A program made the position numbers and the translations under genes. A model generated the notes under the pieces. That model ran no database searches. It saw only the letters and a list, made by a program, of their open reading frames with translations, and was not told where the DNA came from. From a virus, in the IMG/VR virus record IMGVR_UViG_3300010938_000951, positions 186,001-250,000 of that record: DNA of 64,000 bases. One strand, written 5' to 3'. This document shows, piece by piece, positions 1-64,000 of this stretch. Each line of letters starts with the position of its first letter. The first letter of the stretch is position 1.

Positions 1-92
1 ATTTAATCTTTCAAAGAAGGGTTGATGGTCAGAAGATAGCCGCACCCAAAGGTACCATCATTGTACCTATTTCAGACTTGAGGTTTTCATAA
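1..92 (+). CDS. 3' end of an unknown upstream gene (partial)
   Basis: The frame beginning at base 3 is open for 29 codons and ends at TAA 90-92; the other two forward frames close early. The visible C-terminus ends in IVPISDLRFS. The stop overlaps the ATG of the next gene as TAATG, the tight coupling seen throughout this genome, which supports it as a real gene end. Too little is present to assign a function. Confidence 0.6.
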   Translation, partial: LIFQRRVDGQKIAAPKGTIIVPISDLRFS

Positions 93-442
93 TGAATAAA
101 ACGTTTCTTAAGAAAATGAAAGCTCTATTATTAGAGCAAAAAGTAGAATTATTGAAATCTACTGCACAAGATGTGGTTGTTGATAATGAGGGTGATGAGA
201 CCGATGAAATTCAGGCTAATCAATTGATTGAAATGAATCATCAATTAGCTGTGCGCTCGTCTGCTAAAATGTCTCAAATAGAATCAGCTTTGAAAAGAAT
301 TGAAGAGGGAACATATGGCTTATGTCAAGACTGTGAAGATCCAATTCCAGAAAAGAGACTGCTAAGTAATCCATATTTTCAAACATGTGTGTCTTGTGCT
401 GAAGAGCGTGAAGCGGAAGAAAAACAAAGAAAGAGGTTTTGA
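92..442 (+). CDS. DksA/TraR-family zinc-finger protein
   Basis: A 116-residue protein. The N-terminal half is predicted helical with an acidic stretch near residues 31-40 (DNEGDETDEI), where DksA carries the tip of its coiled coil. The C-terminal half has a C4 zinc finger, Cys78-x2-Cys81 and Cys99-x2-Cys102. DksA/TraR proteins enter the RNA polymerase secondary channel and reset promoter activity, TraR without needing ppGpp. A phage copy could redirect host transcription. It is shorter than E. coli DksA (151) and longer than TraR (73). Next to ClpP-type genes it sits in an accessory block. Family assignment is good; the effect on polymerase is inferred. Confidence 0.8.
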   Translation: MNKTFLKKMKALLLEQKVELLKSTAQDVVVDNEGDETDEIQANQLIEMNHQLAVRSSAKMSQIESALKRIEEGTYGLCQDCEDPIPEKRLLSNPYFQTCVSCAEEREAEEKQRKRF

Positions 443-444
443 TC

Positions 445-1029
445 TTGAATACATTAGTACTTGAGCAAACTGAATATGGCGAAGTGCCCATCGATGTGTA
501 TCAGAAATTATCTAGTGATCGTATTCTGTTTCTAACAGAATCTTTAAATGACGAACTTGCGTCTGATATTGTGGCAACTCTACTGCTAAAGGACAGTGAA
601 GACTCTGATGAAAAGATTACACTTTTCATTAATTGTCATGGTGGTGATATTCGCAATGCATTCATGATTTATGATGTTATGACTATGATTAAAGCGCCTA
701 TTGAAACTATCTGTGTTGGCACCGCTATGGATGAGGCCGTTATTTTGTTGTCTGGTGGTACCAAGGGTATGAGATTTGCAACCCCACATGCAATTATTGC
801 AGCAACACAGTTGGTAGCTGGTTGGCATATGCATACAGATTTGCCGGGTGCCCAAGCTGTTTTTGAGCAAGAAAAGCAAGATAATCAGCGCCTAATGGAG
901 ATTCTATCAAAAACAACTGGTAAATCTTTAACTCAGGTCAAAAAAGATTTTGATCGTCGAGTGTTCTTTAATGCCAAAAGTGCTTTGAAGTATGGTTTTA
1001 TTGATAAAATTGTTTCTTATAGTAAGTAA
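445..1029 (+). CDS. ClpP-fold protein without catalytic triad (ClpR-like)
   Basis: The ClpP fold is recognisable: a FINCHGG segment, the GGTKG turn and a C-terminal KYGFIDKIV. All three catalytic positions are changed. The nucleophile position in GTAMDEA is Asp (D96 from this start), the His position (IIAATQ) is Ala, and the Asp position (KDFDRRVFF) is Arg. The protein should therefore be proteolytically dead, like ClpR of cyanobacteria and plastids, which forms mixed rings with active ClpP. The start is TTG: TTG at 445 has AGAGG eight bases upstream, while the in-frame TTG at 439 leaves almost no spacing. It ends three bases before an active-looking ClpP, which supports a heteromeric complex (inference). 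Confidence 0.85.
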   Translation: MNTLVLEQTEYGEVPIDVYQKLSSDRILFLTESLNDELASDIVATLLLKDSEDSDEKITLFINCHGGDIRNAFMIYDVMTMIKAPIETICVGTAMDEAVILLSGGTKGMRFATPHAIIAATQLVAGWHMHTDLPGAQAVFEQEKQDNQRLMEILSKTTGKSLTQVKKDFDRRVFFNAKSALKYGFIDKIVSYSK

Positions 1030-1038
1030 GGTATGAAT

Positions 1039-1632
1039 ATGAATAAGAAAGAACAGCCACATCAGCCTGATAATTTTCGCATGCAAATGCCATCAGGATA
1101 TGGTGAAAGTTATGTCAAAATGACAAAAAGCCGATCCTTATTCATTTCGGAAAATGTTTCCGATAGATTAGGTGCCGAGCTATCAGCCATGTTATTATAT
1201 TATGATAATCAAGATCCCGAAGCGGATATTAATATTTACATTCATACCAACGGGGGCGCTACTACTGGTATGGCTAATATTTATGATGTAATGCAGATGA
1301 TACATGCCCCAATCAAAACTATTCTTTTAGGTAAAGCATATTCTGCGGGGGCTTGGATTTTAGCTGGTGGTACGAAGGGTAAGCGATATGCCCTTCATAG
1401 CGCTAAAGTTATGATTCATGGCACTCAATTCACTTTTCCTATTCCTGGATTCGATTTCACAAACAGCAAAAATTATTTGGAATTTGTGAACGAAGAAAAT
1501 GATGCAATGTTGAAAGTTTTAGCAAAGCATACAGGTCAACCTTTTGAAAAAATTAAAGCTGACTGCCAGACTGAATATTGGATGGATGCTAAAGCTGCGA
1601 AAGAATATGGCATTATAGATCATATTTTATAA
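1039..1632 (+). CDS. clpP: ATP-dependent Clp protease proteolytic subunit-like (ClpP, S14)
   Basis: ClpP-family serine peptidase of about 197 residues. The nucleophile motif GKAYSAGA is intact, and the His lies in MIHGTQF. By alignment to E. coli ClpP the third triad position is Glu (in CQTEYW) rather than Asp, a conservative change. The first in-frame ATG (1033) lies two bases after AAGG; the second (1039) has better spacing and is preferred. In bacteria ClpP forms a tetradecamer fed by ClpX or ClpA; in some phages S14 peptidases process head proteins. No ClpX or ClpA is visible here, so it may use a host unfoldase or the phage AAA protein at 9017. The head genes are far away, which argues mildly against a prohead role. 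Confidence 0.88.
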   Translation: MNKKEQPHQPDNFRMQMPSGYGESYVKMTKSRSLFISENVSDRLGAELSAMLLYYDNQDPEADINIYIHTNGGATTGMANIYDVMQMIHAPIKTILLGKAYSAGAWILAGGTKGKRYALHSAKVMIHGTQFTFPIPGFDFTNSKNYLEFVNEENDAMLKVLAKHTGQPFEKIKADCQTEYWMDAKAAKEYGIIDHIL

Positions 1633-1633
1633 G

Positions 1634-2077
1634 ATGAGTGAAATCATTTTTGATTTGGTATATTCTGATTATGACTGGCAGGAGCATCATTTTGTTAAAG
1701 CTCCTGATGGTACTACTCTAGAAGATTTTCAAAAACTTTGTGATAGCCTTATGCCAAAGGCTGGTTACAAGGCCATTCTAAAAAGATCATCCCCTAAAGT
1801 TGGTGGATGGGTTTGTTGGAGTGATGTTGTGGAGTCGTTGGTATCTTTGTTAGAAGAACAGGGATACCAACGAATTATTTTGGGCTCTTATGTTGTAAAC
1901 GGTGGTGTTATTATTCGGCCAGATGACTATGAGGGCAAAGAAAAATTAGGCTTTTCTTGCCAAGCCATTTCATCTTATAATGGTAAATTAGAAAGAAAAT
2001 TGGCCGAGGAACGAAAGGCCAAGAAACAATTAAGAATTGGTCTTTTAAAGAAAAAGGTAGTTCAAATCATTAAATAG
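1634..2077 (+). CDS. Hypothetical protein, 147 aa
   Basis: The start lies one base after the clpP stop, so it is probably co-translated with it. It has an alternating hydrophobic/charged core (SDVVESLVSLLEEQGY; RIILGSYVVNGGVII) followed by a strongly basic helical tail (KLAEERKAKKQLRIG...). No signal peptide, membrane segment or metal motif is seen. I do not recognise the family. Its position downstream of the Clp pair suggests, weakly, an adaptor or accessory role. Confidence 0.7.
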   Translation: MSEIIFDLVYSDYDWQEHHFVKAPDGTTLEDFQKLCDSLMPKAGYKAILKRSSPKVGGWVCWSDVVESLVSLLEEQGYQRIILGSYVVNGGVIIRPDDYEGKEKLGFSCQAISSYNGKLERKLAEERKAKKQLRIGLLKKKVVQIIK

Positions 2078-2098
2078 CAATAATAACATATTTTTATT

Positions 2099-3517
2099 AT
2101 GGAAAAGACCGCCCGAAAACCATCTGCTGACCCAATTCAGGAGAAATTAAGACAAAATAAAGCCAATTGGAACAAAGATGTGTCTGCATTTGTGAATAAT
2201 CTTATTCATCTAAAAAAGATGATGAATGGCTGGCCATCCAAGTTTTTCAAAGAGCGCTCTCGTATTACCGATCCTATTCCGGCGGATCCAGCAACTATTA
2301 TTGGTTCATTGGCGGGTGATTTTCAAGAGTTAGCCCAGAGAGGCAATGCTCTTGTACAAGAACAAATTGACTACTCAAAAAATCGTCGTAAAAGACAACC
2401 AAAGCAATTAAATCTACCACTTCAACAACCAGAGCAATCTCCTCAAGCTCCGGAGGCGCCAAAACCTCCAACACCAGATTTATCAAAGCAACTTTCATTG
2501 GGACTAAATGCTTCAAGTGAAAATACTAAGTTATTTAAGTTAGCGTCTGAGATGGAAGAAAAATATTTTCTCGAATCACAGGCATCAAACCCATTTACTC
2601 GTTTTATTGCTAGATTATTTAATCCAAAGTTTGGGTTTGGTGAGGCAGCTCGTATGCGTCGTTTGCGCATGACAATGTTAGATGGTTGTGCAAAGACTTT
2701 CAAAACTCTTAAAGAATTGCAAGCTACAGTAGTTAAATCTTCAGATGCCAGCATAGAACAGTCTCATAAAATGATGACCATGGCATGGAACAATTGGAAC
2801 ATTGTTTATAGGCTTGTGTCTGCTTTTAAAGGACTTAAACCAGGAGATATTAAAGAGTCCGGCGGAGCTATTGAAGATCCCGAATTAAAACGTCAAAGAG
2901 CCATTGAAGAGGGCCGAGATCCAGATGAATCCACAGAATCTCCGGCCATACCATCATCTCAAATAGTTTCAACGCTAGCTAGTAAGATAAAAGATTTCCG
3001 TGGAAATGCTACTTTTATTGGCGCAACTGTAAGTAATCCACAATTTAGAAACATGGTTTCTTTAATGGAACGACTTGCTGCTATGCCAAAAGGTAAAAAT
3101 TTATCAGTTGATGAAATTGCTGAAATAGAGAAAAATTATAATGAAGCCTTAGTGGCTACTGCTAAAGAATTAGGATTTTCCAATATGAGTTCTTTTAGCC
3201 ATATAGCTCAAACGATGGTTACTGTGGCAAATTCTCCAAAGAAAGAAGCGCAAGAATTACGTGGCTATCTTGGTAAGACAAGACATCAATTAATTCCAGG
3301 ATCAACCTCCGGCTCTAGGTTAGAGATTTATAACCTTATTGGTCAAACCAAAAAAGACATAGATGCTTTAATGGATTTGCTTGAAAAAGGTTTTGAGCGT
3401 GAAAAAATTGAAACGTTAGTGGGCCAAATTCATCGTCAGATGTCTGCTTTGCGTACTATGATTCGTTCTCTATTATATTCTACGAAACCAGAGAAAGCAT
3501 CTTCTCCATTTTTCTGA
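2099..3517 (+). CDS. Large hypothetical protein with proline/glutamine linker, 472 aa
   Basis: The N-terminal helical domain (about 1-105) has a Trp/Phe-rich patch (MNGWPSKFFKERSR). A Pro/Gln/Ala linker follows (about 106-130, QQPEQSPQAPEAPKPPTP), then a long helical C-terminal part with basic clusters (FGEAARMRRLRM). The layout of a helical domain, a proline linker and a helical domain is the same style as the uncharacterised proteins of the head module (44436, 54025), so it may be virion-associated although it lies far from them. No catalytic motif was recognised. Confidence 0.7.
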   Translation: MEKTARKPSADPIQEKLRQNKANWNKDVSAFVNNLIHLKKMMNGWPSKFFKERSRITDPIPADPATIIGSLAGDFQELAQRGNALVQEQIDYSKNRRKRQPKQLNLPLQQPEQSPQAPEAPKPPTPDLSKQLSLGLNASSENTKLFKLASEMEEKYFLESQASNPFTRFIARLFNPKFGFGEAARMRRLRMTMLDGCAKTFKTLKELQATVVKSSDASIEQSHKMMTMAWNNWNIVYRLVSAFKGLKPGDIKESGGAIEDPELKRQRAIEEGRDPDESTESPAIPSSQIVSTLASKIKDFRGNATFIGATVSNPQFRNMVSLMERLAAMPKGKNLSVDEIAEIEKNYNEALVATAKELGFSNMSSFSHIAQTMVTVANSPKKEAQELRGYLGKTRHQLIPGSTSGSRLEIYNLIGQTKKDIDALMDLLEKGFEREKIETLVGQIHRQMSALRTMIRSLLYSTKPEKASSPFF

Positions 3518-3524
3518 GGCAAAC

Positions 3525-3929
3525 ATGGAACAAGGATATGTTTATTTACATGATAATGTCTTTCCTACATTGCTTGCCATTTCACAGGATGAGCAGTCAC
3601 GTGGTCTAATGCATCAGGAATGGCCTCCACCAGTAATGTCGTTTGTATATGGCATGCCACAGTCTAATAGATTTTGGATGAAGAATACACCAAGCCCCTT
3701 AGATATTGTGTTTTGTCATAAAGGTAAAGTGGCAGAAATTTGTTTTGGTGAACCTCACTCAACTGAAATTATTGGCACTCAGATTAGTGATCTTGTAATT
3801 GAGCTACCATATGGAACAGTAGATTCGATAGGTTTGAAGGTTGGGCAAGCGGCCGGACTTATAAAGCCTACACAAGAAGACCTGCGCAAAATTTTTGCTA
3901 CAAAATACGGACTATTTGTAAAATTCTGA
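3525..3929 (+). CDS. DUF192-family protein
   Basis: A 134-residue protein matching the DUF192 pattern: SRGLMHQE near the start, then FWMKNTPSPLDIVF, a hydrophobic strand and a late VIELPYGTVDSIGLKVGQ segment. DUF192 proteins are small beta-rich domains found in bacteria, archaea and some phages; their biochemical function is not settled. Bacterial copies are often exported, but no signal peptide is visible here, so this one is probably intracellular. It lies between an unknown gene and the FtsK-like gene. Confidence 0.75.
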   Translation: MEQGYVYLHDNVFPTLLAISQDEQSRGLMHQEWPPPVMSFVYGMPQSNRFWMKNTPSPLDIVFCHKGKVAEICFGEPHSTEIIGTQISDLVIELPYGTVDSIGLKVGQAAGLIKPTQEDLRKIFATKYGLFVKF

Positions 3930-3975
3930 TACCCCTTGCATTATTAATTTGTAAGATTATATTGATGGGTACGAC

Positions 3976-4959
3976 ATGGATACCGTACAACATTTCAACC
4001 AGATTCTTAGCAGTTTTAATATCAAAGCTACCTGTCTAGATATGCATCAAGTCGATAACTATGTTTATTACGATCTGAAATTGCATCCACGAGCTAAGGT
4101 AAAAGATATTCAAAAGTATGCTGATGAGATTTCATTGACACTTAAGAAAAGTAAACCAAGTGTCAAAGTACTTCATGAACAAGGAGTAGTACGAGTTGAG
4201 TTTGCTTCTCCTCGTGAAACACCACTCAAATTGTTTGACCTGTTTACTAATGATGATGTGCCACAAGGCGGTCTAGTGTGTTTATTAGGACAAACGGTTG
4301 ATGGCAACAAGGTTTGGGTTGATTTACTAGATAATCCTCACTGTTTGGTTGCTGGAACAACTGGTTCTGGTAAAAGTACATTGCTTCATAATATTATTGC
4401 AAACGTATTTAATTATAATGATGCCGACTTATATTTAATTGATCCAAAACGTATTGAATTTTCTCAATATGAAGGTATGAGAAATACTCAAGTCTATAAT
4501 AATTACGATGATGTTGTAGAGTTTTTATCCAACATGATCGATATTATGGAAGACCGATTCATGAAATTGCGAGCTGGTTGGAGCATTCAAGATTTAAAAC
4601 CAGTTTTGATTATTATTGATGAGTTTTCCGATTTAGCAATGCAAGATAAAGGAGATGTGTTCTTTGAGCGACTATGTAGGTTGGCTCAGAAATGTCGTGC
4701 AGCTCGTATTTCTATTATGCTATCAACTCAACGACCATCTGTTAATATCATCAATGGTGCAATTAAGGCTAATTTTCCTGCTCGTATTGCATGTAAAGTT
4801 GCAAGCCATGTAGATTCTAAAGTAATTCTGGACGCGACCGGCGCTGAGAATTTGCTTGGTAAAGGTGATGCTCTATTACGCGATAATTATCGTAATATGG
4901 AACGGTTTCAGGTGGCATATACAGACGCAACAGAAGTTTGCGAAATTTTTAGGTCCTAA
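3976..4959 (+). CDS. FtsK/SpoIIIE-type DNA translocase motor domain
   Basis: A 327-residue RecA-fold motor. Walker A is GTTGSGKST (about 132-140), Walker B is VLIIIDEFSDLAM, and the FtsK-typical STQRPS and FPARIACKV segments follow, then GKGDALL. The region before Walker A resembles the FtsK alpha domain. There is no transmembrane N-terminus and no C-terminal gamma (winged-helix) domain, so it is a soluble minimal translocase. Possible roles are moving DNA during replication or segregation of a large genome, or clearing DNA ends; packaging is less likely because a terminase is present. It overlaps the next gene by one base. Confidence 0.88.
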   Translation: MDTVQHFNQILSSFNIKATCLDMHQVDNYVYYDLKLHPRAKVKDIQKYADEISLTLKKSKPSVKVLHEQGVVRVEFASPRETPLKLFDLFTNDDVPQGGLVCLLGQTVDGNKVWVDLLDNPHCLVAGTTGSGKSTLLHNIIANVFNYNDADLYLIDPKRIEFSQYEGMRNTQVYNNYDDVVEFLSNMIDIMEDRFMKLRAGWSIQDLKPVLIIIDEFSDLAMQDKGDVFFERLCRLAQKCRAARISIMLSTQRPSVNIINGAIKANFPARIACKVASHVDSKVILDATGAENLLGKGDALLRDNYRNMERFQVAYTDATEVCEIFRS

Positions 4960-6296
4960 TGGAAGCGGCTGTGAGTACATTAAATTTGATGGATGTTGAT
5001 TCGTTGGTAGAAGATTTTCTCCAAGAACGTGAACAAGGCATTACTACATTACATCGAATTTATTTTAAAAGCACTAATCAGCTTTCTTTGCGTGCGCTGA
5101 TTGAAAATCTTAGGGAAGAATTGCGTACAGGTTGTGTAACATTTATCAATAATGGATCGCCACTTGAAGAAATTAATGATTATCTTTTTTATATTGTAAA
5201 TGCTTTTTGTAAAAAACAAACTTCACCAGATGTAAGACACAAGGCCGAATATATTTGTCCCGGCTGTGTTTTTCTGGGTAAAGAATATAGTGTTTTATAC
5301 TTTAATAAAGTGCTGTATTGTGATGAATGCGAAGAGGAGTTTAAAAACTCTACTGATCCTAAAAGGATAACGTTTTTTAAAACCTTTTATCGACATAACA
5401 AAAATGGATATAGATGTCCCGATTGTGAAAGATTTATTCCTCATCCAATAGATAATTCTTATACAGTATCTTGTCCGTATTTTGATTGTATATTTTCTGG
5501 TTCTGTGAGCGATTTGAGTAAGATGCATCATCCTACATCTAAATCAAATCCTGAAAAGTTAATTCTTGATGCTTCTAAAGAAGGTTTTTCTTTAAAAGAT
5601 AATATTCAGACACAAGAAGTAGATGCCTATGCTCAATTAGAGTTTGCTGAAGAGCTACAAGAGAAAATAAAGTCTATTAAAGAAATTATTGAAACACAAA
5701 GCAATAATGCGGCGTACAGTAGCTCTAGTGCAACCGTAAAACATAAACAGTGCGTTTATCAGGCATTTTCCAATTTGTTGGATCGCTTTCCAGAAGAAAT
5801 GGTAGCTTATATACTTAATAGTACAAATAATCATATGGGGTTTCAGCATAAGATATTTCAAGAATATGTTTCTTTAATGGAAGCCTCGTTACCATTTGTG
5901 GTTTTTAAGAATAAAAAGCCAATTAAAATTGATAATATCATGGATGCCAATTTAGGTATTTTTGATGACATATCTATTTTTGAAGGTATTGTTAATGACA
6001 AGTTGATTATTAAGAATGAAACCAAAGAACTATATATTGGTAATAGAAAAAGCGTCTATACTAAACCATATTATATTGGCAAATTACTCAATGTTATTGA
6101 ACGAGATACGAAGAAACCACTTCTTTCTAATGTAAAAGAATATTCGTTTTCCAAAATTCATATGTCTGATGTAAAACCTGGTACATTAGTTACAGTTACT
6201 CATCTTAGAGTCCCACCACATTATCAAATGGGCGGAATGACGTATGTTAACAGAATACGAAAGAAAATTGTGGAAAGAGCAAGGAGCATGACATGA
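4959..6296 (+). CDS. Hypothetical protein with zinc-ribbon pairs, 445 aa
   Basis: Two CxxC-type clusters are visible: CPGC...CDEC at about residues 92-124 and CPDC...CPYFDC at about 152-175. These probably form two zinc ribbons in the N-terminal half. The rest is helical with a beta-rich C-terminal end (GTLVTVTHLRVPPHYQMGG). It starts on the last base of the FtsK-like gene and overlaps the next gene as ATGA, so all three are likely translated together. Zinc ribbons suggest nucleic-acid or polymerase contact. The family is not recognised. Confidence 0.72.
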   Translation: MEAAVSTLNLMDVDSLVEDFLQEREQGITTLHRIYFKSTNQLSLRALIENLREELRTGCVTFINNGSPLEEINDYLFYIVNAFCKKQTSPDVRHKAEYICPGCVFLGKEYSVLYFNKVLYCDECEEEFKNSTDPKRITFFKTFYRHNKNGYRCPDCERFIPHPIDNSYTVSCPYFDCIFSGSVSDLSKMHHPTSKSNPEKLILDASKEGFSLKDNIQTQEVDAYAQLEFAEELQEKIKSIKEIIETQSNNAAYSSSSATVKHKQCVYQAFSNLLDRFPEEMVAYILNSTNNHMGFQHKIFQEYVSLMEASLPFVVFKNKKPIKIDNIMDANLGIFDDISIFEGIVNDKLIIKNETKELYIGNRKSVYTKPYYIGKLLNVIERDTKKPLLSNVKEYSFSKIHMSDVKPGTLVTVTHLRVPPHYQMGGMTYVNRIRKKIVERARSMT

Positions 6297-6757
6297 AATA
6301 TCCGACAATTAGGCTTCCACCAAAAACTGAAGTGATTAAGATAAATATTTCGGAATCTTTTATGACCCGTGCTCGCTGCAAAGAATGTGGTAAAGGGCCT
6401 GATTACTACTATGCAACTATGAAGCCTTTTATGTGGAAAGAAGTCAAATATTTTATGATCTTTTCTGAGTTTTCTAAAAAGTGGTTTTCGAAAAACTCTG
6501 GTTGGTTTAAAGATTTCGAACCTCGCTATTTTACAAAGGCTGGAGATTTCTCTCGTCGATTAGAAGATAAATCATATAATCCTATTGTACATAGAACAAA
6601 AGGTGCGGATATTAATGACCGCTATAATGTTGTAGAATATATTGGTTGTGGATGCGGCGCTACTATATGGGCATTTAATAATGTTTCAGTACAAAAACGT
6701 CCAGAAATTACGAGCCGAAAGGGTCGATATAAATACCCTCAGAAGTTTTCATATTGA
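6293..6757 (+). CDS. Hypothetical zinc-binding protein, 154 aa
   Basis: The protein has CKEC near residue 27 and a CGCG pair near residue 121 (EYIGCGCGATIW), which could together hold one metal. Aromatic residues are abundant (YYYATMKPFMWKEVKYFMIF). It overlaps the upstream gene by four bases and its 3' end overlaps the convergent minus-strand gene by 50 bases. Function unknown; probably works with the preceding zinc-ribbon protein. Confidence 0.68.
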   Translation: MKYPTIRLPPKTEVIKINISESFMTRARCKECGKGPDYYYATMKPFMWKEVKYFMIFSEFSKKWFSKNSGWFKDFEPRYFTKAGDFSRRLEDKSYNPIVHRTKGADINDRYNVVEYIGCGCGATIWAFNNVSVQKRPEITSRKGRYKYPQKFSY

Positions 6758-7166
6758 GTTTTGGCAAGCGCTGGCGAACTTGTTCTTCGAGAAATAAGAA
6801 ATCATCAGCCAATTCTTCAAATAATTTCCATTCACGGTTAATAAGCTTGTAGCAAGAATAATAAGAAAGTCTAGCTACAGTATCATAATATTCTTTGCTT
6901 GCAAATTGAAGATGTTGCGGCGCAATTGTATTGGCAAAAAATATCCAATCTCCTAAATTTTGGTAGACCAAAAAATCTTGTTTGTCACGGGCTTGCGCAA
7001 ACAACAAAGTGACACTATCTTTGGATAAGTCGAACTCGGCGGTCTTAAATTTTCCATAAATGCTAACAATGTATGCTTTTGTATCACGTTGGCACTGGAG
7101 ATCGTTTAGTAGTTCTTCAAAGAAACTACTAATGTTTCTGTGAAATACATCCATAAGATGATACAA
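6708..7166 (-). CDS. Hypothetical protein on the minus strand, 152 aa
   Basis: One of only three minus-strand genes I accept. Composition is protein-like throughout (mixed helices, FFEELLND, LFEELADDFLFLEEQV), with ordinary codon choice and no low complexity. The start ATG at 7166 lies 24 bases from the topoisomerase start, so the two genes are divergent. It is convergent with, and overlaps, the end of the gene at 6293-6757. No motif was recognised. Confidence 0.6.
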   Translation of the reverse strand: MYHLMDVFHRNISSFFEELLNDLQCQRDTKAYIVSIYGKFKTAEFDLSKDSVTLLFAQARDKQDFLVYQNLGDWIFFANTIAPQHLQFASKEYYDTVARLSYYSCYKLINREWKLFEELADDFLFLEEQVRQRLPKLNMKTSEGIYIDPFGS

Positions 7167-7190
7167 GAATATTGAAAGACTCGGTGATAA

Positions 7191-8993
7191 ATGAAGACAT
7201 TAGTGATAGTAGAATCGCCAGCTAAGGCAGAAAAAATTCAAGGTTATTTAGGCAAAGACTATATTGTGTTGGCCAGTAAGGGTCACATTACTGATTTGGC
7301 TAAAGGCGGTCGATTTGGTTTGGGAGTTGATATTGATAAAGACTTTCGGCCACACTATGTTTTACAAGAAGATAAAATAGACACTTTAGACATGTTATTG
7401 AAAGCCACCAAGAAGTGCGATAACATTCTAATTGCAAGCGACCCCGATCGTGAGGGTGAAGCTATTGCTTGGCATCTTCAGGAGCGTTTAAAAGATACTG
7501 GATTACCAATTAAAAGAGTGGTTTTCAACGAAATCAAAAAAGATAAGGTTCAGAAGGCCATTAAATCTCCACGAGATGTAGATATTAATTTGTTTCATTC
7601 TCAAGAAGCCCGCCGCATACTAGATCGTTTAGTAGGATTTATGGCCTCACCATTTCTTATGAACTATTTTGGCCCGAAACTTTCTGCCGGTCGTGTTCAG
7701 TCTGTCGTTACTCGTATGGTTATTGACCGTGAGCGTGAGATTGAGGCTTTCGTTCCAGAAACTTTTTGGACTATCAGTGTTATGCTGGCTCCAGCTACAA
7801 ATATGAAGCACGGTTTCATGACTAAGTTTAATGGTCGCCCAACTGATGAAAAAATAGCCAAGTCAGTAAAAAGTACTTTGGATGTTGATCCGTATATTGT
7901 ATCAGAGGTTATTTCTGATGAGGAAGCAAAATATCCTCAACCACCTTTGGTAACTTCCACATTGCAACGAATTATGTCAAAACAGCATGGGTTTAGCGCT
8001 GATCGTACCATGAAAGCTGCGCAATCTCTATATGAAAATGGATATTGTACATATATTCGTACTGACTCTGTTCGAGTTGGCGATGAAGCCTTAGAAGATG
8101 TTCGTAAGTGGATCCAAGATCATAAGTACGGCCTACCTAAGAAGCCTTATTCTTATAAGAATAAGGATGCAGCACAAGATGCTCATGAATGTATTAGACC
8201 ATCGGATTTGACTTTAGAGCCTAATAATAACTATGCAATGGTTGATCCTGATGAAAAGTTGGTGTATGAGACTATTTGGAAGTATTTTGTTGCTAGTCAG
8301 ATGATGCCGGCCATCTATGATACAATGAAAGTTACTGCTCATATTAAAGGAGATCCAACTCATGAGGTGAAAGCATCTGGTAAAGCCCTTAAGAGTCAAG
8401 GATTTTTGGAAATCTTGGGCGTGCAAGATGATTCTAAAATTGATATCCCTGTACTTAAAGTCGGTGATATTCTAAATCGTTTTGGTAAAAATCCGGTTCA
8501 ACTAGAAAAGAAGCAGACACAGCCGCCACCAAGATATTCTGAAGATAAGCTTATTAAAGAATTAGTTACCAAGAATATCGGTCGTCCAGCCACTTATGCT
8601 GAATTGCTAAGTAAGATTAGTTCTCGCAATTATGTTGAGAAAAGGGGCAATGTCTTCCACGCTACAGATTTGGGCAAGAAAATTACCGATGAATTGATTC
8701 AGTTTTTTACTTTCATGGATTATGATTACACCGCAAAAATGGAACAACAACTTGACGAGATTGAAAGTGGAAAAGTTAATCATGTTGATATGTTGAAAAA
8801 GTTTTATCCTGAATTTAAAAAGGAGTTGGACAAGGCATATATTGGTCATGGCGCTAATATGTGCCCCAAATGTGGAAGTCCAATGTCTGTTCGTACAACC
8901 AAAACTGGTAAGTTTTGGGGATGCTCTGGATATCCTAAGTGTAAACACACTGTGAATATTACATCATCACAACCTGTAAATAATGTTGTTTAA
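7191..8993 (+). CDS. topA: DNA topoisomerase I (type IA)
   Basis: A 600-residue type IA topoisomerase. The N-terminal TOPRIM domain starts VIVESPAKAEKIQ and contains the DPDREGEAIAWHL acidic motif. The active-site tyrosine is Tyr288 in TYIRTDS. A C-terminal zinc ribbon (CPKCGSPM...CSGYPKC, about 565-590) is the only one kept, compared with three in E. coli TopA (865 aa), so this is a compact form. It relaxes negative supercoils behind moving polymerases. It begins the rightward operon after a divergent gene; its downstream neighbour is an AAA ATPase. Confidence 0.95.
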   Translation: MKTLVIVESPAKAEKIQGYLGKDYIVLASKGHITDLAKGGRFGLGVDIDKDFRPHYVLQEDKIDTLDMLLKATKKCDNILIASDPDREGEAIAWHLQERLKDTGLPIKRVVFNEIKKDKVQKAIKSPRDVDINLFHSQEARRILDRLVGFMASPFLMNYFGPKLSAGRVQSVVTRMVIDREREIEAFVPETFWTISVMLAPATNMKHGFMTKFNGRPTDEKIAKSVKSTLDVDPYIVSEVISDEEAKYPQPPLVTSTLQRIMSKQHGFSADRTMKAAQSLYENGYCTYIRTDSVRVGDEALEDVRKWIQDHKYGLPKKPYSYKNKDAAQDAHECIRPSDLTLEPNNNYAMVDPDEKLVYETIWKYFVASQMMPAIYDTMKVTAHIKGDPTHEVKASGKALKSQGFLEILGVQDDSKIDIPVLKVGDILNRFGKNPVQLEKKQTQPPPRYSEDKLIKELVTKNIGRPATYAELLSKISSRNYVEKRGNVFHATDLGKKITDELIQFFTFMDYDYTAKMEQQLDEIESGKVNHVDMLKKFYPEFKKELDKAYIGHGANMCPKCGSPMSVRTTKTGKFWGCSGYPKCKHTVNITSSQPVNNVV

Positions 8994-9016
8994 AGAAAGA
9001 ACGAGTACCCTGATAC

Positions 9017-10327
9017 ATGACAACTAAAGAAGAACACTTGACTCCGGAAGTTTCGGAGGAACAGGAACATCTTTCTCTAGAAAGATTAATTCGACTCAGC
9101 CCGACTCATAGGGTTGGGCCATCAGGTAATGATCAAAGGCCGCCAGCTAATTTTATTGATCTAATGAATTGGACAGTAAAAAATTTTGGTGGTGCCCTTA
9201 AAGATACGGCCAACTTAGAAAAGTTTGTGCATAATCGCATTATTATTGATGGGCAATTTCTTCAGTTTGCCAAAGAGCATAATGTAACTATAGAGTGTTT
9301 GTACAAAGACTCGTCTATCTCGTGGACTACTGAACATGATTTTGAAAAATTCTTTGTACAAGGAGTTTTTTATATCAAGGCCAAAGGTTTAGAGTTTTTG
9401 CACGCCGCTTTGTTTCACAAGGGGAATCAACAAGAAGATGAGGTAAGCTTTTTTATTGTTGTTTCTCAAAAGAACTATGAGTCGTATATCAAATTCCGAA
9501 ATCAATTTGATGATTGGGTTCAGGAACGAGATCGTAGTAATTTACATATTCGTGTAATAGAGGGCGAAGATATTCCTTATACCAAAGATCATTCTTGGGA
9601 GGAATTGTTTTTACCAGAACCAATTAAGAATGAAATTAGGGGGTTAGTTGAAAATTTCTTAGCCTCAAAAGATTTCTATCTAGAAAATAGAATTCCTTGG
9701 AAGCGAGGTATTCTGTTATATGGTAAACCTGGTAACGGAAAAACCTCTATTATTCGTACTATCATCTCTAATTATAATTTTAAACCTGTAACTATTGTTG
9801 CCGGCGCTAATGATGAGGCAGTACGAGAGGCATTTTCTTATGCGGAAGAGCAAAGTCCTTCGTTGCTTTATTTTGAAGACTTAGATTCACTACTTGAAAA
9901 AAGTGTTGATATTTCCTCCTTCCTTAATCTAATGGATGGTATTTCAGCCAAGAATGGCTTATTAGTCATTGCTACGGCTAATGAAGTTAAAAAATTGAAG
10001 ACCAATATCACTGATAGACCTTCAAGATTTGATAGAAAATTCGAAATACCACTTCCAAATGCAGAAATGGCTTATATATATCTTAAAAGATGGTTTGGCA
10101 ATCTCATTACAGCAAAGAAATGTAAGGAACTTGCCAAATATGCTGCTAAGTACGAGTTTTCTTATGCTTACTTAAAAGAATTGTATATCTCTTCTATGTT
10201 TGAAGCTCTTGCACATAATCGCAAAAGCCCAACTGAAAAAGATATTCAAAATGCTCTTAACCGACTAGTTAAAGATAAAAATCTATTGAATGGCGGTTCT
10301 GTTAATATCGATAAGTATTTTAAGTGA
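9017..10327 (+). CDS. AAA+ ATPase, BCS1/Vps4-like
   Basis: Residues 1-200 form an uncharacterised N-domain. The AAA module follows: Walker A GKPGNGKTS (about 237-245), Walker B LLYFEDLD, and a second region of homology with NITDRPSRFDRKFE that supplies the Arg fingers. The small helical domain follows. Classical AAA proteins of this shape remodel protein complexes. It carries no protease domain, yet the window also encodes an M41 peptidase without its own ATPase and a ClpP without an unfoldase. A partnership with either is possible but unproven. No transmembrane segment is seen. Confidence 0.85.
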   Translation: MTTKEEHLTPEVSEEQEHLSLERLIRLSPTHRVGPSGNDQRPPANFIDLMNWTVKNFGGALKDTANLEKFVHNRIIIDGQFLQFAKEHNVTIECLYKDSSISWTTEHDFEKFFVQGVFYIKAKGLEFLHAALFHKGNQQEDEVSFFIVVSQKNYESYIKFRNQFDDWVQERDRSNLHIRVIEGEDIPYTKDHSWEELFLPEPIKNEIRGLVENFLASKDFYLENRIPWKRGILLYGKPGNGKTSIIRTIISNYNFKPVTIVAGANDEAVREAFSYAEEQSPSLLYFEDLDSLLEKSVDISSFLNLMDGISAKNGLLVIATANEVKKLKTNITDRPSRFDRKFEIPLPNAEMAYIYLKRWFGNLITAKKCKELAKYAAKYEFSYAYLKELYISSMFEALAHNRKSPTEKDIQNALNRLVKDKNLLNGGSVNIDKYFK

Positions 10328-10351
10328 TAAGGTTAAAACGGGTTTTTGAAA

Positions 10352-10726
10352 ATGAAAGACCATAATAGAAAAAACAAGAGGAATACCAAAAAGGCATCGA
10401 GAGGAGGTGAATCGCAGCCAGTCGCCGTCAACGACAAATTCGCACACATTGAACCAGTGCAAGCCCAACCCCTCGAAGTCAAAGTGTATGGGAACAATTT
10501 CGACAAAGCCTTAAGGGCTTTTCGAGCCCTCGTTCAAAAAGAACGTGTTCTCTCGTCATATAAAGAAAAGCAATCGTACGAGAAGCCATCTGACAAACGT
10601 AGGAGAAAGCGCAACGAATCCAAAAGGAAACAACTTGAACTTTGTAGCAAGGGAGACTGTAGACATACAGATCATGCTAAAAACCGTAAGGAAAGAAAGT
10701 TCAAGAGAGGCTCTTCTCCAGAATAA
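10352..10726 (+). CDS. rpsU: Ribosomal protein bS21 with N- and C-terminal extensions
   Basis: Residues about 41-93 match bS21: KVYGNNFDKALRAF, then a KERVLSSYKEKQSYEKPS segment aligning with the AGVLAEVRRREFYEKP region of E. coli bS21, then an Arg/Lys-rich helix. bS21 sits on the 30S platform by the anti-Shine-Dalgarno end of 16S rRNA, so a phage copy could bias initiation. At about 124 residues it is almost twice the usual 70. It has a basic 40-residue N-terminal extension, and a C-terminal tail with Cys98, Cys103, His105 and His108 that could bind zinc. ATG 10352 is preferred over TTG 10346. Codons end in C more often than in neighbouring genes. A small hairpin (TCCAGA/TCTGGA, 10717-10732) spans the stop. 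Confidence 0.9.
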   Translation: MKDHNRKNKRNTKKASRGGESQPVAVNDKFAHIEPVQAQPLEVKVYGNNFDKALRAFRALVQKERVLSSYKEKQSYEKPSDKRRRKRNESKRKQLELCSKGDCRHTDHAKNRKERKFKRGSSPE

Positions 10727-10738
10727 TCTGGAAACAAC

Positions 10739-11461
10739 ATGTCTGATACTGAAGGTAAAGTTAAACTAATCAAAAATCCTGAGCGAAACAAGCCTGCGGC
10801 ATATAAACCATATGTGCCACAGTATCAGGTACATGGTAAAGAACCTCAAGAATATCATGGTGGTGCAGTGGCGCCTGGTCATCAATTGGCTAGGCCCACT
10901 TCGCTACCAAATGATAATCCAAGAGCCAGAAGAGCGCCGGTGCGTCAACCATATGCCGAAGCGGTTCCTTCACCCATTGGAAGAGGCCGAGGCCCGGTTC
11001 CCAATGTTGGGAATAATATGGAACATACTTGGTCTGGTGTAGATGGAGAAATTGTTGATGATTTATCTAATCCAGAATTTGATAATCAACAACAAATGAT
11101 TGATAATAATGATTTTGTGACCGAAGCGGCGCTAGGGTTCCAAAGTGGCCCAACCGCCGCTGATATTGCTCCAAATTATCAGGTTTTTCCGCCCTCAGCC
11201 ATTGAGCAGGAAATTGAAGCTATTCATCGGCCAGCCGATCCTAATGATTTATTGCCGGTTTTAGCAGAATTAGATGATGAATCTTATTTGTTAATTGTTG
11301 CTGGCGTTCCCGTTTGTTCGGGGCCTAAAGAGGAGATTGAGGATCAAGCAAGGGCTTTGGTATTTGGGGAGCATGAGTTAAGTGATGGAAATCCTGTTCC
11401 AGTTGATGATATAATTATTCTTAAGAGAGTCAAGGTAAAAGTTGGTTTATTCTTAGAATAA
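10739..11461 (+). CDS. Hypothetical protein, proline-rich, 240 aa
   Basis: A long disordered N-terminal part is rich in Pro, Arg, Gly and Asn (RPTSLPNDNPRARRAPVRQP, GRGRGPVPN). A folded-looking acidic C-terminal domain of about 80 residues follows (PVLAELDDESYLLIVAGVPV...). It starts 12 bases after the bS21 stop, likely in the same transcript. No family was recognised. Confidence 0.65.
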   Translation: MSDTEGKVKLIKNPERNKPAAYKPYVPQYQVHGKEPQEYHGGAVAPGHQLARPTSLPNDNPRARRAPVRQPYAEAVPSPIGRGRGPVPNVGNNMEHTWSGVDGEIVDDLSNPEFDNQQQMIDNNDFVTEAALGFQSGPTAADIAPNYQVFPPSAIEQEIEAIHRPADPNDLLPVLAELDDESYLLIVAGVPVCSGPKEEIEDQARALVFGEHELSDGNPVPVDDIIILKRVKVKVGLFLE

Positions 11462-11468
11462 GGGTATC

Positions 11469-12302
11469 ATGGGACAAGAACCAAGAAAAGCTACTGATGT
11501 ATTACTAGATGTAGAATCAAAAGTAAGTATGTTATTAGATATCATACGTGCTCAAGATTTAAATATTAAAGTATTATCTAACAAATTAAATGAGGTAATT
11601 GGGCGCTTAGATAAACAGCAAGCGGGTCCGCCTAAGATTGTTGTTGAGGCCGTCCAAACTACACCGACCCCACCATCAATGGTGCCTCCTGGATTTACAC
11701 AGCTTCCGGCGGGTGATCCAGAAAAAACTATTCCAGTAGTTGCTGAATCTAAGCTACCACAATCAGAAGTACCAAATGGTTTCCGTCGTAGTTCACGACC
11801 AGAAACTTATGCGGGCGATAACGCTTATTTGCCACATCCTGATCAAGAGTTGAAAATGCCGGTTCAACTTCCGAAAGGAATGAATCGGCAGCAGGCAATG
11901 CAGCCACCTCCGGGACGTTCTGAGGTAACTGTACCACCAGCTATCACTACAAATAAAAATGTAAAATCGCAACCACTACCTCCGCCACAATTAGAAGAAA
12001 GTGAACCTCAACCGCCACCCGCAGTTGGTCAAATTCCAGTCATGCAACGCTGTGTTGATAAGAATGGTAAGTCTATTTTCTTAGCTCCAGTAGAAATTGT
12101 GGATGCAATGAGCGGTCAGCCGGTTTTTAAAACAAGAACAAATGGAACTGGAAAATGGATGGCTTCCCTTGGTATAGGAAGATATCGAGTAACGATCACT
12201 AAGCAAGCTACTTTGAATAAAGAAAAGCTTGAAGCGGTACAAGATATTCAAGTGGATGGCACCCAATCACCACTCGAATTACCGATGATCATCATCAAGT
12301 AA
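11469..12302 (+). CDS. Hypothetical protein: coiled coil, proline linker, beta-sandwich-like C-terminus
   Basis: Residues 1-50 look like a coiled coil (SMLLDIIRAQDLNIKVLSNK). A Pro/Gln-rich linker follows (about 60-185). The last 85 residues (about 190-277) look like a carboxypeptidase-regulatory or transthyretin-like beta sandwich: APVEIVDAMSGQPVFKTRTN then TGKWMASLGIGRYRVTI. Such domains are common in phage virion and surface proteins. A structural or fibre-associated role is possible, yet it lies among replication genes. Function unassigned. Confidence 0.65.
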   Translation: MGQEPRKATDVLLDVESKVSMLLDIIRAQDLNIKVLSNKLNEVIGRLDKQQAGPPKIVVEAVQTTPTPPSMVPPGFTQLPAGDPEKTIPVVAESKLPQSEVPNGFRRSSRPETYAGDNAYLPHPDQELKMPVQLPKGMNRQQAMQPPPGRSEVTVPPAITTNKNVKSQPLPPPQLEESEPQPPPAVGQIPVMQRCVDKNGKSIFLAPVEIVDAMSGQPVFKTRTNGTGKWMASLGIGRYRVTITKQATLNKEKLEAVQDIQVDGTQSPLELPMIIIK

Positions 12303-12314
12303 TTGCGAGGCCCT

Positions 12315-13013
12315 ATGGGTAAAAAATATTCTGTTATTGTAGCTGACCCTCCGTGGTCATTTAAAGATTCTCTAAAAATGTCTGATGTCAAGCGAGGCGC
12401 CCAGGCTAACTATGACACCATGACAATGCAACAAATTCGTGAGATGCCGGTCGAAAGGGTTTGCAATCCCGATGGGGCGGTCTTATGTTTATGGGTGCCA
12501 GGCTCTTTATTACAAGATGGTCTGGACACGATGAAAGCGTGGGGCTTTGAACATAAACAGACTTATGTATGGGTTAAAATTAAGAAACACAAATTCACAC
12601 GTTTCATTAAATGGATTAAGAAAAGCGTATTAAGACACCAGCAAATTGCTTATGATAAATTTGCTTACACTAGAGCGATAAACGCAATTATAAATAACCT
12701 ACCAAATATTGATTGGTCAGAAGAATTGGCATTTGGAATGGGTCGTTTGTTTAGACAAACACACGAGATTTGCTTAATTGGTACACGTGGAAAAATTCTT
12801 AATCAATTGGCTAACAAGTCACAGCGCTCTGTTAGTTTTGCTGAAAATTTGAGACATTCGGCTAAGCCGGATGCTCTCCAAGAATCATTGGAAACAATGT
12901 TTCCAATAGCTCGTAAACTAGAATTGTTCGCCAGGAGACTCCGACCCGGTTGGACTTGTCTAGGTAACGAGATTGATGGTAAAGACATATACGATGCTCT
13001 TGCCGAACTATAA
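12315..13013 (+). CDS. MT-A70-family adenine-N6 DNA methyltransferase
   Basis: The motif VADPPWSF lies near the N-terminus, with TMTMQQIREMP, LCLWVPGSLL, the late FRQTHEICLIGTRGK strand and an R(K)LELFARR segment. These are the MT-A70 landmarks; DPPW binds the target adenine. A phage enzyme of this kind would modify its own DNA (restriction avoidance) or, less likely, RNA. A region of about 50 residues (KKHKFTRFIKWIKKS...) is inserted between the motifs. ATG 12315 follows GCGAGG by four bases and is chosen over TTG 12303. An HNH endonuclease follows directly, but nothing shows that the pair forms a restriction system. Confidence 0.88.
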   Translation: MGKKYSVIVADPPWSFKDSLKMSDVKRGAQANYDTMTMQQIREMPVERVCNPDGAVLCLWVPGSLLQDGLDTMKAWGFEHKQTYVWVKIKKHKFTRFIKWIKKSVLRHQQIAYDKFAYTRAINAIINNLPNIDWSEELAFGMGRLFRQTHEICLIGTRGKILNQLANKSQRSVSFAENLRHSAKPDALQESLETMFPIARKLELFARRLRPGWTCLGNEIDGKDIYDALAEL

Positions 13014-13028
13014 ACGGAGAATAGAACA

Positions 13029-13538
13029 ATGCCAAAGAAGACGCTATTACTAAACGCAAGTTATGAGGTGCTTTCGTTTATTCCAGAGAGGAAAGTTTTC
13101 AAGTTACTTTTCAAAGACAAAGTAGAAGTTGTTTCTAATTGGGACGAATTTATTGTCTGGGGTAACGGAAAAATTCAGCACCCTTCTATCTTGAGATTGA
13201 AGACTCACGTTAAAAGAAATTACTTCAACTCAAATTTTAGTCGTAAGGCTTTAGTTAAAAGAGATAGAAGTACCTGTCAGTATTGTGGTAAAAAGCTAAC
13301 CGCTTCTCAAATTACAATAGACCACGTGTTACCAAGGGCCCAAGGCGGAATTACTTCTTTCTTGAACTGTGTGGTTTCATGTCAAATTTGTAATAATTCC
13401 AAAGCTGACAAAACGCCTGAACAAGCAGGTATGAAGCTGCTTAAAAAGCCAACCCATCCGTCTTTTTCTGCTCATTATTATGTTGCAGATCCACAAGAAT
13501 ATTGGCATAAAGATTGGGATGACTTTTTACGAGGATAA
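13029..13538 (+). CDS. HNH endonuclease
   Basis: A 169-residue protein. The N-terminal part (LLLNASYEVLSFIPERK) is typical of a widespread HNH group in phages and bacteria. The nuclease core has CQYCGKKL, the catalytic ITIDHVLPRAQGG, and CQICNNSKADKTPEQAG. Two CxxC pairs hold structural zinc. It could be a homing nuclease or a nuclease used in DNA processing; being on the same strand and in the operon order favours a domesticated gene. It is followed by a strong hairpin. Confidence 0.88.
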   Translation: MPKKTLLLNASYEVLSFIPERKVFKLLFKDKVEVVSNWDEFIVWGNGKIQHPSILRLKTHVKRNYFNSNFSRKALVKRDRSTCQYCGKKLTASQITIDHVLPRAQGGITSFLNCVVSCQICNNSKADKTPEQAGMKLLKKPTHPSFSAHYYVADPQEYWHKDWDDFLRG

Positions 13539-13552
13539 AACCTAGGTTGTCG

Positions 13553-13586
13553 GGAATGGGGATAATCAAAATATTATCCCCATTCC
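13553..13586 (+). terminator. Strong intergenic hairpin, possible terminator
   Basis: A perfect 14-bp stem, GGAATGGGGATAAT paired with ATTATCCCCATTCC, closes a 6-base loop (CAAAAT). It sits 15 bases after the HNH stop. No U tract follows, so it is not a classic intrinsic terminator; it may protect RNA 3' ends or attenuate transcription. Confidence 0.55.
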
Positions 13587-13622
13587 TTGGGCAATAATAT
13601 GGAATACCTATATACTTTCCCG

Positions 13623-13633
13623 TGATATATAGG
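13623..13633 (+). promoter_or_regulatory. TGATATATA motif, candidate extended -10
   Basis: TGATATATAGG lies just upstream of the gene at 13641 and ends in that gene's SD (AGGAAG). TG-N-TATATA resembles an extended -10 box. The motif recurs at several other gene junctions in this window. Confidence 0.3.
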
Positions 13634-13640
13634 AAGCACC

Positions 13641-13895
13641 ATGACCCAGGTAACATCTTGCAACTGCATTGTTTGTGCAAAAGAGTTCGATCCAGAAGAA
13701 CTTCAGAGCGTTGCTTTATCTAAAATCAATGTAACACGTTTTAAGATTTGCCAGTCATGCCTAGATCATTGTGATCCGGCCGAAGATTATCGTCAAGCTC
13801 GTGAAATTATTAGTTCATATTTGTGGTTTGCTGAGGCTAAGGGCTTGTTTAAAGAAGCCTCTGATCTCTTAGAAGATATTTCTAAGAAAAAATAA
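13641..13895 (+). CDS. Small zinc-finger protein, 84 aa
   Basis: It begins with CNCIVCAKEF and has CQSCLDHCDP about 25 residues later, a likely C4 zinc ribbon in the first half. A helical C-terminal half follows (SSYLWFAEAKGLFKEASDLLEDI). Start ATG 13641 has AGGAAG eight bases upstream. Function unknown; one of at least eight small Cys-rich proteins in the window. Confidence 0.72.
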   Translation: MTQVTSCNCIVCAKEFDPEELQSVALSKINVTRFKICQSCLDHCDPAEDYRQAREIISSYLWFAEAKGLFKEASDLLEDISKKK

Positions 13896-13897
13896 TA

Positions 13898-14050
13898 TTA
13901 TAATTCGATGATGATAACTCGTGGAGTTTCTTCATCACTTTTTTCTTGATATTGTGGTGGAGGCGGCTCTAACTCAACATAGAGCGGTTGTAACTCATCT
14001 TCTTTCTTCTTTTTTTCGATTTTGTGAATAAAAGGAAAGAACGTGTCCAT
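13898..14050 (-). CDS. Small acidic/proline-containing protein, 50 aa, minus strand
   Basis: Read on the minus strand, GGAGGCC precedes an ATG (first base 14050) and 50 codons follow to TAA at 13898. The protein begins MDTFFPFIHKIEKKKK, has the centre YVELEPPPPQYQ, and ends PRVIIIEL. It fills a stretch otherwise empty of genes, its stop lies two bases beyond the convergent gene's stop, and it has a good SD. Its ATG and the ATG of the divergent gene at 14051 abut in the palindrome CATATG. It is too short for standard ORF cut-offs. No family recognised. Confidence 0.55.
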   Translation of the reverse strand: MDTFFPFIHKIEKKKKEDELQPLYVELEPPPPQYQEKSDEETPRVIIIEL

Positions 14051-14287
14051 ATGGCCTCCGGTCTGTGTATATGTTGGAATATTGGTATGATGTGCTCATC
14101 CTGTTCCAAGTTAGCTCTATTATTTATTAATAGCAAGCAATGCATGCGTTGTCAAGGGTCAGTCGTTATTAATATGGCTGTAATTTGTGAAGTTTGTTCT
14201 GCAAATGATAAAATTTGTACTGTTTGTTTGAAAAAATTAACTCCTTTGCAGCCTAAGCCGGGCGGTTGCAACTGTGGTAAAAAGTGA
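14051..14287 (+). CDS. Cysteine-rich zinc-binding protein, about 78 aa
   Basis: CIC, CSSC, CMRC, CEVC, CTVC and CNC pairs are spread over 78 residues, so two or more zinc sites are likely. An in-frame GTG at 14024 would extend it by nine residues but lacks an SD and would overlap the divergent gene more. ATG 14051 has only a distant AAAGGA (14 bases). Start therefore uncertain. No family recognised. Confidence 0.6.
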   Translation: MASGLCICWNIGMMCSSCSKLALLFINSKQCMRCQGSVVINMAVICEVCSANDKICTVCLKKLTPLQPKPGGCNCGKK

Positions 14288-14297
14288 TTACCCTTAG

Positions 14298-14310
14298 AAA
14301 GATATATAGG
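14298..14310 (+). promoter_or_regulatory. GATATATAGG motif before the deformylase gene
   Basis: AAAGATATATAGG runs into the SD of the deformylase gene (ATG 14316). It is close to the TGATATATA motif at other junctions but has A instead of T before the G. It may be a -10-like element or only an A/T-rich SD context. Confidence 0.25.
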
Positions 14311-14315
14311 TAAGT

Positions 14316-14843
14316 ATGATAATCACAAATAATGAAGCAGCGCTCCGTGTGTTTTGCGAGCCTGTCACTATGGATGAAGTTGGCTCACTTATAGATACAC
14401 TAGAAAAAGAGCTAGAGTACGCTAATCGTTTGGGAAAAAACGGAATTGGATTAGCGGCACCACAAATAGGTATCGCAAAAGATATTGCTATTGTTAGGTT
14501 GCCAAAAATGAACTTTAATTTAGTTAATGCTAAATTAGTTCAAGGATATGATCCTGCTGTGTTTACAGACGAAGGTTGTTTGTCTTTCCCTGGTCGTCTA
14601 GAAAATACCACTAGATTTCAAGAGGTTCATATAACTAATAATTTGGTTGAACCGTATAGTTTTATTGCGACAGGTTTTGTGGCAGTTGTATGTCAACACG
14701 AATTGGATCATTTAAACTCTACACTATTTATGGATCGTAGTATCCCAAAACAGACACCAGTAGTTAGAAAAGCAAAAATCGGACCAAATGAGCCATGTGT
14801 TTGCGGATCTGGCAAAAAATATAAAAAGTGTTGTGGTCGATGA
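14316..14843 (+). CDS. def: Peptide deformylase fused to a C-terminal SEC-C zinc motif
   Basis: All three deformylase motifs are intact: [10 protein letters not shown] (43-52), EGCLS (Cys88) and QHELDH (His128, Glu129, His132), which bind Fe2+/Zn2+ and remove the N-formyl group from nascent chains. Residues 158-175 are a SEC-C motif, with Cys161, Cys163, Cys172 and Cys173 in the C-x-C...SG-KYKKCC pattern known from the SecA C-terminus. Phage deformylases are usually shorter, and the host enzyme carries a helix that docks on the ribosome in this position. The SEC-C tail may serve as a substitute dock (inference). It overlaps the next gene by four bases. Confidence 0.92.
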
Positions 14844-15025
14844 AATGTCCAAAATGTAAGAGTTCCCGAACGCGCAAAGTATGGGTACATGAATCTAATT
14901 GGCATGTTGGGCACCAAATATGTCAGGATTGTGGCCATCAGGATGATTGGCTTTTATTTTGTGACCCGCCAATAATTATTAAATCTGAACCTTATATTAT
15001 AGATCCGGGAGATTCAAATGAGTGA
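14840..15025 (+). CDS. Small zinc-ribbon protein, 61 aa
   Basis: Starts ATG 14840, overlapping the deformylase stop as ATGA. CPKC at residues 3-6 and [10 protein letters not shown] about 25 residues later form a zinc ribbon resembling those of topoisomerase tails or transcription factors. Translational coupling to the deformylase suggests a related role, but function is unknown. Confidence 0.72.
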
Positions 15026-15269
15026 TAAAAAAGAATTAAATACTGATATTTTAATAGCAGACATAATGCTACGCCTAACTGCTTTAGAAAAGCTTTTAAT
15101 TGAAAAGGGGCTATTAACACAAGCAGAATTAGCCACTACAACTGATGAGTTAGCTAAAAGAGTAGCTAAAGTTGTTTTAGAAAAGGTACAAGCATCAAAA
15201 CAAGTAGAAGAATTTGTTGCTGATTTAGAAAAATCAACAGGTACAGATAAAAAGGGCCTTGATAATTAA
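15018..15269 (+). CDS. Hypothetical helical protein, 83 aa
   Basis: It is mostly helical and charged, with likely coiled-coil heptads (DIMLRLTALEKLLIEKGLL). GGAGATTCAA gives a good SD to ATG 15018. It overlaps the upstream gene's end by eight bases and shares TAATG with the following thioredoxin-like gene. Function not recognised. Confidence 0.68.
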   Translation: MSDKKELNTDILIADIMLRLTALEKLLIEKGLLTQAELATTTDELAKRVAKVVLEKVQASKQVEEFVADLEKSTGTDKKGLDN

Positions 15270-15568
15270 TGCAGTTCATTACTCAAGAAGATGAAATACA
15301 AATTAATTTACCATTACAAGCTTTGTATTTTTATGCATCTTGGATGCCGTACCATAGTAAATTTCTTACTATGATATCAAAAACAGAAGAAAAACACAAA
15401 AACATATCCTTTTTTGCTATTGATGTAGATGCTTTCCCTAATCAATGTAAGAGATTTTCTATTGATTCTATTCCTGAAGTAATAGTTTTAAAGGAAGGTA
15501 AAGAAATAAAGAGGATTAGCGGGCTTACTCTTACTAGTGCTTTTAGAAGCGCTTTTGCTGATATATAA
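15269..15568 (+). CDS. Thioredoxin-fold protein lacking both active-site cysteines
   Basis: A 99-residue protein with the thioredoxin layout: strand ALYFYASW, then active-site helix, FFAIDVDAFP, and the cis-Pro loop SIPEVIVLKEGKEI. The canonical WCGPCK is replaced by WMPYHSK, so both redox cysteines are gone. The fold is well supported, and disulfide exchange is excluded. The known example of a thioredoxin used without redox chemistry is the T7 polymerase processivity factor, though that one is a host protein. A scaffold or processivity role is a guess. Overlaps the upstream stop as TAATG. Confidence 0.78.
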   Translation: MQFITQEDEIQINLPLQALYFYASWMPYHSKFLTMISKTEEKHKNISFFAIDVDAFPNQCKRFSIDSIPEVIVLKEGKEIKRISGLTLTSAFRSAFADI

Positions 15569-15570
15569 AT
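15559..15570 (+). promoter_or_regulatory. TGATATATAAAT motif at a gene junction
   Basis: The motif spans the stop codon of the thioredoxin-like gene, 24 bases before the likely start of the next gene (15594). Same core as the other TGATATAT sites; because it encodes the last residues (ADI-stop) it could be coincidental. Confidence 0.2.
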
Positions 15571-15593
15571 CTTGAAACCGAATGGAGCAAGTT

Positions 15594-15989
15594 ATGCCAA
15601 AAAAATCAAGCAAAAAGACCAAAGTAACTAAACCTGCAAAAAAGACAGTAAAGAAGACTAAGAAGGTAGAGCAAGTAACTACTCCTCCAGCAGTTGTTGC
15701 TCCGGTGCCCCTTCCTCCACCACCCCCTGTTAAAACAGAGGCCGAAAAAATTTGGGATGAGATTAAAGATCGTCCAATCGAAATGTTCGGTCTGCCAGAT
15801 CAATATGTATTCCAACATACAACTTTTGTAACTGTGGAGCCAAGTGCATTATATGTAACGATTCGATCAAGTGCCACTCTTCCATCTTTAGAAGCAGCAA
15901 TTGCTCCTCATTTTACCGTTGAGCTGGCTGATAAGTTTGTAGTTATTAGGCGCGTCCCAAAACCACTAATCCCATCTAAAAAGAGATAA
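15594..15989 (+). CDS. Lysine-rich-tailed hypothetical protein, 131 aa
   Basis: The first 30 residues are Lys/Thr-rich (KKSSKKTKVTKPAKKTVKK), like a histone H1 tail. A Pro-rich hinge (PVPLPPPPPV) follows, then a folded domain of about 75 residues. ATG 15594 has GGAG six bases upstream, while ATG 15582 has no SD. The basic tail suggests DNA or RNA binding. The folded domain (YVTIRSSATLPSLEAAIAPHF) is not recognised. Confidence 0.68.
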   Translation: MPKKSSKKTKVTKPAKKTVKKTKKVEQVTTPPAVVAPVPLPPPPPVKTEAEKIWDEIKDRPIEMFGLPDQYVFQHTTFVTVEPSALYVTIRSSATLPSLEAAIAPHFTVELADKFVVIRRVPKPLIPSKKR

Positions 15990-15992
15990 TGT

Positions 15993-16523
15993 ATGACAAA
16001 TAGAAATGGACAGCCGCCACCACCAGGACAAAATACTTTACAGGGCCCAGACGAATATACGCCTAAAATTGGCGTGAAAGGTCAGGGACAATCTATGTTT
16101 GATAGTAGAAGGAAAAAACCTACTCAGCAAGAATTTCAACAACAAGTGCAGCAAACACAAGAAACTTTGTCTGGATATAAAAAACGTGCGGCTGATTTGT
16201 TTTTACAATTTCAAAAAGCAATGGCAGATAAAACTCTGCCGCAAAATCGTAATATATTCAATATAGAATCTGAAAAAGAACTTCTACAAAATATGATTGT
16301 TTTGGCGGCCGAGATTAACAGCGATCCTAATGAAAGAGAAAGTGAAGGATCGTTAACTTGGATTGTTTTGTTATTAAAGACTTGTTTTGCGCAGCGAGAT
16401 AGGTTAAATGAGCTAGAGTATACGCTGGCTCAACTTCAAAAGAAGATAGATCCAACTGCTATGGCCGACTTCATTAATAAAGAAATTATTAAGGCGCTTG
16501 ACAGTAAAAAAGGTAATGAATAA
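15993..16523 (+). CDS. Hypothetical protein, 176 aa
   Basis: A disordered N-terminus (PPPPGQNTLQGPD) and Gln-rich segment (QQEFQQQVQQTQE) precede a helical body ending in a probable coiled coil (DRLNELEYTLAQLQKKID). It follows the Lys-rich gene after three bases and overlaps the next start. No motif is recognised. Confidence 0.65.
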   Translation: MTNRNGQPPPPGQNTLQGPDEYTPKIGVKGQGQSMFDSRRKKPTQQEFQQQVQQTQETLSGYKKRAADLFLQFQKAMADKTLPQNRNIFNIESEKELLQNMIVLAAEINSDPNERESEGSLTWIVLLLKTCFAQRDRLNELEYTLAQLQKKIDPTAMADFINKEIIKALDSKKGNE

Positions 16524-16710
16524 GTTGATTATGACACCCAAAGAGCTACTTTTATCTTTAATTTCCGAAGAAAAAGAGCGCTTCGGCCAATATTCACAAT
16601 TATGCGCACTATATCAAATACCTCCCGATCCAATAGCGATAGCAAGACACCAGGGGAAACTGGAAGTGTTGCAGCGGCTTTTGCAGGAAAAGATTATTAT
16701 CAAGAGCTAA
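16516..16710 (+). CDS. Small helical protein overlapping the primase gene, 64 aa
   Basis: The ATG at 16516 overlaps the upstream stop (16521-16523). The sequence TPKELLLSLISEEKERFGQ and GKLEVLQRLLQEKIIIKS looks like a real compact helical protein. Its last 109 bases overlap the primase zinc-domain gene in another frame. ATG 16531 is an alternative start. It may be a separate small protein or the N-terminal part of a frameshifted primase product. Confidence 0.55.
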   Translation: MNKLIMTPKELLLSLISEEKERFGQYSQLCALYQIPPDPIAIARHQGKLEVLQRLLQEKIIIKS

Positions 16711-17219
16711 TTGGTAAAGCCAATACGGTACCTATTATTAAGTTATTCCGTCATTATGGCGTGCGTTTAGATGCGTATAATAAGAAAACGACTTGCCCAT
16801 TTAAATCTCATGCAGGAGGGCGTGAGCGTTCACCTTCTTTTTGGTACTATCCGGATACCAATACATTCCATTGTTTTGGTTGTCACAAGGGGCCTTCTTG
16901 TTGTGATTTTGTAGCTGAAATGGAACAGTGTACAAAAGTACAAGCAGCACAGAAAATACTACAACTGTATGAATCAGATGTAGATGAGGATAATGTGTAT
17001 AACGCTCAAGATTTTGAGGCGCGCCTCAAAATAATGATGGATTTTTCTGACACCGTGCGTGATTTTTATCAGACTTATTCGACCGAAGAATCCAGGGTAT
17101 ATGTTGAGCAAGCGTGCAAAAAATTCGACACGCTGAACCATAAAAAGAAGCTTAATAATGAAGCGCTGAGTCGCATTGTTGAGCAACTTAAAGAATACAT
17201 AAACCTATATAAACCATGA
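16602..17219 (+). CDS. DNA primase, CHC2 zinc-binding domain protein (split DnaG, N-terminal part)
   Basis: A 205-residue protein. The DnaG zinc domain runs about 30-110: CPFKSHAG, SPSFWYYPDTNTFHCFGCHKG, then CDFVAEME. The ligands are one Cys, one His and CFGC. No TOPRIM or RNA-polymerase domain follows; the C-terminal 90 residues are helical and unfamiliar. The catalytic part of a DnaG primase is encoded about 21 kb away (38555-39319). In DnaG the zinc domain reads the template and regulates primer length, and can act in trans. The first 30 residues are Ser/Thr-rich and overlap another ORF, so the true start is uncertain. It overlaps the Mre11-like gene by four bases. Confidence 0.85.
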   Translation: MRTISNTSRSNSDSKTPGETGSVAAAFAGKDYYQELIGKANTVPIIKLFRHYGVRLDAYNKKTTCPFKSHAGGRERSPSFWYYPDTNTFHCFGCHKGPSCCDFVAEMEQCTKVQAAQKILQLYESDVDEDNVYNAQDFEARLKIMMDFSDTVRDFYQTYSTEESRVYVEQACKKFDTLNHKKKLNNEALSRIVEQLKEYINLYKP

Positions 17220-18409
17220 CTAATGCCATAATTCTTGGCGATGTGCATCTGGGTAAAGGAACAAACATTGGCAAAGGCGGTGTTGGTTCTACTCTTAATA
17301 GCCGCATCGTTGATCAACTAAATTTATTAGACTGGACGTTAGATCGTGCAGTAGAGCATCATGCCGATCACATCATCATCACCGGAGACGTGTTTGAAGA
17401 GCCTAGACCACATCCAGGTCTGATTACATTATTTATCGCATGGCTAAAGAAATGTCAAGTCCATGATGTTAGCGTTCACATCATTGTTGGAAATCACGAT
17501 ATTTTACGCAATGGGCTTGTATCAAATTCCCCGCTCGATATCGTTAGCGAAGTCGAACTAGAAGGGATTAGTGTCTATAAAGACATTAACACCATCATAC
17601 TTGGCACAACAGCATTTACACTGGTGCCATTTCGTGATAGAAAATCATTTAGTGTCAATTCTAATGCGGAAGCAATTTCGCTTGTACGCGATAGCCTTGT
17701 CTATGAACTAGCTAGTATCCCAACTACCTATCGAAAAGTGTTAGTGGGACATTTGGCTATTGAGGGATCAATTCCTATCGGCGATGAAATTGATGATTTG
17801 ACCAATGAGTTGTTTTGTCCTTTGGATATGTTTCAAGGATATGACTATGTTTGGATGGGCCATGTTCATAAGCCGCAAGTAATGAAAAAGAAAAATCCTT
17901 ACATCGCCCATATTGGAAGTATGGATATTTCTAACTTTGGCGAAACTGATCATGCAAAGCATATTGTCATCTTCAATTGCGAAGAGGATAATTGGACAAG
18001 GGAATTTTTGCCCACTAGGCCCTTGCAAAAGATTGCCATCAGTGTTCCAAAAGATACAGAAGATACAACCTCCTATGTTTTAGATGAAATTAAGAAAGCG
18101 GGCGTTCAAGATAAAGCGATCGTTAAGGTCGAAGTGTCTCTAACTTCTCCAGACTTGAAATCAATCAATAAAGCCGCTATCGAGAAATATTTGACAGGTC
18201 ATGGTGCCTTTAATGTAAATGCCATTTACGAATCTAAAAAAGTTAATCTTATTAAAAAGGATAATACCAATACAATCGATTCAAAAATGGATGTGGCCGC
18301 TGCTATTAAGACCTATGCACAAACATATATAGAAGATGCTCTGCGTCCAGGTTTTATTGAATTGGCTATGGAAATTCATAATACCTATAAATCCGAGGGC
18401 AAAGAATGA
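17216..18409 (+). CDS. SbcD/Mre11-type exonuclease subunit (gp47-like)
   Basis: Calcineurin-like phosphoesterase motifs appear in order: GDVHLG (residues 8-13), ITGDVFEEP, VGNHDILRNG, VGHLAIEG and MGHVHKPQ. These bind the two Mn2+ ions of the Mre11 nuclease. Length (397) fits SbcD/gp47. With the Rad50-like subunit encoded next (ATGA overlap) it resects double-strand ends for recombination-dependent replication, as gp46/gp47 do in T4. Confidence 0.93.
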   Translation: MTNAIILGDVHLGKGTNIGKGGVGSTLNSRIVDQLNLLDWTLDRAVEHHADHIIITGDVFEEPRPHPGLITLFIAWLKKCQVHDVSVHIIVGNHDILRNGLVSNSPLDIVSEVELEGISVYKDINTIILGTTAFTLVPFRDRKSFSVNSNAEAISLVRDSLVYELASIPTTYRKVLVGHLAIEGSIPIGDEIDDLTNELFCPLDMFQGYDYVWMGHVHKPQVMKKKNPYIAHIGSMDISNFGETDHAKHIVIFNCEEDNWTREFLPTRPLQKIAISVPKDTEDTTSYVLDEIKKAGVQDKAIVKVEVSLTSPDLKSINKAAIEKYLTGHGAFNVNAIYESKKVNLIKKDNTNTIDSKMDVAAAIKTYAQTYIEDALRPGFIELAMEIHNTYKSEGKE

Positions 18410-20631
18410 GACCATCTAGATTATATGTAAAAGATTTTATGTGCTATGATGACGCGTATATTGATTTCTCACAATTCAATTCGGCTCTTATCATAGGCAA
18501 ATCAGATAATCCAGATGTTTCCAATGGTGTTGGCAAGACTACGCTTTTTAGAGCAATTGAATATGTTCTTTTTAATTACTCGGATGTTAATCTGGAAGAT
18601 ATTATTCGTGATGATGCTGATAAGTGCAGTGTAACTCTTGATTTTATTGTAGGTAACGAGGAATACAGAGTCACGCGCACACGCACGCGCAAGGGTACAA
18701 CCGATCTTACTCTTTACAAACGTACTGCGTTGGATGGCGAAGAAACAGAAGTATTGCATTCTATTAATGGAGATCGTTACATTCCCTTATTAGATGATGT
18801 AGAAAAATACTGGAAAGACATATCTGGACGTCGTGCCGCTGACACTGACAAAGAGTTAGCAAAACTAGTTAAGGTGAATTTGAAATCCTTTAGGATATTT
18901 ATTCACTTCTTACAACGTGATTTTGGTGGGTTAACAACAGCTACACCTGAAACGCGTAAAAAGATTTTGAAAGATGCTTTGAATTTAATTGTGTATTCAA
19001 AATTAGAAAAGCTTGCTAAAGAGAAATCGTCCGCCCTTCAAAAAGAGTCGGACAAATTTCGCACACTCATCAACAGCTTAGGGGATCCTGATGCTACTAT
19101 GGCAGAAATCTCTAGCAAATTAATAGATGTGGAAAAAGAAATTTCTAGTCGTTCACTTAAAGTTGGAGATTTAGAAGTTCAGATAAACGCAGCTAATGAA
19201 AATGTCAATAGGCTTGTTAATGAGCACTCTAATTTAGAAAGTAAATTCTCTAATTTGGTCGAGAAAGAACAATCTCTTAACGTAGAGAAAACCAAAATAG
19301 AAACATCTATTAAAGAATATACTACTAAAAAATCTAATGTTATTAAGGTTGCCCATGAGGCCGTAGCTGAGCTTAAACAATTGGAAGAAACTCAAATCAA
19401 ACTAGTTGATTTAGATTATAATCAAATAGATGTTCTTTCCGAAAAGATTGTTTCAAATAAAGAAAAAATAGCCCAACTAAGCCTTACTATTCAAAATGAT
19501 TTGGCAAGAGTCGATAAGTTAAGAAAACCTATTCCTGAAGATGGCGAATGTGAAGAATGTCGCCAACCAATTACGGCAGAACATAGAAAAATTTGCCAAC
19601 AGAAACTTGATCAGGAGTTGCGTGAGAAGCAGGTTAATATTCAGTCTTGTAAGAAGGATATTGCTGCATTGAATGCTGAAAATGCCGTTCATCAGCAAAC
19701 CATTAATACATTAACGCTTTCTAAACAGCACCTAGAAAGTATTAACAACAAAATCTCTGCCAAGAAAAAAGAAGTTACTGATAAGCGTGCCATTCATGAT
19801 GAGTATAAGGTATTATTGGATAAGTTTACCTCTGAATTAGAAGATAAAATTAAAGAGATGGATGCTATTACTGAGCAGCTTCAAAACTCTTCTGCGATTA
19901 AAGAGGCAAAAATTCTTGAAAAACAAATTCAAGAAGAGAGGCAAAAAGCAAAATCTATTGAATCACAGATTCTTATCAATAATAAAGAACTGAATCATTT
20001 TAATAGCACCAAAGCTGTTTTACAACATGATTTAAATCAAAGAATAGATGAAAAGCGCAAGAAAATAGAATATACAAAGTTGCTAAAAGAAATTGAAGAC
20101 AAGTTAGGTATGTACCCAGCAGTTGTTCAAGCTTTTTCTAGTACTGGTATTCCTAATTTGATTATACAAAATGTTCTTGATGATTTACAAATTGAGGCCA
20201 ATACATTGCTAGCTCAATTAAAACCGGGTCTACAATTATCTTTCTCAGTTGAGAAAACCGTAGAAAAGACAGGCGATCAAGCAGATACATTAGATATTCA
20301 TTATACCGTTAATGGTAAGAAACGATATTATGAAAATATTTCTGGGGCCATGCAATTAGCAGTTAACTTTAGTTTAAAGTTAGGTCTATCTTTCTTGTTG
20401 CAAAAATTAAGTGGCGTAGATGTTCGCTTCTTGTTGTTAGATGAGATTGATCAATCTTTAGATAAAGCTAGTGTAGATTTCTTTGCTGATATAGTGAAGC
20501 TCTTTTCTAAAGACTATACTATATTGGTCATTACTCATAATGATCGTTTGAAAGATAAATTCTCACATGCAGTGTTAGTGGAACAAGATATAAATATGGT
20601 ATCACGTGCGAAGGTTGTATCTTCGTGGTGA
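18406..20631 (+). CDS. SbcC/Rad50-type ATPase subunit (gp46-like)
   Basis: A 741-residue SMC-like ATPase. Walker A is near residues 40-46 (GVGKTTLF); two long coiled-coil arms flank a zinc hook (Cys382-x2-Cys385, CEECRQP). The signature (ENISGAMQLAVNFS) and Walker B (FLLLDEIDQSLD) lie near the C-terminus, followed by a VITHNDR switch. It pairs with the Mre11-like subunit encoded immediately upstream, overlapping by four bases. Confidence 0.95.
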   Translation: MRPSRLYVKDFMCYDDAYIDFSQFNSALIIGKSDNPDVSNGVGKTTLFRAIEYVLFNYSDVNLEDIIRDDADKCSVTLDFIVGNEEYRVTRTRTRKGTTDLTLYKRTALDGEETEVLHSINGDRYIPLLDDVEKYWKDISGRRAADTDKELAKLVKVNLKSFRIFIHFLQRDFGGLTTATPETRKKILKDALNLIVYSKLEKLAKEKSSALQKESDKFRTLINSLGDPDATMAEISSKLIDVEKEISSRSLKVGDLEVQINAANENVNRLVNEHSNLESKFSNLVEKEQSLNVEKTKIETSIKEYTTKKSNVIKVAHEAVAELKQLEETQIKLVDLDYNQIDVLSEKIVSNKEKIAQLSLTIQNDLARVDKLRKPIPEDGECEECRQPITAEHRKICQQKLDQELREKQVNIQSCKKDIAALNAENAVHQQTINTLTLSKQHLESINNKISAKKKEVTDKRAIHDEYKVLLDKFTSELEDKIKEMDAITEQLQNSSAIKEAKILEKQIQEERQKAKSIESQILINNKELNHFNSTKAVLQHDLNQRIDEKRKKIEYTKLLKEIEDKLGMYPAVVQAFSSTGIPNLIIQNVLDDLQIEANTLLAQLKPGLQLSFSVEKTVEKTGDQADTLDIHYTVNGKKRYYENISGAMQLAVNFSLKLGLSFLLQKLSGVDVRFLLLDEIDQSLDKASVDFFADIVKLFSKDYTILVITHNDRLKDKFSHAVLVEQDINMVSRAKVVSSW

Positions 20632-20640
20632 GGAGGTTGG

Positions 20641-21267
20641 ATGTATAGAATTGCGATTTGCGGTAAAGCTAACACTGGCAAGAATACATTAGCTAACCTA
20701 CTTTATCAAGAAGCCTACGAAAAAGATAATGCGACATTGATATCCAATGGGGGACTAGGCTTGCAAGCTTATTCTGGGAAGTTTATGGCGTTTGCTGATC
20801 CAATCAAAGAAATTGTGATGACTATGTTTCCTAGAGCTAACAAGGAATGTTTATATGGCCCATCTCATTTGCGCGCAGAAATTATTCCTGGCGCTTTTAA
20901 AGATGGTAAACCGTTAACATATAGACAGGCTTTAATTGATATTGGTACAGAAGTAGGACGCAAATATAGTGATAGAATTTGGTTAGATAATTTTGATCAT
21001 CGTTTTGAAGAAATATCTAAAAAGAAATTGAACATTGTTGTAGTGACTGACGTTCGTTTTCGCAATGAATTTGACCACCTTAAGGAAAAGGGGTTTTTCC
21101 AAATCCGATTGTATCGAGATACAGGCGCTCCTGAGATCCAACATATTAGTGAAACTGGTCAAAGCTCTATTAAGGACGAAGAGTTTGACTATGTATTAAT
21201 CAACAATAAATCTCTGGAAGAATTAAAAGAGGAGGTTCGTTGTCAGATCATACCCAGAATTTCTTAA
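20641..21267 (+). CDS. Deoxynucleoside monophosphate kinase
   Basis: The P-loop CGKANTGKNTLANLLY opens the protein, followed by FADPIKEI and the family-typical RQALIDIGTEVGRKY...W and VVTDVRFRNEFD. This matches the phage dNMP kinase family (T4 gp1, T5 dnk), which phosphorylates several dNMPs to feed replication. 208 residues is the normal size. GAGGAGG provides a strong SD. It overlaps the next gene by 28 bases. Confidence 0.88.
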   Translation: MYRIAICGKANTGKNTLANLLYQEAYEKDNATLISNGGLGLQAYSGKFMAFADPIKEIVMTMFPRANKECLYGPSHLRAEIIPGAFKDGKPLTYRQALIDIGTEVGRKYSDRIWLDNFDHRFEEISKKKLNIVVVTDVRFRNEFDHLKEKGFFQIRLYRDTGAPEIQHISETGQSSIKDEEFDYVLINNKSLEELKEEVRCQIIPRIS

Positions 21268-21617
21268 TAGAAAAGGCTATTAATACTTTCGTATATGCTC
21301 AAATGAGCGTTGAAGCCCTGAAAAAGAATTTCGTACCTAAATACCTGGCGACAGGAGAGCAAAAATTCTATCGCTTTCTAATCCTCTACGCTCTAAATAA
21401 ACTAATATATATTGAAAAAGGCTCCTTCAAGGGTAAATCACCCGAGTTGGAGTTTTTAGATTATTATGACCAATTCATAATTTTGTATAGAAGAGAAGGT
21501 GAGGATGTTTATCTTGAGCTAGCCCGAGTATTTAGAAAGGCAGCGCATAAAGTTTATCGAGTTATGTTAAAAAAGAATATGACCGAGAGAAACGCAAAAT
21601 TCCTCAATTTGGTATAA
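21240..21617 (+). CDS. Hypothetical protein, 125 aa (TTG start)
   Basis: It starts at TTG 21240 with AGAGGAGG four bases upstream, inside the end of the kinase gene. The protein is helical with aromatic and basic residues (FYRFLILYALNKLIY; RKAAHKVYRVMLKKN). Translational coupling with the kinase is likely. No family recognised. Confidence 0.7.
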   Translation: MSDHTQNFLIEKAINTFVYAQMSVEALKKNFVPKYLATGEQKFYRFLILYALNKLIYIEKGSFKGKSPELEFLDYYDQFIILYRREGEDVYLELARVFRKAAHKVYRVMLKKNMTERNAKFLNLV

Positions 21618-21618
21618 T

Positions 21619-22653
21619 ATGGCAGTTATCAGCGTTACAATTACACAATCATCAGAACAAATAGTCGCCGGAATTCCTAAAACAGTTTCTATAACTACTA
21701 ACATTCCAGCTACTATTGTTTATACATTGGATGGAACTGATCCGACCTTGTTTTCTACTATTTATACTGGTCCAATCTTTTTACCATTTGATGAATTATT
21801 AGTAACTCTCAAAGTACTAGCCACTAATGGTGTCGATTCTTCTCCAATAGTTGTTGAGCAGTATATGACTGATATAGTTAATAGTAATGCTCGTTTGCCA
21901 CATGCTAGTACTACCGCTCAAGCTGGAAGTGTAATTCCTGATGCATATCCTTTTGGTACTCCGCCTTTTCAACCTCGGCAAGGTTATTTGAATCCGGCTG
22001 ATGCTGGACCATATGGCGGGGCGGTTTATAATCCGGCTTTACCGGCCACCCCTACAGGTTTTGATGGCCAGGGTAACCCAACAGGCTATACTAACCAACC
22101 ATACAATATTACAAATTATCAGGTTACATATACAAATAGAGACGCCTCAGGTAATCAGGGCGGTAATATTGGGAACATACCCGGTAAAACTACGTTACCA
22201 TATCCAAGCGATGTGCAGCCAGATAGGGGACAAACTTCTGGACAGGGACCAGAAGAAAGCAGTCAGTTTACATCATTGTTTGATCCTAGGGCAATGGTTA
22301 TTTTTCAAGATTTTAGCAAAGAAGACCCTAACGATCCGCCACAAATTAATAGACAGTTTTTTACACTGGAAAACCCAGAAAGAGCAAGAGACGGCACATT
22401 TTATTTTAATACAGGACAAGATGCCTCTGCTCCAATTAGTGGTTCATTTGTAAGGGCACATTATAATCCACGCACAAATACTATTACGCACTATTATAGA
22501 GACTCTTGGTCGAATAAATGGATTATTTCAACGGCCCCATATCAACCTACGGGTACATTTGATGGGAACATGGCTCAAATGGCCATGGGAACCAAGAGTG
22601 GCGCTGGCGTTGTTTTTGAATGGCTTCCATTTGCAAGACGTGTTCTATTCTAA
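21619..22653 (+). CDS. Putative virion/surface protein with chitobiase-like domain
   Basis: Residues about 5-85 look like a small immunoglobulin-like domain of the chitobiase C-terminal type (YTLDGTDPT, STIYTGPIF), often found in surface and carbohydrate-related proteins. The middle is rich in Gly, Pro, Asn, Tyr and Thr, like a fibrous linker. A C-terminal folded domain follows (REFFTLENPERARDG-type region; YYRDSWSNKW). A virion decoration or fibre protein is likely, unusual between kinase and nuclease genes. Enzymatic motifs are absent. Confidence 0.6.
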   Translation: MAVISVTITQSSEQIVAGIPKTVSITTNIPATIVYTLDGTDPTLFSTIYTGPIFLPFDELLVTLKVLATNGVDSSPIVVEQYMTDIVNSNARLPHASTTAQAGSVIPDAYPFGTPPFQPRQGYLNPADAGPYGGAVYNPALPATPTGFDGQGNPTGYTNQPYNITNYQVTYTNRDASGNQGGNIGNIPGKTTLPYPSDVQPDRGQTSGQGPEESSQFTSLFDPRAMVIFQDFSKEDPNDPPQINRQFFTLENPERARDGTFYFNTGQDASAPISGSFVRAHYNPRTNTITHYYRDSWSNKWIISTAPYQPTGTFDGNMAQMAMGTKSGAGVVFEWLPFARRVLF

Positions 22654-22655
22654 AT

Positions 22656-22665
22656 CGATATATAG
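22656..22665 (+). promoter_or_regulatory. CGATATATAG motif, candidate promoter element
   Basis: Lies in the 41-base gap between the chitobiase-like gene and the nuclease gene, 30 bases before its ATG. It shares the GATATATA core with other junctions in the window. Confidence 0.3.
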
Positions 22666-22694
22666 ATTATTATACATTAAACGAAAGAATATTA

Positions 22695-23480
22695 ATGACA
22701 GAAGATTTACGTTTGTCGGTTAGCAAGACCAAGACCTTCTTGGATTGTAAAGCTAAGTATAAATTTTGCTACATTGAAAAGTTACCACGAAAAGATTGGG
22801 ATTTTCATATTTTTGGTAAGTTTTGCCATAGTGTTTTAGAGTATTTTCATAAACAATATATTGAGGGGTGCTTGTTACCATATAATGTTACTATGAATGA
22901 TGCTTTTAAGCATGCACTTTCTGAATTTAAAGATAAGATGACTCCTGAAATGAAAAAGGAATGTTGGCAAATTATTGACCAATATCTGCGTTTAATTACA
23001 AAAGATAAACAAAGTGGTATGCCAGCCAACGTAATTGCTGTGGAAAAAAGATTTGATTTTGCCATCGCAGAAAATCTTGTTTTAAACGGAGCAATTGACA
23101 GGATTCAATTAGATGACGATAATGTTATCCACGTGGCGGACTACAAGACCACCAAACATAAAAAATATTTGAAAAATGATTTCTTCCAACTTTTAACGTA
23201 TGCTTATGTTATAGTGTCCCAAGACCCAACTATAGAAAAAGTTAGAGCATCGTATATTTTACTCAGACACAATTTTGAATATGTAACAACTGAGTTTAAC
23301 AAGGAAGAAATTTTGGCAGTAAAAGATAAATATGAAGAATACGCAAAACAGATGCTTGCAGAAAAGGAGTTCCCTCCTAATCCAACCAACCTCTGTAATT
23401 ACTGCGATTATTTACAAGAATGTCCTGCCGGCAAGAGTAAAGCTTTTGATCAACAAGTTTACGGTGAAGTTAACTGGTAA
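22695..23480 (+). CDS. PD-(D/E)XK nuclease, Cas4/RecB type with Fe-S cysteines
   Basis: A 261-residue protein. It starts LSVSKTKTFLDCKAKYKFCYI and has HSVLEYFHK (motif I His), GAIDRIQLDD, VADYKTTKH (the D...ExK-equivalent DYKT) and QLLTYAYV (QxxxY). The C-terminus has CNYCDYLQEC; with a Cys near residue 18 this gives the four ligands of a Cas4/AddB-type 4Fe-4S cluster. Such nucleases process DNA ends. ATG 22695 fits the domain start; upstream in-frame codons belong to the preceding gene's overlap. It probably works with Mre11/Rad50 and RecA; no CRISPR is present. Confidence 0.88.
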   Translation: MTEDLRLSVSKTKTFLDCKAKYKFCYIEKLPRKDWDFHIFGKFCHSVLEYFHKQYIEGCLLPYNVTMNDAFKHALSEFKDKMTPEMKKECWQIIDQYLRLITKDKQSGMPANVIAVEKRFDFAIAENLVLNGAIDRIQLDDDNVIHVADYKTTKHKKYLKNDFFQLLTYAYVIVSQDPTIEKVRASYILLRHNFEYVTTEFNKEEILAVKDKYEEYAKQMLAEKEFPPNPTNLCNYCDYLQECPAGKSKAFDQQVYGEVNW

Positions 23481-23489
23481 GAGGAAACA

Positions 23490-24737
23490 ATGCAAATTGA
23501 AGTAACTGAATTAGAACCATGCAGACTGTCTGTTCACTATGAGGCTAACTTCCTGGAAATCTCTGATAAGAGAGCAGAAGTTGAAAGTGCTTTTAAGAAA
23601 GCTCCTGTACCAGGATTTAGACCAGGTAAAGTACCACCTGAAGCTATTAGAGTTCATTATCGTCAACAGATTGACGACTCTCTAAAGCGCGCGCTTGCAG
23701 AAGATGCATTTCACAATACTCTTTTCGAAAAGAAAATTAGACCACATGGTGCCCCACGTTTTAATAGTTTACTATTAGACGGCGGTAAGTTTACTTGTGA
23801 CTTTGAAATTCTAACCAAGCCCGATTTTGAAGTGCCTGCTTGGAAAGATATGGAAGTCGCAAAGCCACACGGGGAAATGGAAGCGTCTGTTCTAGCCGAG
23901 AAAATGATGCAAGAGTTGCGTGTTCGTTTAGGTGAAGTATCTCCTTATACCGATACTGATTTCGTTCAATCTGGAGACAATGTCATCATTGATTATAAAG
24001 GCACCGTAGATGGTCAAGTTGTTGATAGTCTAGTGGCTGAAGGAGAGATGATTACTATTGGTAATAGCCCATTAGCCGCTTTTGATAACAACTTATTAGG
24101 TATGTCCTTAGATGAAGTCCGTGAATTTGATTTCGTGGCACCTCCACAAGGATTACCATCTTTAGCTGGTAAAACTGTTCACTTTACAGTCACATTGAAG
24201 ATGGGCTCTAAGACCGTTCCATGTGCCCTAGATGATGAAATGGCAAAAAAGATGGGTAAAAATACGTTTGAAGAATTACAGGAAACTGTATCTCAAGCAG
24301 CTTTTGCTCGTGCAGCTAATATGAATAAGATGGCAGTTCAAGAAGCAGTAGCTAGAAAACTTATTACTAGTGTTGATATTAAAGTTCCAAATTGGATGTC
24401 TTTATCTGAAGCGCAATATCTAAGCCACCAATCCCAACTAGATTGGAATGCTATGCAAGATTCAGACAGAGAGAAAATGATTGAAATGGCCGAGCAAAAT
24501 GTTAAGTTATCTTTGATTCTAGATAAGATTAGAGAATCTGAGCCGGAAGCACAGCTAACTGACCAGGAAGTGTTTGAAATTATCAAACAAAATTTGGCCA
24601 ATACCAAAGTGACGCAAAGTTTAGATGAGGTCATTCAGCAAATGAATAAGACAGGTTATCTACAAATTTTGTTCCAGCGCATTAAAGATGAAAATACTAT
24701 GGATTACATAGTAAAGTCAGTAAAGTTGATTGATTAA
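23490..24737 (+). CDS. tig: Trigger factor (ribosome-associated chaperone/PPIase)
   Basis: A 415-residue homologue of bacterial trigger factor (432 in E. coli). The ribosome-docking signature GFRPGKVP sits at residues 42-49, matching GFRKGKVP. The PPIase-like FKBP domain (about 155-240) includes DNVIIDYKGTVDGQVVD and the long substrate-binding C-terminal helices follow. The docking loop is conserved, so it should bind uL23 at the tunnel exit and meet nascent chains. GAGGAAACA gives a good SD. Phage-encoded trigger factor is very rare to my knowledge. Confidence 0.93.
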   Translation: MQIEVTELEPCRLSVHYEANFLEISDKRAEVESAFKKAPVPGFRPGKVPPEAIRVHYRQQIDDSLKRALAEDAFHNTLFEKKIRPHGAPRFNSLLLDGGKFTCDFEILTKPDFEVPAWKDMEVAKPHGEMEASVLAEKMMQELRVRLGEVSPYTDTDFVQSGDNVIIDYKGTVDGQVVDSLVAEGEMITIGNSPLAAFDNNLLGMSLDEVREFDFVAPPQGLPSLAGKTVHFTVTLKMGSKTVPCALDDEMAKKMGKNTFEELQETVSQAAFARAANMNKMAVQEAVARKLITSVDIKVPNWMSLSEAQYLSHQSQLDWNAMQDSDREKMIEMAEQNVKLSLILDKIRESEPEAQLTDQEVFEIIKQNLANTKVTQSLDEVIQQMNKTGYLQILFQRIKDENTMDYIVKSVKLID

Positions 24738-24753
24738 TATAGGAGAAAGTATA

Positions 24754-25074
24754 ATGGGAAAGAAAGATAATGGTCCGCTAACTTCATTACCAAAGAAGTG
24801 GGATGATCTCATTAAAAAGATGCCAGAGTTCAAAGACACCGCTGATGCTGCTAGTGTCGAAGAGCTAAAGAAAATTATTGTTGACTGTGAAGGAAATATT
24901 TACACAGTTAGTAGAGAAGAAGAAGCTGATGATAAACTCACTGCTGCCAGAGAAATGGCCAAAGAATTATCAGCACCTTATCGCGATGCAAAGAAAGTAC
25001 AACAAGCAAAAATTCAATATGCTCTACTTTGCTTGGAGAGTAAGGGAGTAGACTTAGATAATAAAGGCGACTAA
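24754..25074 (+). CDS. Hypothetical protein, 106 aa
   Basis: ATG 24754 has AGGAGAAAG five bases upstream; an in-frame ATG-like start further up would overlap the trigger factor stop. The protein is charged and helical (DDLIKKMPEFKDTAD; KELSAPYRDAKKVQQAKIQYALLCLE). The last part resembles the conserved helices of phage proteins that accompany SSB or helicase, but not strongly enough to name. Overlaps the next gene as TAATG. Confidence 0.68.
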   Translation: MGKKDNGPLTSLPKKWDDLIKKMPEFKDTADAASVEELKKIIVDCEGNIYTVSREEEADDKLTAAREMAKELSAPYRDAKKVQQAKIQYALLCLESKGVDLDNKGD

Positions 25075-25352
25075 TGAAGGTCGAAAGGTTCCTAATTCAA
25101 GCATGCTGTAATAAAAAGCAGATTGTCTTTAAATTAGACAAAACTGTTGATCAAAGTTTGCTTGAAGTTCTGAAAAGTAATGGGTTCACAGAAGCTGCCC
25201 ACTTTACTAAAGCAGGAATGCTATATGCCGATAATCTGGACTTAATAGTGACGGGTCCATTTGGTGGCGATAAGCTCAATGCTAAGTGTAAAAAAGCAGA
25301 TTGTGACCAAATCCTCAATGATTTTGAGGCTTTACTTGTCAGAACGGGGTGA
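25074..25352 (+). CDS. Hypothetical protein, 92 aa
   Basis: A small protein with a mixed alpha/beta pattern, VKVFKLDKTVDQSLLEVLKSNGF-like N-terminal half and several Cys (CCNKK, CKKADC). The four Cys could bind metal. It is translationally coupled on both sides (TAATG upstream, ends three bases before the M41-type gene's ATG). No family recognised. Confidence 0.65.
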   Translation: MKVERFLIQACCNKKQIVFKLDKTVDQSLLEVLKSNGFTEAAHFTKAGMLYADNLDLIVTGPFGGDKLNAKCKKADCDQILNDFEALLVRTG

Positions 25353-25354
25353 TA

Positions 25355-26020
25355 ATGGCAAAGGGTAAAGGTTCTATCGCTGAAATCAGAAAGAAAGTTA
25401 CCAAAACCCACGAATTCATTTCGACTTCTTATCATGAGGCTGGACACACGGTTTTTGCGTTGTTGCACCTTATGAAAGTCAGCTCTGTGTCTGTTTTTGA
25501 AAATAAACATTTTAAAAGAGTTCATGGAATTTGTTATTATGATTATCCTAGTGATTTTGATGAAATTCAAGATCCTGATTTGTTAAATACTTTACTTAAA
25601 GCCGAAATTGGTGTTAGTTATGCTGGTTTAATTGCAGAAACTTCTTTGTTTAGAAGTATTTCTGGTTCTAAGCAGACGCCAACTTTTATCAGTTACGGTT
25701 CGGCCGATGATAATAAATCAGCCCGAGAGGTGATTAAAAAATATAATCTAGCACCTCCTGGGCCTAAAAGAACAGCTTATAAAAGAAAAATTATGAATGA
25801 AGTTCAATCTGAGCTTCATTCTCACTGGGACGCGGTAATGGTTATAGCTCATGCGCTATTTCGCCATCGCCGTTTGTCCTTTGTTGATCTTCAAGACTTG
25901 CTTACTAAAAAAACACATAATAAAAAGTTTTGGAAAGATCAATTCAAAAAGATTAGTTATTTTTACGATAATAGCCAAAACCTTGACGAAAAAGATTTAA
26001 AATCTATATTGTCAAGGTAA
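25355..26020 (+). CDS. Peptidase M41 (FtsH-type) domain protein without AAA module
   Basis: A 221-residue protein. The zinc motif HEAGH (His27-His31) sits in STSYHEAGHTVFALLHL, and the third ligand region YGSADDNKSAREVI corresponds to the GASND segment of FtsH. The FtsH AAA domain and transmembrane helices are both missing. It is thus an orphan metallopeptidase, possibly fed by another ATPase (the AAA protein at 9017 is a candidate), or a degradation-independent protease. ATG 25355 is preferred over the GTG at 25349; GGGGTGAT is just upstream. Confidence 0.85.
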   Translation: MAKGKGSIAEIRKKVTKTHEFISTSYHEAGHTVFALLHLMKVSSVSVFENKHFKRVHGICYYDYPSDFDEIQDPDLLNTLLKAEIGVSYAGLIAETSLFRSISGSKQTPTFISYGSADDNKSAREVIKKYNLAPPGPKRTAYKRKIMNEVQSELHSHWDAVMVIAHALFRHRRLSFVDLQDLLTKKTHNKKFWKDQFKKISYFYDNSQNLDEKDLKSILSR

Positions 26021-26072
26021 TGTAAGACCCACACCGTATTCCCTGGCACAGTACACGCAGTCTATCCTTAGA

Positions 26073-26119
26073 TTGAAAATTCCCCTGAGATTGGGTAAGA
26101 TGTACACACGTGTTACAAT
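26073..26119 (+). promoter_or_regulatory. Candidate sigma70-like promoter upstream of the DNA polymerase gene
   Basis: In the 122-base gap before the polymerase, TTGAAA (26073-26078) and TAAGAT (26096-26101) are 17 bases apart. A second weaker -10 (TACAAT, 26114-26119) pairs with TTGGGT at 26091. No other gene is seen in this gap. Confidence 0.4.
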
Positions 26120-26142
26120 ACACAACCATATCAGGAGGTCAT

Positions 26143-29100
26143 ATGACCGACTTTGTTTCTCTGCATAATCAGACGCAGTTTTCTATTCTTGATTCAATTA
26201 TTACACCAAAGGCCCTTTTCAAACGAGCAAAAGAGTTAGGACAAACAGCGATTGCAGTTACTGATCATGGCTCTTTAGCTGGAGCCTGGGATGCCTGGAA
26301 AGCTTCAAAAGAAACTGGTGTCAAACTTATTATTGGATGCGAGTGTTATTTTCAAGATGATGCATCTAATGTTAATGAAAAGTTCCGCCATATTGTATTG
26401 TTGGCGAAGAATGCCGTTGGATATCGTAATCTTTTGACGTTAAATAAGAAAGGTTTCGATCAGAGTTCTTTTGTAGGTAAGCGCGTTTATTCTGTACTTG
26501 ATTGGAAGTTGCTGGAGCAGCATGCTGAGGGTTTAATTTGTTTAACAGCATGTGGTAATGGTATCATCAGCCAACCTATTATGAAGGGTAAAATGGATGA
26601 AGCAGAGAAAACTCTATTGCGACTTAAAGATTTGTTCGGTGATAATTTAGGTATTGAAATTCAGCCTAACAATATGAAGCGCGGTTCAAATATTTTTAAT
26701 GATGAAATCGATCAAGATTTTTTGAACAGACAATTAGTGAAGCTTGGCAAGAAACACAATGTTCGTGTTGTGGCTGCCTGTAATGCTCATTATCTAACTA
26801 AAGAAGATGCGGATGTACATGATGCATTCCTTGCTATTGGTGCGCATCAACCAAAGCATTCTGGTTTTCGTTTAAAGTATCCTGTACCAGAATTTTATCT
26901 CAAAACTGGCGATGAAGTTAAAGAGTTTTTTGCCAGAGTGTATCGCGATGACGCACAAACATTCGTTGACAATTCTGTATATTTTGCTAATCTGTGTGAA
27001 AAGCCTGAGTGGATTGATCCAAAGTTTTCCAATCCATCTGGCAAAGAGCTTCCTGTATTTCCTGTTAAAGATGAACCAGATTATCTGGAATTCCGTGACT
27101 GGGTTATTCAGCAATCAGAAAGCATTCAAAAATTAGAGGAAGACAAGCTTTTCTTACGTTATCGTTGTATTAAACGTTTTGATTCTCGTGTAAAGAACCT
27201 TACTCCAGAGCAGCGTGAACAATATAATAAACGCATAGAAGAAGAGTTAGATGTTTTAGAGTACCACGGATTCTCCAGCTATATGCTCATTGTAGCAGAT
27301 TTTATAGAATGGGCTAGAAAAAATGAAATTGCTGTTGGTGAAGGCCGCGGCTCTGTTGGTGGTTCACTAGTAGCGTATTTGCTAGGAATCCATCAAGCAG
27401 ATCCGATTAAATATAATTTGATTTTTGCTAGATTCCACAACAAAGAGAAGTCCAGCTTCCCTGATATTGATACCGACTTTGCACCGTCTGGTCGTGAAAA
27501 AGTACAAAACTATCTACGCCAGAAATATGGTGAAGATCATGTGGCGCACGTTAGTAACGTAAATACTATTACACCAAAAGTGTATGTTAAAGACATTGCT
27601 CGTATTTTTGAATTTGGCGGCTCTAAAGAGGAGGCGTTTAAGATTGGTAATGAAATCGCTAATTGTATTCCGGCGGAAATTCATTCTATTGAGGATGCAT
27701 TGGCAAAAGTTCCGCTATTTGCGGAATACGCCAAGAAATATCCAGAGTTCGAAAGATACAAGGATATCTGTGGAAAGTACCGTGCTTGGTCCACTCACGC
27801 CGGTGGTATTATCATCTCCGCTCGTCCCCTGACTGGACTTGTTCCACTCAGAAAGGATAAGGATGGAGCACTAGCTATTGAGTATGATAAGGATAAGGCC
27901 GAAGAAAATGGTCTAGTCAAAATGGATACCTTGGGCCTTTCAACTTTAGATATTATTGGCCAAGCTATGAAGCTGATCAAAGAGTCTGGAAAGACTCTTC
28001 CGGAAGATATTAATTATGACGAGTACGATCAAAGTGCTTACGATGTAATTTCAAATGGCGACACTTTCTGTGTCTTTCAGCTTGGAACATCTGGTGGAAC
28101 TATTGATTTGTGCAAACAAATCAAGCCAAGGTCTATCAATGATATTAGTTATATTAACTCACTTGCTCGCCCATCTGCTCGCGATATGAGAAAAGATTTT
28201 ATCTTAACCAAAGATGGCAAGAAACCATTCGCACTACTACATCCTACTTTGGGTCGAGCATTTAATAATACATTTGGATTTGGTCTCTACGAAGAGTCTC
28301 TAATGTATTTAGCTCAAGATGTAGCTGGTTGGAGTTTGCACTCTGCTGACCGTTTGCGAAAACTTACGAAGGAAAAAGGTAAGAATCCCAAGAAAGCTCA
28401 AGAATGGCGCGCGGAATTTATTAAAGATGCCATTGCCAACAATGTTAATGAAAATATTGCTAAACGCATTTGGGATGAGGTCGTAGATAAATTCCAGGGT
28501 TATGGTTTTAATATGTCTCACTCTATCTTGTATTCTATGACAAGTTACAAGACAGCATACTTAAAAGCACACTACCCAATTGAATTTTTAATGGCCAACT
28601 TAATGGCTGAAGTTAAGTCTAATGCACCAGATGCAAAAGGCAATATTGAGAAAATCAAAAAGGAAATTCGTAAACGTAGAGTTAAAATTGTTCCGCCTGA
28701 TATCAATAAATCACAACTCGCTTATACTATCGAAGATGGTAACAAACTAATTACTGGGCTAGATGCTATTAAATTTGTTGGTATTGATGCCATTAAGGAT
28801 ATTATTGAGAAACGACCATTTACTAGCTTCTTTGATTTTATGTCTAGAGTTAGTTCGAAAACAGTACGTGCGAATAGTATTCAGGCTTTGGCGGCATGTG
28901 GCGCGCTTGATTCCTTCGGAATTTCTCGTAAGCTAATGTATCTGTATTGTTCAGATTACCGCAAGAAACTACAAGTGTGGCTTAAAAAGCACGATCCAAC
29001 TAAAGAAGAGTTTATTTATCCTTGGCCAGCAGAACCCAATTGGTCTATGCCGGAAATATATGCTTTAGAGCATTATTACCTTGGTGAATCATTTACTTGT

Positions 29101-29655
29101 AAACCTGCGTTAGCGTATGGTAAATTTTTTGATGGTGATGCTGTGACTGTTCAAGAAATTAAACGCATGAAAGATAAGGCCAATGTATCATCAGTGAAAG
29201 GTATTATTCGCGATTTCTTTGAATTCCGTGTTAAAAAAGAGGGCAAGTATTATGGTCAAGCCATGATCAAGGCTGTCATTGAAGACAAGAATGGCGATCA
29301 ATGTACTTTAACTATTTTCCCGGATCGTTGGAAAATCGTACAAGAACGAATTCAAGAACTTAACAAAAAAGCCGAATTCGATATAGGTATAGCATTGTTC
29401 TTCTCTGGTAACACGAATTCTTATGAAGACGACATGGGAATCATATTGGATCAATTATACCACATTGCATTACCGCCCTCTCTTCCGGCCGATCTAAAAG
29501 CTAAGAAAATAAACCTTAAAGAGGCAAAAGCTAAGCTTTTCGGAGAAGTACCCGAGGAAAAACCTAAGAGTCCTCAAGAGATACTTGATCAAATAGAGGA
29601 TACTTTATATGATGAGGGTCTTATCGACTTGGATGACGAATCTGAGGATGACTGA
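26143..29655 (+). CDS. dnaE: DNA polymerase III alpha subunit (family C, DnaE-like)
   Basis: A 1170-residue family-C polymerase. The N-terminal PHP domain has SLHNQTQFSILD and AVTDHGSLAGAW; of the usual His residues in the first motif only one remains, so PHP nuclease activity is doubtful. The palm has GRGSVGGSLVAYLLGI, FPDIDTDFA (D441, D443, D445) and the third Asp near VKMDTLG. A helix-hairpin-helix, and an OB fold (VKGIIRDFFEF...) close to the C-terminus, follow. AGGAGGT precedes ATG 26143; the frame is open from 26110 but this codon fits best. It is the replicative polymerase of the phage; no separate epsilon or beta clamp is seen here. Confidence 0.95.
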   Translation: MTDFVSLHNQTQFSILDSIITPKALFKRAKELGQTAIAVTDHGSLAGAWDAWKASKETGVKLIIGCECYFQDDASNVNEKFRHIVLLAKNAVGYRNLLTLNKKGFDQSSFVGKRVYSVLDWKLLEQHAEGLICLTACGNGIISQPIMKGKMDEAEKTLLRLKDLFGDNLGIEIQPNNMKRGSNIFNDEIDQDFLNRQLVKLGKKHNVRVVAACNAHYLTKEDADVHDAFLAIGAHQPKHSGFRLKYPVPEFYLKTGDEVKEFFARVYRDDAQTFVDNSVYFANLCEKPEWIDPKFSNPSGKELPVFPVKDEPDYLEFRDWVIQQSESIQKLEEDKLFLRYRCIKRFDSRVKNLTPEQREQYNKRIEEELDVLEYHGFSSYMLIVADFIEWARKNEIAVGEGRGSVGGSLVAYLLGIHQADPIKYNLIFARFHNKEKSSFPDIDTDFAPSGREKVQNYLRQKYGEDHVAHVSNVNTITPKVYVKDIARIFEFGGSKEEAFKIGNEIANCIPAEIHSIEDALAKVPLFAEYAKKYPEFERYKDICGKYRAWSTHAGGIIISARPLTGLVPLRKDKDGALAIEYDKDKAEENGLVKMDTLGLSTLDIIGQAMKLIKESGKTLPEDINYDEYDQSAYDVISNGDTFCVFQLGTSGGTIDLCKQIKPRSINDISYINSLARPSARDMRKDFILTKDGKKPFALLHPTLGRAFNNTFGFGLYEESLMYLAQDVAGWSLHSADRLRKLTKEKGKNPKKAQEWRAEFIKDAIANNVNENIAKRIWDEVVDKFQGYGFNMSHSILYSMTSYKTAYLKAHYPIEFLMANLMAEVKSNAPDAKGNIEKIKKEIRKRRVKIVPPDINKSQLAYTIEDGNKLITGLDAIKFVGIDAIKDIIEKRPFTSFFDFMSRVSSKTVRANSIQALAACGALDSFGISRKLMYLYCSDYRKKLQVWLKKHDPTKEEFIYPWPAEPNWSMPEIYALEHYYLGESFTCKPALAYGKFFDGDAVTVQEIKRMKDKANVSSVKGIIRDFFEFRVKKEGKYYGQAMIKAVIEDKNGDQCTLTIFPDRWKIVQERIQELNKKAEFDIGIALFFSGNTNSYEDDMGIILDQLYHIALPPSLPADLKAKKINLKEAKAKLFGEVPEEKPKSPQEILDQIEDTLYDEGLIDLDDESEDD

Positions 29656-29663
29656 TATATAAG
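29653..29663 (+). promoter_or_regulatory. TGATATATAAG motif, candidate promoter element
   Basis: Overlaps the polymerase stop codon and lies 95 bases upstream of the next start. In the gap a small hairpin CCCGA-caaa-TCGGG (29685-29698) and the palindrome ATGATATCAT follow, which could be a regulatory operator. Confidence 0.3.
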
Positions 29664-29757
29664 ACATTAGTTGATAATAAAATGCCCGACAAATCGGGAA
29701 AATGATATAGATGATATCATTTGTATACAAAATCTATGCATAGTAAGGAATGAAGTT

Positions 29758-30702
29758 ATGCCAAAGATAAAGCTAAAGGAATGGGCCGATAGACACAATC
29801 TGTCTTACATTACCGCAAATAGACATTTCCACGCAGGATTAATTCCTGGGGCTAGTCAGCTTGACTCTGGCACAATTCTTGTAGAGGATGACTCACCGGA
29901 GCAAACTATGGCTGGAACTGCTAGCACAAATGATGCAATGTCTCTCTTTTTAAAGAAAACGGTTGAATTTAGTAAGAATAATTCTTCTGTAGAGGATTTT
30001 GCAGCTTATGTTATCTCGAATTTTAGACTACAATTGAATAATACCACTGAACATTCTCCTAGATATTCAAAAAATAGACCGAAATCAGAAGATGTACAAA
30101 AGCATTTCCAGCAATTTTTGCCAGATAAAGAGTCTCAAGAAAGATTAAAGGAAGTTAAAAACCTTATCAAGGAGGGCAAGCCTGCTGGTGAAGTTATCCC
30201 AGCCGGCCTGTCTCAACAGGCATCTGAACTATCTCAAGTATTAGGAAACGCTCCTCCATTTGAAAGAATTCATCCTGATCCAGATGGTTTAGGAGATGAA
30301 TTTAGACTTATGCTTTCTGAAGCAGCCGCAGGGATGGCTTCAGATGGAAGAACGCCTACTGAAGGTTTGGTATCACGAAGTGTTGATTTTAACACAACTC
30401 CACAACAAATCAACTATACCGGCTCTACAAGCCAAACCTTCAGTAGCACCTCTTCTATAATTGGTGGCATGTCTGTTAATGCTAGTCATTTAGCTGGGGG
30501 CGCCCCATTTGGAGAGGTTAGCACGAATGGAATATTTTTAGCAGCAACGCCAGCATCAGTTTCTGTTCCAGTTACTTTCCAGCCAACTCAAAAAGAATTA
30601 CTATCAGCCACTCAAGTTATAGAAACTGCCGAAGCTGATGATCTTAGTGAAACCAACGAATTCCCACGTAAGCGTGGCAGAAAACCATCCAAGAAGAGAT
30701 AA
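29758..30702 (+). CDS. Excisionase/MerR-type HTH protein with long disordered tail
   Basis: The N-terminal 45 residues (KLKEWADRHNLSYITANRHFHAGLIPGAS) match the winged HTH of excisionase and IS607-type resolvase N-termini. The remaining 270 residues are rich in Ser, Gln, Thr and Pro, ending in a basic RKRGRKPSKKR (AT-hook-like GRKP). ATG 29758 has AAGGAA seven bases before. It could be a DNA-bound regulator or architectural protein. No recombinase catalytic domain is attached. Confidence 0.7.
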   Translation: MPKIKLKEWADRHNLSYITANRHFHAGLIPGASQLDSGTILVEDDSPEQTMAGTASTNDAMSLFLKKTVEFSKNNSSVEDFAAYVISNFRLQLNNTTEHSPRYSKNRPKSEDVQKHFQQFLPDKESQERLKEVKNLIKEGKPAGEVIPAGLSQQASELSQVLGNAPPFERIHPDPDGLGDEFRLMLSEAAAGMASDGRTPTEGLVSRSVDFNTTPQQINYTGSTSQTFSSTSSIIGGMSVNASHLAGGAPFGEVSTNGIFLAATPASVSVPVTFQPTQKELLSATQVIETAEADDLSETNEFPRKRGRKPSKKR

Positions 30703-30704
30703 GA

Positions 30705-31724
30705 ATGCAATTACCTAATCGTTTATCTCAGTTGTTACAGAAACAAACTGATAGATTATTAAAAGACCTATTGTCTGAGAATCCTGATGTTCTTAAGAGT
30801 TATGTTAATGGTGGTCTTGCTGCCGTCGGTGCAGTATTAGCGCCAATTAATGTGTTTATGAGGCATTTATTAACAGTTCAGGGACTAGATCCTGATGCTG
30901 TGCCAGGAGAGAAACAAAGGGCATTGATACGGGCAGCTTTCAATAGTACATTTGAAAATAATCACGAAAAAGATTATGATGATGATTATGATGTTTCTTG
31001 GGTTCATAAAAAGTATAATTCTATAAAAGACAAATTCAATGTCACAGAAGATAAGTTTATGGCCCTAACTGATTTGTCAAAATTAGATAATGCCCCTCCA
31101 GTTTTGACAAAAGTAAAATTTGATGAGCTGGTTCAAGATATTAATCCAGTAGCTCCCGAGTCTGAGAAGCGCGAATTGCCTTTAGTTAAAACATATATGC
31201 AAGATGAAATTCAGGCGCTTAAAGAATTTGTGGAGACTATGGATAAACACAGCCAAAAGGCTGGAATTAAAACATCTACTAAAAAAGCCAATAAGGGTAA
31301 GAGGCCAGGCGCTAGAGTTCGTAGGGTAACCAGCTCTACAACCATCAAAGATGAACCAACAACATTAGAAGTGAAGTCTGATCGTGTTGTGCGACCATCA
31401 TCTAAGAAATTGCCAGCTCGTAATTTGAAAGATTTAACCGCACAAAAGAAAGAGAAAGTTAAAGCTATTAAAGAAGCAACCCCTGAATTTCAAGCAGAAT
31501 TAAAAGCAAAATTAGCAAAAGCAACAGAACTAACTAGTCTTATGATAGAAAAGGGACTTTGCAGAGCAGATGATCAATCTCGTAAAGATCAAATTGAATC
31601 AATGTTGTCTTGGACAGATAATAATTTTGATGCACTAGAAAGAGTAATTAACAAATATTCTCCTACTAAAGATGCAGTGGCTGAGAATAAATTCAAGGGC
31701 TCTTTTAGAAGAGTTCAGAAATAA
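30705..31724 (+). CDS. Hypothetical protein with C-terminal domain shared with the scaffold polyprotein, 339 aa
   Basis: The N-terminus is helical (LSQLLQKQTDRLLKDLL). A Lys/Thr/Arg-rich hinge lies at about 190-245. The C-terminal 55 residues (ELTSLMIEKGLCRADDQ ... SWTDNNFDALERVINK) resemble the end of the 1231-residue protein at 59151 (ELTYDMVDRGLCRHDRA ... KFNDDAFESLKKVVAR). That shared domain suggests a head-related role despite its position. It starts two bases after the upstream stop. Confidence 0.7.
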   Translation: MQLPNRLSQLLQKQTDRLLKDLLSENPDVLKSYVNGGLAAVGAVLAPINVFMRHLLTVQGLDPDAVPGEKQRALIRAAFNSTFENNHEKDYDDDYDVSWVHKKYNSIKDKFNVTEDKFMALTDLSKLDNAPPVLTKVKFDELVQDINPVAPESEKRELPLVKTYMQDEIQALKEFVETMDKHSQKAGIKTSTKKANKGKRPGARVRRVTSSTTIKDEPTTLEVKSDRVVRPSSKKLPARNLKDLTAQKKEKVKAIKEATPEFQAELKAKLAKATELTSLMIEKGLCRADDQSRKDQIESMLSWTDNNFDALERVINKYSPTKDAVAENKFKGSFRRVQK

Positions 31725-31731
31725 GGTACAA

Positions 31732-32187
31732 ATGCCAATTAGACGTGTTCAACAACAATCAGACAGAGGAAGTATTCGTGATTTGCAAAATGGAGATGAC
31801 GAAAAGTATCCTCCAACTGACTACGAATTACGCGTAAAAGAATTGTATGAACACGCTTTGGTTACTAAAAATCAAGCCTTAGTTGACTCCCTGGGCTTGA
31901 TTCCAATTAATGGTTCTGCTAATGATCCAGTTTCTATTTTTAGACACCGTGAATATATAAAGTCTCTTAGTTCAGAACTGGCGGATAAAATACAACAGAC
32001 AGCTAAAGAGATTGAAGGTTGTTTACATGTGGATGAAACGTCTTTGCCACAAGAAGTTAAGTGGTCTAGATATAAACAGGCTCATTCTTTGGCGGCTATT
32101 TGTGAGGATATTGATATAGTTAAAGTGGCAAGTGCTGATGGTGGTACTTATACTAGAGCGAAAAGAAGTTTTAGAAGGGTAATCTAA
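31732..32187 (+). CDS. Hypothetical protein, 151 aa
   Basis: ATG 31732 has ATAAGG five bases upstream; the frame is open from 31672 but the earlier part overlaps the preceding gene. It has a basic N-terminus (PIRRVQQQSDRG), a helical centre (DKIQQTAKEIEGCLH) and a basic C-terminus (KRSFRRVI), ending like the preceding protein (GSFRRVQK). It shares TAATG with the next gene. No family recognised. Confidence 0.68.
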   Translation: MPIRRVQQQSDRGSIRDLQNGDDEKYPPTDYELRVKELYEHALVTKNQALVDSLGLIPINGSANDPVSIFRHREYIKSLSSELADKIQQTAKEIEGCLHVDETSLPQEVKWSRYKQAHSLAAICEDIDIVKVASADGGTYTRAKRSFRRVI

Positions 32188-33020
32188 TGAAGTGTGTATC
32201 CTGCGAAACAGAAATTAATCCAAAATGGAAGCATGCGATAGACATAAATGTGTGTCCATTCTGTGGTAAACATATCATGGAAGAGCATCTTAAAAATTGT
32301 CTAACTACTTTGGCTGCTGCCATGGATGCTATGTTAAAATATCCTGAGCAGTTAGATGATTGGCTATTGTCAAATCATAATTATATCAAAACGGATTCTC
32401 CTAATCTGAAACAGTTTCTTCCCAAAGAGGCTTTTAAAGAAATTCGTAAAGAGCTTGATGAGCAAGAGTTTCAGGAAAAGAAAAAATCTATCGTCAAAAT
32501 TAAAGTACCTACTGACGACGGTGATATTGTGGAACAAGAAGTGGTTGTCGAGAAGATGGTTACTGATGACAGGACTCAAACATTCCATGATCGCGCAAAC
32601 AATATGTTGAAGCAAGAGAAAGCCGTGGATGGTGACCCTAAAAGTGTCGCCGCAAAAACTAGGGATCTTAAAGCGATGGCAGAAAAAATCAAGCGAGAAG
32701 TTGCCGCGCAAGCGGAAGGTGGTATGGCACCTATGATCAGCAAAGAGATGATGGCCGAAGCAGATCCAGAAGCTGTACGAGAATTTCAGTCCATGATTGC
32801 TTCTGGTGATATAGTGTCTTCAAGTTTGCCTGCTGCCGCTGATGGTGATGATGACGATATTCCAGATGTTGTATTGGCTATGGCTAATATGAAAAAATCT
32901 GGATCTAAAGATGGTGGGGCTAACGAAAAAGATTTACATGCATTAGCAAAAATGCAAGCTAAAGCGCAGGGAGCTTCTAAACGATTGGGTTCTGGTAAAG
33001 GAAGTTTTTCAAGGGGATAA
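32187..33020 (+). CDS. Zinc-ribbon protein with helical body, 277 aa
   Basis: The first 30 residues contain a C4 zinc ribbon: CVSC...CPFCGK. The rest is helical and charged with an acidic patch (ADGDDDDIPDVV) and a Gly/Ser/basic end (RLGSGKGSFSRG). The GSF(S/R)R ending is echoed in the two preceding proteins. Function unknown. Confidence 0.7.
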   Translation: MKCVSCETEINPKWKHAIDINVCPFCGKHIMEEHLKNCLTTLAAAMDAMLKYPEQLDDWLLSNHNYIKTDSPNLKQFLPKEAFKEIRKELDEQEFQEKKKSIVKIKVPTDDGDIVEQEVVVEKMVTDDRTQTFHDRANNMLKQEKAVDGDPKSVAAKTRDLKAMAEKIKREVAAQAEGGMAPMISKEMMAEADPEAVREFQSMIASGDIVSSSLPAAADGDDDDIPDVVLAMANMKKSGSKDGGANEKDLHALAKMQAKAQGASKRLGSGKGSFSRG

Positions 33021-33023
33021 ACC

Positions 33024-33329
33024 ATGGCAGTCAGAGTCGTTGACAATAAGAAACTGGAAATGACAGATGATGAATGGGATATGTACCAAAAAATCTGCAA
33101 ATCATATACAGATATGACGGGTAAGGGCGAAGACCTTTTCATGGATCTTTTTGAGACTAACGATGATGGAATTATTGTTTTTCTAAAGCCGCCCTCTAAA
33201 AGAAGAACGAGCTTAGAAGTATTTTTATTTTTGATGTCATTAATGCAACACCAACATTTACGATTAATGCACCAACAAATTGATGAAGCAGTGGCCGAAA
33301 TAAAGAAAAACAATAAGGCCACTAAATAA
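33024..33329 (+). CDS. Hypothetical protein, 101 aa
   Basis: An acidic/aromatic N-terminal half (DDEWDMYQKICKSYTDMTGKGEDL) and a helical C-terminus with clustered His and Gln (MQHQHLRLMHQQIDE). It starts three bases after the zinc-ribbon gene. A 54-base gap with no clear promoter separates it from the UvsY-like candidate. Function unknown. Confidence 0.65.
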   Translation: MAVRVVDNKKLEMTDDEWDMYQKICKSYTDMTGKGEDLFMDLFETNDDGIIVFLKPPSKRRTSLEVFLFLMSLMQHQHLRLMHQQIDEAVAEIKKNNKATK

Positions 33330-33383
33330 TTATTTGTCGAGAAAAAGTTCGCATAATTCAATTTAACAGGGAGAAAGACAAAC

Positions 33384-33893
33384 ATGAGCCAACCAGTAAG
33401 ACTAGGCGATGTTTTAGGTTCTAACCTTGAGGAAGATTTCAAGAATTTCGACCTCACGGAAATTCAAAAAGTATTAGAACAGCTAAGGGATGCAGATGCT
33501 ATTGATTTGGCACATGCAGAGCTTTTACAACAACAAGCATTAAGGGGAGCAGATATCTTAGCAGATTATCTAGCTAAGATGGTAAAGACAGTAGCGTATC
33601 TAGAATCGAAAGTGAATAGTACGAAGAATAAAGTGTCCTTAGATTATGTTGCGCCAGATGGCTCAAGAACGACAGTGGACATGAAGAAATGGGCAGGAGA
33701 ATCATCGCCCGAAGTCGAAGCAGTACAAATAAAATTAGCAGAAGCCAAGGGCGGTAAGATGGCCCTGGACCGAAAATACGAGATTTTAATCAAAGCTCAC
33801 CACCATTTTAAAGATATTGCGGGCGGGCTTCGAAAGACGATCCTCGGTTATAGTTCAGGGGCTGGCAACGCACCTGGCGAAGGCTACGAATAA
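33384..33893 (+). CDS. Helical protein upstream of RecA, UvsY-like mediator candidate
   Basis: A 169-residue, mainly helical protein. LADYLAKMVKTVAYLESKV and the later SPEVEAVQIKLAEAKGGKMALDR...KAHHHFKDIAGGLRKTI resemble the organisation of the T4 recombination mediator UvsY, which loads UvsX on SSB-coated DNA. It lies 11 bases before a RecA gene, with an SSB gene downstream. The assignment rests mainly on context and length (UvsY 137); no clear signature is conserved. GGGAGAAAG gives the SD. Confidence 0.5.
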   Translation: MSQPVRLGDVLGSNLEEDFKNFDLTEIQKVLEQLRDADAIDLAHAELLQQQALRGADILADYLAKMVKTVAYLESKVNSTKNKVSLDYVAPDGSRTTVDMKKWAGESSPEVEAVQIKLAEAKGGKMALDRKYEILIKAHHHFKDIAGGLRKTILGYSSGAGNAPGEGYE

Positions 33894-33904
33894 GAGGAGA
33901 AAAA

Positions 33905-35104
33905 ATGTCAGATGATAAGAAAAAGAAAGCCGATAAGCTAACCGCATTTTTCCGAAGTTTCGCAGATGCAGACGCTCAGCTAGACGTTAGACTTGCCCAT
34001 GAAACCGTGGGAGAAAAGTTGCCAGTCATTTCGACGGGCTCATTAGCTCTTGATGATGCACTTTCATCCGGTGGATTGCCAAAAGGTAGATTAATTCAAT
34101 ATTATGGCGCTCCTGGTAGCGGTAAAACTTTGATGACCATGTTGGCAATCAAAGAAGCACAACTTCAAGATCCAACATCTCAACAAATGTTTATTGATGC
34201 TGAAGGTACTTTTGATGCCAAATGGGCAGAGACTTTAGGGTTAGATTCATCTAGAATTATTGTTGTTGACGGTGAAACGGCTGTTATTGGTCGTAACTGT
34301 TTTGAGATGATTCTTGGCGTTCCAAAAGAAGACAAAAAGACTCATGAGCTAGTCGGCAAATCGAAACAAGGCTTGCTCGATATGATTATGGCAGGAGAGT
34401 TTAATATCAATATGGTTGTATTAGACTCACTTGGTGCCATTATTCCACCAGGCGAAGATGTTTCGGTTGTTGGAAAGATGAATATGGCCTTATTGGCAAG
34501 GTTCTTAACTACTACTTTCCGTAAGCTTTCTCTTGATGCAAATAGAGCGCAAGTGCCATTTATTTTCATCAATCACAAGAAAGCTAATATGGATCCTTAT
34601 GGTGTGGACCATTCGTTCTCTGGCGGAAATACTTATGCTCACTTCTTGAGCGCTAACGTTTACTTTGAAGCGGTAGCACGTGCAGATGCACAAATCTTGG
34701 ATGAAAAAGAGCAAAAGGTCGGACATACGATGCGTGCAACCATTGAAAAATCGAAGTTTGGCCCTTACCCACGTAAGTGCGAATTCAAAGTTAACTTCGG
34801 AATCGGCGTTATAGATAAGCACGAAGAAATCGCACAATTAGCTGTTGATTACAATGTAATTGTAAAGACCTCTACTGTAACCCATGAATATGGCGATCAG
34901 AAATGGGTCGGATTCAACAAAGTGTGTGAAGCTATTAAAGACAATCCTGCATTAGCTGAGGAGTTGGTTGTTAAAATTGGCCAAGCTCGTGAAGCAAAGT
35001 GGGATGCAGCCCGCAAGGAACAAGAGGCAAAAAAAGCCAGTGTAACTGCCAGTGATGATGCTGGTCTTGAAGTAGAATCAAAAAAGAGTAAGAAAGGTAA
35101 GTAA
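33905..35104 (+). CDS. recA: RecA/UvsX-type recombinase
   Basis: The ATPase core contains Walker A GAPGSGKT, the MFIDAEGTFD strand, Walker B VVLDSLGAIIPP and the L2/strand segment FSGGNTYAHFLSANVYFEA. RecA-like FINHKKAN follows. The C-terminus is Lys-rich (KKSKKGK). 399 residues is close to UvsX (391) and above E. coli RecA (353). It catalyses strand exchange and recombination-dependent replication together with Mre11/Rad50, RuvC and the SSB. GAGGAGAAAA is a strong SD, and codons ending in C are more frequent than in most neighbours, suggesting high expression. Confidence 0.93.
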   Translation: MSDDKKKKADKLTAFFRSFADADAQLDVRLAHETVGEKLPVISTGSLALDDALSSGGLPKGRLIQYYGAPGSGKTLMTMLAIKEAQLQDPTSQQMFIDAEGTFDAKWAETLGLDSSRIIVVDGETAVIGRNCFEMILGVPKEDKKTHELVGKSKQGLLDMIMAGEFNINMVVLDSLGAIIPPGEDVSVVGKMNMALLARFLTTTFRKLSLDANRAQVPFIFINHKKANMDPYGVDHSFSGGNTYAHFLSANVYFEAVARADAQILDEKEQKVGHTMRATIEKSKFGPYPRKCEFKVNFGIGVIDKHEEIAQLAVDYNVIVKTSTVTHEYGDQKWVGFNKVCEAIKDNPALAEELVVKIGQAREAKWDAARKEQEAKKASVTASDDAGLEVESKKSKKGK

Positions 35105-35106
35105 TT

Positions 35107-35457
35107 ATGCCAATTGATTTGGGCCCTAATAGTCTTTTAGGTGCACAAGCACCTTCGCTCAAGAAACCTCCATTTCTAATTACATTAGAAGATGGTGTTT
35201 CAGGGAAGACTCGTAATTTTCAGAGATTTATTTCTTTGGATAAGCCTGAATCTGTAAACGGCTTTGTCCAAGTCAAAGGAATTTTCTGTGATAAAGACGA
35301 AGACGAAATAATCAAAAGCTTTGCGGACATCTTGACAAATACTTCTAAAGAATTAATTTTGGAGATGATGTTTCCGCTACACAGAATTCATAGCATTAGA
35401 AGTTTAGTATTTAATGCAGTGAAATCTGTAACAACCCCCAATAAAGAATCTAAGTAA
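35107..35457 (+). CDS. Hypothetical protein, 116 aa
   Basis: A compact beta/alpha pattern (PPFLITLEDGVSGKT, FVQVKGIFCDKDEDEI, LILEMMFPLHRIHSIRSLVF). Starts three bases after RecA, so likely co-expressed with it. The motif-free sequence resembles small phage DNA-binding proteins only in size and charge. Function unknown. Confidence 0.68.
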   Translation: MPIDLGPNSLLGAQAPSLKKPPFLITLEDGVSGKTRNFQRFISLDKPESVNGFVQVKGIFCDKDEDEIIKSFADILTNTSKELILEMMFPLHRIHSIRSLVFNAVKSVTTPNKESK

Positions 35458-35486
35458 GATATTATGGTTATGAAAGCGAGTAATAG

Positions 35487-35807
35487 ATGAAAAGGAATGT
35501 TCGTAAAGTTTATCTAGGTACTGTTTGGCCAGACCCAGCAGACATAGATGAGTTGGTCTTTACAAAGATCAATACGGTATTAAGTGGCCAATCTGGTAGC
35601 AACTGGACTGGAACAATGTCAAAACTGATGACTGCTATTAACAGAGTTTCTAGCAGGCGTCAGAGAGATCAATTGCCCGGTTCCCCTGGTGCTCTCAGAG
35701 TGGTAATCAATAGAATAGCCAATAGGCTACGTAACAGAGGTATTGGAGTAAGATTTGGCCGTACCACTGACCACGCCCGCACTCGTTACGTAAGATTTAC
35801 ACAATAA
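35487..35807 (+). CDS. Basic hypothetical protein, 106 aa
   Basis: Arg-rich (RVSSRRQRDQLPG, INRIANRLRNRGIGVRFGRTTDHARTRYVRF). A basic helix-rich protein between RecA and SSB genes suggests nucleic-acid binding. No motif was identified. A 29-base gap separates it from the upstream gene. Confidence 0.65.
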   Translation: MKRNVRKVYLGTVWPDPADIDELVFTKINTVLSGQSGSNWTGTMSKLMTAINRVSSRRQRDQLPGSPGALRVVINRIANRLRNRGIGVRFGRTTDHARTRYVRFTQ

Positions 35808-35892
35808 TGTGATAGAGCTACGATCGATTGTTTTGTTAAGTAGATAAACGTACTAGAAAAGTACAAAGAAGAAATAACATTTGGAGATCAAA

Positions 35893-36612
35893 ATGAGTAC
35901 ATTCGGTGAAGTATCTTGGAATGATGATGTGTTCCCAGGCGATAACAAGAAGCAAACAAACAGCAAAGACCTCTTTCTTCGTTTAGATGAGGGTCCGAAC
36001 GAAATCCGTATTCTGACCCAGCCACACCAGTACTTGGTACACAAGTACAAGAAAGAAGGTGACAACGGTTTCGGACAGAAAGTTCAGTGCTCCGCAATCC
36101 ACGGAAGCTGCCCTCTCTGTGCGGATGGCGATAAGGCCAAGCCACGTTGGTTGTTAGGTGTCATTAGTCGTAAGACTAACACCTACAAGATTTTGGATAT
36201 CTCTTTCGCTGTGTTTTCACAGATTAGAAAGTATAACAAGAATCCAAGATTTGGTGATCCAACCAAATATGACATCAACATTGAAGTTGATAAGAACGGT
36301 GGTGCCACTGGATATTACAGTGTTCAAGCCTTACCAAAGGAACCACTATCAGCCGCTGACCAAGTAATTAAGGACAGCATTGATTTTGATGACCTGAAGC
36401 GCAGAGTCACTCCTCCTACCCCTGAAAAAGTTCAGGCTAGATTGGACAAGATCAATGGTGTAACGACCAACGGTGCACCAGCTCCTTCCGCATCGGCCCC
36501 AGCCGCTGCTAAGAAAAGCACCAAGGCTGCCGCTCCAGCCGTCAGCATGACTGATGATGAGGAACTAGATAAGTCCTTTCCTAACTATGAAGGTGACGAA
36601 GCTCAGTCCTAA
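35893..36612 (+). CDS. gp32-like single-stranded DNA-binding protein
   Basis: A 239-residue protein. The OB-like core includes FLRLDEGPNEIRIL and a zinc site (CSAIHGSCPLC), as in T4 gp32. The C-terminus is Ala/Pro-rich and ends in an acidic tail (DDEELDKSFPNYEGDE) that in gp32 recruits replication partners. It coats template DNA and works with RecA and the polymerase. ATG 35893 follows GGAGATC. The 85-base leader has a short GTACT-agaa-AAGTAC stem; gp32 leaders carry autoregulatory structure, but this resemblance is untested. C-ending codons suggest high expression. Confidence 0.88.
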   Translation: MSTFGEVSWNDDVFPGDNKKQTNSKDLFLRLDEGPNEIRILTQPHQYLVHKYKKEGDNGFGQKVQCSAIHGSCPLCADGDKAKPRWLLGVISRKTNTYKILDISFAVFSQIRKYNKNPRFGDPTKYDINIEVDKNGGATGYYSVQALPKEPLSAADQVIKDSIDFDDLKRRVTPPTPEKVQARLDKINGVTTNGAPAPSASAPAAAKKSTKAAAPAVSMTDDEELDKSFPNYEGDEAQS

Positions 36613-36635
36613 ATCTATCACTCCCTAGATAGTCA

Positions 36636-36675
36636 AAAGGCCCATAACCTATTTGGTTATGGGCCTTTCTGTTTT
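36636..36675 (+). terminator. Intrinsic transcription terminator after the SSB gene
   Basis: A perfect 14-bp stem, AAAGGCCCATAACC with GGTTATGGGCCTTT, loop TATTT, followed by CTGTTTT. It ends the RecA-SSB unit 24 bases after the stop. This is the strongest terminator in the window. Confidence 0.9.
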
Positions 36676-36678
36676 ATT

Positions 36679-36690
36679 TGATATATTACC
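36679..36690 (+). promoter_or_regulatory. TGATATATTACC motif directly after a terminator
   Basis: Sits between the terminator and the RuvC-like ATG (36695). If it is a -10 element the transcript would be nearly leaderless. Its position after a terminator is the best contextual support for the motif as a promoter. Confidence 0.4.
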
Positions 36691-36694
36691 AGGT

Positions 36695-37267
36695 ATGGTT
36701 AAAACGGTCTTAGGATTCGACGCATCGAGTACGACTATTGGTTATTCTATATTAAGTTGGGACGAAACAACAAATAATATAGCCTTTGTCAAAGCCGGCT
36801 ACATTAAACCAAAGAAGACAGGATCTATTATTGAAAGAATAGTAGATACTAGAAATCAGGTTCAAAAAGTTATTGTTGATGCTAAACCTGATTATATTTC
36901 AATTGAAGAGATTATTCAATTTATGAAAGGCAAAAGCACAGCAAAAACTATTATTATGTTGACTACATTTAATAGGATGATTTGTTTAACGGCTTATGAT
37001 TATCTTGGTAAAGAACCTACTCTTTATAGTGTTATGACTATTCGTCATGGATTAAAGACCACCAAAGATTTACCAAAAAAAGAAGATATGCCGGCCCTTG
37101 TCGCCCAACATTTAGGAATTACGTTTCCCTACGAGTATAATAAGAAGGGCGGCATTAAAATCGAAAGCTATGACAAAGCTGACGGTGTTGCAGTGGCCCT
37201 TTATCACGCATTGGCCTTATCGGGCAAGGTGAAATCTAAAGGAAAGTCTAAAGGCAAGAAGAAATGA
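36695..37267 (+). CDS. RuvC-like Holliday junction resolvase
   Basis: A 190-residue protein of the RNase H fold. Catalytic acidic residues appear in LGFDASSTTIGYS (Asp), YISIEEII (Glu) and YDKADGVAVAL (Asp), in RuvC order. A Lys-rich tail (KSKGKSKGKKK) follows. It would resolve branched DNA before packaging, which T4 does with endonuclease VII. The frame is open from 36653, but that would begin inside the terminator, so ATG 36695 is used. It overlaps the DnaJ gene by four bases. Confidence 0.85.
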   Translation: MVKTVLGFDASSTTIGYSILSWDETTNNIAFVKAGYIKPKKTGSIIERIVDTRNQVQKVIVDAKPDYISIEEIIQFMKGKSTAKTIIMLTTFNRMICLTAYDYLGKEPTLYSVMTIRHGLKTTKDLPKKEDMPALVAQHLGITFPYEYNKKGGIKIESYDKADGVAVALYHALALSGKVKSKGKSKGKKK

Positions 37268-38193
37268 ATTTAAAGGAAGCCTACGCAATTTTAGAATTGT
37301 CTCCCGGTGCCACGCCAGAGGAAGTCAAGAAGAAGTACCGAGAACTTACTAAAAAATATCACCCTGACATAAATAAAGAGCCGGGAGCAGAAGAGAAGTT
37401 CAAGAAAATTAATGAAGCTCATGAAGTTGTCAAGACTGGTAAAAGTACTGATTTACAGGATCGTATGCCAAGACAGGGAGGGTTTCATCGTCAACAGCAA
37501 TTCATTCAATTAGAAAATGTTGAAATGTTTACAACTATTTCTTTCAAGGAATCTGTTTTAGGTTGTAAGAAAGAGATTAAATATGATCGTCAAACCAAAT
37601 GCCAAAATTGTAATGGTCAAGGTGAAATAAGACTCCATAATGGCTGCAAAAAATGTGGTGGGCGAGGGCAGATTACTACTCGGCAAGGAAATATGATAGT
37701 TATGACCACTTGTGATGAGTGTTATGGTCGTTCTAATGTATCAACCTGTGATGTATGTAGTGGTAATGGTACCGTCCAGGCGCACGCATCTGTGCACGTG
37801 TCTATACCTGCGGGTATTGTAAATGGCAATACATTGCGATTGCAGGGTATGGGAAATTTTGCCGGCTCTTTTATGGGTCTAGCTGATCAATATACAGATG
37901 CATTTTTGCATGTAGCAGTTACTCCAGAGCCTGGATTATCTTTAGATGGGCAAAATGTAATAAGTACGCTTACTATTTCGTTATTAGATGCATTGCGTGG
38001 CTGTAAACGTATGGTGAAAACCATTCATGGTGAAAAAGAAATTCAAATTAAACCGCAATCCAGAAATCATGATGAGGTAATTATTCCTCATCATGGGGTA
38101 AATAATATGGGTAATCAAAAGGTTATTTTGGATGTAGAATACCCTAAGAATACTGATAAATTGATTAGTGTTCTATTAGATGAGGTAGTATAA
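37264..38193 (+). CDS. dnaJ: DnaJ-type Hsp40 co-chaperone
   Basis: A 309-residue type-A J protein. The J domain (1-60) has His33-Pro34-Asp35 in KYHPDIN. The zinc domain has four Cys repeats, CQNCNGQG, CKKCGGRG, CDECYGRS and CDVCSGNG. The C-terminal beta domains follow (VSIPAGIVNGNTLRLQGMG). The usual Gly/Phe stretch is short. It stimulates host DnaK, as J proteins aid phage replication (lambda P removal) and folding. No phage DnaK is present. It overlaps the next gene by one base. Confidence 0.93.
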   Translation: MNLKEAYAILELSPGATPEEVKKKYRELTKKYHPDINKEPGAEEKFKKINEAHEVVKTGKSTDLQDRMPRQGGFHRQQQFIQLENVEMFTTISFKESVLGCKKEIKYDRQTKCQNCNGQGEIRLHNGCKKCGGRGQITTRQGNMIVMTTCDECYGRSNVSTCDVCSGNGTVQAHASVHVSIPAGIVNGNTLRLQGMGNFAGSFMGLADQYTDAFLHVAVTPEPGLSLDGQNVISTLTISLLDALRGCKRMVKTIHGEKEIQIKPQSRNHDEVIIPHHGVNNMGNQKVILDVEYPKNTDKLISVLLDEVV

Positions 38194-38555
38194 TGCCACT
38201 TGCATTACATTGTACGAATACGCACATAGATAAATTTGGAAAAAAGAAAACTTGCGGTCAAGTTGAGCCATATATGGATCCAAAGACTGAACAGGTATTT
38301 TGTCCGTTATGCGATAATGAAATGCCGAATGTGACGCATTTTACAAAAGTTACCTTAAAAAATCTTAAACAATTTCGTACTAAACCACAAATTCCATTTG
38401 GCGTTAAGTGCCAAAATTGCGGGAAAGAAGCACAACCACAAATTGTAGGCGACGATATAGTGTGTCCTGGGTGTGCAAAACCTCATTCTCATTTAAGCGA
38501 GCCTTTCAAGCTTATGTTGAAAGATAAGCTACGAACCGTAAATAAAGACGTATAA
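38193..38555 (+). CDS. Double zinc-ribbon protein, 120 aa
   Basis: Two zinc modules are visible: a Cys near residue 7 with C21 and CPLC, and CQNC with CPGC. It lies between DnaJ and the primase catalytic gene, sharing TAATG-type overlaps with both. Because the adjacent TOPRIM primase lacks its zinc domain, this protein could be a partner, though it is not the CHC2 type. Function unknown. Confidence 0.72.
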   Translation: MPLALHCTNTHIDKFGKKKTCGQVEPYMDPKTEQVFCPLCDNEMPNVTHFTKVTLKNLKQFRTKPQIPFGVKCQNCGKEAQPQIVGDDIVCPGCAKPHSHLSEPFKLMLKDKLRTVNKDV

Positions 38556-39319
38556 TGCTGGAAAAGATAGTTGAATCTTGCCGATTTTTGCTAAATAGCT
38601 ATCCGGACGCGCGGCCTAGCAAGTCCTATCTTGATTCGCGCCTTAGTGATAAAAGCCAAGAGCTTTTTCAGTTTGGCTATTTTCCTGGCGTACAAAATAT
38701 GTCGGTGTTAACAGATTTAGTAGGTGAAGAGGCCCTTGCCAAAGAAAAGCTTCTATTTTCTAAGGAAATAGAAGATTCGTTATTTCCACGTAAAGTGCAG
38801 TATTGTTATTTTGAGGATTATCCCTTGGTAATGCCTTTTAAAGATCCTTATGGTAAGGTTGTTGGCCTAGTAGGTAGGACACTTTTGCCCGATAAGGAAC
38901 AAAAGGAAAAGGGAATTTCTAAATACAAAAATACTAAATTTGAAAAGGGTAATTTTCTTTTTGGTCTTTATGAAAACAAACAGTCTATTTTAGACCGGGG
39001 ATTTGTTTATATTGTAGAGGGTCAAATAGATGTAATTAAGGCTTCAGAAGTAGGATTAAGAAATATTGTAGCTTTAGGAAATTCTAATATGACTTCCTAT
39101 CAATTTTCAGTCATTAGCAGATACTCTAATAACATATTTTTGCTATTAGATAATGACGAAGCGGGTCAAAAAGGGAGGAAACGGATCGTTAATAAGTTTG
39201 GGCAATTTGCCAATATTCGTAATTTTTACTTACCTGACGACTACAAAGATATAGATGAATACATCACTAAACGAGGAATTAGTGATCAGGGAGAGCTATC
39301 TTTTGGTGTCAAAGATTGA
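38555..39319 (+). CDS. DnaG-type primase catalytic (TOPRIM) domain, split primase C-terminal part
   Basis: A 254-residue protein. It has the DnaG RNA-polymerase N-lobe region (SYLDSRLSDKSQELFQFGYFPG; VMPFKDPYGKVVGLVGRTLL) and the TOPRIM signature (VYIVEGQIDVIKA; LLLDNDEAGQKG). Metal ligands EG and DND are intact. The zinc-binding domain is absent and the helicase-binding domain is missing. The CHC2 domain is a separate gene at 16602. This is a two-gene primase separated by about 21 kb, which is unusual. The gene overlaps its upstream neighbour by one base. Confidence 0.88.
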   Translation: MLEKIVESCRFLLNSYPDARPSKSYLDSRLSDKSQELFQFGYFPGVQNMSVLTDLVGEEALAKEKLLFSKEIEDSLFPRKVQYCYFEDYPLVMPFKDPYGKVVGLVGRTLLPDKEQKEKGISKYKNTKFEKGNFLFGLYENKQSILDRGFVYIVEGQIDVIKASEVGLRNIVALGNSNMTSYQFSVISRYSNNIFLLLDNDEAGQKGRKRIVNKFGQFANIRNFYLPDDYKDIDEYITKRGISDQGELSFGVKD

Positions 39320-39350
39320 AATTTCTTAGAAATTTTCATCTTTCCTCTAT

Positions 39351-39360
39351 TGATATATTG
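39351..39360 (+). promoter_or_regulatory. TGATATATTG motif, candidate promoter element
   Basis: Lies in the 74-base gap upstream of the sigma region-4 gene, 34 bases before its ATG. An imperfect GAAATTTC/GAAATTTTC stem lies just upstream. Confidence 0.35.
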
Positions 39361-39393
39361 TGATTGTATCTTTTCTTTATCTAGGGGTCAAAG

Positions 39394-39834
39394 ATGGAAC
39401 GTAGAAAAAATCGCAGTGACAAATACCAGTGGGTTTTGCTTGAAACAGTTTGTTCAAATGATATGATGGAGGCGTTTTGCAATGAGGATAGTATCTCAGC
39501 AAGACTTAATCCGTTTGAATACAATGAGGACTTAATTGAATTAGAAGAGCAGCTCAAAAAAGAGTTTTGGAGGGTGGTTGATACTTTATTGACTCCAAGA
39601 CAAAGAGAAGTAATTAGACTTTATGCTGATGGCTATACCCAGATGGAGATAGCTAAAATGCTGAATGTAAATCAAAGCAGCATTACAAAAAGCCTTAACG
39701 GAAACGTAGATTATAAGAATGGAAAGAAAATCTATGGCGGGGCTAGAAAGAAAATCCGTAAGATAATTGAAAATGATGAGAAAATCAAGGATATTCTCAG
39801 CAAAATGGCAGAGTGTCGTGATGAAAAGTGGTAA
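39394..39834 (+). CDS. Sigma-70 region-4-like DNA-binding protein
   Basis: Residues about 66-107 (LTPRQREVIRLYADGYTQMEIAKMLNVNQSSITKSL) match the sigma-70 region 4 helix-turn-helix. A basic tail follows (KNGKKIYGGARKKIRKI). No region 2 (-10 recognition/core binding) is present, so it is not a full sigma factor. T4 uses the small sigma gp55 and co-activators with partial resemblance; this may be a late-gene sigma-like factor or a promoter activator (inference). It stands at the border between the replication and head modules, an apt place for a late switch. Confidence 0.75.
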   Translation: MERRKNRSDKYQWVLLETVCSNDMMEAFCNEDSISARLNPFEYNEDLIELEEQLKKEFWRVVDTLLTPRQREVIRLYADGYTQMEIAKMLNVNQSSITKSLNGNVDYKNGKKIYGGARKKIRKIIENDEKIKDILSKMAECRDEKW

Positions 39835-39937
39835 TATTCTGAAATCTACGTAGTAGGTATATTGCCAATAAAGTACAGAATTAGTATCAATATTACTCTA
39901 TTTAAGATAGGGTACGTTCTGTTCAACGGGAGACATA

Positions 39938-40402
39938 ATGCCAAAATTTAATATAGATTACTCAGGTTTGGCCAATCAGATTACAAAGAGGGCTTATCGT
40001 CTTTCTGATGTAAAAGATCAGTTAGAAACTGTGGCTTTTGATGTGGTTAGATTTAAGGATGGCGACAAGGGTGCTGAACTTTGGCAAGTTCAAAGCGCAG
40101 ATGATGGAGATTACATCGTTGCCTTATATGATGAAGAAGAGGTTGAAAAAACTGCTTCTGCTAATCCTTGGGGCGTTTACGTTTCTAAGAATGGACATGA
40201 TTTACAAGTTTCTTACAAGGGAGATCCTCTTGTAAGATTTGCTGCTTCCAAGCTTGGAATTCCAAGTTCAGAGCTACATAAGGCTGAACAGTACCTACCA
40301 GAAAAGCTTGCCACAAATAAGAAGCTCGTCAAAGCACTTTTGAGTGAGCTAAGTGAAACAGCTAGACTAGAGGTATCCAAGAGATACCCGGAACTGGTAT
40401 AA
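39938..40402 (+). CDS. Hypothetical protein, 154 aa
   Basis: A mixed alpha/beta protein (AELWQVQSADDGDYIVALYDEEEVEK) ending in a helical part. The GGGAGACATA SD is good. It stands at the start of the head module after a 104-base gap; no motif is seen. The ending ETARLEVSKRYPELV looks like an amphipathic helix. Function unknown. Confidence 0.68.
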   Translation: MPKFNIDYSGLANQITKRAYRLSDVKDQLETVAFDVVRFKDGDKGAELWQVQSADDGDYIVALYDEEEVEKTASANPWGVYVSKNGHDLQVSYKGDPLVRFAASKLGIPSSELHKAEQYLPEKLATNKKLVKALLSELSETARLEVSKRYPELV

Positions 40403-40417
40403 TAGAATAGGTGTTCA

Positions 40418-42016
40418 ATGAGCCTTGATAAAATACATCAACTAGTAGGTACCTTAGCTAAAGCAGTAGATGACAATCAGAAGATTGCCACTCCAATTTT
40501 AGCTGCCAAATTAGCAAGATATGTTGAAGCCTATCCTCAAGATAAAACCATCGGCGCAATGTCTCGTGTTATCGACAAGATGGCTAGCAACAATACAAAC
40601 TTTATTCGTAAAGCAGAACTAAAGTCCCTTTACGCAAAACTGTATCAGCATGGCACAAAATTTGCTGAGTTATTTACAGATGAGCTAGGCGAAACAGCCG
40701 AGCCAGAAATTACTACTTATCAACGTGATGAGGCTGTCAAAGCTGTTGATTACCGTGCAGGCGATCAGGTTTTGGCTAATGCATTGGAAAGCGTATTTGA
40801 TAAACATGCTCCGCTTAAGATGTATTCACAGCCGGTAGCTGAAAAAGCTATGAGATCCGTAGGTACTACCTTGGACGCTTGGAACTTGAAACCATCTCAT
40901 TTAACTGTTAGTGATGGTAATGACAAATTTATTGTTATTAAAGCTGATTATGAAACTCCAAAAGGAGTTACATCTTTCTACGTCCCAGTAGAAGTAAATA
41001 AAAATGATGTGGTTGAACCTCAGGTTTTTATGGGCAATACTGGTCCAGAAGATTTGAATCATACAACTATTAAGGCTTATCTAAGACAACAAGCAGGCAC
41101 CAAAACTAAGATTGGAGCTACTGATATTCTAACTGCATTGACACATGCAACTAGCAGTAAGCGTGAAATTTCTGCGGCTGAATTAGCTGTTACCAGAATG
41201 AATGCAGAGCGTGCTGGTCAATCAGAATTTTTCCAAGGACAAGTTGTTGGGTTGAAAGTAGAAGCCGCTCCAAAGAGCGATGTTTCTCTTCCTAAGTCTG
41301 ATGAATTTGTGTCTTTTGAAGATAAGTTTACTACTCCACAAGGGCTTGCTTCTTGGAGATTTGGTGCTGAAAAAGTAGGTACTGCTAAGGCGCATATCTC
41401 TCGTGAACTACAATCCATGGGATTTGCAAATCACCAAGTAGTTATCACTGGCAATGATGAAAATACCATTTTCTGTGGCGTTTCTCTAGATACTGGTAAA
41501 GTTGCTTTTACTGTTCCAGTAAAAGTTGCTAATAACAAGCTACAAAAACCAACTATTATGTTATGTAATGGTTCTATTGCTACATTTGATAGAAAAGGTA
41601 TTAATAGCTTAGTTTCTGAAAATAAAACAGATGTTAAAGTTGCTGCTGTAGCTTCTAATATGGCATCTCTCAAGCCAAGCGAAGTTGTTAATAATTTACG
41701 TCAGGCTTTGGCAGAAGAAAATTATGCAAAGGCAGAAGATGCTCTCAATGTATTAGCTAATGCTGGTGATGAGAAGGCATATGCACTTGCGTTCCAGTTA
41801 TATATGACAGGGTTAGCTGGTGTCAAAACTGCTGAAACTAAGTGCTCTAAGATGATTAAGAGCGCTAATAGTGAATATCCGATCTGTTCGCATACGGGGC
41901 TACCTGTCAACAAGGTATACCAAGATAAGAATGGATATTGTCGCCCATTATATCGTAAAGGTATGGACGAGACTTACGAGGGAGCTTCCTTTATTAACGC
42001 CAAGATTTTCGGGTGA
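40418..42016 (+). CDS. Large hypothetical head-module protein with duplicated domain, 532 aa
   Basis: Two regions are similar: about 156-225 (HLTVSDGNDKFIVIKADYE; TSFYVPVEV) and about 340-412 (QVVITGNDENTIFCGVSLDTG; VAFTVPVKV). They likely arose by internal duplication of a beta-rich domain. Helical segments surround them. A late CxxxH-like region (YPICSHTG, YCRPLYRKG) may bind zinc. The size and location suggest a structural protein. Four bases separate it from the next gene. Confidence 0.72.
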   Translation: MSLDKIHQLVGTLAKAVDDNQKIATPILAAKLARYVEAYPQDKTIGAMSRVIDKMASNNTNFIRKAELKSLYAKLYQHGTKFAELFTDELGETAEPEITTYQRDEAVKAVDYRAGDQVLANALESVFDKHAPLKMYSQPVAEKAMRSVGTTLDAWNLKPSHLTVSDGNDKFIVIKADYETPKGVTSFYVPVEVNKNDVVEPQVFMGNTGPEDLNHTTIKAYLRQQAGTKTKIGATDILTALTHATSSKREISAAELAVTRMNAERAGQSEFFQGQVVGLKVEAAPKSDVSLPKSDEFVSFEDKFTTPQGLASWRFGAEKVGTAKAHISRELQSMGFANHQVVITGNDENTIFCGVSLDTGKVAFTVPVKVANNKLQKPTIMLCNGSIATFDRKGINSLVSENKTDVKVAAVASNMASLKPSEVVNNLRQALAEENYAKAEDALNVLANAGDEKAYALAFQLYMTGLAGVKTAETKCSKMIKSANSEYPICSHTGLPVNKVYQDKNGYCRPLYRKGMDETYEGASFINAKIFG

Positions 42017-42019
42017 CCC

Positions 42020-42847
42020 ATGAGTGTAATTAGGTTGGCAGACCTCTTAGCGCATAAATATGAGCTGGCGTCTGAGGGAGCCGCCTCATTGCAGAGCGTC
42101 ATGCGTGATGTTGAGACTAAGATAAAAGACGCTTACAGAAATTATATTGACCTTAAGACTATTACGTCTAAAGCGTACAATGCTATTCCTATTATGGCTC
42201 ATCAGGGCGAGCCACATAGTCAAAAAATAGTAGGTCATATGCAGATTATTACTGCAAATATTAATGACCTTATCAAGCATCCCGCACGTTTATTTAAAGC
42301 TATTAATAAAGTTTTAGCTCTAATTTCTTCTTTAGACGAAGCCATTAAGAATACTAAAAAGAAGTCACCAGAGCATTTACCAACTCAACAAGTTCTTAAC
42401 GCTACATTAAGTGATTTAAGTAGACTAGAAAATTCATTAAAAAGGTTCTCTTCATTAATGGTAGGCGCTGCTAAATTACTTAAGCCATTTGTTCCGCCTG
42501 ACGAAGAAGGTAAAGGCGCAGAACTTGAAGGTGATGTAGTTGTACCAGAAGCTTTACCATTAACTAAGAATGAAAGAAGACAATTCTTTTTAATGTATCC
42601 AAATGAAGCTGCAGCTTATGGATTTACTGGACCATCTTTGATCGACAATCTAGATATTGTTCTTCAGATTTTGGAAGAGCCCGGAATGTCTAAAGAATTT
42701 GATAAATTTGTTAGAGCAATCAAGCAACAAGAGATACCTAGAAATGGTGCTTTAATTAAGGGATTAGCTGATAAAATTAGACAATTAATAGAGCGCAGAC
42801 AGACTAATGTTTCTGCATTAGAGAACAAACCAACTTTTGAGGAATAA
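42020..42847 (+). CDS. Hypothetical helical protein, 275 aa
   Basis: Long helices dominate (SLQSVMRDVETKIKDAYRNY; LSDLSRLENSLKRFSSLM). It probably forms coiled coils. A small loop PPDEEGKGAELEG separates two helical halves. It belongs to the head-module gene string (4-base spacing upstream, 11 downstream). Function unknown. Confidence 0.68.
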   Translation: MSVIRLADLLAHKYELASEGAASLQSVMRDVETKIKDAYRNYIDLKTITSKAYNAIPIMAHQGEPHSQKIVGHMQIITANINDLIKHPARLFKAINKVLALISSLDEAIKNTKKKSPEHLPTQQVLNATLSDLSRLENSLKRFSSLMVGAAKLLKPFVPPDEEGKGAELEGDVVVPEALPLTKNERRQFFLMYPNEAAAYGFTGPSLIDNLDIVLQILEEPGMSKEFDKFVRAIKQQEIPRNGALIKGLADKIRQLIERRQTNVSALENKPTFEE

Positions 42848-42858
42848 GAGGCTACACT

Positions 42859-43572
42859 ATGAGAATTTCTGAACTATTGAATGCAATGGCTTCTTGGCTA
42901 GAAAGCCCAAACAACGAAGCTCTGTTGCTTGCTGAAGCTGATGAAAAGTGCATGCAAGTAGTAGCAGAATCTTGTGTTCTAGCTGCTGCTCTGTTAAAGA
43001 AGGCGGCTGATGAAGTGGATGTTCTTGAGCCACCAAGCGCTTCTGCAATTACTCCAGAGTCAGTAGAAGAGACTGCTGCTTTAGCGCAAGCTTTAGATGA
43101 GTCCGGTGATCCACAACTTAAGAGAGTTGCGTCTGTATTAGATGAGCTTCTTTTAACTATTGCTGCCCCACCAAATGCTTACGCTGAGCGTAAAGATTTA
43201 GTCGATTCAAGAGCAGAAGAAATTAGAAAAAAGTATGAAGGGCCTCGCAAAGATTTGCACAAATATAACCAAATTGAGAAATCAGAAAAGGCCATTGAGA
43301 ACAGTGGTTTTACCAAAGAATATAAAATTCTAGAAGCCCCTCTCAGTTCACGTTACTGCCCAGACCATCCAGGTGCGCAAATTGCACGTGTAGGCGAGCA
43401 CGTATGGCAATGTGAGCTTGATAAAAAAACTTACAATTTTGAAACTGGTTTTGAATTAGCTAATGGCTCAAAGGTTCCTGGTGGAGATGTATCACAACAA
43501 ACTAATGGCTTAGATACTCCATTCCATGCAATCTTTGATACACGTGAGGGAAGACTGGGCTATAACAAGTGA
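42859..43572 (+). CDS. Hypothetical protein with possible zinc knuckle, 237 aa
   Basis: A helical N-terminal half is followed by a C-terminal part with CPDHPGAQIARVGEHVWQC, a Cys/His arrangement of rubredoxin-like type that could bind one zinc. The stop overlaps the GTG start of a small gene (43569) by GTGA. Function unknown. Confidence 0.68.
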   Translation: MRISELLNAMASWLESPNNEALLLAEADEKCMQVVAESCVLAAALLKKAADEVDVLEPPSASAITPESVEETAALAQALDESGDPQLKRVASVLDELLLTIAAPPNAYAERKDLVDSRAEEIRKKYEGPRKDLHKYNQIEKSEKAIENSGFTKEYKILEAPLSSRYCPDHPGAQIARVGEHVWQCELDKKTYNFETGFELANGSKVPGGDVSQQTNGLDTPFHAIFDTREGRLGYNK

Positions 43573-43721
43573 TTGACCAAGAAATTGAAAACTTCACAAA
43601 GGTCATAAGAGAGGTTTTGTTACAGTTAGATCCGGAGGCGGCTCGGCTTTTCTTAGACCGTTTCACGGAGAAATTGAATGAACAAAAACGCACTCAAAAA
43701 AATTCTGGAACATCCAGATAA
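43569..43721 (+). CDS. Small helical protein, 50 aa, paralogue of a segment of the next gene
   Basis: GTG 43569 overlaps the upstream stop (GTGA). The 50 residues begin VIDQEIENFTKVIREVLLQL. This resembles residues about 181-216 of the next gene's product, VDQHISVFHDVIRDVLSQL: D-Q...V-I-R-x-V-L-x-Q-L-D-x-E...L-F. The stop TAA is at 43719-43721, overlapping the next ATG (43678) by 44 bases. The gap would otherwise be empty and the similarity supports a real gene. Function unknown. Confidence 0.7.
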   Translation: MIDQEIENFTKVIREVLLQLDPEAARLFLDRFTEKLNEQKRTQKNSGTSR

Positions 43722-44436
43722 AGATGAGATTATTGCTAAATTAGTTTTGGATTATCCTCCAAAAGATATTCATGAATGGCTTGCTGGCAAATATACAAAT
43801 GTCAGTGAAGCTAAATTTGTTGTTGCTGAAAAATCAATTAAAGTATTCAAAGATAACTATCTAGACGTCTATTCCATGATCCGAGAAGACATGATGAAGA
43901 CGAAACAAGCTGTGGCTACCAGCACAGAAGAACAGCTTGAATTAGCTGTTAAAAACAACTCTACTTATAAGAGTAAGATGTTAGAATTAGCTGGTAAAGA
44001 AATAGATGTACGTCAAATGGTTGCCCATTTGTGCATTGCTATCGAAACGCGCTTAGGTCAAGTATTTGATGAAATTCAAGAGGACCCACGCAATATCAAT
44101 ACAAAGATTGATCGTGTTTTGATTGAGTATGGTGAGTTATTAGGGGGCCTTTTGGAAAAATACTATAAATTCACAGAGAACCCGGCAGATATGGTTATCC
44201 AGCACAACGTGACTTTGCAGGCTGTGGATCAGCATATTTCGGTATTTCATGATGTAATCCGAGATGTTTTGTCTCAATTAGATTTGGAAAGCTCTATGTT
44301 ATTTATGGAACTTTTTCAAGCTAAAATGGCTAAGCTAAAGGCTCCAACTCAGGAAAAACCTCTAAATACGGACATGAAATTAGCCGAAGCCAAGCTACTT
44401 AATGAAACAATTAACCAAAAGTTAAACAATCAATAA
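43678..44436 (+). CDS. Hypothetical protein, small-terminase-like candidate, 252 aa
   Basis: The N-terminal 55 residues (HPDKDEIIAKLVLDYPPKDIHEWLAGKY) have a HTH-like look. The rest is strongly helical with a segment echoed by the preceding 50-aa gene. In size and architecture it could be a terminase small subunit, but the large subunit is 5.7 kb away and no motif is conserved. It overlaps the next gene by one base. Confidence 0.55.
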   Translation: MNKNALKKILEHPDKDEIIAKLVLDYPPKDIHEWLAGKYTNVSEAKFVVAEKSIKVFKDNYLDVYSMIREDMMKTKQAVATSTEEQLELAVKNNSTYKSKMLELAGKEIDVRQMVAHLCIAIETRLGQVFDEIQEDPRNINTKIDRVLIEYGELLGGLLEKYYKFTENPADMVIQHNVTLQAVDQHISVFHDVIRDVLSQLDLESSMLFMELFQAKMAKLKAPTQEKPLNTDMKLAEAKLLNETINQKLNNQ

Positions 44437-46274
44437 TGCCAGAAAATAAACCTTCTAAAACTCCAATTATCGATATGCCTTCCAAAAAGCAATTGGCAAA
44501 GGTTATTGGACCTTATTCTGATAAAGAATTAGAGCTTACTCCAGAAATGGAAGAGAAGATGAAGAAGCTTATGGAGTTTTTTGATTTCTATGGAATAGAT
44601 TATAGTAAATTCAAACCAGAGTTTCTGTCATTTATAACAGATAAGAAGGCTTATCCTAATTATGATCAGTATCAATATATTGCCGGCCAACATGATTTAA
44701 AAAAATGGATGTATGCTCTGAAAGATATCCACTACAAACAAAAAGCGGGATTCCCATATCGTGAGGCTATTAAACGAGCAACTCAAGGTTGGGCGAAGAT
44801 GGAAATTTATGATTTCCTAAATTGGCTAAGGTTTTACGAAGAAGGGGCTCACATGAAATATAAGTTTGCACAAGTCTGGTATGAAAATGGTCAGCCAGGT
44901 TACTTCTTACATATAAAGCCAGATGCTCCTAAGGAGCCAGCACCTCATTACGATGCTAATGCTGTCAATGACGCTCGTGAAGAGGCAGAGCGCAGAGAAG
45001 AAAAAAGACAGCTTATTGAAAAACAACGTTCTAAGATTATAGGACGTTTGGATTCTGCGGAAAAACTTTTGCGCTCTCAAGAGGGTCAAGAGTTTGCTGG
45101 TAAAGAGTTAGAAAATTTGATGGAAGCTATTTACACTCTTAAAAAGAAAGTGCAGCTTGTTAATAAACTTAGCGTCTCTACTCGTTTGTATGAAGACATG
45201 ATCGTTCGTGAAGGAAATGTTCTTAAGCGTAATGGTTTTACCAAAGCTGCTGAAGTTTTATATTCTTTGGCTCAAACTCCTGGTGCGTCTGGAGAATCTG
45301 CTCAAGGCACACCAGAGGCTGGTGCTGTTCCACCACCATCCCCACCAGCAGATCCATCAGGAGCAGGTAATCCTGGTGCTCCCGGAGGATTACCAATGCC
45401 ACCTCCGCCAGGCGCCCCAAATATACAGACCCCTGTGGGTGGTGACCAAAATGATCCCCCTCAACCAAAAGGCATTAAAGAATTCATTGATAATATGAAT
45501 GAGGGCAATAAGACAGATGCTTCAGAATCTGATGATGAATTAGAAGTAGAAGATTCTGAAGATACATTAATGGTAACAGAAGCTCAAGCTGTTGCGCCTG
45601 TAACTCCACCGCCTCCCCCGGCCGCATTGGAAGATGTTCCAATGACAGACGCCCCTCCACCAGATAGAAATCCTCCCGCATTCGTCCCAGAGGCTACCCC
45701 TAAAGAACCAACCAAAACAGAAGAAGAGCCATTAGAAGTAACTGAAGAAGATTTGCCACCACCAGGCGGAGATACTCCTTCTGGCGGCGCTGGTGCCAGC
45801 ATAGATAGTAAAATCGATAGTGCATTTCAAAATGTAACAATGGAAGAAATTGTATCTGAATTGGAAGATATCTCTACATATTTTAAAGTGCGTGAGATAC
45901 CAAGACGTTTAGCACGTTTAGATATGATGTTTGATGCTAAGGGAATTTCAGCTTATTTCCCAAGTTTAGCTGAAGCTCAAAACAGAGCTTTGGATGCTAA
46001 CAACTATATTGCTACTCGTATTGATGATATTCTAGCCAAAGTACGTGGAGCTATGGCTACATCTGATATCGCCACCAAATTAAAAACAGATCAAGAAAAA
46101 GAAAAACAGCGCAAACAGATGAGAAAAGAGCAAGAAAATGCTGAACTTGAGGGAGCAACTCCAACAGAAAAAGAAACGCCAACAGTAGAATTAGGTGAGC
46201 TAGGAACTCCTCCGGCTCCTCCAGCAGCCCCAGCAGCTCCTCCAGCGGCCCCACCAAGACCACCAGCAGTCTAA
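44436..46274 (+). CDS. Large proline-rich head-module protein, 612 aa
   Basis: The folded N-terminal half (about 30-250) has aromatic-rich helices (KLMEFFDFYGIDYSKF; KMEIYDFLNWLRFYEEG) and a charged coiled coil (about 180-250). A very long Pro/Gly/Asp/Glu-rich middle (about 280-450) follows. A helical domain (about 460-540, VSELEDISTYFKVREIPRRLARL) and a Pro/Ala tail (APPAAPAAPP) end it. Such multi-linker proteins are common in this module. Function unknown. Confidence 0.72.
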   Translation: MPENKPSKTPIIDMPSKKQLAKVIGPYSDKELELTPEMEEKMKKLMEFFDFYGIDYSKFKPEFLSFITDKKAYPNYDQYQYIAGQHDLKKWMYALKDIHYKQKAGFPYREAIKRATQGWAKMEIYDFLNWLRFYEEGAHMKYKFAQVWYENGQPGYFLHIKPDAPKEPAPHYDANAVNDAREEAERREEKRQLIEKQRSKIIGRLDSAEKLLRSQEGQEFAGKELENLMEAIYTLKKKVQLVNKLSVSTRLYEDMIVREGNVLKRNGFTKAAEVLYSLAQTPGASGESAQGTPEAGAVPPPSPPADPSGAGNPGAPGGLPMPPPPGAPNIQTPVGGDQNDPPQPKGIKEFIDNMNEGNKTDASESDDELEVEDSEDTLMVTEAQAVAPVTPPPPPAALEDVPMTDAPPPDRNPPAFVPEATPKEPTKTEEEPLEVTEEDLPPPGGDTPSGGAGASIDSKIDSAFQNVTMEEIVSELEDISTYFKVREIPRRLARLDMMFDAKGISAYFPSLAEAQNRALDANNYIATRIDDILAKVRGAMATSDIATKLKTDQEKEKQRKQMRKEQENAELEGATPTEKETPTVELGELGTPPAPPAAPAAPPAAPPRPPAV

Positions 46275-46282
46275 GGAGATAA

Positions 46283-47053
46283 ATGAAACTCCGTGAACTG
46301 CTTCAAGAAATGAAGAGAGTCCAGGTAAATATAGGCGCATCTACGCCGTATATTTGCGGAGGTACGCCCAGAGATAAATACATGGGCAAATTAGAAAATA
46401 TTGCAGACATAGATATGACTACTGGAGATAAAACTGTAGACTATCTATCTCAAGAATTTTATTTAACATTACGTAAAAGGTATAACGTTACTAGAAAAAC
46501 TATGGATGATGGACATAGTACGATTTTCATTGGCAGTTTGAAAATTGATTTCTCTTCAAATTTTATTGTACCAAATATTGATCAAGAGCTGGCAAAATTA
46601 GGAATTACTAAACCAACAGATATGCAACGCGAAATGTTTAGTCGTGATTTTACTTGCAACTCATTATTGCTTACTACAGATTTAAAACAAGTTTTAGACC
46701 CAACCAAAAGAGGATTCAAAGATATTAAAGATAAGAAAATACGTACTTGTTTATCACCAGAAATTACATTAACATCTAATAGAAATAGGGTGGTAAGGGC
46801 TATTTATTTAGCTTGTAAATTGGATTTCGATATAGACGATTCAATTATAGATTTTGTGCGCCAACATCCAGATTCTGTAAAAATCTCAACTGAGAAATCT
46901 ATGAATGATAAGTTGAATGAAGCGTTCTCTAGAAATCCAGAGAAGGCTGCAGCACTTATTACACAAATGAATCTCTGGAGCTATATTCCAATTACAGAAA
47001 AAGTTTATCCATATTATATAAAACAAATTAAAGGTAAAACTAATGTCGGTTAA
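46283..47053 (+). CDS. tRNA nucleotidyltransferase / poly(A) polymerase family (CCA-adding type)
   Basis: A 256-residue class II nucleotidyltransferase. The head motif has GGTPRD (26-31), the catalytic ADIDMTT (Asp42, Asp44), then SRDFTCNSLLL (motif B RDFT) and DPTKRGFKDIKDKKIR. The neck resembles NRVVRAIYLACKLDFDID. It adds CCA or repairs tRNA 3' ends, or could polyadenylate RNA; substrate cannot be told from sequence. It lacks the long C-terminal tail of bacterial CCA enzymes (about 400). Placement in the head module is odd. It overlaps the next gene by 11 bases. Confidence 0.82.
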   Translation: MKLRELLQEMKRVQVNIGASTPYICGGTPRDKYMGKLENIADIDMTTGDKTVDYLSQEFYLTLRKRYNVTRKTMDDGHSTIFIGSLKIDFSSNFIVPNIDQELAKLGITKPTDMQREMFSRDFTCNSLLLTTDLKQVLDPTKRGFKDIKDKKIRTCLSPEITLTSNRNRVVRAIYLACKLDFDIDDSIIDFVRQHPDSVKISTEKSMNDKLNEAFSRNPEKAAALITQMNLWSYIPITEKVYPYYIKQIKGKTNVG

Positions 47054-47795
47054 TAAGCAAGCCTATTTTCAGGGTGGTGGCGGTGTAAATGAGCCAAAAC
47101 CAAAGAAGAAGAAATATAAATCTGATCCTGCTATTGTAGTTCAGCCAAGGTTCAAAGAGCCGTTTTATCGCAATTACGATTTATACAATGTTCCGGGCGA
47201 GCACGGCCCAGGCGCCGGTTGGCACGACATGAAAAAGTATAAATCGGTTTCAGAATTTCTAAAAGCCAAAAGAAAGAAGCTGAAGGACAAGTACAAAGCC
47301 GACGACTCTTGGATTTTGGATGATAATTCAAAAACGAAGAAAAATCCAAATATTGAAGCTCGTGCCGCCGTTTTTGAGGAAATTATTAAAAACGCTATCG
47401 ATTTTCCAATTGATGATCAGATTGATGAGGGGTTGGGCGGACCATTTGAGACAGATACTGTTAATGATAATCCAGTAGGATATGCTAATTTAACAGGCGG
47501 AAAATTAGATGAATATTTGCCAAAAAATGATTTTGAAGGTAAATTACCAACTAATTTAGATTTTGGTAGGGACTATGTTGAGAGGCAAGAGCCTGGTCGT
47601 GGGCTATTAGATGATATTATTGAAAAACTTTTCAATAAGTATTTACCAGCATCGGAAACAGATTTATTTGGATTACCAGATGGTATTGAACCAAATTCTG
47701 ATTTAGATGCAGAACAGACAATGGATGTAGAAGAGCCATTTACTGGAACATCCGATATTGGCACTGATATGTATAAGGATAATTGGATCGTCTAA
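47043..47795 (+). CDS. Hypothetical head-module protein with N-terminal NKQAYFQGGGG motif, 250 aa
   Basis: Residues 4-17 (NKQAYFQGGGGVNEP) match sequences repeated in the 1231-aa polyprotein (see 60387 and 60678). After that comes a Lys-rich stretch (KPKKKKYKSDP) and an acidic C-terminal half (DQIDEGLGGPFETD, EPNSDLDAEQTMD). The shared N-terminus suggests a common recruitment or processing signal during capsid assembly. Function otherwise unknown. Confidence 0.72.
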   Translation: MSVNKQAYFQGGGGVNEPKPKKKKYKSDPAIVVQPRFKEPFYRNYDLYNVPGEHGPGAGWHDMKKYKSVSEFLKAKRKKLKDKYKADDSWILDDNSKTKKNPNIEARAAVFEEIIKNAIDFPIDDQIDEGLGGPFETDTVNDNPVGYANLTGGKLDEYLPKNDFEGKLPTNLDFGRDYVERQEPGRGLLDDIIEKLFNKYLPASETDLFGLPDGIEPNSDLDAEQTMDVEEPFTGTSDIGTDMYKDNWIV

Positions 47796-47862
47796 AACCA
47801 ATCATTATCATTGCATACAACCGCATATTATCATATAAAGAAAGCACTCTAGAGGTACCTAA

Positions 47863-48939
47863 ATGACTTTACAATCGACAGCACAACAGCTATACGTCAT
47901 AGACCCGGTTTCCCCAGCGTCACAACTACCAGCTCATGACGAACATTCAGTTATAGCTATACCTCCACACCTACACCATGGTGGCGAGGAAGAGCTTATG
48001 AGTGGGCCTATTGAAGTGTCCGAGCCGGGGGAAATTGAAATTCTTATAGAAGACATTCCAGGCGCTCCTCCAGGAACTAAGGATCCAGAAATTGAAGTTG
48101 TTGATGAATCATTGCAAGTTGAAGATAACAATGAAGCAAAAAAGGAAACCGAAAAAGACGAAAAGGGTAGTAAATGGAATTGGTCAAAGCACGGTCCACA
48201 TGGCTTTGTAGCTTGGGTCAAGGAAAGACTTGATTCTGTTCCAAAACACTCAGGATACGATTCTGCCGGACTAGAGCGCGCCATGGCTTACATGGAAAAA
48301 TTAGACAATGAAATTTCTAAGGCCATGAGAATGGATCTTGATTCTGAATTAGACGCCAATCAGGTCGAGAAGATTCGCTCTCAATTAGATGAAGGTTTAG
48401 CTCGTTTGCGTGATCGTCTTGATAAGGTTAAAGAATCCAAAAAGTCTTCTCGTAAAAAGAAGAAGACCGCTGCCGATTTGAAGTCTCAAATTGACAAAGT
48501 GCTTGAAAAATATGCAGATGAAGATTTACAAGCATGGGTAGAGGATACTGGTGTTCCAGGCGAAGAATGGAGCGCAGAAAAAGTAATTGTACAACTCGCT
48601 AATGAAGGCTTTGAACCTGGTTTTGAAGGCACTAACATCGTTAAAGAGGCTCAAAAAATTACTGGTGTGCAAGGTGTTTATGTAACCGTTCCTCTTTTAA
48701 TCTCTAGGGTGGCTCGTGTTTGCATTAATGGTACTGTATCTGCGGGACATGATATTGAAGATTTATACAGACGCCAAGTAGCTAAGTATAAATTAGATGA
48801 TCGTGAGCAGGCTGAAGTAAGACAATTACTATGGGATATGGGCTATCCACTTCGTGAAGACCGTGGATTCTTCCCAGAAGATGACCTAGAAGTATACGAT
48901 ACTGATAACATGGATTGGGCAGCTAACTACAGGGCATAA
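47863..48939 (+). CDS. Hypothetical head-module protein, 358 aa
   Basis: The acidic N-terminal part (1-105) is disordered (EIEVVDESLQVEDNNE). A helical centre (SKHGPHGFVAWVKERLDS, then a coiled coil at about 135-195) and a Lys-rich stretch (KESKKSSRKKKK) follow. The folded C-terminal domain (about 200-358) contains YADEDLQAWVEDTGVPGEEW. CTAGAGGT precedes ATG 47863. No match recognised. Confidence 0.7.
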   Translation: MTLQSTAQQLYVIDPVSPASQLPAHDEHSVIAIPPHLHHGGEEELMSGPIEVSEPGEIEILIEDIPGAPPGTKDPEIEVVDESLQVEDNNEAKKETEKDEKGSKWNWSKHGPHGFVAWVKERLDSVPKHSGYDSAGLERAMAYMEKLDNEISKAMRMDLDSELDANQVEKIRSQLDEGLARLRDRLDKVKESKKSSRKKKKTAADLKSQIDKVLEKYADEDLQAWVEDTGVPGEEWSAEKVIVQLANEGFEPGFEGTNIVKEAQKITGVQGVYVTVPLLISRVARVCINGTVSAGHDIEDLYRRQVAKYKLDDREQAEVRQLLWDMGYPLREDRGFFPEDDLEVYDTDNMDWAANYRA

Positions 48940-48940
48940 T

Positions 48941-49573
48941 ATGGTTAAAAATTCTAGACACCAAGGTGTCATTAGTAGACAATCTGATGAATCTTATAGC
49001 GAAGATCATTGGTTGAAGGAGTTTGAAAACAAACTTCAAAAAACCAGCGTACAGCCTCGTGGTCATAGCCTATTTGATCAGATTAGCTCCATCATGAATA
49101 CTAAATCCAAATATCCATCAGTACAAGCTGCAGTTGATGATATGATGCAGCGCAGTGGATTAACAGCTTATTTGGATAATGTTAAAACATCTACAGAAGA
49201 AACTTCAGGCAAACCAAAGAAAACCGCTCAATTAAAAGAAGACTCTAAAATTCCTGATGTAATTAAAGCTAAACCAAGCATCAAACACACTCTAGAGAAT
49301 ATTATCAGGGAAACAAGAGGAAATATTCCAGTTCCAGCTATAATTAGTCGTTTGCGAGCCCTTCATGCGGCTGATATTAGTGATGAAAGTGCTTGGGAAG
49401 ATGAGAAACTCATTCGTTTAGTTAGCAGTTGTAATCTACAAGCCAAGAAGGACAATCCTGGAAACTATGATCATTTTGATGATCTAGGTAGAGGAGACCA
49501 TTCTACTGCTGATTCTGATATTGATGCGTCCAATACTGATGCATTTAACGCTTTAATGCCTGCAAAAATTTAA
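48941..49573 (+). CDS. Hypothetical protein, 210 aa
   Basis: The N-terminus (YSEDHWLKEFENKLQK) is helical; a disordered Lys/Ser hinge follows and then a helical domain (IKHTLENIIRETRGNIPVPAII). The acidic C-terminal end includes DSDIDASNTDAFNAL. It starts one base after the previous gene. A minus-strand HNH gene separates it from the terminase. Function unknown. Confidence 0.68.
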   Translation: MVKNSRHQGVISRQSDESYSEDHWLKEFENKLQKTSVQPRGHSLFDQISSIMNTKSKYPSVQAAVDDMMQRSGLTAYLDNVKTSTEETSGKPKKTAQLKEDSKIPDVIKAKPSIKHTLENIIRETRGNIPVPAIISRLRALHAADISDESAWEDEKLIRLVSSCNLQAKKDNPGNYDHFDDLGRGDHSTADSDIDASNTDAFNALMPAKI

Positions 49574-49584
49574 GTGCTTTGCAC

Positions 49585-50091
49585 TTACCCAGCCTGTTTT
49601 TGAGTATTTCTAGTGGGCCTAATTACTATTTCAGGCTTATCATGTGGACAATATCCAAAAAATCCTTTAGCACAGTTGCAATTATAGCATAATAATTGAT
49701 ATTCTTCTTTAGGAAAGTTATTTTTAATTAGCCAACGGTATAATTTACCACCAGATTTCTTACCATTTTGTCGTCGATCTTCTGCACCATCATTATTTAT
49801 GTGATCAATAGTTAGAAATTCTAAGGTAGTTTCCCCACAACAAGTGCATTTGCCACCATAGGCTTCTATAATTTTTTGTTTAACACTAAGATCATAAACT
49901 CTTTGTTGTTCTCTTATTATTTCTTTTCTATTTGTATATCTTCTTTTGCTATATTCTTTACAACAAAAGATACACATATATTTAGCCTGTTTAATATCGG
50001 AAGGTCTAGTATTATCTTTAGTTAGGCTTTTGAAGCATACAGTGCAGCTTTTGCCTTCAAAACTATATTGTCGTTTTTTCTTATCTGTCAT
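49585..50091 (-). CDS. HNH homing-type endonuclease, minus strand
   Basis: A 168-residue HNH nuclease. N-terminal CTVC...CIFCCKEYSKRRYT looks like a zinc finger. The nuclease core has CTCCGETTLEFLTIDHINNDG, a LYRWLIKNNFPKEEYQ segment and LCYNCNCAKG; this spacing is typical of phage free-standing homing endonucleases. It is the only minus-strand gene in the head module, lying between two + strand genes, and its ATG overlaps a possible terminase ATG (CATG). It looks like a recent insertion next to the terminase. The other HNH at 13029 is a different subtype. Confidence 0.85.
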   Translation of the reverse strand: MTDKKKRQYSFEGKSCTVCFKSLTKDNTRPSDIKQAKYMCIFCCKEYSKRRYTNRKEIIREQQRVYDLSVKQKIIEAYGGKCTCCGETTLEFLTIDHINNDGAEDRRQNGKKSGGKLYRWLIKNNFPKEEYQLLCYNCNCAKGFFGYCPHDKPEIVIRPTRNTQKQAG

Positions 50092-50113
50092 GGGTATATT
50101 TCAGAATATATCC

Positions 50114-51991
50114 ATGAACAATGATACTTATAAAGAAATGTTTTATAGGTTTAAGGATAAGCTAGCTAATCTTGATCCGGTAGAATTTTGCCAGAAACAT
50201 TTAACACTTGAAGGAGAGCCATTTTCTCTCGTAGGCAACGGGTATAAACCTTTCAGCGATATCTATAGATACATTGGAATTAAGGCATTAGAAAAAGATT
50301 CTAAACCAGTTATTCTAGTAAAGGGACGTCAGGTAGGTGCTACTACCATGGCAAGCGCCCTTGAAATGTATTTCATGGGCTCTGGTTTATTTGGAGATGG
50401 ATTCCGTCCACCAATTCGTGTTATTCATGCTTTTCCTCAATTAGAATTAGCGGCAGCTTATTCAAAAACTAAACTCAATCAAATGATTTCTCAGGCTAAA
50501 ATCCCTGAGGGAGCCGTAGAAAATAAAGCATCTCGTCCAAAGTCTTTCATGCAGCAATTGCTTGATACTACGACTGCTACTAATGACTCTTTACATTTTA
50601 AACAATTCTTGGGCGGAAATCACTTGTGGATTGAATCTACTGGTGTAGATGCCGACAGAATCATGGGTCGTACCGCTGATATCATATTTTTTGACGAGGT
50701 ACAGAAAACTACCAGTGTAGCTATTGGAAACGCGCTTAAAATTTTAACCAACGCCAAATATGGTAAGCCAACTAAAGGCGTACAAGTATTTTTTGGAACG
50801 CCACGTCGTAAGGGATCTGATTATCATAAGATGTGGCAATCATCATCTCAGCAGTATTATTATCTTGGATGCGAAAAATGCGAAAAGCATTTTCCTCTTT
50901 ATACTCCAGGTTCTGATGATTGGGAAAAAGTTTGGATTCACGGTATGATTGTTAAATGTACCCATTGTGGTCATGAACAAGATAAACTACAAGCACAAGA
51001 ACGTGGTAAGTGGGTTCCGCTAAAAGATCCAAACGATCCAGATTGCGCAATGGTTGGGTTTCATATTAACCAACTTTACATGCCAAAATTTACACGAGAA
51101 GATATTGAAAAAGAAAAGCCTGGTAAACATCCGATCAACACAGAGCGCGTTTTTCAAAATGAGGTTCTTGGAGAGTTTTATCAAGGTGATGCTACCCCAA
51201 TGTCTCCAGAAGACATTCGTGTAAATTGTGCCGATTTCGAAAGAAAATTTAGCCCTCGTATTTTGCCAGCTAAAGGTGTAACGCAACAATTAACTGTACT
51301 TGGAATCGACTACGGTGCACGTTCAGATTTGGAACAACTAGCAGACCCAGAAAGAGTAAGACCAGCAGGACAATCTTATAGTACAGCAGTTGTATTACAA
51401 ACAAAAGGCCCAAGTATACTATCAATTGAGTTTGCTACCAAATTTAAACGAAATGACATAGAAAGCAAAAAAGGTATAATTGATCAGTTGATGAGACAGT
51501 ACAGTATACAATTGGCTATTGGAGACATTGGTTATTCTAATGACTTCTCATCTCTATTGCATAATACATACGGAGATAGATACTTAGTGTCTCGTGCTCA
51601 TAATAAAGTTAATGAGCATGTTAAGTTCAATCATGAAGCTTTTCCAAAAGAAATTGTTTTTGAAAGAGATTTTTATATTAGTGAACTTTACGATCAAATG
51701 AAAAAAGGATTAGTTAGGTTTCCATATGGCGATTATGAGAAAATCGCATGGCTTATTGATCATTGTTGTAGTATGGAATTAAAACCATCTATTTCTAAAT
51801 ATGGAGATCATACAGTACATTATGTTAAAGGCGGCACTCCAAACGATGGATTTATGGCATTATTAAATGCTTATTTGGCCTATAAATTCCTGGTAAGTCG
51901 AGGGTTTACAAATAATAATCCAACATTACACAATACTAAAAACTTGACGAAACCTATGGTAATTACTGGCTATGTACCTAGGAAGTTCTAA
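50114..51991 (+). CDS. terL: Terminase large subunit (GpA-like)
   Basis: The ATPase domain has VKGRQVGATT (Walker A-like), the region IIFFDEVQKT (Walker B with catalytic Glu) and FFGTPRRKGS (coupling). A zinc finger (CEKCEKHF...CTHCGHEQ) lies in the middle, then the nuclease domain: VLGIDYGARSDL (first Asp), AIGDIGYSND (second Asp). It packages DNA into proheads and cuts concatemers. ATG 50114 gives MNNDTYKEMF; an in-frame ATG at 50090 (MGIFQNIS) is the alternative. Neither has a strong SD, perhaps because the HNH insertion displaced it. Confidence 0.93.
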   Translation: MNNDTYKEMFYRFKDKLANLDPVEFCQKHLTLEGEPFSLVGNGYKPFSDIYRYIGIKALEKDSKPVILVKGRQVGATTMASALEMYFMGSGLFGDGFRPPIRVIHAFPQLELAAAYSKTKLNQMISQAKIPEGAVENKASRPKSFMQQLLDTTTATNDSLHFKQFLGGNHLWIESTGVDADRIMGRTADIIFFDEVQKTTSVAIGNALKILTNAKYGKPTKGVQVFFGTPRRKGSDYHKMWQSSSQQYYYLGCEKCEKHFPLYTPGSDDWEKVWIHGMIVKCTHCGHEQDKLQAQERGKWVPLKDPNDPDCAMVGFHINQLYMPKFTREDIEKEKPGKHPINTERVFQNEVLGEFYQGDATPMSPEDIRVNCADFERKFSPRILPAKGVTQQLTVLGIDYGARSDLEQLADPERVRPAGQSYSTAVVLQTKGPSILSIEFATKFKRNDIESKKGIIDQLMRQYSIQLAIGDIGYSNDFSSLLHNTYGDRYLVSRAHNKVNEHVKFNHEAFPKEIVFERDFYISELYDQMKKGLVRFPYGDYEKIAWLIDHCCSMELKPSISKYGDHTVHYVKGGTPNDGFMALLNAYLAYKFLVSRGFTNNNPTLHNTKNLTKPMVITGYVPRKF

Positions 51992-52014
51992 AGCGCCTAA
52001 ATACTGAGCTTTAC

Positions 52015-52024
52015 TGATATATCA
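52015..52024 (+). promoter_or_regulatory. TGATATATCA motif upstream of the portal gene
   Basis: Lies in the 77-base gap between terminase and portal, 45 bases before the portal ATG. The gap also holds GTAGAGGGTATAG, similar to the sequence before the gene at 54025. Confidence 0.3.
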
Positions 52025-52068
52025 TATTTTGTGTATTCTAGTAGAGGGTATAGTGGAACAGAGGTTAC

Positions 52069-53943
52069 ATGGCTGGTATTAAAAAATCGGGATTAGGAGA
52101 TCATCCGTCCTTTTCAGCAAAGTTCTTACAGGGCAGATCCACCACCCCTCAAGTAAGTGCTATTATGGCTCAGGGTGTTTCTGGAGAAAGAAGAGTTATT
52201 CTTTCAGACGAAGTAGACCAAGGATATTTTAGAGACGGTTCTGGGCCAAGTTTAAATAAAATGGCACTAAATTCTCCCACAAGTGCTTCAAATGTAGTCT
52301 CTTCAGTGGGTTTCAAGAAAAATGCTCAAGTAGTTTCTTCAGTTGGAGGAATGTTTCGTGGTATTCATGGAGATTCCGTTAAGCAAACTCCTGAAGTATA
52401 TTCCCCTCTTTGGCTTAATAGTAATCTAAACCTTCCCAGGGACCGTGCAACAATCAATGCATGGTGTCGTAGCTTTTTTGCTTTAAATCCATTTGTACAC
52501 AATGCTATTAGTTTACATAGCACTTATCCTATTAGCAAGCTTTCTATTAAATGTCCAAACAAAGATATTGAAAAATTCTTTGATGATATGATTGAAGAAA
52601 TTGATTTAATGAATATTTGCGTACAAATTGCCCAAGAATATTGGCTTTTAGGAGAAGCATTTGTTTATGCAGAATTAGATGAAGGTAAAGGCAAGTGGAG
52701 TCGCCTACACATTCAGAATCCAGATTTTATGCTTGTCAAACGTACGGTTGTAGCAAGCGAACCAATCATCATGCTTCGTCCTGATGAAAACCTCAAAAAA
52801 ATTATTTTCTCAAATCGTCCAACTGATATTGAACAACGTAAACAATTAAATCAACACATCATTGATTCTGTTAGACGTGGTGAAAATATTCCACTAGACA
52901 ATTTCCACGTATCACATTTGGCTCGTCGTATTAGTCCATACGAAATCAGAGGCACAGGATTACCTGTTTGTATTTTCCGTCAGTTAATGTTATTCGACAA
53001 ATTGCGTGAATCTAAATATGCACAGTCTGATAATATGATCAATCCATTGACTTTGGTTAAGATTGGTTCGGCTGATTATAAGCCAACTTTTGCTGACCTA
53101 GAAGCTTGGAGAAGTGTATTTGAAGAAGCGCAGTACGATAAAGACTTTAAGATATTTACCCATGAAGGAGTAGCGGTTGAAAGAGTAGGTTGGGGACAGG
53201 GAATCTATGATATCTCTGGAGATATTACTCAGCTACTTAAAGAAATTTTTATTGGGTTATTCGTACCACCTGTTATGATGGATGGTGGCGATACTACCAC
53301 TTATGCTAATGCTGGTGTAGCTTTGGACGTTCTTCGTCAGAGGTACATGCAGTTCCGTAACATGATGTCCATTTGGTTAAAGAATAAGATTTTTGCTCCA
53401 ATCTCCAAAATTCAAGGGTTTTATGACTACTCTGGTGGAGAGAAACAACTTATTGTTCCTGAAATTGATTGGAATCACATGTCATTATTTGATGCTGGAG
53501 ATTATATCAATAGTTTAATGACATTATCTCAAGGACAAGCGGATCAAAAGAGAGTATCTATTCATACTCTTTATCGTTCATTGGGTCTTGAGTACGAAGA
53601 TGAAGTACGTAAAATGCGTAAAGAAAATATTCAAAATGCAATTGCTAAGAAAGAAATTGCCGCGTTAGATCAAATGGATCTAAATGCTCTTCGTGCTTTG
53701 GATGATGAGGATGAAATTCCAGAACCAAAACAACCGGGTGCTGGACAAGAACAACCAGTACCAGGAGAGATGCCAGGAGGAGCACCGGGTGGATTACCAG
53801 ATTTGGGTCTACCAGGCGGTGGCCCTCCACCACCTCCACCACCAGGTGGCGGTGGACCTCCACCACCACCTCCTCCGCCACCAGAAGGCGGTCCACCAGG
53901 CGGTGGACCTCCAGCAGGCGGAGCACCTCCACCAGCTCCATAA
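52069..53943 (+). CDS. Portal protein with proline/glycine-rich C-terminal tail
   Basis: A 624-residue portal. Typical features: the wing/clip order with WLNSNLNLPRD, FLHIQNPDFMLVKR-type region, the crown-like LLKEIFIGLFVPPVMM...YANAGVALDVLRQRY, and QFRNMMSIWLKNKIFAPI. The last 70 residues are almost only Pro and Gly (GGPPPPPPPGGGG), a tail not needed for the portal core. It forms the dodecameric DNA gate; the terminase is encoded just upstream. AGAGG precedes ATG 52069. Confidence 0.9.
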   Translation: MAGIKKSGLGDHPSFSAKFLQGRSTTPQVSAIMAQGVSGERRVILSDEVDQGYFRDGSGPSLNKMALNSPTSASNVVSSVGFKKNAQVVSSVGGMFRGIHGDSVKQTPEVYSPLWLNSNLNLPRDRATINAWCRSFFALNPFVHNAISLHSTYPISKLSIKCPNKDIEKFFDDMIEEIDLMNICVQIAQEYWLLGEAFVYAELDEGKGKWSRLHIQNPDFMLVKRTVVASEPIIMLRPDENLKKIIFSNRPTDIEQRKQLNQHIIDSVRRGENIPLDNFHVSHLARRISPYEIRGTGLPVCIFRQLMLFDKLRESKYAQSDNMINPLTLVKIGSADYKPTFADLEAWRSVFEEAQYDKDFKIFTHEGVAVERVGWGQGIYDISGDITQLLKEIFIGLFVPPVMMDGGDTTTYANAGVALDVLRQRYMQFRNMMSIWLKNKIFAPISKIQGFYDYSGGEKQLIVPEIDWNHMSLFDAGDYINSLMTLSQGQADQKRVSIHTLYRSLGLEYEDEVRKMRKENIQNAIAKKEIAALDQMDLNALRALDDEDEIPEPKQPGAGQEQPVPGEMPGGAPGGLPDLGLPGGGPPPPPPPGGGGPPPPPPPPPEGGPPGGGPPAGGAPPPAP

Positions 53944-53962
53944 TCTTTTAATTCAATTGAAT

Positions 53963-54020
53963 AACCCTCTCTTGTGAATAATCCAGCATTGTTTTAGCTA
54001 TTACGCACAAGTAGAGGGTT
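53963..54020 (+). promoter_or_regulatory. Inverted repeat covering the SD of the gene at 54025
   Basis: AACCCTCTCTTGTG (53963-53976) pairs with CACAAG-T-AGAGGGTT (54006-54020) over 14 bp with one bulged T, closing a 29-base loop. The right arm contains AGAGGG, the SD of the gene at 54025. In mRNA the structure would hide that SD. It could also act as a weak terminator or processing site. Confidence 0.6.
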
Positions 54021-54024
54021 TTCC

Positions 54025-55281
54025 ATGGATAAATTAGCTCAAAGTAAAAGACAAACGGGTCGTGGCTTTTTCAATAAATTGAGAGAGCAAGTTAATAGAC
54101 CAGGTGCCATTTTAGAAGGTATTTTCAAACCAGAGCTAGATAGAGTTATGAAATCTCTAGGCGAGCTAGATGACCGTGTTCGTTCTGAAATTACTGGTAC
54201 TAAAATTGGTAATGCTGAAGAGCCAGCTATTAAAATGTCTGGCAAAGACCTATTAAAGGAAGCTCGTAAAGCTTTTAATCGTCGAGAATATATGAGTGGA
54301 GTTTCTGATTTGGCTATGTTCCACAAGAAACTTCAAAATATGGCAAATGATATCGACAAGTTTTTTGTTGATGTTAATAAAATCCATCATAAATTTTTAT
54401 TCCAAGGAGTTGACGAAGAAAAGTTAAAGAGACTTCGTGAACATATGGAGCCAAAAGCGGCTTCTGTAATTGCAGACCAATTACTTAAAGAAGCTGGCCT
54501 TATTGATGAGATCGTTAATATTGTTTCTAGACGTGGTCGTGGTTTAGCTGCTTGGGAAAAGAAGTATCCAAAGGAAACTAAAGCATTACGTGAAGGTGGT
54601 TCTCGTTTGATTGATCAGGCAGAAGCTACTTTAGAGAGTGTTATTTCTGCTTTGAAAGAAATGGCTACAGCTCGCGCCATTCGCAGACCAGATGATTATA
54701 TGGATGCAGCCGCTAAAATTAAAGCAGCTTTTAATAAGTTTGATTCCGGCGATAAAGGATTTAGATCGTTTTATCAAAATGCAGTAATGCCTTGGATGAA
54801 AATTAAAGATGAAATTGAAAAGCAACAACAAGCTCAACAGCCAACCGTACCAACTACCACCGGGCCAAAACCAGGACAAGTAGAATTGGGTGGGCAACCT
54901 CCAACACCACCAATGCCACCGCCTCCTCCAACCACTCCAGGCGGAACACCTGCTCCTGTGCCGGCACAATCTCCTCCAGCAACACCTCCATCCAAGCCAG
55001 TTTTACAATTAATGCCAGAAGAGGATGAAGCCGCTCCAGATACTGAAAAGACGCCACCACCTCCACCAGAACCTCCTGTTAAAGTTCGTGTTGCGCCTTC
55101 AGTTAATCCTCCAAAGGTTAGAGTTGCTCATTCTAGTTTTTATAAATCATTAGAGGCAATGAGTAATGAAGATCCTCGTATTGTCTGCGCATATGTTACC
55201 AAGTATGCTAAATCTATTCAAGGAGATGATCCAGAAACAGCTATTAAATTGTTTTCTATTGTTAAGCAAATAAAGGGCTAA
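54025..55281 (+). CDS. Hypothetical head-module protein with proline linker, 418 aa
   Basis: The helical N-terminal 270 residues contain GRGFFNKLREQVNRPGA, ELDDRVRSEITGT and an LMEPKAASVIADQLLKEAG-like helix. A Pro/Thr-rich linker (about 275-370) follows, then a short helical C-terminal domain (YKSLEAMSNEDPRIV). It directly follows the portal, so it is probably a head-neck or connector-associated protein. Translation may be gated by the inverted repeat upstream. No family recognised. Confidence 0.7.
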   Translation: MDKLAQSKRQTGRGFFNKLREQVNRPGAILEGIFKPELDRVMKSLGELDDRVRSEITGTKIGNAEEPAIKMSGKDLLKEARKAFNRREYMSGVSDLAMFHKKLQNMANDIDKFFVDVNKIHHKFLFQGVDEEKLKRLREHMEPKAASVIADQLLKEAGLIDEIVNIVSRRGRGLAAWEKKYPKETKALREGGSRLIDQAEATLESVISALKEMATARAIRRPDDYMDAAAKIKAAFNKFDSGDKGFRSFYQNAVMPWMKIKDEIEKQQQAQQPTVPTTTGPKPGQVELGGQPPTPPMPPPPPTTPGGTPAPVPAQSPPATPPSKPVLQLMPEEDEAAPDTEKTPPPPPEPPVKVRVAPSVNPPKVRVAHSSFYKSLEAMSNEDPRIVCAYVTKYAKSIQGDDPETAIKLFSIVKQIKG

Positions 55282-55285
55282 AAAT

Positions 55286-56305
55286 ATGGGAAAACAGGTG
55301 CCAAAGACAAATACACCAGTCTCAGACGCACAAATGGCACAGGCAATTGTAAATGTCTGGCAGCGTTTGTTTGGCACAGCTCCGTCTAAAGAGCAGGTGT
55401 ATATGATTATGGCACAAAACGCTATTGAAACTGGTCGTGATAGAAAATCTATGCACAATTATAATGTTGGCAATATTATAGTTGGAACTACCGATCATGA
55501 TTATTTTCTTGGCGGAGATTGGATGTATGCCGACAAAGCGCAAACCGTAAAAAAACCAATCACTCAAAAATTTCGCGCCTACAATACCCTAGAGGAAGGT
55601 GTATCTGATTATCTTAATTTGTTAAGTAAAAGTAGAAGATATGCAACAGCTTGGCAGCATATTTTACATCCAGATATTCGTGCTTATTCTAAAGCACTTC
55701 ATGATGCTGGATATTATGGAGCCAAGGAAGAAGATTACACAAAAGGACTGCTCGGACAATTTAAAAGTTTCGATAAAGGTAATTCTTACTCGGTTGCTAT
55801 GTCTGGTAGCCGTAATCAACCATCTACAATGGTTGCTAAACAGGAAACGCAAGATATGGGCGAGTTAAATCAAGTTATACAAAATCTAATGAATGAGTTT
55901 AGATTATCTGCCACCAATTATAATTTGAAAAAATTATATAAAGCAGCTTTACCTACTCATAATATACTGATTACAATCAAAGCTAGCGATCGTGTTAGTG
56001 CAATTGAATTCTCTCAAGTTCTTTGTGCCGCTTTGGATGAAGATTTACTTTCTACTTCATATCCTCATACTGATGGCAATGAAGTAGAAGTAGAATGTTC
56101 CATTTCTGGCCCTGAGCAAGAATGTTTTGCGGCCGTTAAACAAATGACAGAAGCTGTTGCTGAAACATTTAAAGATGCTACAACGAAAATTGGTGGAATT
56201 ACTGTTAAAACACAGTTAATTATGAATAAAAAATCATCTTATCAACCCATCAGTCCTAGAAGCGCTGATACTAACCACAGGAATTTCCTGCTTAAATTCA
56301 TTTGA
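55286..56305 (+). CDS. Peptidoglycan hydrolase, glucosaminidase/transglycosylase-like
   Basis: Residues about 10-175 resemble a FlgJ-type glucosaminidase/lysozyme domain: AQNAIETGRDRKSM, YNVGNI, FRAYNTLEEGVSDYLNLL, RYATAW, and HDAGYYGAKEEDYTKGLL. The Glu in ETG would be the catalytic acid. The C-terminal 160 residues form a separate unassigned domain. Because it lies between portal-linked genes it may be a virion enzyme for cell entry rather than an endolysin. No signal peptide. Confidence 0.78.
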   Translation: MGKQVPKTNTPVSDAQMAQAIVNVWQRLFGTAPSKEQVYMIMAQNAIETGRDRKSMHNYNVGNIIVGTTDHDYFLGGDWMYADKAQTVKKPITQKFRAYNTLEEGVSDYLNLLSKSRRYATAWQHILHPDIRAYSKALHDAGYYGAKEEDYTKGLLGQFKSFDKGNSYSVAMSGSRNQPSTMVAKQETQDMGELNQVIQNLMNEFRLSATNYNLKKLYKAALPTHNILITIKASDRVSAIEFSQVLCAALDEDLLSTSYPHTDGNEVEVECSISGPEQECFAAVKQMTEAVAETFKDATTKIGGITVKTQLIMNKKSSYQPISPRSADTNHRNFLLKFI

Positions 56306-56314
56306 GGAAACACA

Positions 56315-56710
56315 ATGCCAACTGAACAACAAATTTTGGATGCGGTGCAGAATCATCAAGGTTCAGGAAAGACTTTTGCTGAATTTCTAGCTGAAGTATT
56401 CAAGGACAAGTTCATTGAGATTTACGTTGGTGACTCTTATGAAGACGTCAGTACAGAACAAATTTCTACTACTTATCCTGCCGTATTTTGTGGAAAAGTA
56501 ATAGCTGCTTATCGAGAGTGTTTAATTATTAATTGCGCTTTTGTGACTAGGAATAAAACTCTAGCTCTTGGAAATATAATGTTTATTAATGAAAGAGCAA
56601 TAAGAGCACTTAATGAAATTGATGGTAATGGCACATTAGAAGAAATGATGCTTAGAAGTAAAGAGTCTTTAGAGATTAGAGAAAGATTTATACTTAACAA
56701 AACGAAGTGA
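56315..56710 (+). CDS. Hypothetical protein, 131 aa
   Basis: A mixed alpha/beta protein (FIEIYVGDSYEDVSTEQ; LIINCAFVTRNKTLALGN). Its core resembles many small head-neck connector proteins in size, but no motif is conserved. Good SD (GAGGAAACAC). It lies between the hydrolase and the gene at 56714. Confidence 0.66.
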   Translation: MPTEQQILDAVQNHQGSGKTFAEFLAEVFKDKFIEIYVGDSYEDVSTEQISTTYPAVFCGKVIAAYRECLIINCAFVTRNKTLALGNIMFINERAIRALNEIDGNGTLEEMMLRSKESLEIRERFILNKTK

Positions 56711-56713
56711 GCA

Positions 56714-57466
56714 ATGAGAAACCTAGATGATATTTTACAGCTTGCTAGCACTTATGAAGAACAGTGCATACAAGATTTGGTAAAAGTGGCGAAGATTCGT
56801 CAATTACCAGATGGTAAGTATCGTGTGCTTTCTCAAAAGGGCAAAGATTTAGGTACATATAAATCTAGAAAAGCTGCCGAAAAGCGTCTTCGTCAGGTAG
56901 AGTTTTTTAAACACTTAGACAAGTCTAAAGCTGATGATCAGGGCAATGCAATTGCTCCAATTGATTTAACTAGTGCTGATGAATTTAGTTACTCTGCTCT
57001 TATGAGAAAACTACGTCAAGAAGCCTCTCCAGAACAAGTTAGAGTATTTCTTACTATTTTTAAATCACAATTTGATAAAGCTGTCAAAAGTAAAGTTCAT
57101 AAACCAGAGAGAATAGCTTTACAAAATGCTATTATCAAGTTTCATAAGATACATCCAGTAAAACTTGATAAAAAGATGGTTAAATGTGCTGCTGTGGCTG
57201 AATTAGGAGATCCTGACAGTGTTGGTAGATATTTAGCTGATATTGTTAAATTCATGTTAGCTAGATTGCCACCTCAAAAGCGCCCAAGAGCAGCACAAGT
57301 ATTGAAACAAAAATTCACTGTAATGAGCGAGAATGCAATTGCAGGTAAAAACATGCCGCCAGCCGCTGTGTATGGTCAGGCAATTACTTTCGTTAAACAC
57401 GTTCTTTTCAACCAAGATGCCACATACATTAGAAATGTGTTGAATAGTTTGTCGAGGAACCTATGA
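56714..57466 (+). CDS. Hypothetical protein with basic GK-rich N-terminal motif, 250 aa
   Basis: Residues 28-65 hold IRQLPDGKYRVLSQKGKDLG then KSRKAAEKRLRQVEFFKH, a compact pattern (beta hairpin plus amphipathic helix) that I have the impression recurs in phage head proteins. The rest is helical (ALMRKLRQEASPEQVRVFLTIF; PPQKRPRAAQVLKQKF). It overlaps the phosphatase gene by four bases. Function unknown. Confidence 0.68.
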   Translation: MRNLDDILQLASTYEEQCIQDLVKVAKIRQLPDGKYRVLSQKGKDLGTYKSRKAAEKRLRQVEFFKHLDKSKADDQGNAIAPIDLTSADEFSYSALMRKLRQEASPEQVRVFLTIFKSQFDKAVKSKVHKPERIALQNAIIKFHKIHPVKLDKKMVKCAAVAELGDPDSVGRYLADIVKFMLARLPPQKRPRAAQVLKQKFTVMSENAIAGKNMPPAAVYGQAITFVKHVLFNQDATYIRNVLNSLSRNL

Positions 57467-58233
57467 TCAAAAGATTTCGCCCAGTAATTCCTGGGGTTTT
57501 GTATCGTGGGTCAGCTCCAACTCCACAAGATGTGTTAGAGTTAAAAGATAAACTAGGAATCAAAAAAATTGTCAGTTTAGATAAAAAAGCTGGTGAAGCT
57601 ATTTCTCGTGCTTGTAAAATGTTGGGTATTGATCAGGTAAAATTATATATTGAACATGATAGAAAAACACTTTACGATTTCCTGTCTCAAAATATGAGAA
57701 AATTATTTTTAGAAGACGGTCCTACATTTGTACATTGTCAAGAAGGAAAAGATCGAACAGGATTAGCTTGCGCAATGGTAAAGTGCAAATTTTTAGGAAT
57801 GAATCCAGAAAAAGCAATACAAGAAGCAAAATCACTAGGGTTTGGTATAGGTTTACCTCTTAATATAACGAATACTTACGAAAAGATAATACGTCATTGT
57901 AAGCCAGAGAAAGACACAAATAGTGCTGATATAGTGTCAAATGAAAGAGAATATAAGGGTGATAATCGCGACTCTTTTCTAGACGAAGCACATCAAGGAT
58001 CTTTTGCTCCTCACCTAGATCATACGCGCCAAAACCCAATGGACGCCGTCTACACTTATATAAATGATCAGTCGCCTACTCGTCAAAATTATCCAGATAC
58101 ATCATTATTTCGGTATGATCCTGAGAAGGGTGATGTAATTCCTAATGTTGGCGAATTTGATAATGATGCTGGACAAAGGGGATTCGGTCCAACAGAAAAC
58201 TACAATGGTTTCTTTTCAGAGGTAGGGCACTGA
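57463..58233 (+). CDS. Tyrosine/dual-specificity protein phosphatase
   Basis: The P-loop HCQEGKDRTGLA has Cys92 and Arg98, the CX5R signature; the upstream IVSLDKK and LYRGSAPT regions and an acid loop near IEHDRKT fit small PTPs. Residues 1-150 make the phosphatase domain. The C-terminal 105 residues are disordered-looking with Asn, Asp, Tyr and Pro. It may dephosphorylate host or virion proteins, or inositol phosphates. Placement among structural genes makes a virion-associated enzyme plausible. It starts in ATGA overlap with the upstream gene. Confidence 0.85.
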   Translation: MIKRFRPVIPGVLYRGSAPTPQDVLELKDKLGIKKIVSLDKKAGEAISRACKMLGIDQVKLYIEHDRKTLYDFLSQNMRKLFLEDGPTFVHCQEGKDRTGLACAMVKCKFLGMNPEKAIQEAKSLGFGIGLPLNITNTYEKIIRHCKPEKDTNSADIVSNEREYKGDNRDSFLDEAHQGSFAPHLDHTRQNPMDAVYTYINDQSPTRQNYPDTSLFRYDPEKGDVIPNVGEFDNDAGQRGFGPTENYNGFFSEVGH

Positions 58234-58896
58234 ATGATTAAAAAGTCTTATTCTGTACAAATGAGCTATGACGTGACTGATAGTGAAAGACATCAGGCAG
58301 AGAGAGCGCTTGTGTATTTTAAGGCCGCTGAAAAGTATTTGACACAAGCATCTGATCATTTGAACATTATGAAGACCCCTTTTAAAGATAATCCTGATAT
58401 GACACCAGATGATGTAATGAAAGCTCGTGCTGTTATTAGGCGTTTTCGTGATAAAGCCATTGAAAATTTTGATAGATTTAAGAAGGTCGCATTTGATTGT
58501 GTAAATTTAATGCAAACATTTTCTAGTGATACACAAACACTCAAATTGATGAAATCATTCATTTCATCAGTTGATGATTTAGAAGTTAGTGTTAATCAAT
58601 TTGCTGATTTATTTAATGATTTACAATCAAAGGATTTTGTCAAAGATGTAGTTTCTGCTATTGAATCTATTCAAAAACAGTGTGATGAGATTGATGAAAT
58701 CATTGATGAAAGAATAAAATCTCATATTCAAACAAATATCTTAGCTACTAGTTGGGTAGATTCAATTAGTAATGACTTGCAAATGAAAATAGAGAAGAAA
58801 ACCCCATTAATTGTGGATCTTTATAATCAAAGGCAAGAACAATTAAATGAAGCGGTGGAGGAAAGAAGCACAGGTTCAAGCCAAGAAAAATGGTAA
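58234..58896 (+). CDS. Hypothetical helical protein, 220 aa
   Basis: Almost all helical with coiled-coil potential (QAERALVYFKAAEKYLTQAS; FVKDVVSAIESIQKQCDEIDEI). Starts one base after the phosphatase stop. Possibly scaffold or chaperone-like. No family recognised. Confidence 0.68.
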   Translation: MIKKSYSVQMSYDVTDSERHQAERALVYFKAAEKYLTQASDHLNIMKTPFKDNPDMTPDDVMKARAVIRRFRDKAIENFDRFKKVAFDCVNLMQTFSSDTQTLKLMKSFISSVDDLEVSVNQFADLFNDLQSKDFVKDVVSAIESIQKQCDEIDEIIDERIKSHIQTNILATSWVDSISNDLQMKIEKKTPLIVDLYNQRQEQLNEAVEERSTGSSQEKW

Positions 58897-58970
58897 TATC
58901 TCTGTATAATAGATAAAGTTTTCGGTTTTAAACCGGAAATTTGTAGCAATATTACATTATACCTGTGTGG

Positions 58971-58985
58971 TCTCCCATTTGGAGA
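58971..58985 (+). promoter_or_regulatory. Hairpin covering the SD of a small gene
   Basis: TCTCC-CATTT-GGAGA forms a 5-bp stem that includes the SD GGAGAG (58981-58986) of the gene at 58990. A TATAAT (58905-58910) in the same 93-base gap could be a -10 box; an imperfect palindrome around GGTTTTAAACC lies between them. The stem is short and would be marginally stable. Confidence 0.45.
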
Positions 58986-58989
58986 GTTT

Positions 58990-59145
58990 ATGTTTATTAA
59001 ACACGGTGATGGAAAAATACTAAACGTTGTTGATAGCGAAGAATTAACTGAAGAACAAAAGAACGCTGTCAAGAAGGTTTCTAAAGAGTTCGTCAAGCAA
59101 TCTGACGAGTCAACTGATTCTTCTAAAAAGAAGTCAGGGAGCTAA
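58990..59145 (+). CDS. Small charged protein upstream of the scaffold gene, 51 aa
   Basis: ATG 58990 with GGAGAG three bases upstream; 51 codons to TAA 59143-59145. It reads MFIKHGDGKILNVVDSEELTEEQKN and ends with a Ser/Lys-rich tail (DSSKKKSGS). It fills the gap before the 1231-residue gene, which starts six bases later, so coupling is likely. The N-terminal 12 residues recall a short beta hairpin. Function unknown. Confidence 0.7.
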   Translation: MFIKHGDGKILNVVDSEELTEEQKNAVKKVSKEFVKQSDESTDSSKKKSGS

Positions 59146-59150
59146 TATAC

Positions 59151-62100
59151 ATGACCATTATTAAATTAGGCGAAGCTCACGAGATTAAATTGGAAAGCAT
59201 GGAATCATGTCTTCCAGAATTGAGTGCTGATGTCTTAGAGAACTTTAGGAAATTTGCTGCTAATCTAAAGAAGATTGCACCTAAAGCAGAAGACTTTCTT
59301 TATTTTTCTGCTGTCATGATGCATGCCGCAGAAGCATCTGCATTAAACGAAGATGGTACACCAAAATTAACACTTAAAGGTGAGCCAGTACAAGTTGGAT
59401 GGGATACTAGCGGAGGCACATGGAAGTGGATTAGCAATGATCCAAGTATTCGACCATATAAAAATTCTAATGGCGATATATTTCCAGAAGCCGAATTAAC
59501 CAAAGCTTATAAAAAATGGAAGCACAAGCCTCTTTGCGTGGATCATAAATCAAGTTCAGTAGACCACGTTAGAGGCTTTATTGTTGATACTTATTATGAT
59601 CGCAATCTCAAGAGAGTAATTGCATTATGTGCCTTAGATAAGGCCGGATTCCCTCAATTAGCCAGACAAGTAGCTACTGGCGTTTCAACTTGCGTATCAA
59701 TGGGTACAGCAGTTGGTAGGGCAATTTGCTACGATTGTGGTAGAGTCGCTCGTGCAGAGCAGGACTTCTGCAATCATATGAAAAACAAGACTTGCTACGG
59801 CGAAATCAACGTAGACCTTAATCCAATTGAGTTGTCTATCGTTGTAAATGGTGCTGATCCTAGAGCCAACATCAAAAACATCATCGCCGCAGCTAACACC
59901 ATGAATACGTACCTTGAAAATCGTGCTAAGGAACTAGAAAAACTTGCCGATCTCAAGTTTCATGCTACTATTGGTGTAGATGACCCACAAGGTCATGAGG
60001 GTGGCGGTTCTGCAACTTTCAATGTTCAAGCAAATGACATTGACAAGTTCAAAACTGATTTAGATGAAGCATTTAGGAAAGTTCAAGAGTTTAAAAACGT
60101 AAAAATTTCTGAACTAGATACTAATTCTTCAGCATCTAATCAATCGTCGGGTTCGATTGCCATGGATGAAGGCGCACCCACGGATTCTGGATTGGCTCTC
60201 CAAACTCCGCAAACTAACAGGTTTGCATCCGCAGATGTAGAGGCGGAATCATTGGCTGAGCTTCAGCAAGTTACTGCATCAATTGAAGCAACGTTAAGTC
60301 AAATGAAAAAGAGCTTGGATAAGTTAGCTAAAACTACTTCTACAAAAACACAAGAGGAAAATATGTCTGGATCAAAAGAAATTAATAAGCAAGCTTATTT
60401 CCAGGGCGGCGGTGGCGTAAATGAGCCAACTCCAGGTCAAGTTAAGTATCCAAAAGACGGACTCAATGAGCAGCTTCGTGAGAACGAGGATAAGCACATG
60501 GTGGGTCAGCCTCCTTTCCCTGAGGTAGGTCCAGTCGATGGTATGCACCCTTCACCAGCTTCGGCTGATCCTTCTGGGGAGTTAGAGCGTAAGAAGATGC
60601 TCGCTCGTGCAGAAGCAGAAGAGCGTGCTCTTAAGCGTAATGCCATTGTAAATATGGTTAAGGATACACTAAAGAACAAAGAAGCCTACTGGCAAGGTGG
60701 TGGCGGTGTTAACGAGCCAACTCCAGGTAAGGCAAAGTATCCAAAGGATAAACTAAACGAAGAACTTCGTGATTACGAAGATAAGCAGATGGTTGGTCAA
60801 CCACCATTCCCTGGCGTTGGTCCAGTTGATGGTTTGCATCCATCTCCATCTTCAGCAGATCCAAAAGACGAATTAAAGCGCAAGCAAATGCTCGCACGCG
60901 CACAACTACGTGCAAGATTCGTTAAGGCTGCAAATAATGATGGAACTCAAAACAAAGCAAAGAGCGCTTGGGAAGTATTCCTAGGTGATAAGCTATTGTT
61001 AACTGCTTCTGTTGATGAACTATCCGGAGGCAATACTGCAGTTCTATATGATTCAATTGCAACCAAAGAATTTGGTACTAAGTTAATTGAAAAAGTTAAG
61101 GTACAAGGCGCTGATGCTGTATCTAAACTAATCAAGAAGGCACAAGGCGCTCCTCCAGCTCCTCCTCCAGGTGACCCATCTAGCGCAGCTCCTCCAGCCG
61201 ATCCAGGCGCAGGCGCTCCAGATGCTGGTCCTCCAGCAGAAGATACGGGTGGTTCTGGCGATCCAAAGCAAACTGCCGTCGAACTTTCTGAAAAAGTAAG
61301 AGACCTAAGCTCTGATCTAGTCGAAGCTGTTCGTGCTTTAACTGGCGAACAAGCTGAGATGGGTGGTCCAGAAGCTGGTGGTGTTGGTGGTCCTGCTGGT
61401 GGTCCAATGGCCGCTGATGACCAAGATGCTCGTAAGAAGAAGGATGACAAAGAATCTACCGCTTCTGATAGCTTCAGTGCTAATACTCTTAACACTTTAA
61501 GAAAAGAACTTAATGGCGCACTAACTCATGCCATGAAAGAATCTATTGCGGAACTTGCTGAGCACAAGCAAGAACTAGATATGATTGCTGGTATGTATGA
61601 CAAGGGTGCTGTAACTCCATCTAACCAGGAGTTTGTGGGTACTATCGTAGAAGATGCATTAAATGAAGCTAAAACTGCCGTAGCAGATGGTTTCAAACTA
61701 ATGACAGCTTTTGTTAAGTATGCTCGTGGTACTAAGGCCATTGTCAAGCGTGCTGAAATTGAATCAGAATTGCAAGCACTAGCCGAAGGAGATACCGAAA
61801 TGAGCGACAAAGAAGATAGTCACTCCGCAGACGGCGGTGACTTGATGGGACTAATTAACGACACCAATGCAGATTTGGATGCCGTTCAAGAGATGATGGG
61901 TGATGACCAAAGCCACGAAGGCAGTTTAGATGAACTTCTAGACGAACCAGTAGGCGAAGAATCACTAGGAGGTCTTGAAGGAGAGGATCTACTAACAGGT
62001 TTGGCTGACGATAACGACCTTACTTTCGAACAAGGTGAGAAAGTTCCACCAGAGTTGGCCGGAAAGAAGTTAACTATGGCATCTTATGATGATAGAGCTG

Positions 62101-62846
62101 GTCGTGCAGCCCTCAGAGCCAAGTTGGCCGCTGATGCTCTCGGCAAGGAAGAGGATGGAGAAGTCCAAGATATGTCTAAACAAAAGTTTAGTGATATGTT
62201 AGACGCTTCTCAGAAGCACACTGATGGTCAAACTGAGTTGGATGTTAAACCATCTGATAGTCTTGGATTAGTTGAAACTGTTCAAGAAGTAAACAAGGCC
62301 ATGATGGATGTTGCTAAGGCTCCACCAAAGGTTCGTAAAGAAGCAGAAGTTATTCAGAGACTTGTTTCTGAAGGTAAGCTTGATCCAAAGGACGTAGATG
62401 CTCTAGCATCCTACGGATTAGATGGCGAAGCAGTTGCTTACTGGAAGAAGTATTATGGTGAAGTTGATGGCGGAAGTGAATTTGCTAGTGAATTGGTAAA
62501 GGAACACGTCAAGTCAGCAATGGAAGAAGAGCTTAACAAGTTCCGCGTCAAGTTAGCTCGCGCATACGAACTTACCTATGACATGGTTGATCGTGGACTA
62601 TGCCGTCATGACAGAGCAACTATCTCTGATCAAGTTGACCAAATTATGAAGTTTAATGATGATGCATTCGAATCTCTAAAGAAGGTTGTTGCCCGTCATG
62701 AACCAGGTGCCCTCCGCAAGGCAGCAGGTACCATTCCACAAGTTGGTCTTAGAGTTGATGGAGAATTCTCTCCAGCTCAAGCAGTAGAGGATGACTCTTA
62801 CGCCCAGTTGTCAGCCCTCTTTGGTAACAAAAAGGGTGTGTTCTAA
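59151..62846 (+). CDS. Prohead protease-scaffold polyprotein candidate, 1231 aa
   Basis: Residues about 95-260 carry a candidate capsid-maturation serine protease: KPLCVDHKSSSVDHVRGFIVD supplies a His, and ATGVSTCVSMGTAVG the Ser, in the order seen in S78-type prohead proteases. A C4 cluster (CYDCGRV, CNHM...CYGE) and a NPIELSIVVNGADPRA segment follow. Two tandem copies of a 97-residue unit (from about 413 and 510), a Pro/Ala-rich linker, a coiled coil, a long acidic region and a C-terminal domain (about 1136-1185) shared with the gene at 30705 make up the rest. This reads as a protease fused to scaffold. Catalytic identity is inferred. Confidence 0.72.
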   Translation: MTIIKLGEAHEIKLESMESCLPELSADVLENFRKFAANLKKIAPKAEDFLYFSAVMMHAAEASALNEDGTPKLTLKGEPVQVGWDTSGGTWKWISNDPSIRPYKNSNGDIFPEAELTKAYKKWKHKPLCVDHKSSSVDHVRGFIVDTYYDRNLKRVIALCALDKAGFPQLARQVATGVSTCVSMGTAVGRAICYDCGRVARAEQDFCNHMKNKTCYGEINVDLNPIELSIVVNGADPRANIKNIIAAANTMNTYLENRAKELEKLADLKFHATIGVDDPQGHEGGGSATFNVQANDIDKFKTDLDEAFRKVQEFKNVKISELDTNSSASNQSSGSIAMDEGAPTDSGLALQTPQTNRFASADVEAESLAELQQVTASIEATLSQMKKSLDKLAKTTSTKTQEENMSGSKEINKQAYFQGGGGVNEPTPGQVKYPKDGLNEQLRENEDKHMVGQPPFPEVGPVDGMHPSPASADPSGELERKKMLARAEAEERALKRNAIVNMVKDTLKNKEAYWQGGGGVNEPTPGKAKYPKDKLNEELRDYEDKQMVGQPPFPGVGPVDGLHPSPSSADPKDELKRKQMLARAQLRARFVKAANNDGTQNKAKSAWEVFLGDKLLLTASVDELSGGNTAVLYDSIATKEFGTKLIEKVKVQGADAVSKLIKKAQGAPPAPPPGDPSSAAPPADPGAGAPDAGPPAEDTGGSGDPKQTAVELSEKVRDLSSDLVEAVRALTGEQAEMGGPEAGGVGGPAGGPMAADDQDARKKKDDKESTASDSFSANTLNTLRKELNGALTHAMKESIAELAEHKQELDMIAGMYDKGAVTPSNQEFVGTIVEDALNEAKTAVADGFKLMTAFVKYARGTKAIVKRAEIESELQALAEGDTEMSDKEDSHSADGGDLMGLINDTNADLDAVQEMMGDDQSHEGSLDELLDEPVGEESLGGLEGEDLLTGLADDNDLTFEQGEKVPPELAGKKLTMASYDDRAGRAALRAKLAADALGKEEDGEVQDMSKQKFSDMLDASQKHTDGQTELDVKPSDSLGLVETVQEVNKAMMDVAKAPPKVRKEAEVIQRLVSEGKLDPKDVDALASYGLDGEAVAYWKKYYGEVDGGSEFASELVKEHVKSAMEEELNKFRVKLARAYELTYDMVDRGLCRHDRATISDQVDQIMKFNDDAFESLKKVVARHEPGALRKAAGTIPQVGLRVDGEFSPAQAVEDDSYAQLSALFGNKKGVF
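60363..62846 (+). CDS. Nested in-frame gene: scaffold-only product (internal start), 827 aa
   Basis: Inside the 59151 gene, ATG 60363 (Met405) is in frame and preceded by AGAGG at five bases. The product would begin MSGSKEINKQAYFQGGGG, much like the N-terminus of the gene at 47043 (MSVNKQAYFQGGGG). It would lack the protease domain and keep the scaffold-like regions. Lambda makes scaffold Nu3 from an internal start in protease gene C by the same logic. The start is inferred from SD position and the paralogous N-terminus. Confidence 0.6.
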   Translation: MSGSKEINKQAYFQGGGGVNEPTPGQVKYPKDGLNEQLRENEDKHMVGQPPFPEVGPVDGMHPSPASADPSGELERKKMLARAEAEERALKRNAIVNMVKDTLKNKEAYWQGGGGVNEPTPGKAKYPKDKLNEELRDYEDKQMVGQPPFPGVGPVDGLHPSPSSADPKDELKRKQMLARAQLRARFVKAANNDGTQNKAKSAWEVFLGDKLLLTASVDELSGGNTAVLYDSIATKEFGTKLIEKVKVQGADAVSKLIKKAQGAPPAPPPGDPSSAAPPADPGAGAPDAGPPAEDTGGSGDPKQTAVELSEKVRDLSSDLVEAVRALTGEQAEMGGPEAGGVGGPAGGPMAADDQDARKKKDDKESTASDSFSANTLNTLRKELNGALTHAMKESIAELAEHKQELDMIAGMYDKGAVTPSNQEFVGTIVEDALNEAKTAVADGFKLMTAFVKYARGTKAIVKRAEIESELQALAEGDTEMSDKEDSHSADGGDLMGLINDTNADLDAVQEMMGDDQSHEGSLDELLDEPVGEESLGGLEGEDLLTGLADDNDLTFEQGEKVPPELAGKKLTMASYDDRAGRAALRAKLAADALGKEEDGEVQDMSKQKFSDMLDASQKHTDGQTELDVKPSDSLGLVETVQEVNKAMMDVAKAPPKVRKEAEVIQRLVSEGKLDPKDVDALASYGLDGEAVAYWKKYYGEVDGGSEFASELVKEHVKSAMEEELNKFRVKLARAYELTYDMVDRGLCRHDRATISDQVDQIMKFNDDAFESLKKVVARHEPGALRKAAGTIPQVGLRVDGEFSPAQAVEDDSYAQLSALFGNKKGVF
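60387..60966 (+). repeat. Two tandem 97-codon repeats in the scaffold gene
   Basis: KQAYFQGGGGVNEP at 60387 and KEAYWQGGGGVNEP at 60678 start two copies spaced 291 bases. Each continues with a TPG-KYPKD...L-E...DK-MVGQPPFP-VGPVDG and ends with an LxRKxMLARA helix. Similarity is high over about 80 residues. A single motif copy opens the protein at 47043. Confidence 0.9.
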
Positions 62847-62872
62847 AGCTTAAACCTAGAACGAGGATACAA

Positions 62873-63559
62873 ATGAAAAACCAAAGCGTATCAGATTTTG
62901 TAGCTGCAACAATGAATGCAGTTCTAAACAGCAAAGAACACAAATCGCTGTTTGATGTCCAGTACAAGTATGCTCAAGACATGAATGATGCAAAGCATAA
63001 GAAAGATTCTATGTGCGCCGAGCACGGTAAGATGGATTCATGTGAGGCAGATGATAACGATGCTCGCAAGGCAAAGAAGGATTCTGACGAAGACGAATCT
63101 TCTGCATGGGATGATAATGATGCTCGCAAGAAGAAGGATCCTGATGATGACGATTCTTGCATGGCCGATGATGATAATGATGCACGCAAGAAGAAGGATT
63201 CTGACGAAGACGACTCTTCTGCCGATGATGGTCTAGAGACTTCTGCCGCATTTGATGTTGCTATTGATAGTCTTCTAACTGCATCTGCCGCCCTTGATTC
63301 TGTTGGTCTTGGACGTGGTTCTGCTCTTACTTTGAAGATTGCCTCTCTAGTTGTTGAAGCTAAGAAGAAGGACAAGGATTCTAAGAAGAAGGATTCTAAG
63401 AAAGATTCTAAGAAGGACTCACAGTCTGCTAAAGACAAGAAGTCTGACAAGAAGGACTCCAAGAAGGATTCTAAGAAAGACTCACAGTCTGCCAAGGATA
63501 AGAAGTCTTCTGATAAGAAAGACTCTAAGAAGGACGACAAGAAGTCTTCTAAGAAATAA
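62873..63559 (+). CDS. Low-complexity acidic/lysine-repeat protein, 228 aa
   Basis: The N-terminal 40 residues are helical (VSDFVAATMNAVLNS). Three to four near-repeats of DDNDARKKKD with Asp/Glu/Ser follow (about 55-115). A hydrophobic helical domain (FDVAIDSLLTASAALDSVG) sits in the middle. The last 65 residues are repeats of KKDSKKDSQSAKDKK. The DARKKKD motif also appears in the upstream scaffold protein. It may be a scaffold or DNA-binding head component. C-ending codons are frequent. Confidence 0.72.
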   Translation: MKNQSVSDFVAATMNAVLNSKEHKSLFDVQYKYAQDMNDAKHKKDSMCAEHGKMDSCEADDNDARKAKKDSDEDESSAWDDNDARKKKDPDDDDSCMADDDNDARKKKDSDEDDSSADDGLETSAAFDVAIDSLLTASAALDSVGLGRGSALTLKIASLVVEAKKKDKDSKKKDSKKDSKKDSQSAKDKKSDKKDSKKDSKKDSQSAKDKKSSDKKDSKKDDKKSSKK

Positions 63560-63573
63560 TTATCAGAGGAATA

Positions 63574-64000
63574 ATGTTCAAACAAGGCAGCTTTGAGGAC
63601 GAACTCTATCGTTCGATGGAGAAGACTTTAGTCAAAAACCAAACCGAAAATAGACACGGATTCAATAAGCTAGCCAAAGCTACTGATCTTTTGAATACTG
63701 CGGCCGATATTTTCGACCGTGCAGGCATGCGCAAAGAATCAGAAGAAGTTACAAAAGTCTTGCGATCAGTTGCTATTGATCAATTGATCAGCGAGGCTTT
63801 TTCTTTGTCTGATTTAATGAGTAAAATCGATGTTTTAGGCATCAATGAGCATGATTTGCATAATATGTTAGAAATGTCTACGCCAGCTCAATTGATTACT
63901 TTGGCAAAGAAAATTGCTAGTGTTCTTAAAGGAGATAGCTCTCTATCCGAAGAGGCAGAGAAGTTAGCTAAAGAACATGATATTACTGATCCAGAAGTTA
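63574..64000 (+). CDS. Hypothetical head-module protein (partial, runs off the window)
   Basis: ATG 63574 has CAGAGGA four bases upstream; 142 codons are open to the window's end. The protein starts MFKQGSFEDELYRSMEKTL and contains a helical repeat-like segment (LLNTAADIFDRAGMRKESEE), a pattern shared with the 44436 protein (RNGFTKAAEVLYSLA). Helical throughout. The remainder lies outside. Confidence 0.7.
   Translation, partial: MFKQGSFEDELYRSMEKTLVKNQTENRHGFNKLAKATDLLNTAADIFDRAGMRKESEEVTKVLRSVAIDQLISEAFSLSDLMSKIDVLGINEHDLHNMLEMSTPAQLITLAKKIASVLKGDSSLSEEAEKLAKEHDITDPEV

Follow-up and report, generated by a model that had tools for sequence, protein, structure and literature searches.

Divergent gene pairs of phages have short intergenic promoters, and in antisense-RNA and transcription-interference switches one gene lies antisense to a transcript from the opposite strand. 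The locus described here resembles both types of system in part. As in other divergent phage pairs, at least one gene has its ribosome-binding site and a promoter-like element in a short gap; in contrast to them, the recognisable element belongs to the minus-strand member only, and the plus-strand partner appears to be operon-borne. As in antisense and interference switches, a transcript expected from the other strand would be antisense to the minus gene, but the overlap of the starts is not conserved and a co-directional form exists. A third resemblance concerns the plus protein, which shares repeated CxxC pairs and weak profile matches with the zinc-binding proteins of CRIPT and DUF2039. These are eukaryotic families, whereas the plus protein is encoded by a phage, and the member from the DNA analysed here stays under the DUF2039 cut-off.

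The window, i.e., the whole stretch of DNA that was analysed (64,000 nt), covers positions 186001-250000 of a virus record 266,899 bases long and belongs to a huge phage. The reading that we favour, with a probability of roughly 0.7, is that a single-copy small gene stands reversed in a rightward row, has its own promoter and is expressed independently of the divergent plus gene, the contact of the two frames in a CATATG being accidental. In the proposed mechanism, the minus gene, a conserved small-protein gene of a huge-phage group, is reversed inside the rightward gene row, and only a short gap, here of 36 nt, separates it from the divergent Cys-rich plus gene. A conserved TATTC-N4-AT element in the gap would act as the minus promoter, the resulting mRNA being short and its leader roughly 20-25 nt long. 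Translation of the plus gene would begin at the ATG at 14087, on RNA of an operon transcribed from further upstream. Where such operon RNA reads through, it would run antisense to the minus gene, and some transcriptional interference might occur as a secondary effect.

Genomic Setting

Almost all long ORFs in the window run rightward. The neighbours of the small-gene pair are an MT-A70 methyltransferase, an HNH protein, an 84-aa Cys-containing protein, and a peptide deformylase with a SEC-C motif. The gene for the 84-aa protein (13641-13895, plus strand), known from the ORF listing and from relatives, is convergent with the minus gene across a 2-nt gap. The deformylase gene (14316-14843, plus strand), recognised by a domain match and by its relatives, encodes a C-terminal SEC-C motif and served as the syntenic anchor. 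Peptide deformylase in huge phages has been mentioned previously (PMC7162821). In L027, L028, L030, and L031, a gene named IF-3-like from its sequence stands directly before the deformylase gene.

Among named phages, the DNA of 12300-16500 found no match, and neither small protein was matched by tblastn. No Rfam family was found in 13000-15200. In the literature surveyed, mostly at the level of abstracts, no mention of the small-gene pair was seen, which does not prove its absence there. An SbcC-like protein encoded in the same window (18406-20631) has matches in 247 phage records, Staphylococcus phages making up most of them, at less than 60% identity (23-24% among the matches listed).

The Reversed Small Gene

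The 50-codon minus-strand ORF reported in the first-pass annotation is present at 13898-14050. It starts with ATG, and a GGAGG (14055-14059, minus strand) lies 4 nt before this codon. Relatives support the GGAGG as a Shine-Dalgarno sequence, GAGG or GGAG being found in 18 of 19 syntenic leaders (the exception is L088). The encoded protein of 50 aa (MDTFFPFIHKIEKKKK..PLYVELEPPPP..EETPRVIIIEL) is conserved, shows a coding codon pattern, and occurs as a single copy in related phage records. It opens with a hydrophobic N-terminus (FFPFI), continues with a stretch rich in lysine, PLYIEL, prolines, and an acidic stretch, and ends in VIIIEL.

Relatives were gathered by a deformylase search, and the best 80 of 184 loci were used. 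Among these, tblastn recognised the minus protein at 33-83% identity in the syntenic loci having it, and a full-length homologue was present in 18 loci, so that the stop codons which the annotation had named as a ground for dropping the small frame did not appear in these relatives. Duplicates (L003, L010, L012, and L021) were removed before counting. The set of 18 omits L006 and L014, from which the minus ORF is absent, L020, which the search pattern missed, L025, whose conserved minus frame has no ATG, and L026-L031, in which the plus gene was not found; the set of 19 leaders consists of the 18 loci and L020. The frame of the gene is open in 18 of 18 loci by construction, as the sequences were cut at the stop, and the evidence therefore lies in the similar length of the 18 homologues. 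Each of the remaining five frames of the strip is stopped in 16-18 of the 18 loci, and length changes among the homologues keep the frame. Mismatches to five close relatives fall at codon positions 1, 2, and 3 in numbers of 55, 20, and 116 (247 codon comparisons). Pooled pN/pS, calculated from proportions with no correction for multiple hits, is 0.21 for the minus gene (15 pairs of 6 loci) versus 0.20 for the plus gene. Judged by these patterns, the minus ORF is a genuine protein-coding gene, and conservation of both frames in relatives, proposed earlier as a check, marks the minus and the plus gene alike as real.

A profile built from 21 members detected exactly one copy of the minus gene in 24 of 27 related phage records. 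The three records without it, G003 (L006), G009 (L014), and G024 (L030), measure 139, 37, and 116 kb, respectively, and are possibly fragments. No Pfam or PHROG family was found for the protein of the window. When the 21 members were compared with PHROGs, only five weak single-member matches were obtained (best E 0.034), and a PDB profile search with the family gave matches at chance level (best E 0.34). The predicted structure has a mean pLDDT of 68.6, with no secondary structure reported. The family is without a match in the libraries searched, and the arrangement of the gene pair is ordinary. As a guess from the sequence, the protein might be a short adaptor whose two ends, both hydrophobic, dock onto proteins of the phage or the host. 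The gene adds a small-protein family to which no Pfam or PHROG family could be assigned, found once per record in those 24 records and easily overlooked with its 50 codons on the "wrong" strand.

The Cysteine-Rich Partner and the CATATG Contact

The plus gene (14087-14287, plus strand) encodes a Cys-rich protein of 66 aa with repeated CxxC, which probably binds zinc. Of its nine invariant cysteines, eight form four CxxC pairs. The CRIPT profile matches 10 of 22 members of the plus family (best E 0.00062) and that of DUF2039 matches 15 of 22 (best E 0.0031). The protein from the window reaches 15.7 bits with DUF2039, below the Pfam cut-off of 27, and has no CRIPT match. Two family members match a RING-type zinc finger (best 0.0002), and the family profile matches the PDB chain 7dvq_0 with an E of 0.00091. 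Structure prediction for the plus protein gave a mean pLDDT of 50.1.

The start of this protein had been placed at the CATATG of 14048-14053, where the plus-frame ATG at 14051 abuts the start of the minus gene. The open frame with that ATG does exist; as the true start, however, relatives support 14087. Both their conservation and their open plus frame begin at MMC.., i.e., at the ATG at 14087 (an MxC start). Within up to 40 codons upstream of MxC, an in-frame ATG, GTG, or TTG is absent in 18 of 22 loci, those having one being the window, L005, L016, and L088. The frames of the relatives rule out both ATG 14051 and GTG 14024 as the plus start.

The hexamer itself gives little reason to see a meaningful site, as its count is at chance level (16 in the window versus 18.3 expected) and it is not conserved: among the 18 loci compared, CATATG is present in 1, and L005 has an overlapping CATGATG. 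The distance from the minus to the plus start is 33-46 nt in all 18 loci and 36 nt here. The lower limit comes from L011, where an upstream ATG gives a 33-nt gap; the ATG with GGAGG gives 45, and the range is then 35-46. The directly adjacent start codons described at first pass are private to the genome of the window, in which the supported plus start lies 36 nt away. The contact in CATATG therefore looks like a coincidence of this genome, and, striking as it is, it is removed as a mechanism. The accompanying proposal on the Shine-Dalgarno sequences, each inside the coding or leader region of the other gene, is not supported as it stands. With the plus start 36 nt away, the GGAGG before the minus gene falls within the plus leader, outside the plus coding region. 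The likeliest plus Shine-Dalgarno sequence of that proposal, aaaggaaag (14031-14039), belongs to the minus coding sequence, where it can be read as the complement of the conserved FFPF codons.

Orientation and the Question of a Switch

Relative to the deformylase gene, the minus gene is opposite in 20 of 24 records and co-directional in 4 of 24 (those of L027, L028, L029, and L031); pairing with the plus gene is therefore dispensable. The plus gene stands alone in L006 and L014, where it starts 1 and 13 nt, respectively, after the upstream stop. Together with the co-directional copies, this indicates that the partners are separable.

Between 13641 and 14160 a simple scan for terminators was negative, so rightward operon RNA probably continues through the minus gene, to which it is antisense. 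Such read-through would be the basis of an antisense or head-on switch, in which the minus gene is silenced by rightward RNA or polymerase, expression of the plus gene drops when the minus gene is transcribed, and the two are used in different phases of infection. The position of the minus gene wholly within the rightward row, with no terminator found in that stretch, is consistent with this model, as are the short gap kept in all 18 loci and the reverse orientation kept in most records. A sigma-70-type scan adds two weak, overlapping minus-strand sites inside the plus gene (14234-14205; 9 of 12 matches) and leaves the TATTC-N4-AT element unflagged; it found 10 sites in the scanned region versus 6.7 expected. 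A promoter at 14234-14205, if real, would yield an antisense leader over the plus start. The switch is nevertheless unlikely in view of the co-directional records, the plus gene without its partner in L006 and L014, and the unconserved adjacency of the starts. Neither is overlap of the start regions conserved, nor is joint occurrence in opposite orientation universal, and the mutual exclusion of the two genes suggested earlier is left unsupported by these comparisons.

The Candidate Promoter in the Gap

Read on the minus strand, the gap is AATATTCCAACATATACACAGACCGGAGGCCAT, followed by ATG. The TATTC-N4-AT at 14071-14081 (minus strand), supported by relatives, is the candidate promoter of the minus gene. 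The exact pattern is present in 13 of 19 syntenic minus-gene leaders versus 0 of 17 deformylase leaders taken as a control; the six leaders without it are those of L011, L017, L018, L019, L022, and L024. The pattern is AT-rich and was noticed before being tested, i.e., post hoc. Since its total in the window is at chance (20 versus 18.0 expected), the argument rests on placement and not on number.

Two other reverse genes of the window bear on this placement. The second (6708-7154, minus strand; 148 aa) is head-to-head, at 36 nt, with a plus gene at 7191 that reads as topoisomerase I-like. It has no Pfam or PHROG family among those searched and was found in 15 loci. A TATTC-N4-AT match precedes it at 7161-7171 (minus strand). 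Of 11 distinct loci, 10 have CAATATT at this position and 5 the exact TATTC-N4-AT; L125, one of the 11, begins at query residue 7 and has a doubtful leader. The third (49585-50091, minus strand), HNH-type by its sequence, has its match at 50098-50108 (minus strand) and is head-to-head with a plus gene that reads as terminase-like and has in-frame ATGs at 50090 and 50114. The former overlaps the start of the reverse gene; the latter is 22 nt away, with TATTCTGAAAT in the gap, and the forward leader at this ATG lacks TATTC-N4-AT. On the plus strand, TATTCTGAAAT also occurs at 39835-39845, directly after a gene (39394-39834) whose product reads as a sigma-region-4-like or HTH small protein, and about 100 nt before the gene at 39938.

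Taken together, 3 of the 3 reverse genes examined (starts at 14050, 7154, and 50091) have a TATTC-N4-AT in the 70 nt before their start, versus 0 of 55 forward starts, which were listed by hand and are a subset of the forward genes of the window (one entry, 50113, stands for the ATG at 50114). With a matrix derived from 13 family loci, the leaders of the other two reverse genes rank first and second of 57 window leaders, the forward ones again listed by hand, by a narrow margin (9.7 and 8.9 versus 8.1 for the best forward gene). A motif-like sequence was found where the plus gene is lacking, in L026 (P=0.012) and L031 (0 of 1000 shuffles). The matrix gave no significant score in L029 (P=0.30) and G021 (P=0.11), and it scored P=0.029 on the control L006, which has no minus gene.

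Several other words were considered and rejected as promoters. GATATATAGG, found before 13641 and 14316, has 5 matches at up to one mismatch, with 4.07 expected. As general promoter motifs, TATGNNRGAATA (12 versus 13.8 expected) and TAWTYYRRSATAT (10 versus 9.7) are at chance level in the window. Over the whole record, TAWTYYRRSATAT has 51 matches versus 16 for the pattern read backwards. Of its two other exact matches, that at 23927 (minus strand) falls outside ORFs of more than 80 aa and is not followed by a reverse ORF of this size, and that at 60185 (plus strand) lies within a forward ORF. A looser pattern of the element gave three matches: forward ORFs contain two of them, and the third, located between forward ORFs, has behind it no reverse ORF of more than 90 aa. 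Another related pattern gave 12 matches versus 6 in the backward control.

TATTC-N4-AT is likely to be the own promoter of the minus gene, and it provides a testable candidate element for reversed genes. It is graded no higher than likely because of the contrary results, namely its post hoc recognition, L029 and G021, the inexact leaders, L006, the similar words elsewhere in the record, which fall within coding sequence or in gaps that have no reverse gene, and the sigma-70-type scan. A wider generalisation would be that the huge-phage group keeps a few small genes reversed in operons, each preceded by a gap of about 20-40 nt that carries a TATTC-N4-AT promoter of its own, and that read-through acts as an antisense timer, shutting the reversed gene when the rightward genes are switched on. 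This is speculative and quite unlikely.

Other Readings of the Gap and of the Frame

The element in the gap might instead be a two-way promoter or operator that also serves the plus gene. Its AATATT core is palindromic and only a few nucleotides from the plus ATG. Moreover, the plus start closely follows the upstream stop in the two loci that lack the minus gene (L006 and L014); help for the plus gene may therefore be required only if the row is split by the minus gene. Against this, conservation of the element reaches further on the side of the minus gene than on the other, a plus RNA started from the element would have almost no leader, given the distance to the plus ATG, and motif-like sequence is kept in L026 and L031 with no plus gene. 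Dual use of the element is thus very unlikely, and a promoter serving the minus gene only, with the plus gene read from upstream, is preferred.

That the minus ORF is a chance frame, conserved through a constraint on plus-strand RNA, would suit its low-complexity composition, its want of a Pfam or PHROG family, and its low-confidence structural model, but this is almost certainly wrong given the codon-position pattern, the pN/pS, the frame-keeping length changes, the stops in the other frames, and the occurrence of the gene in the other orientation as well.
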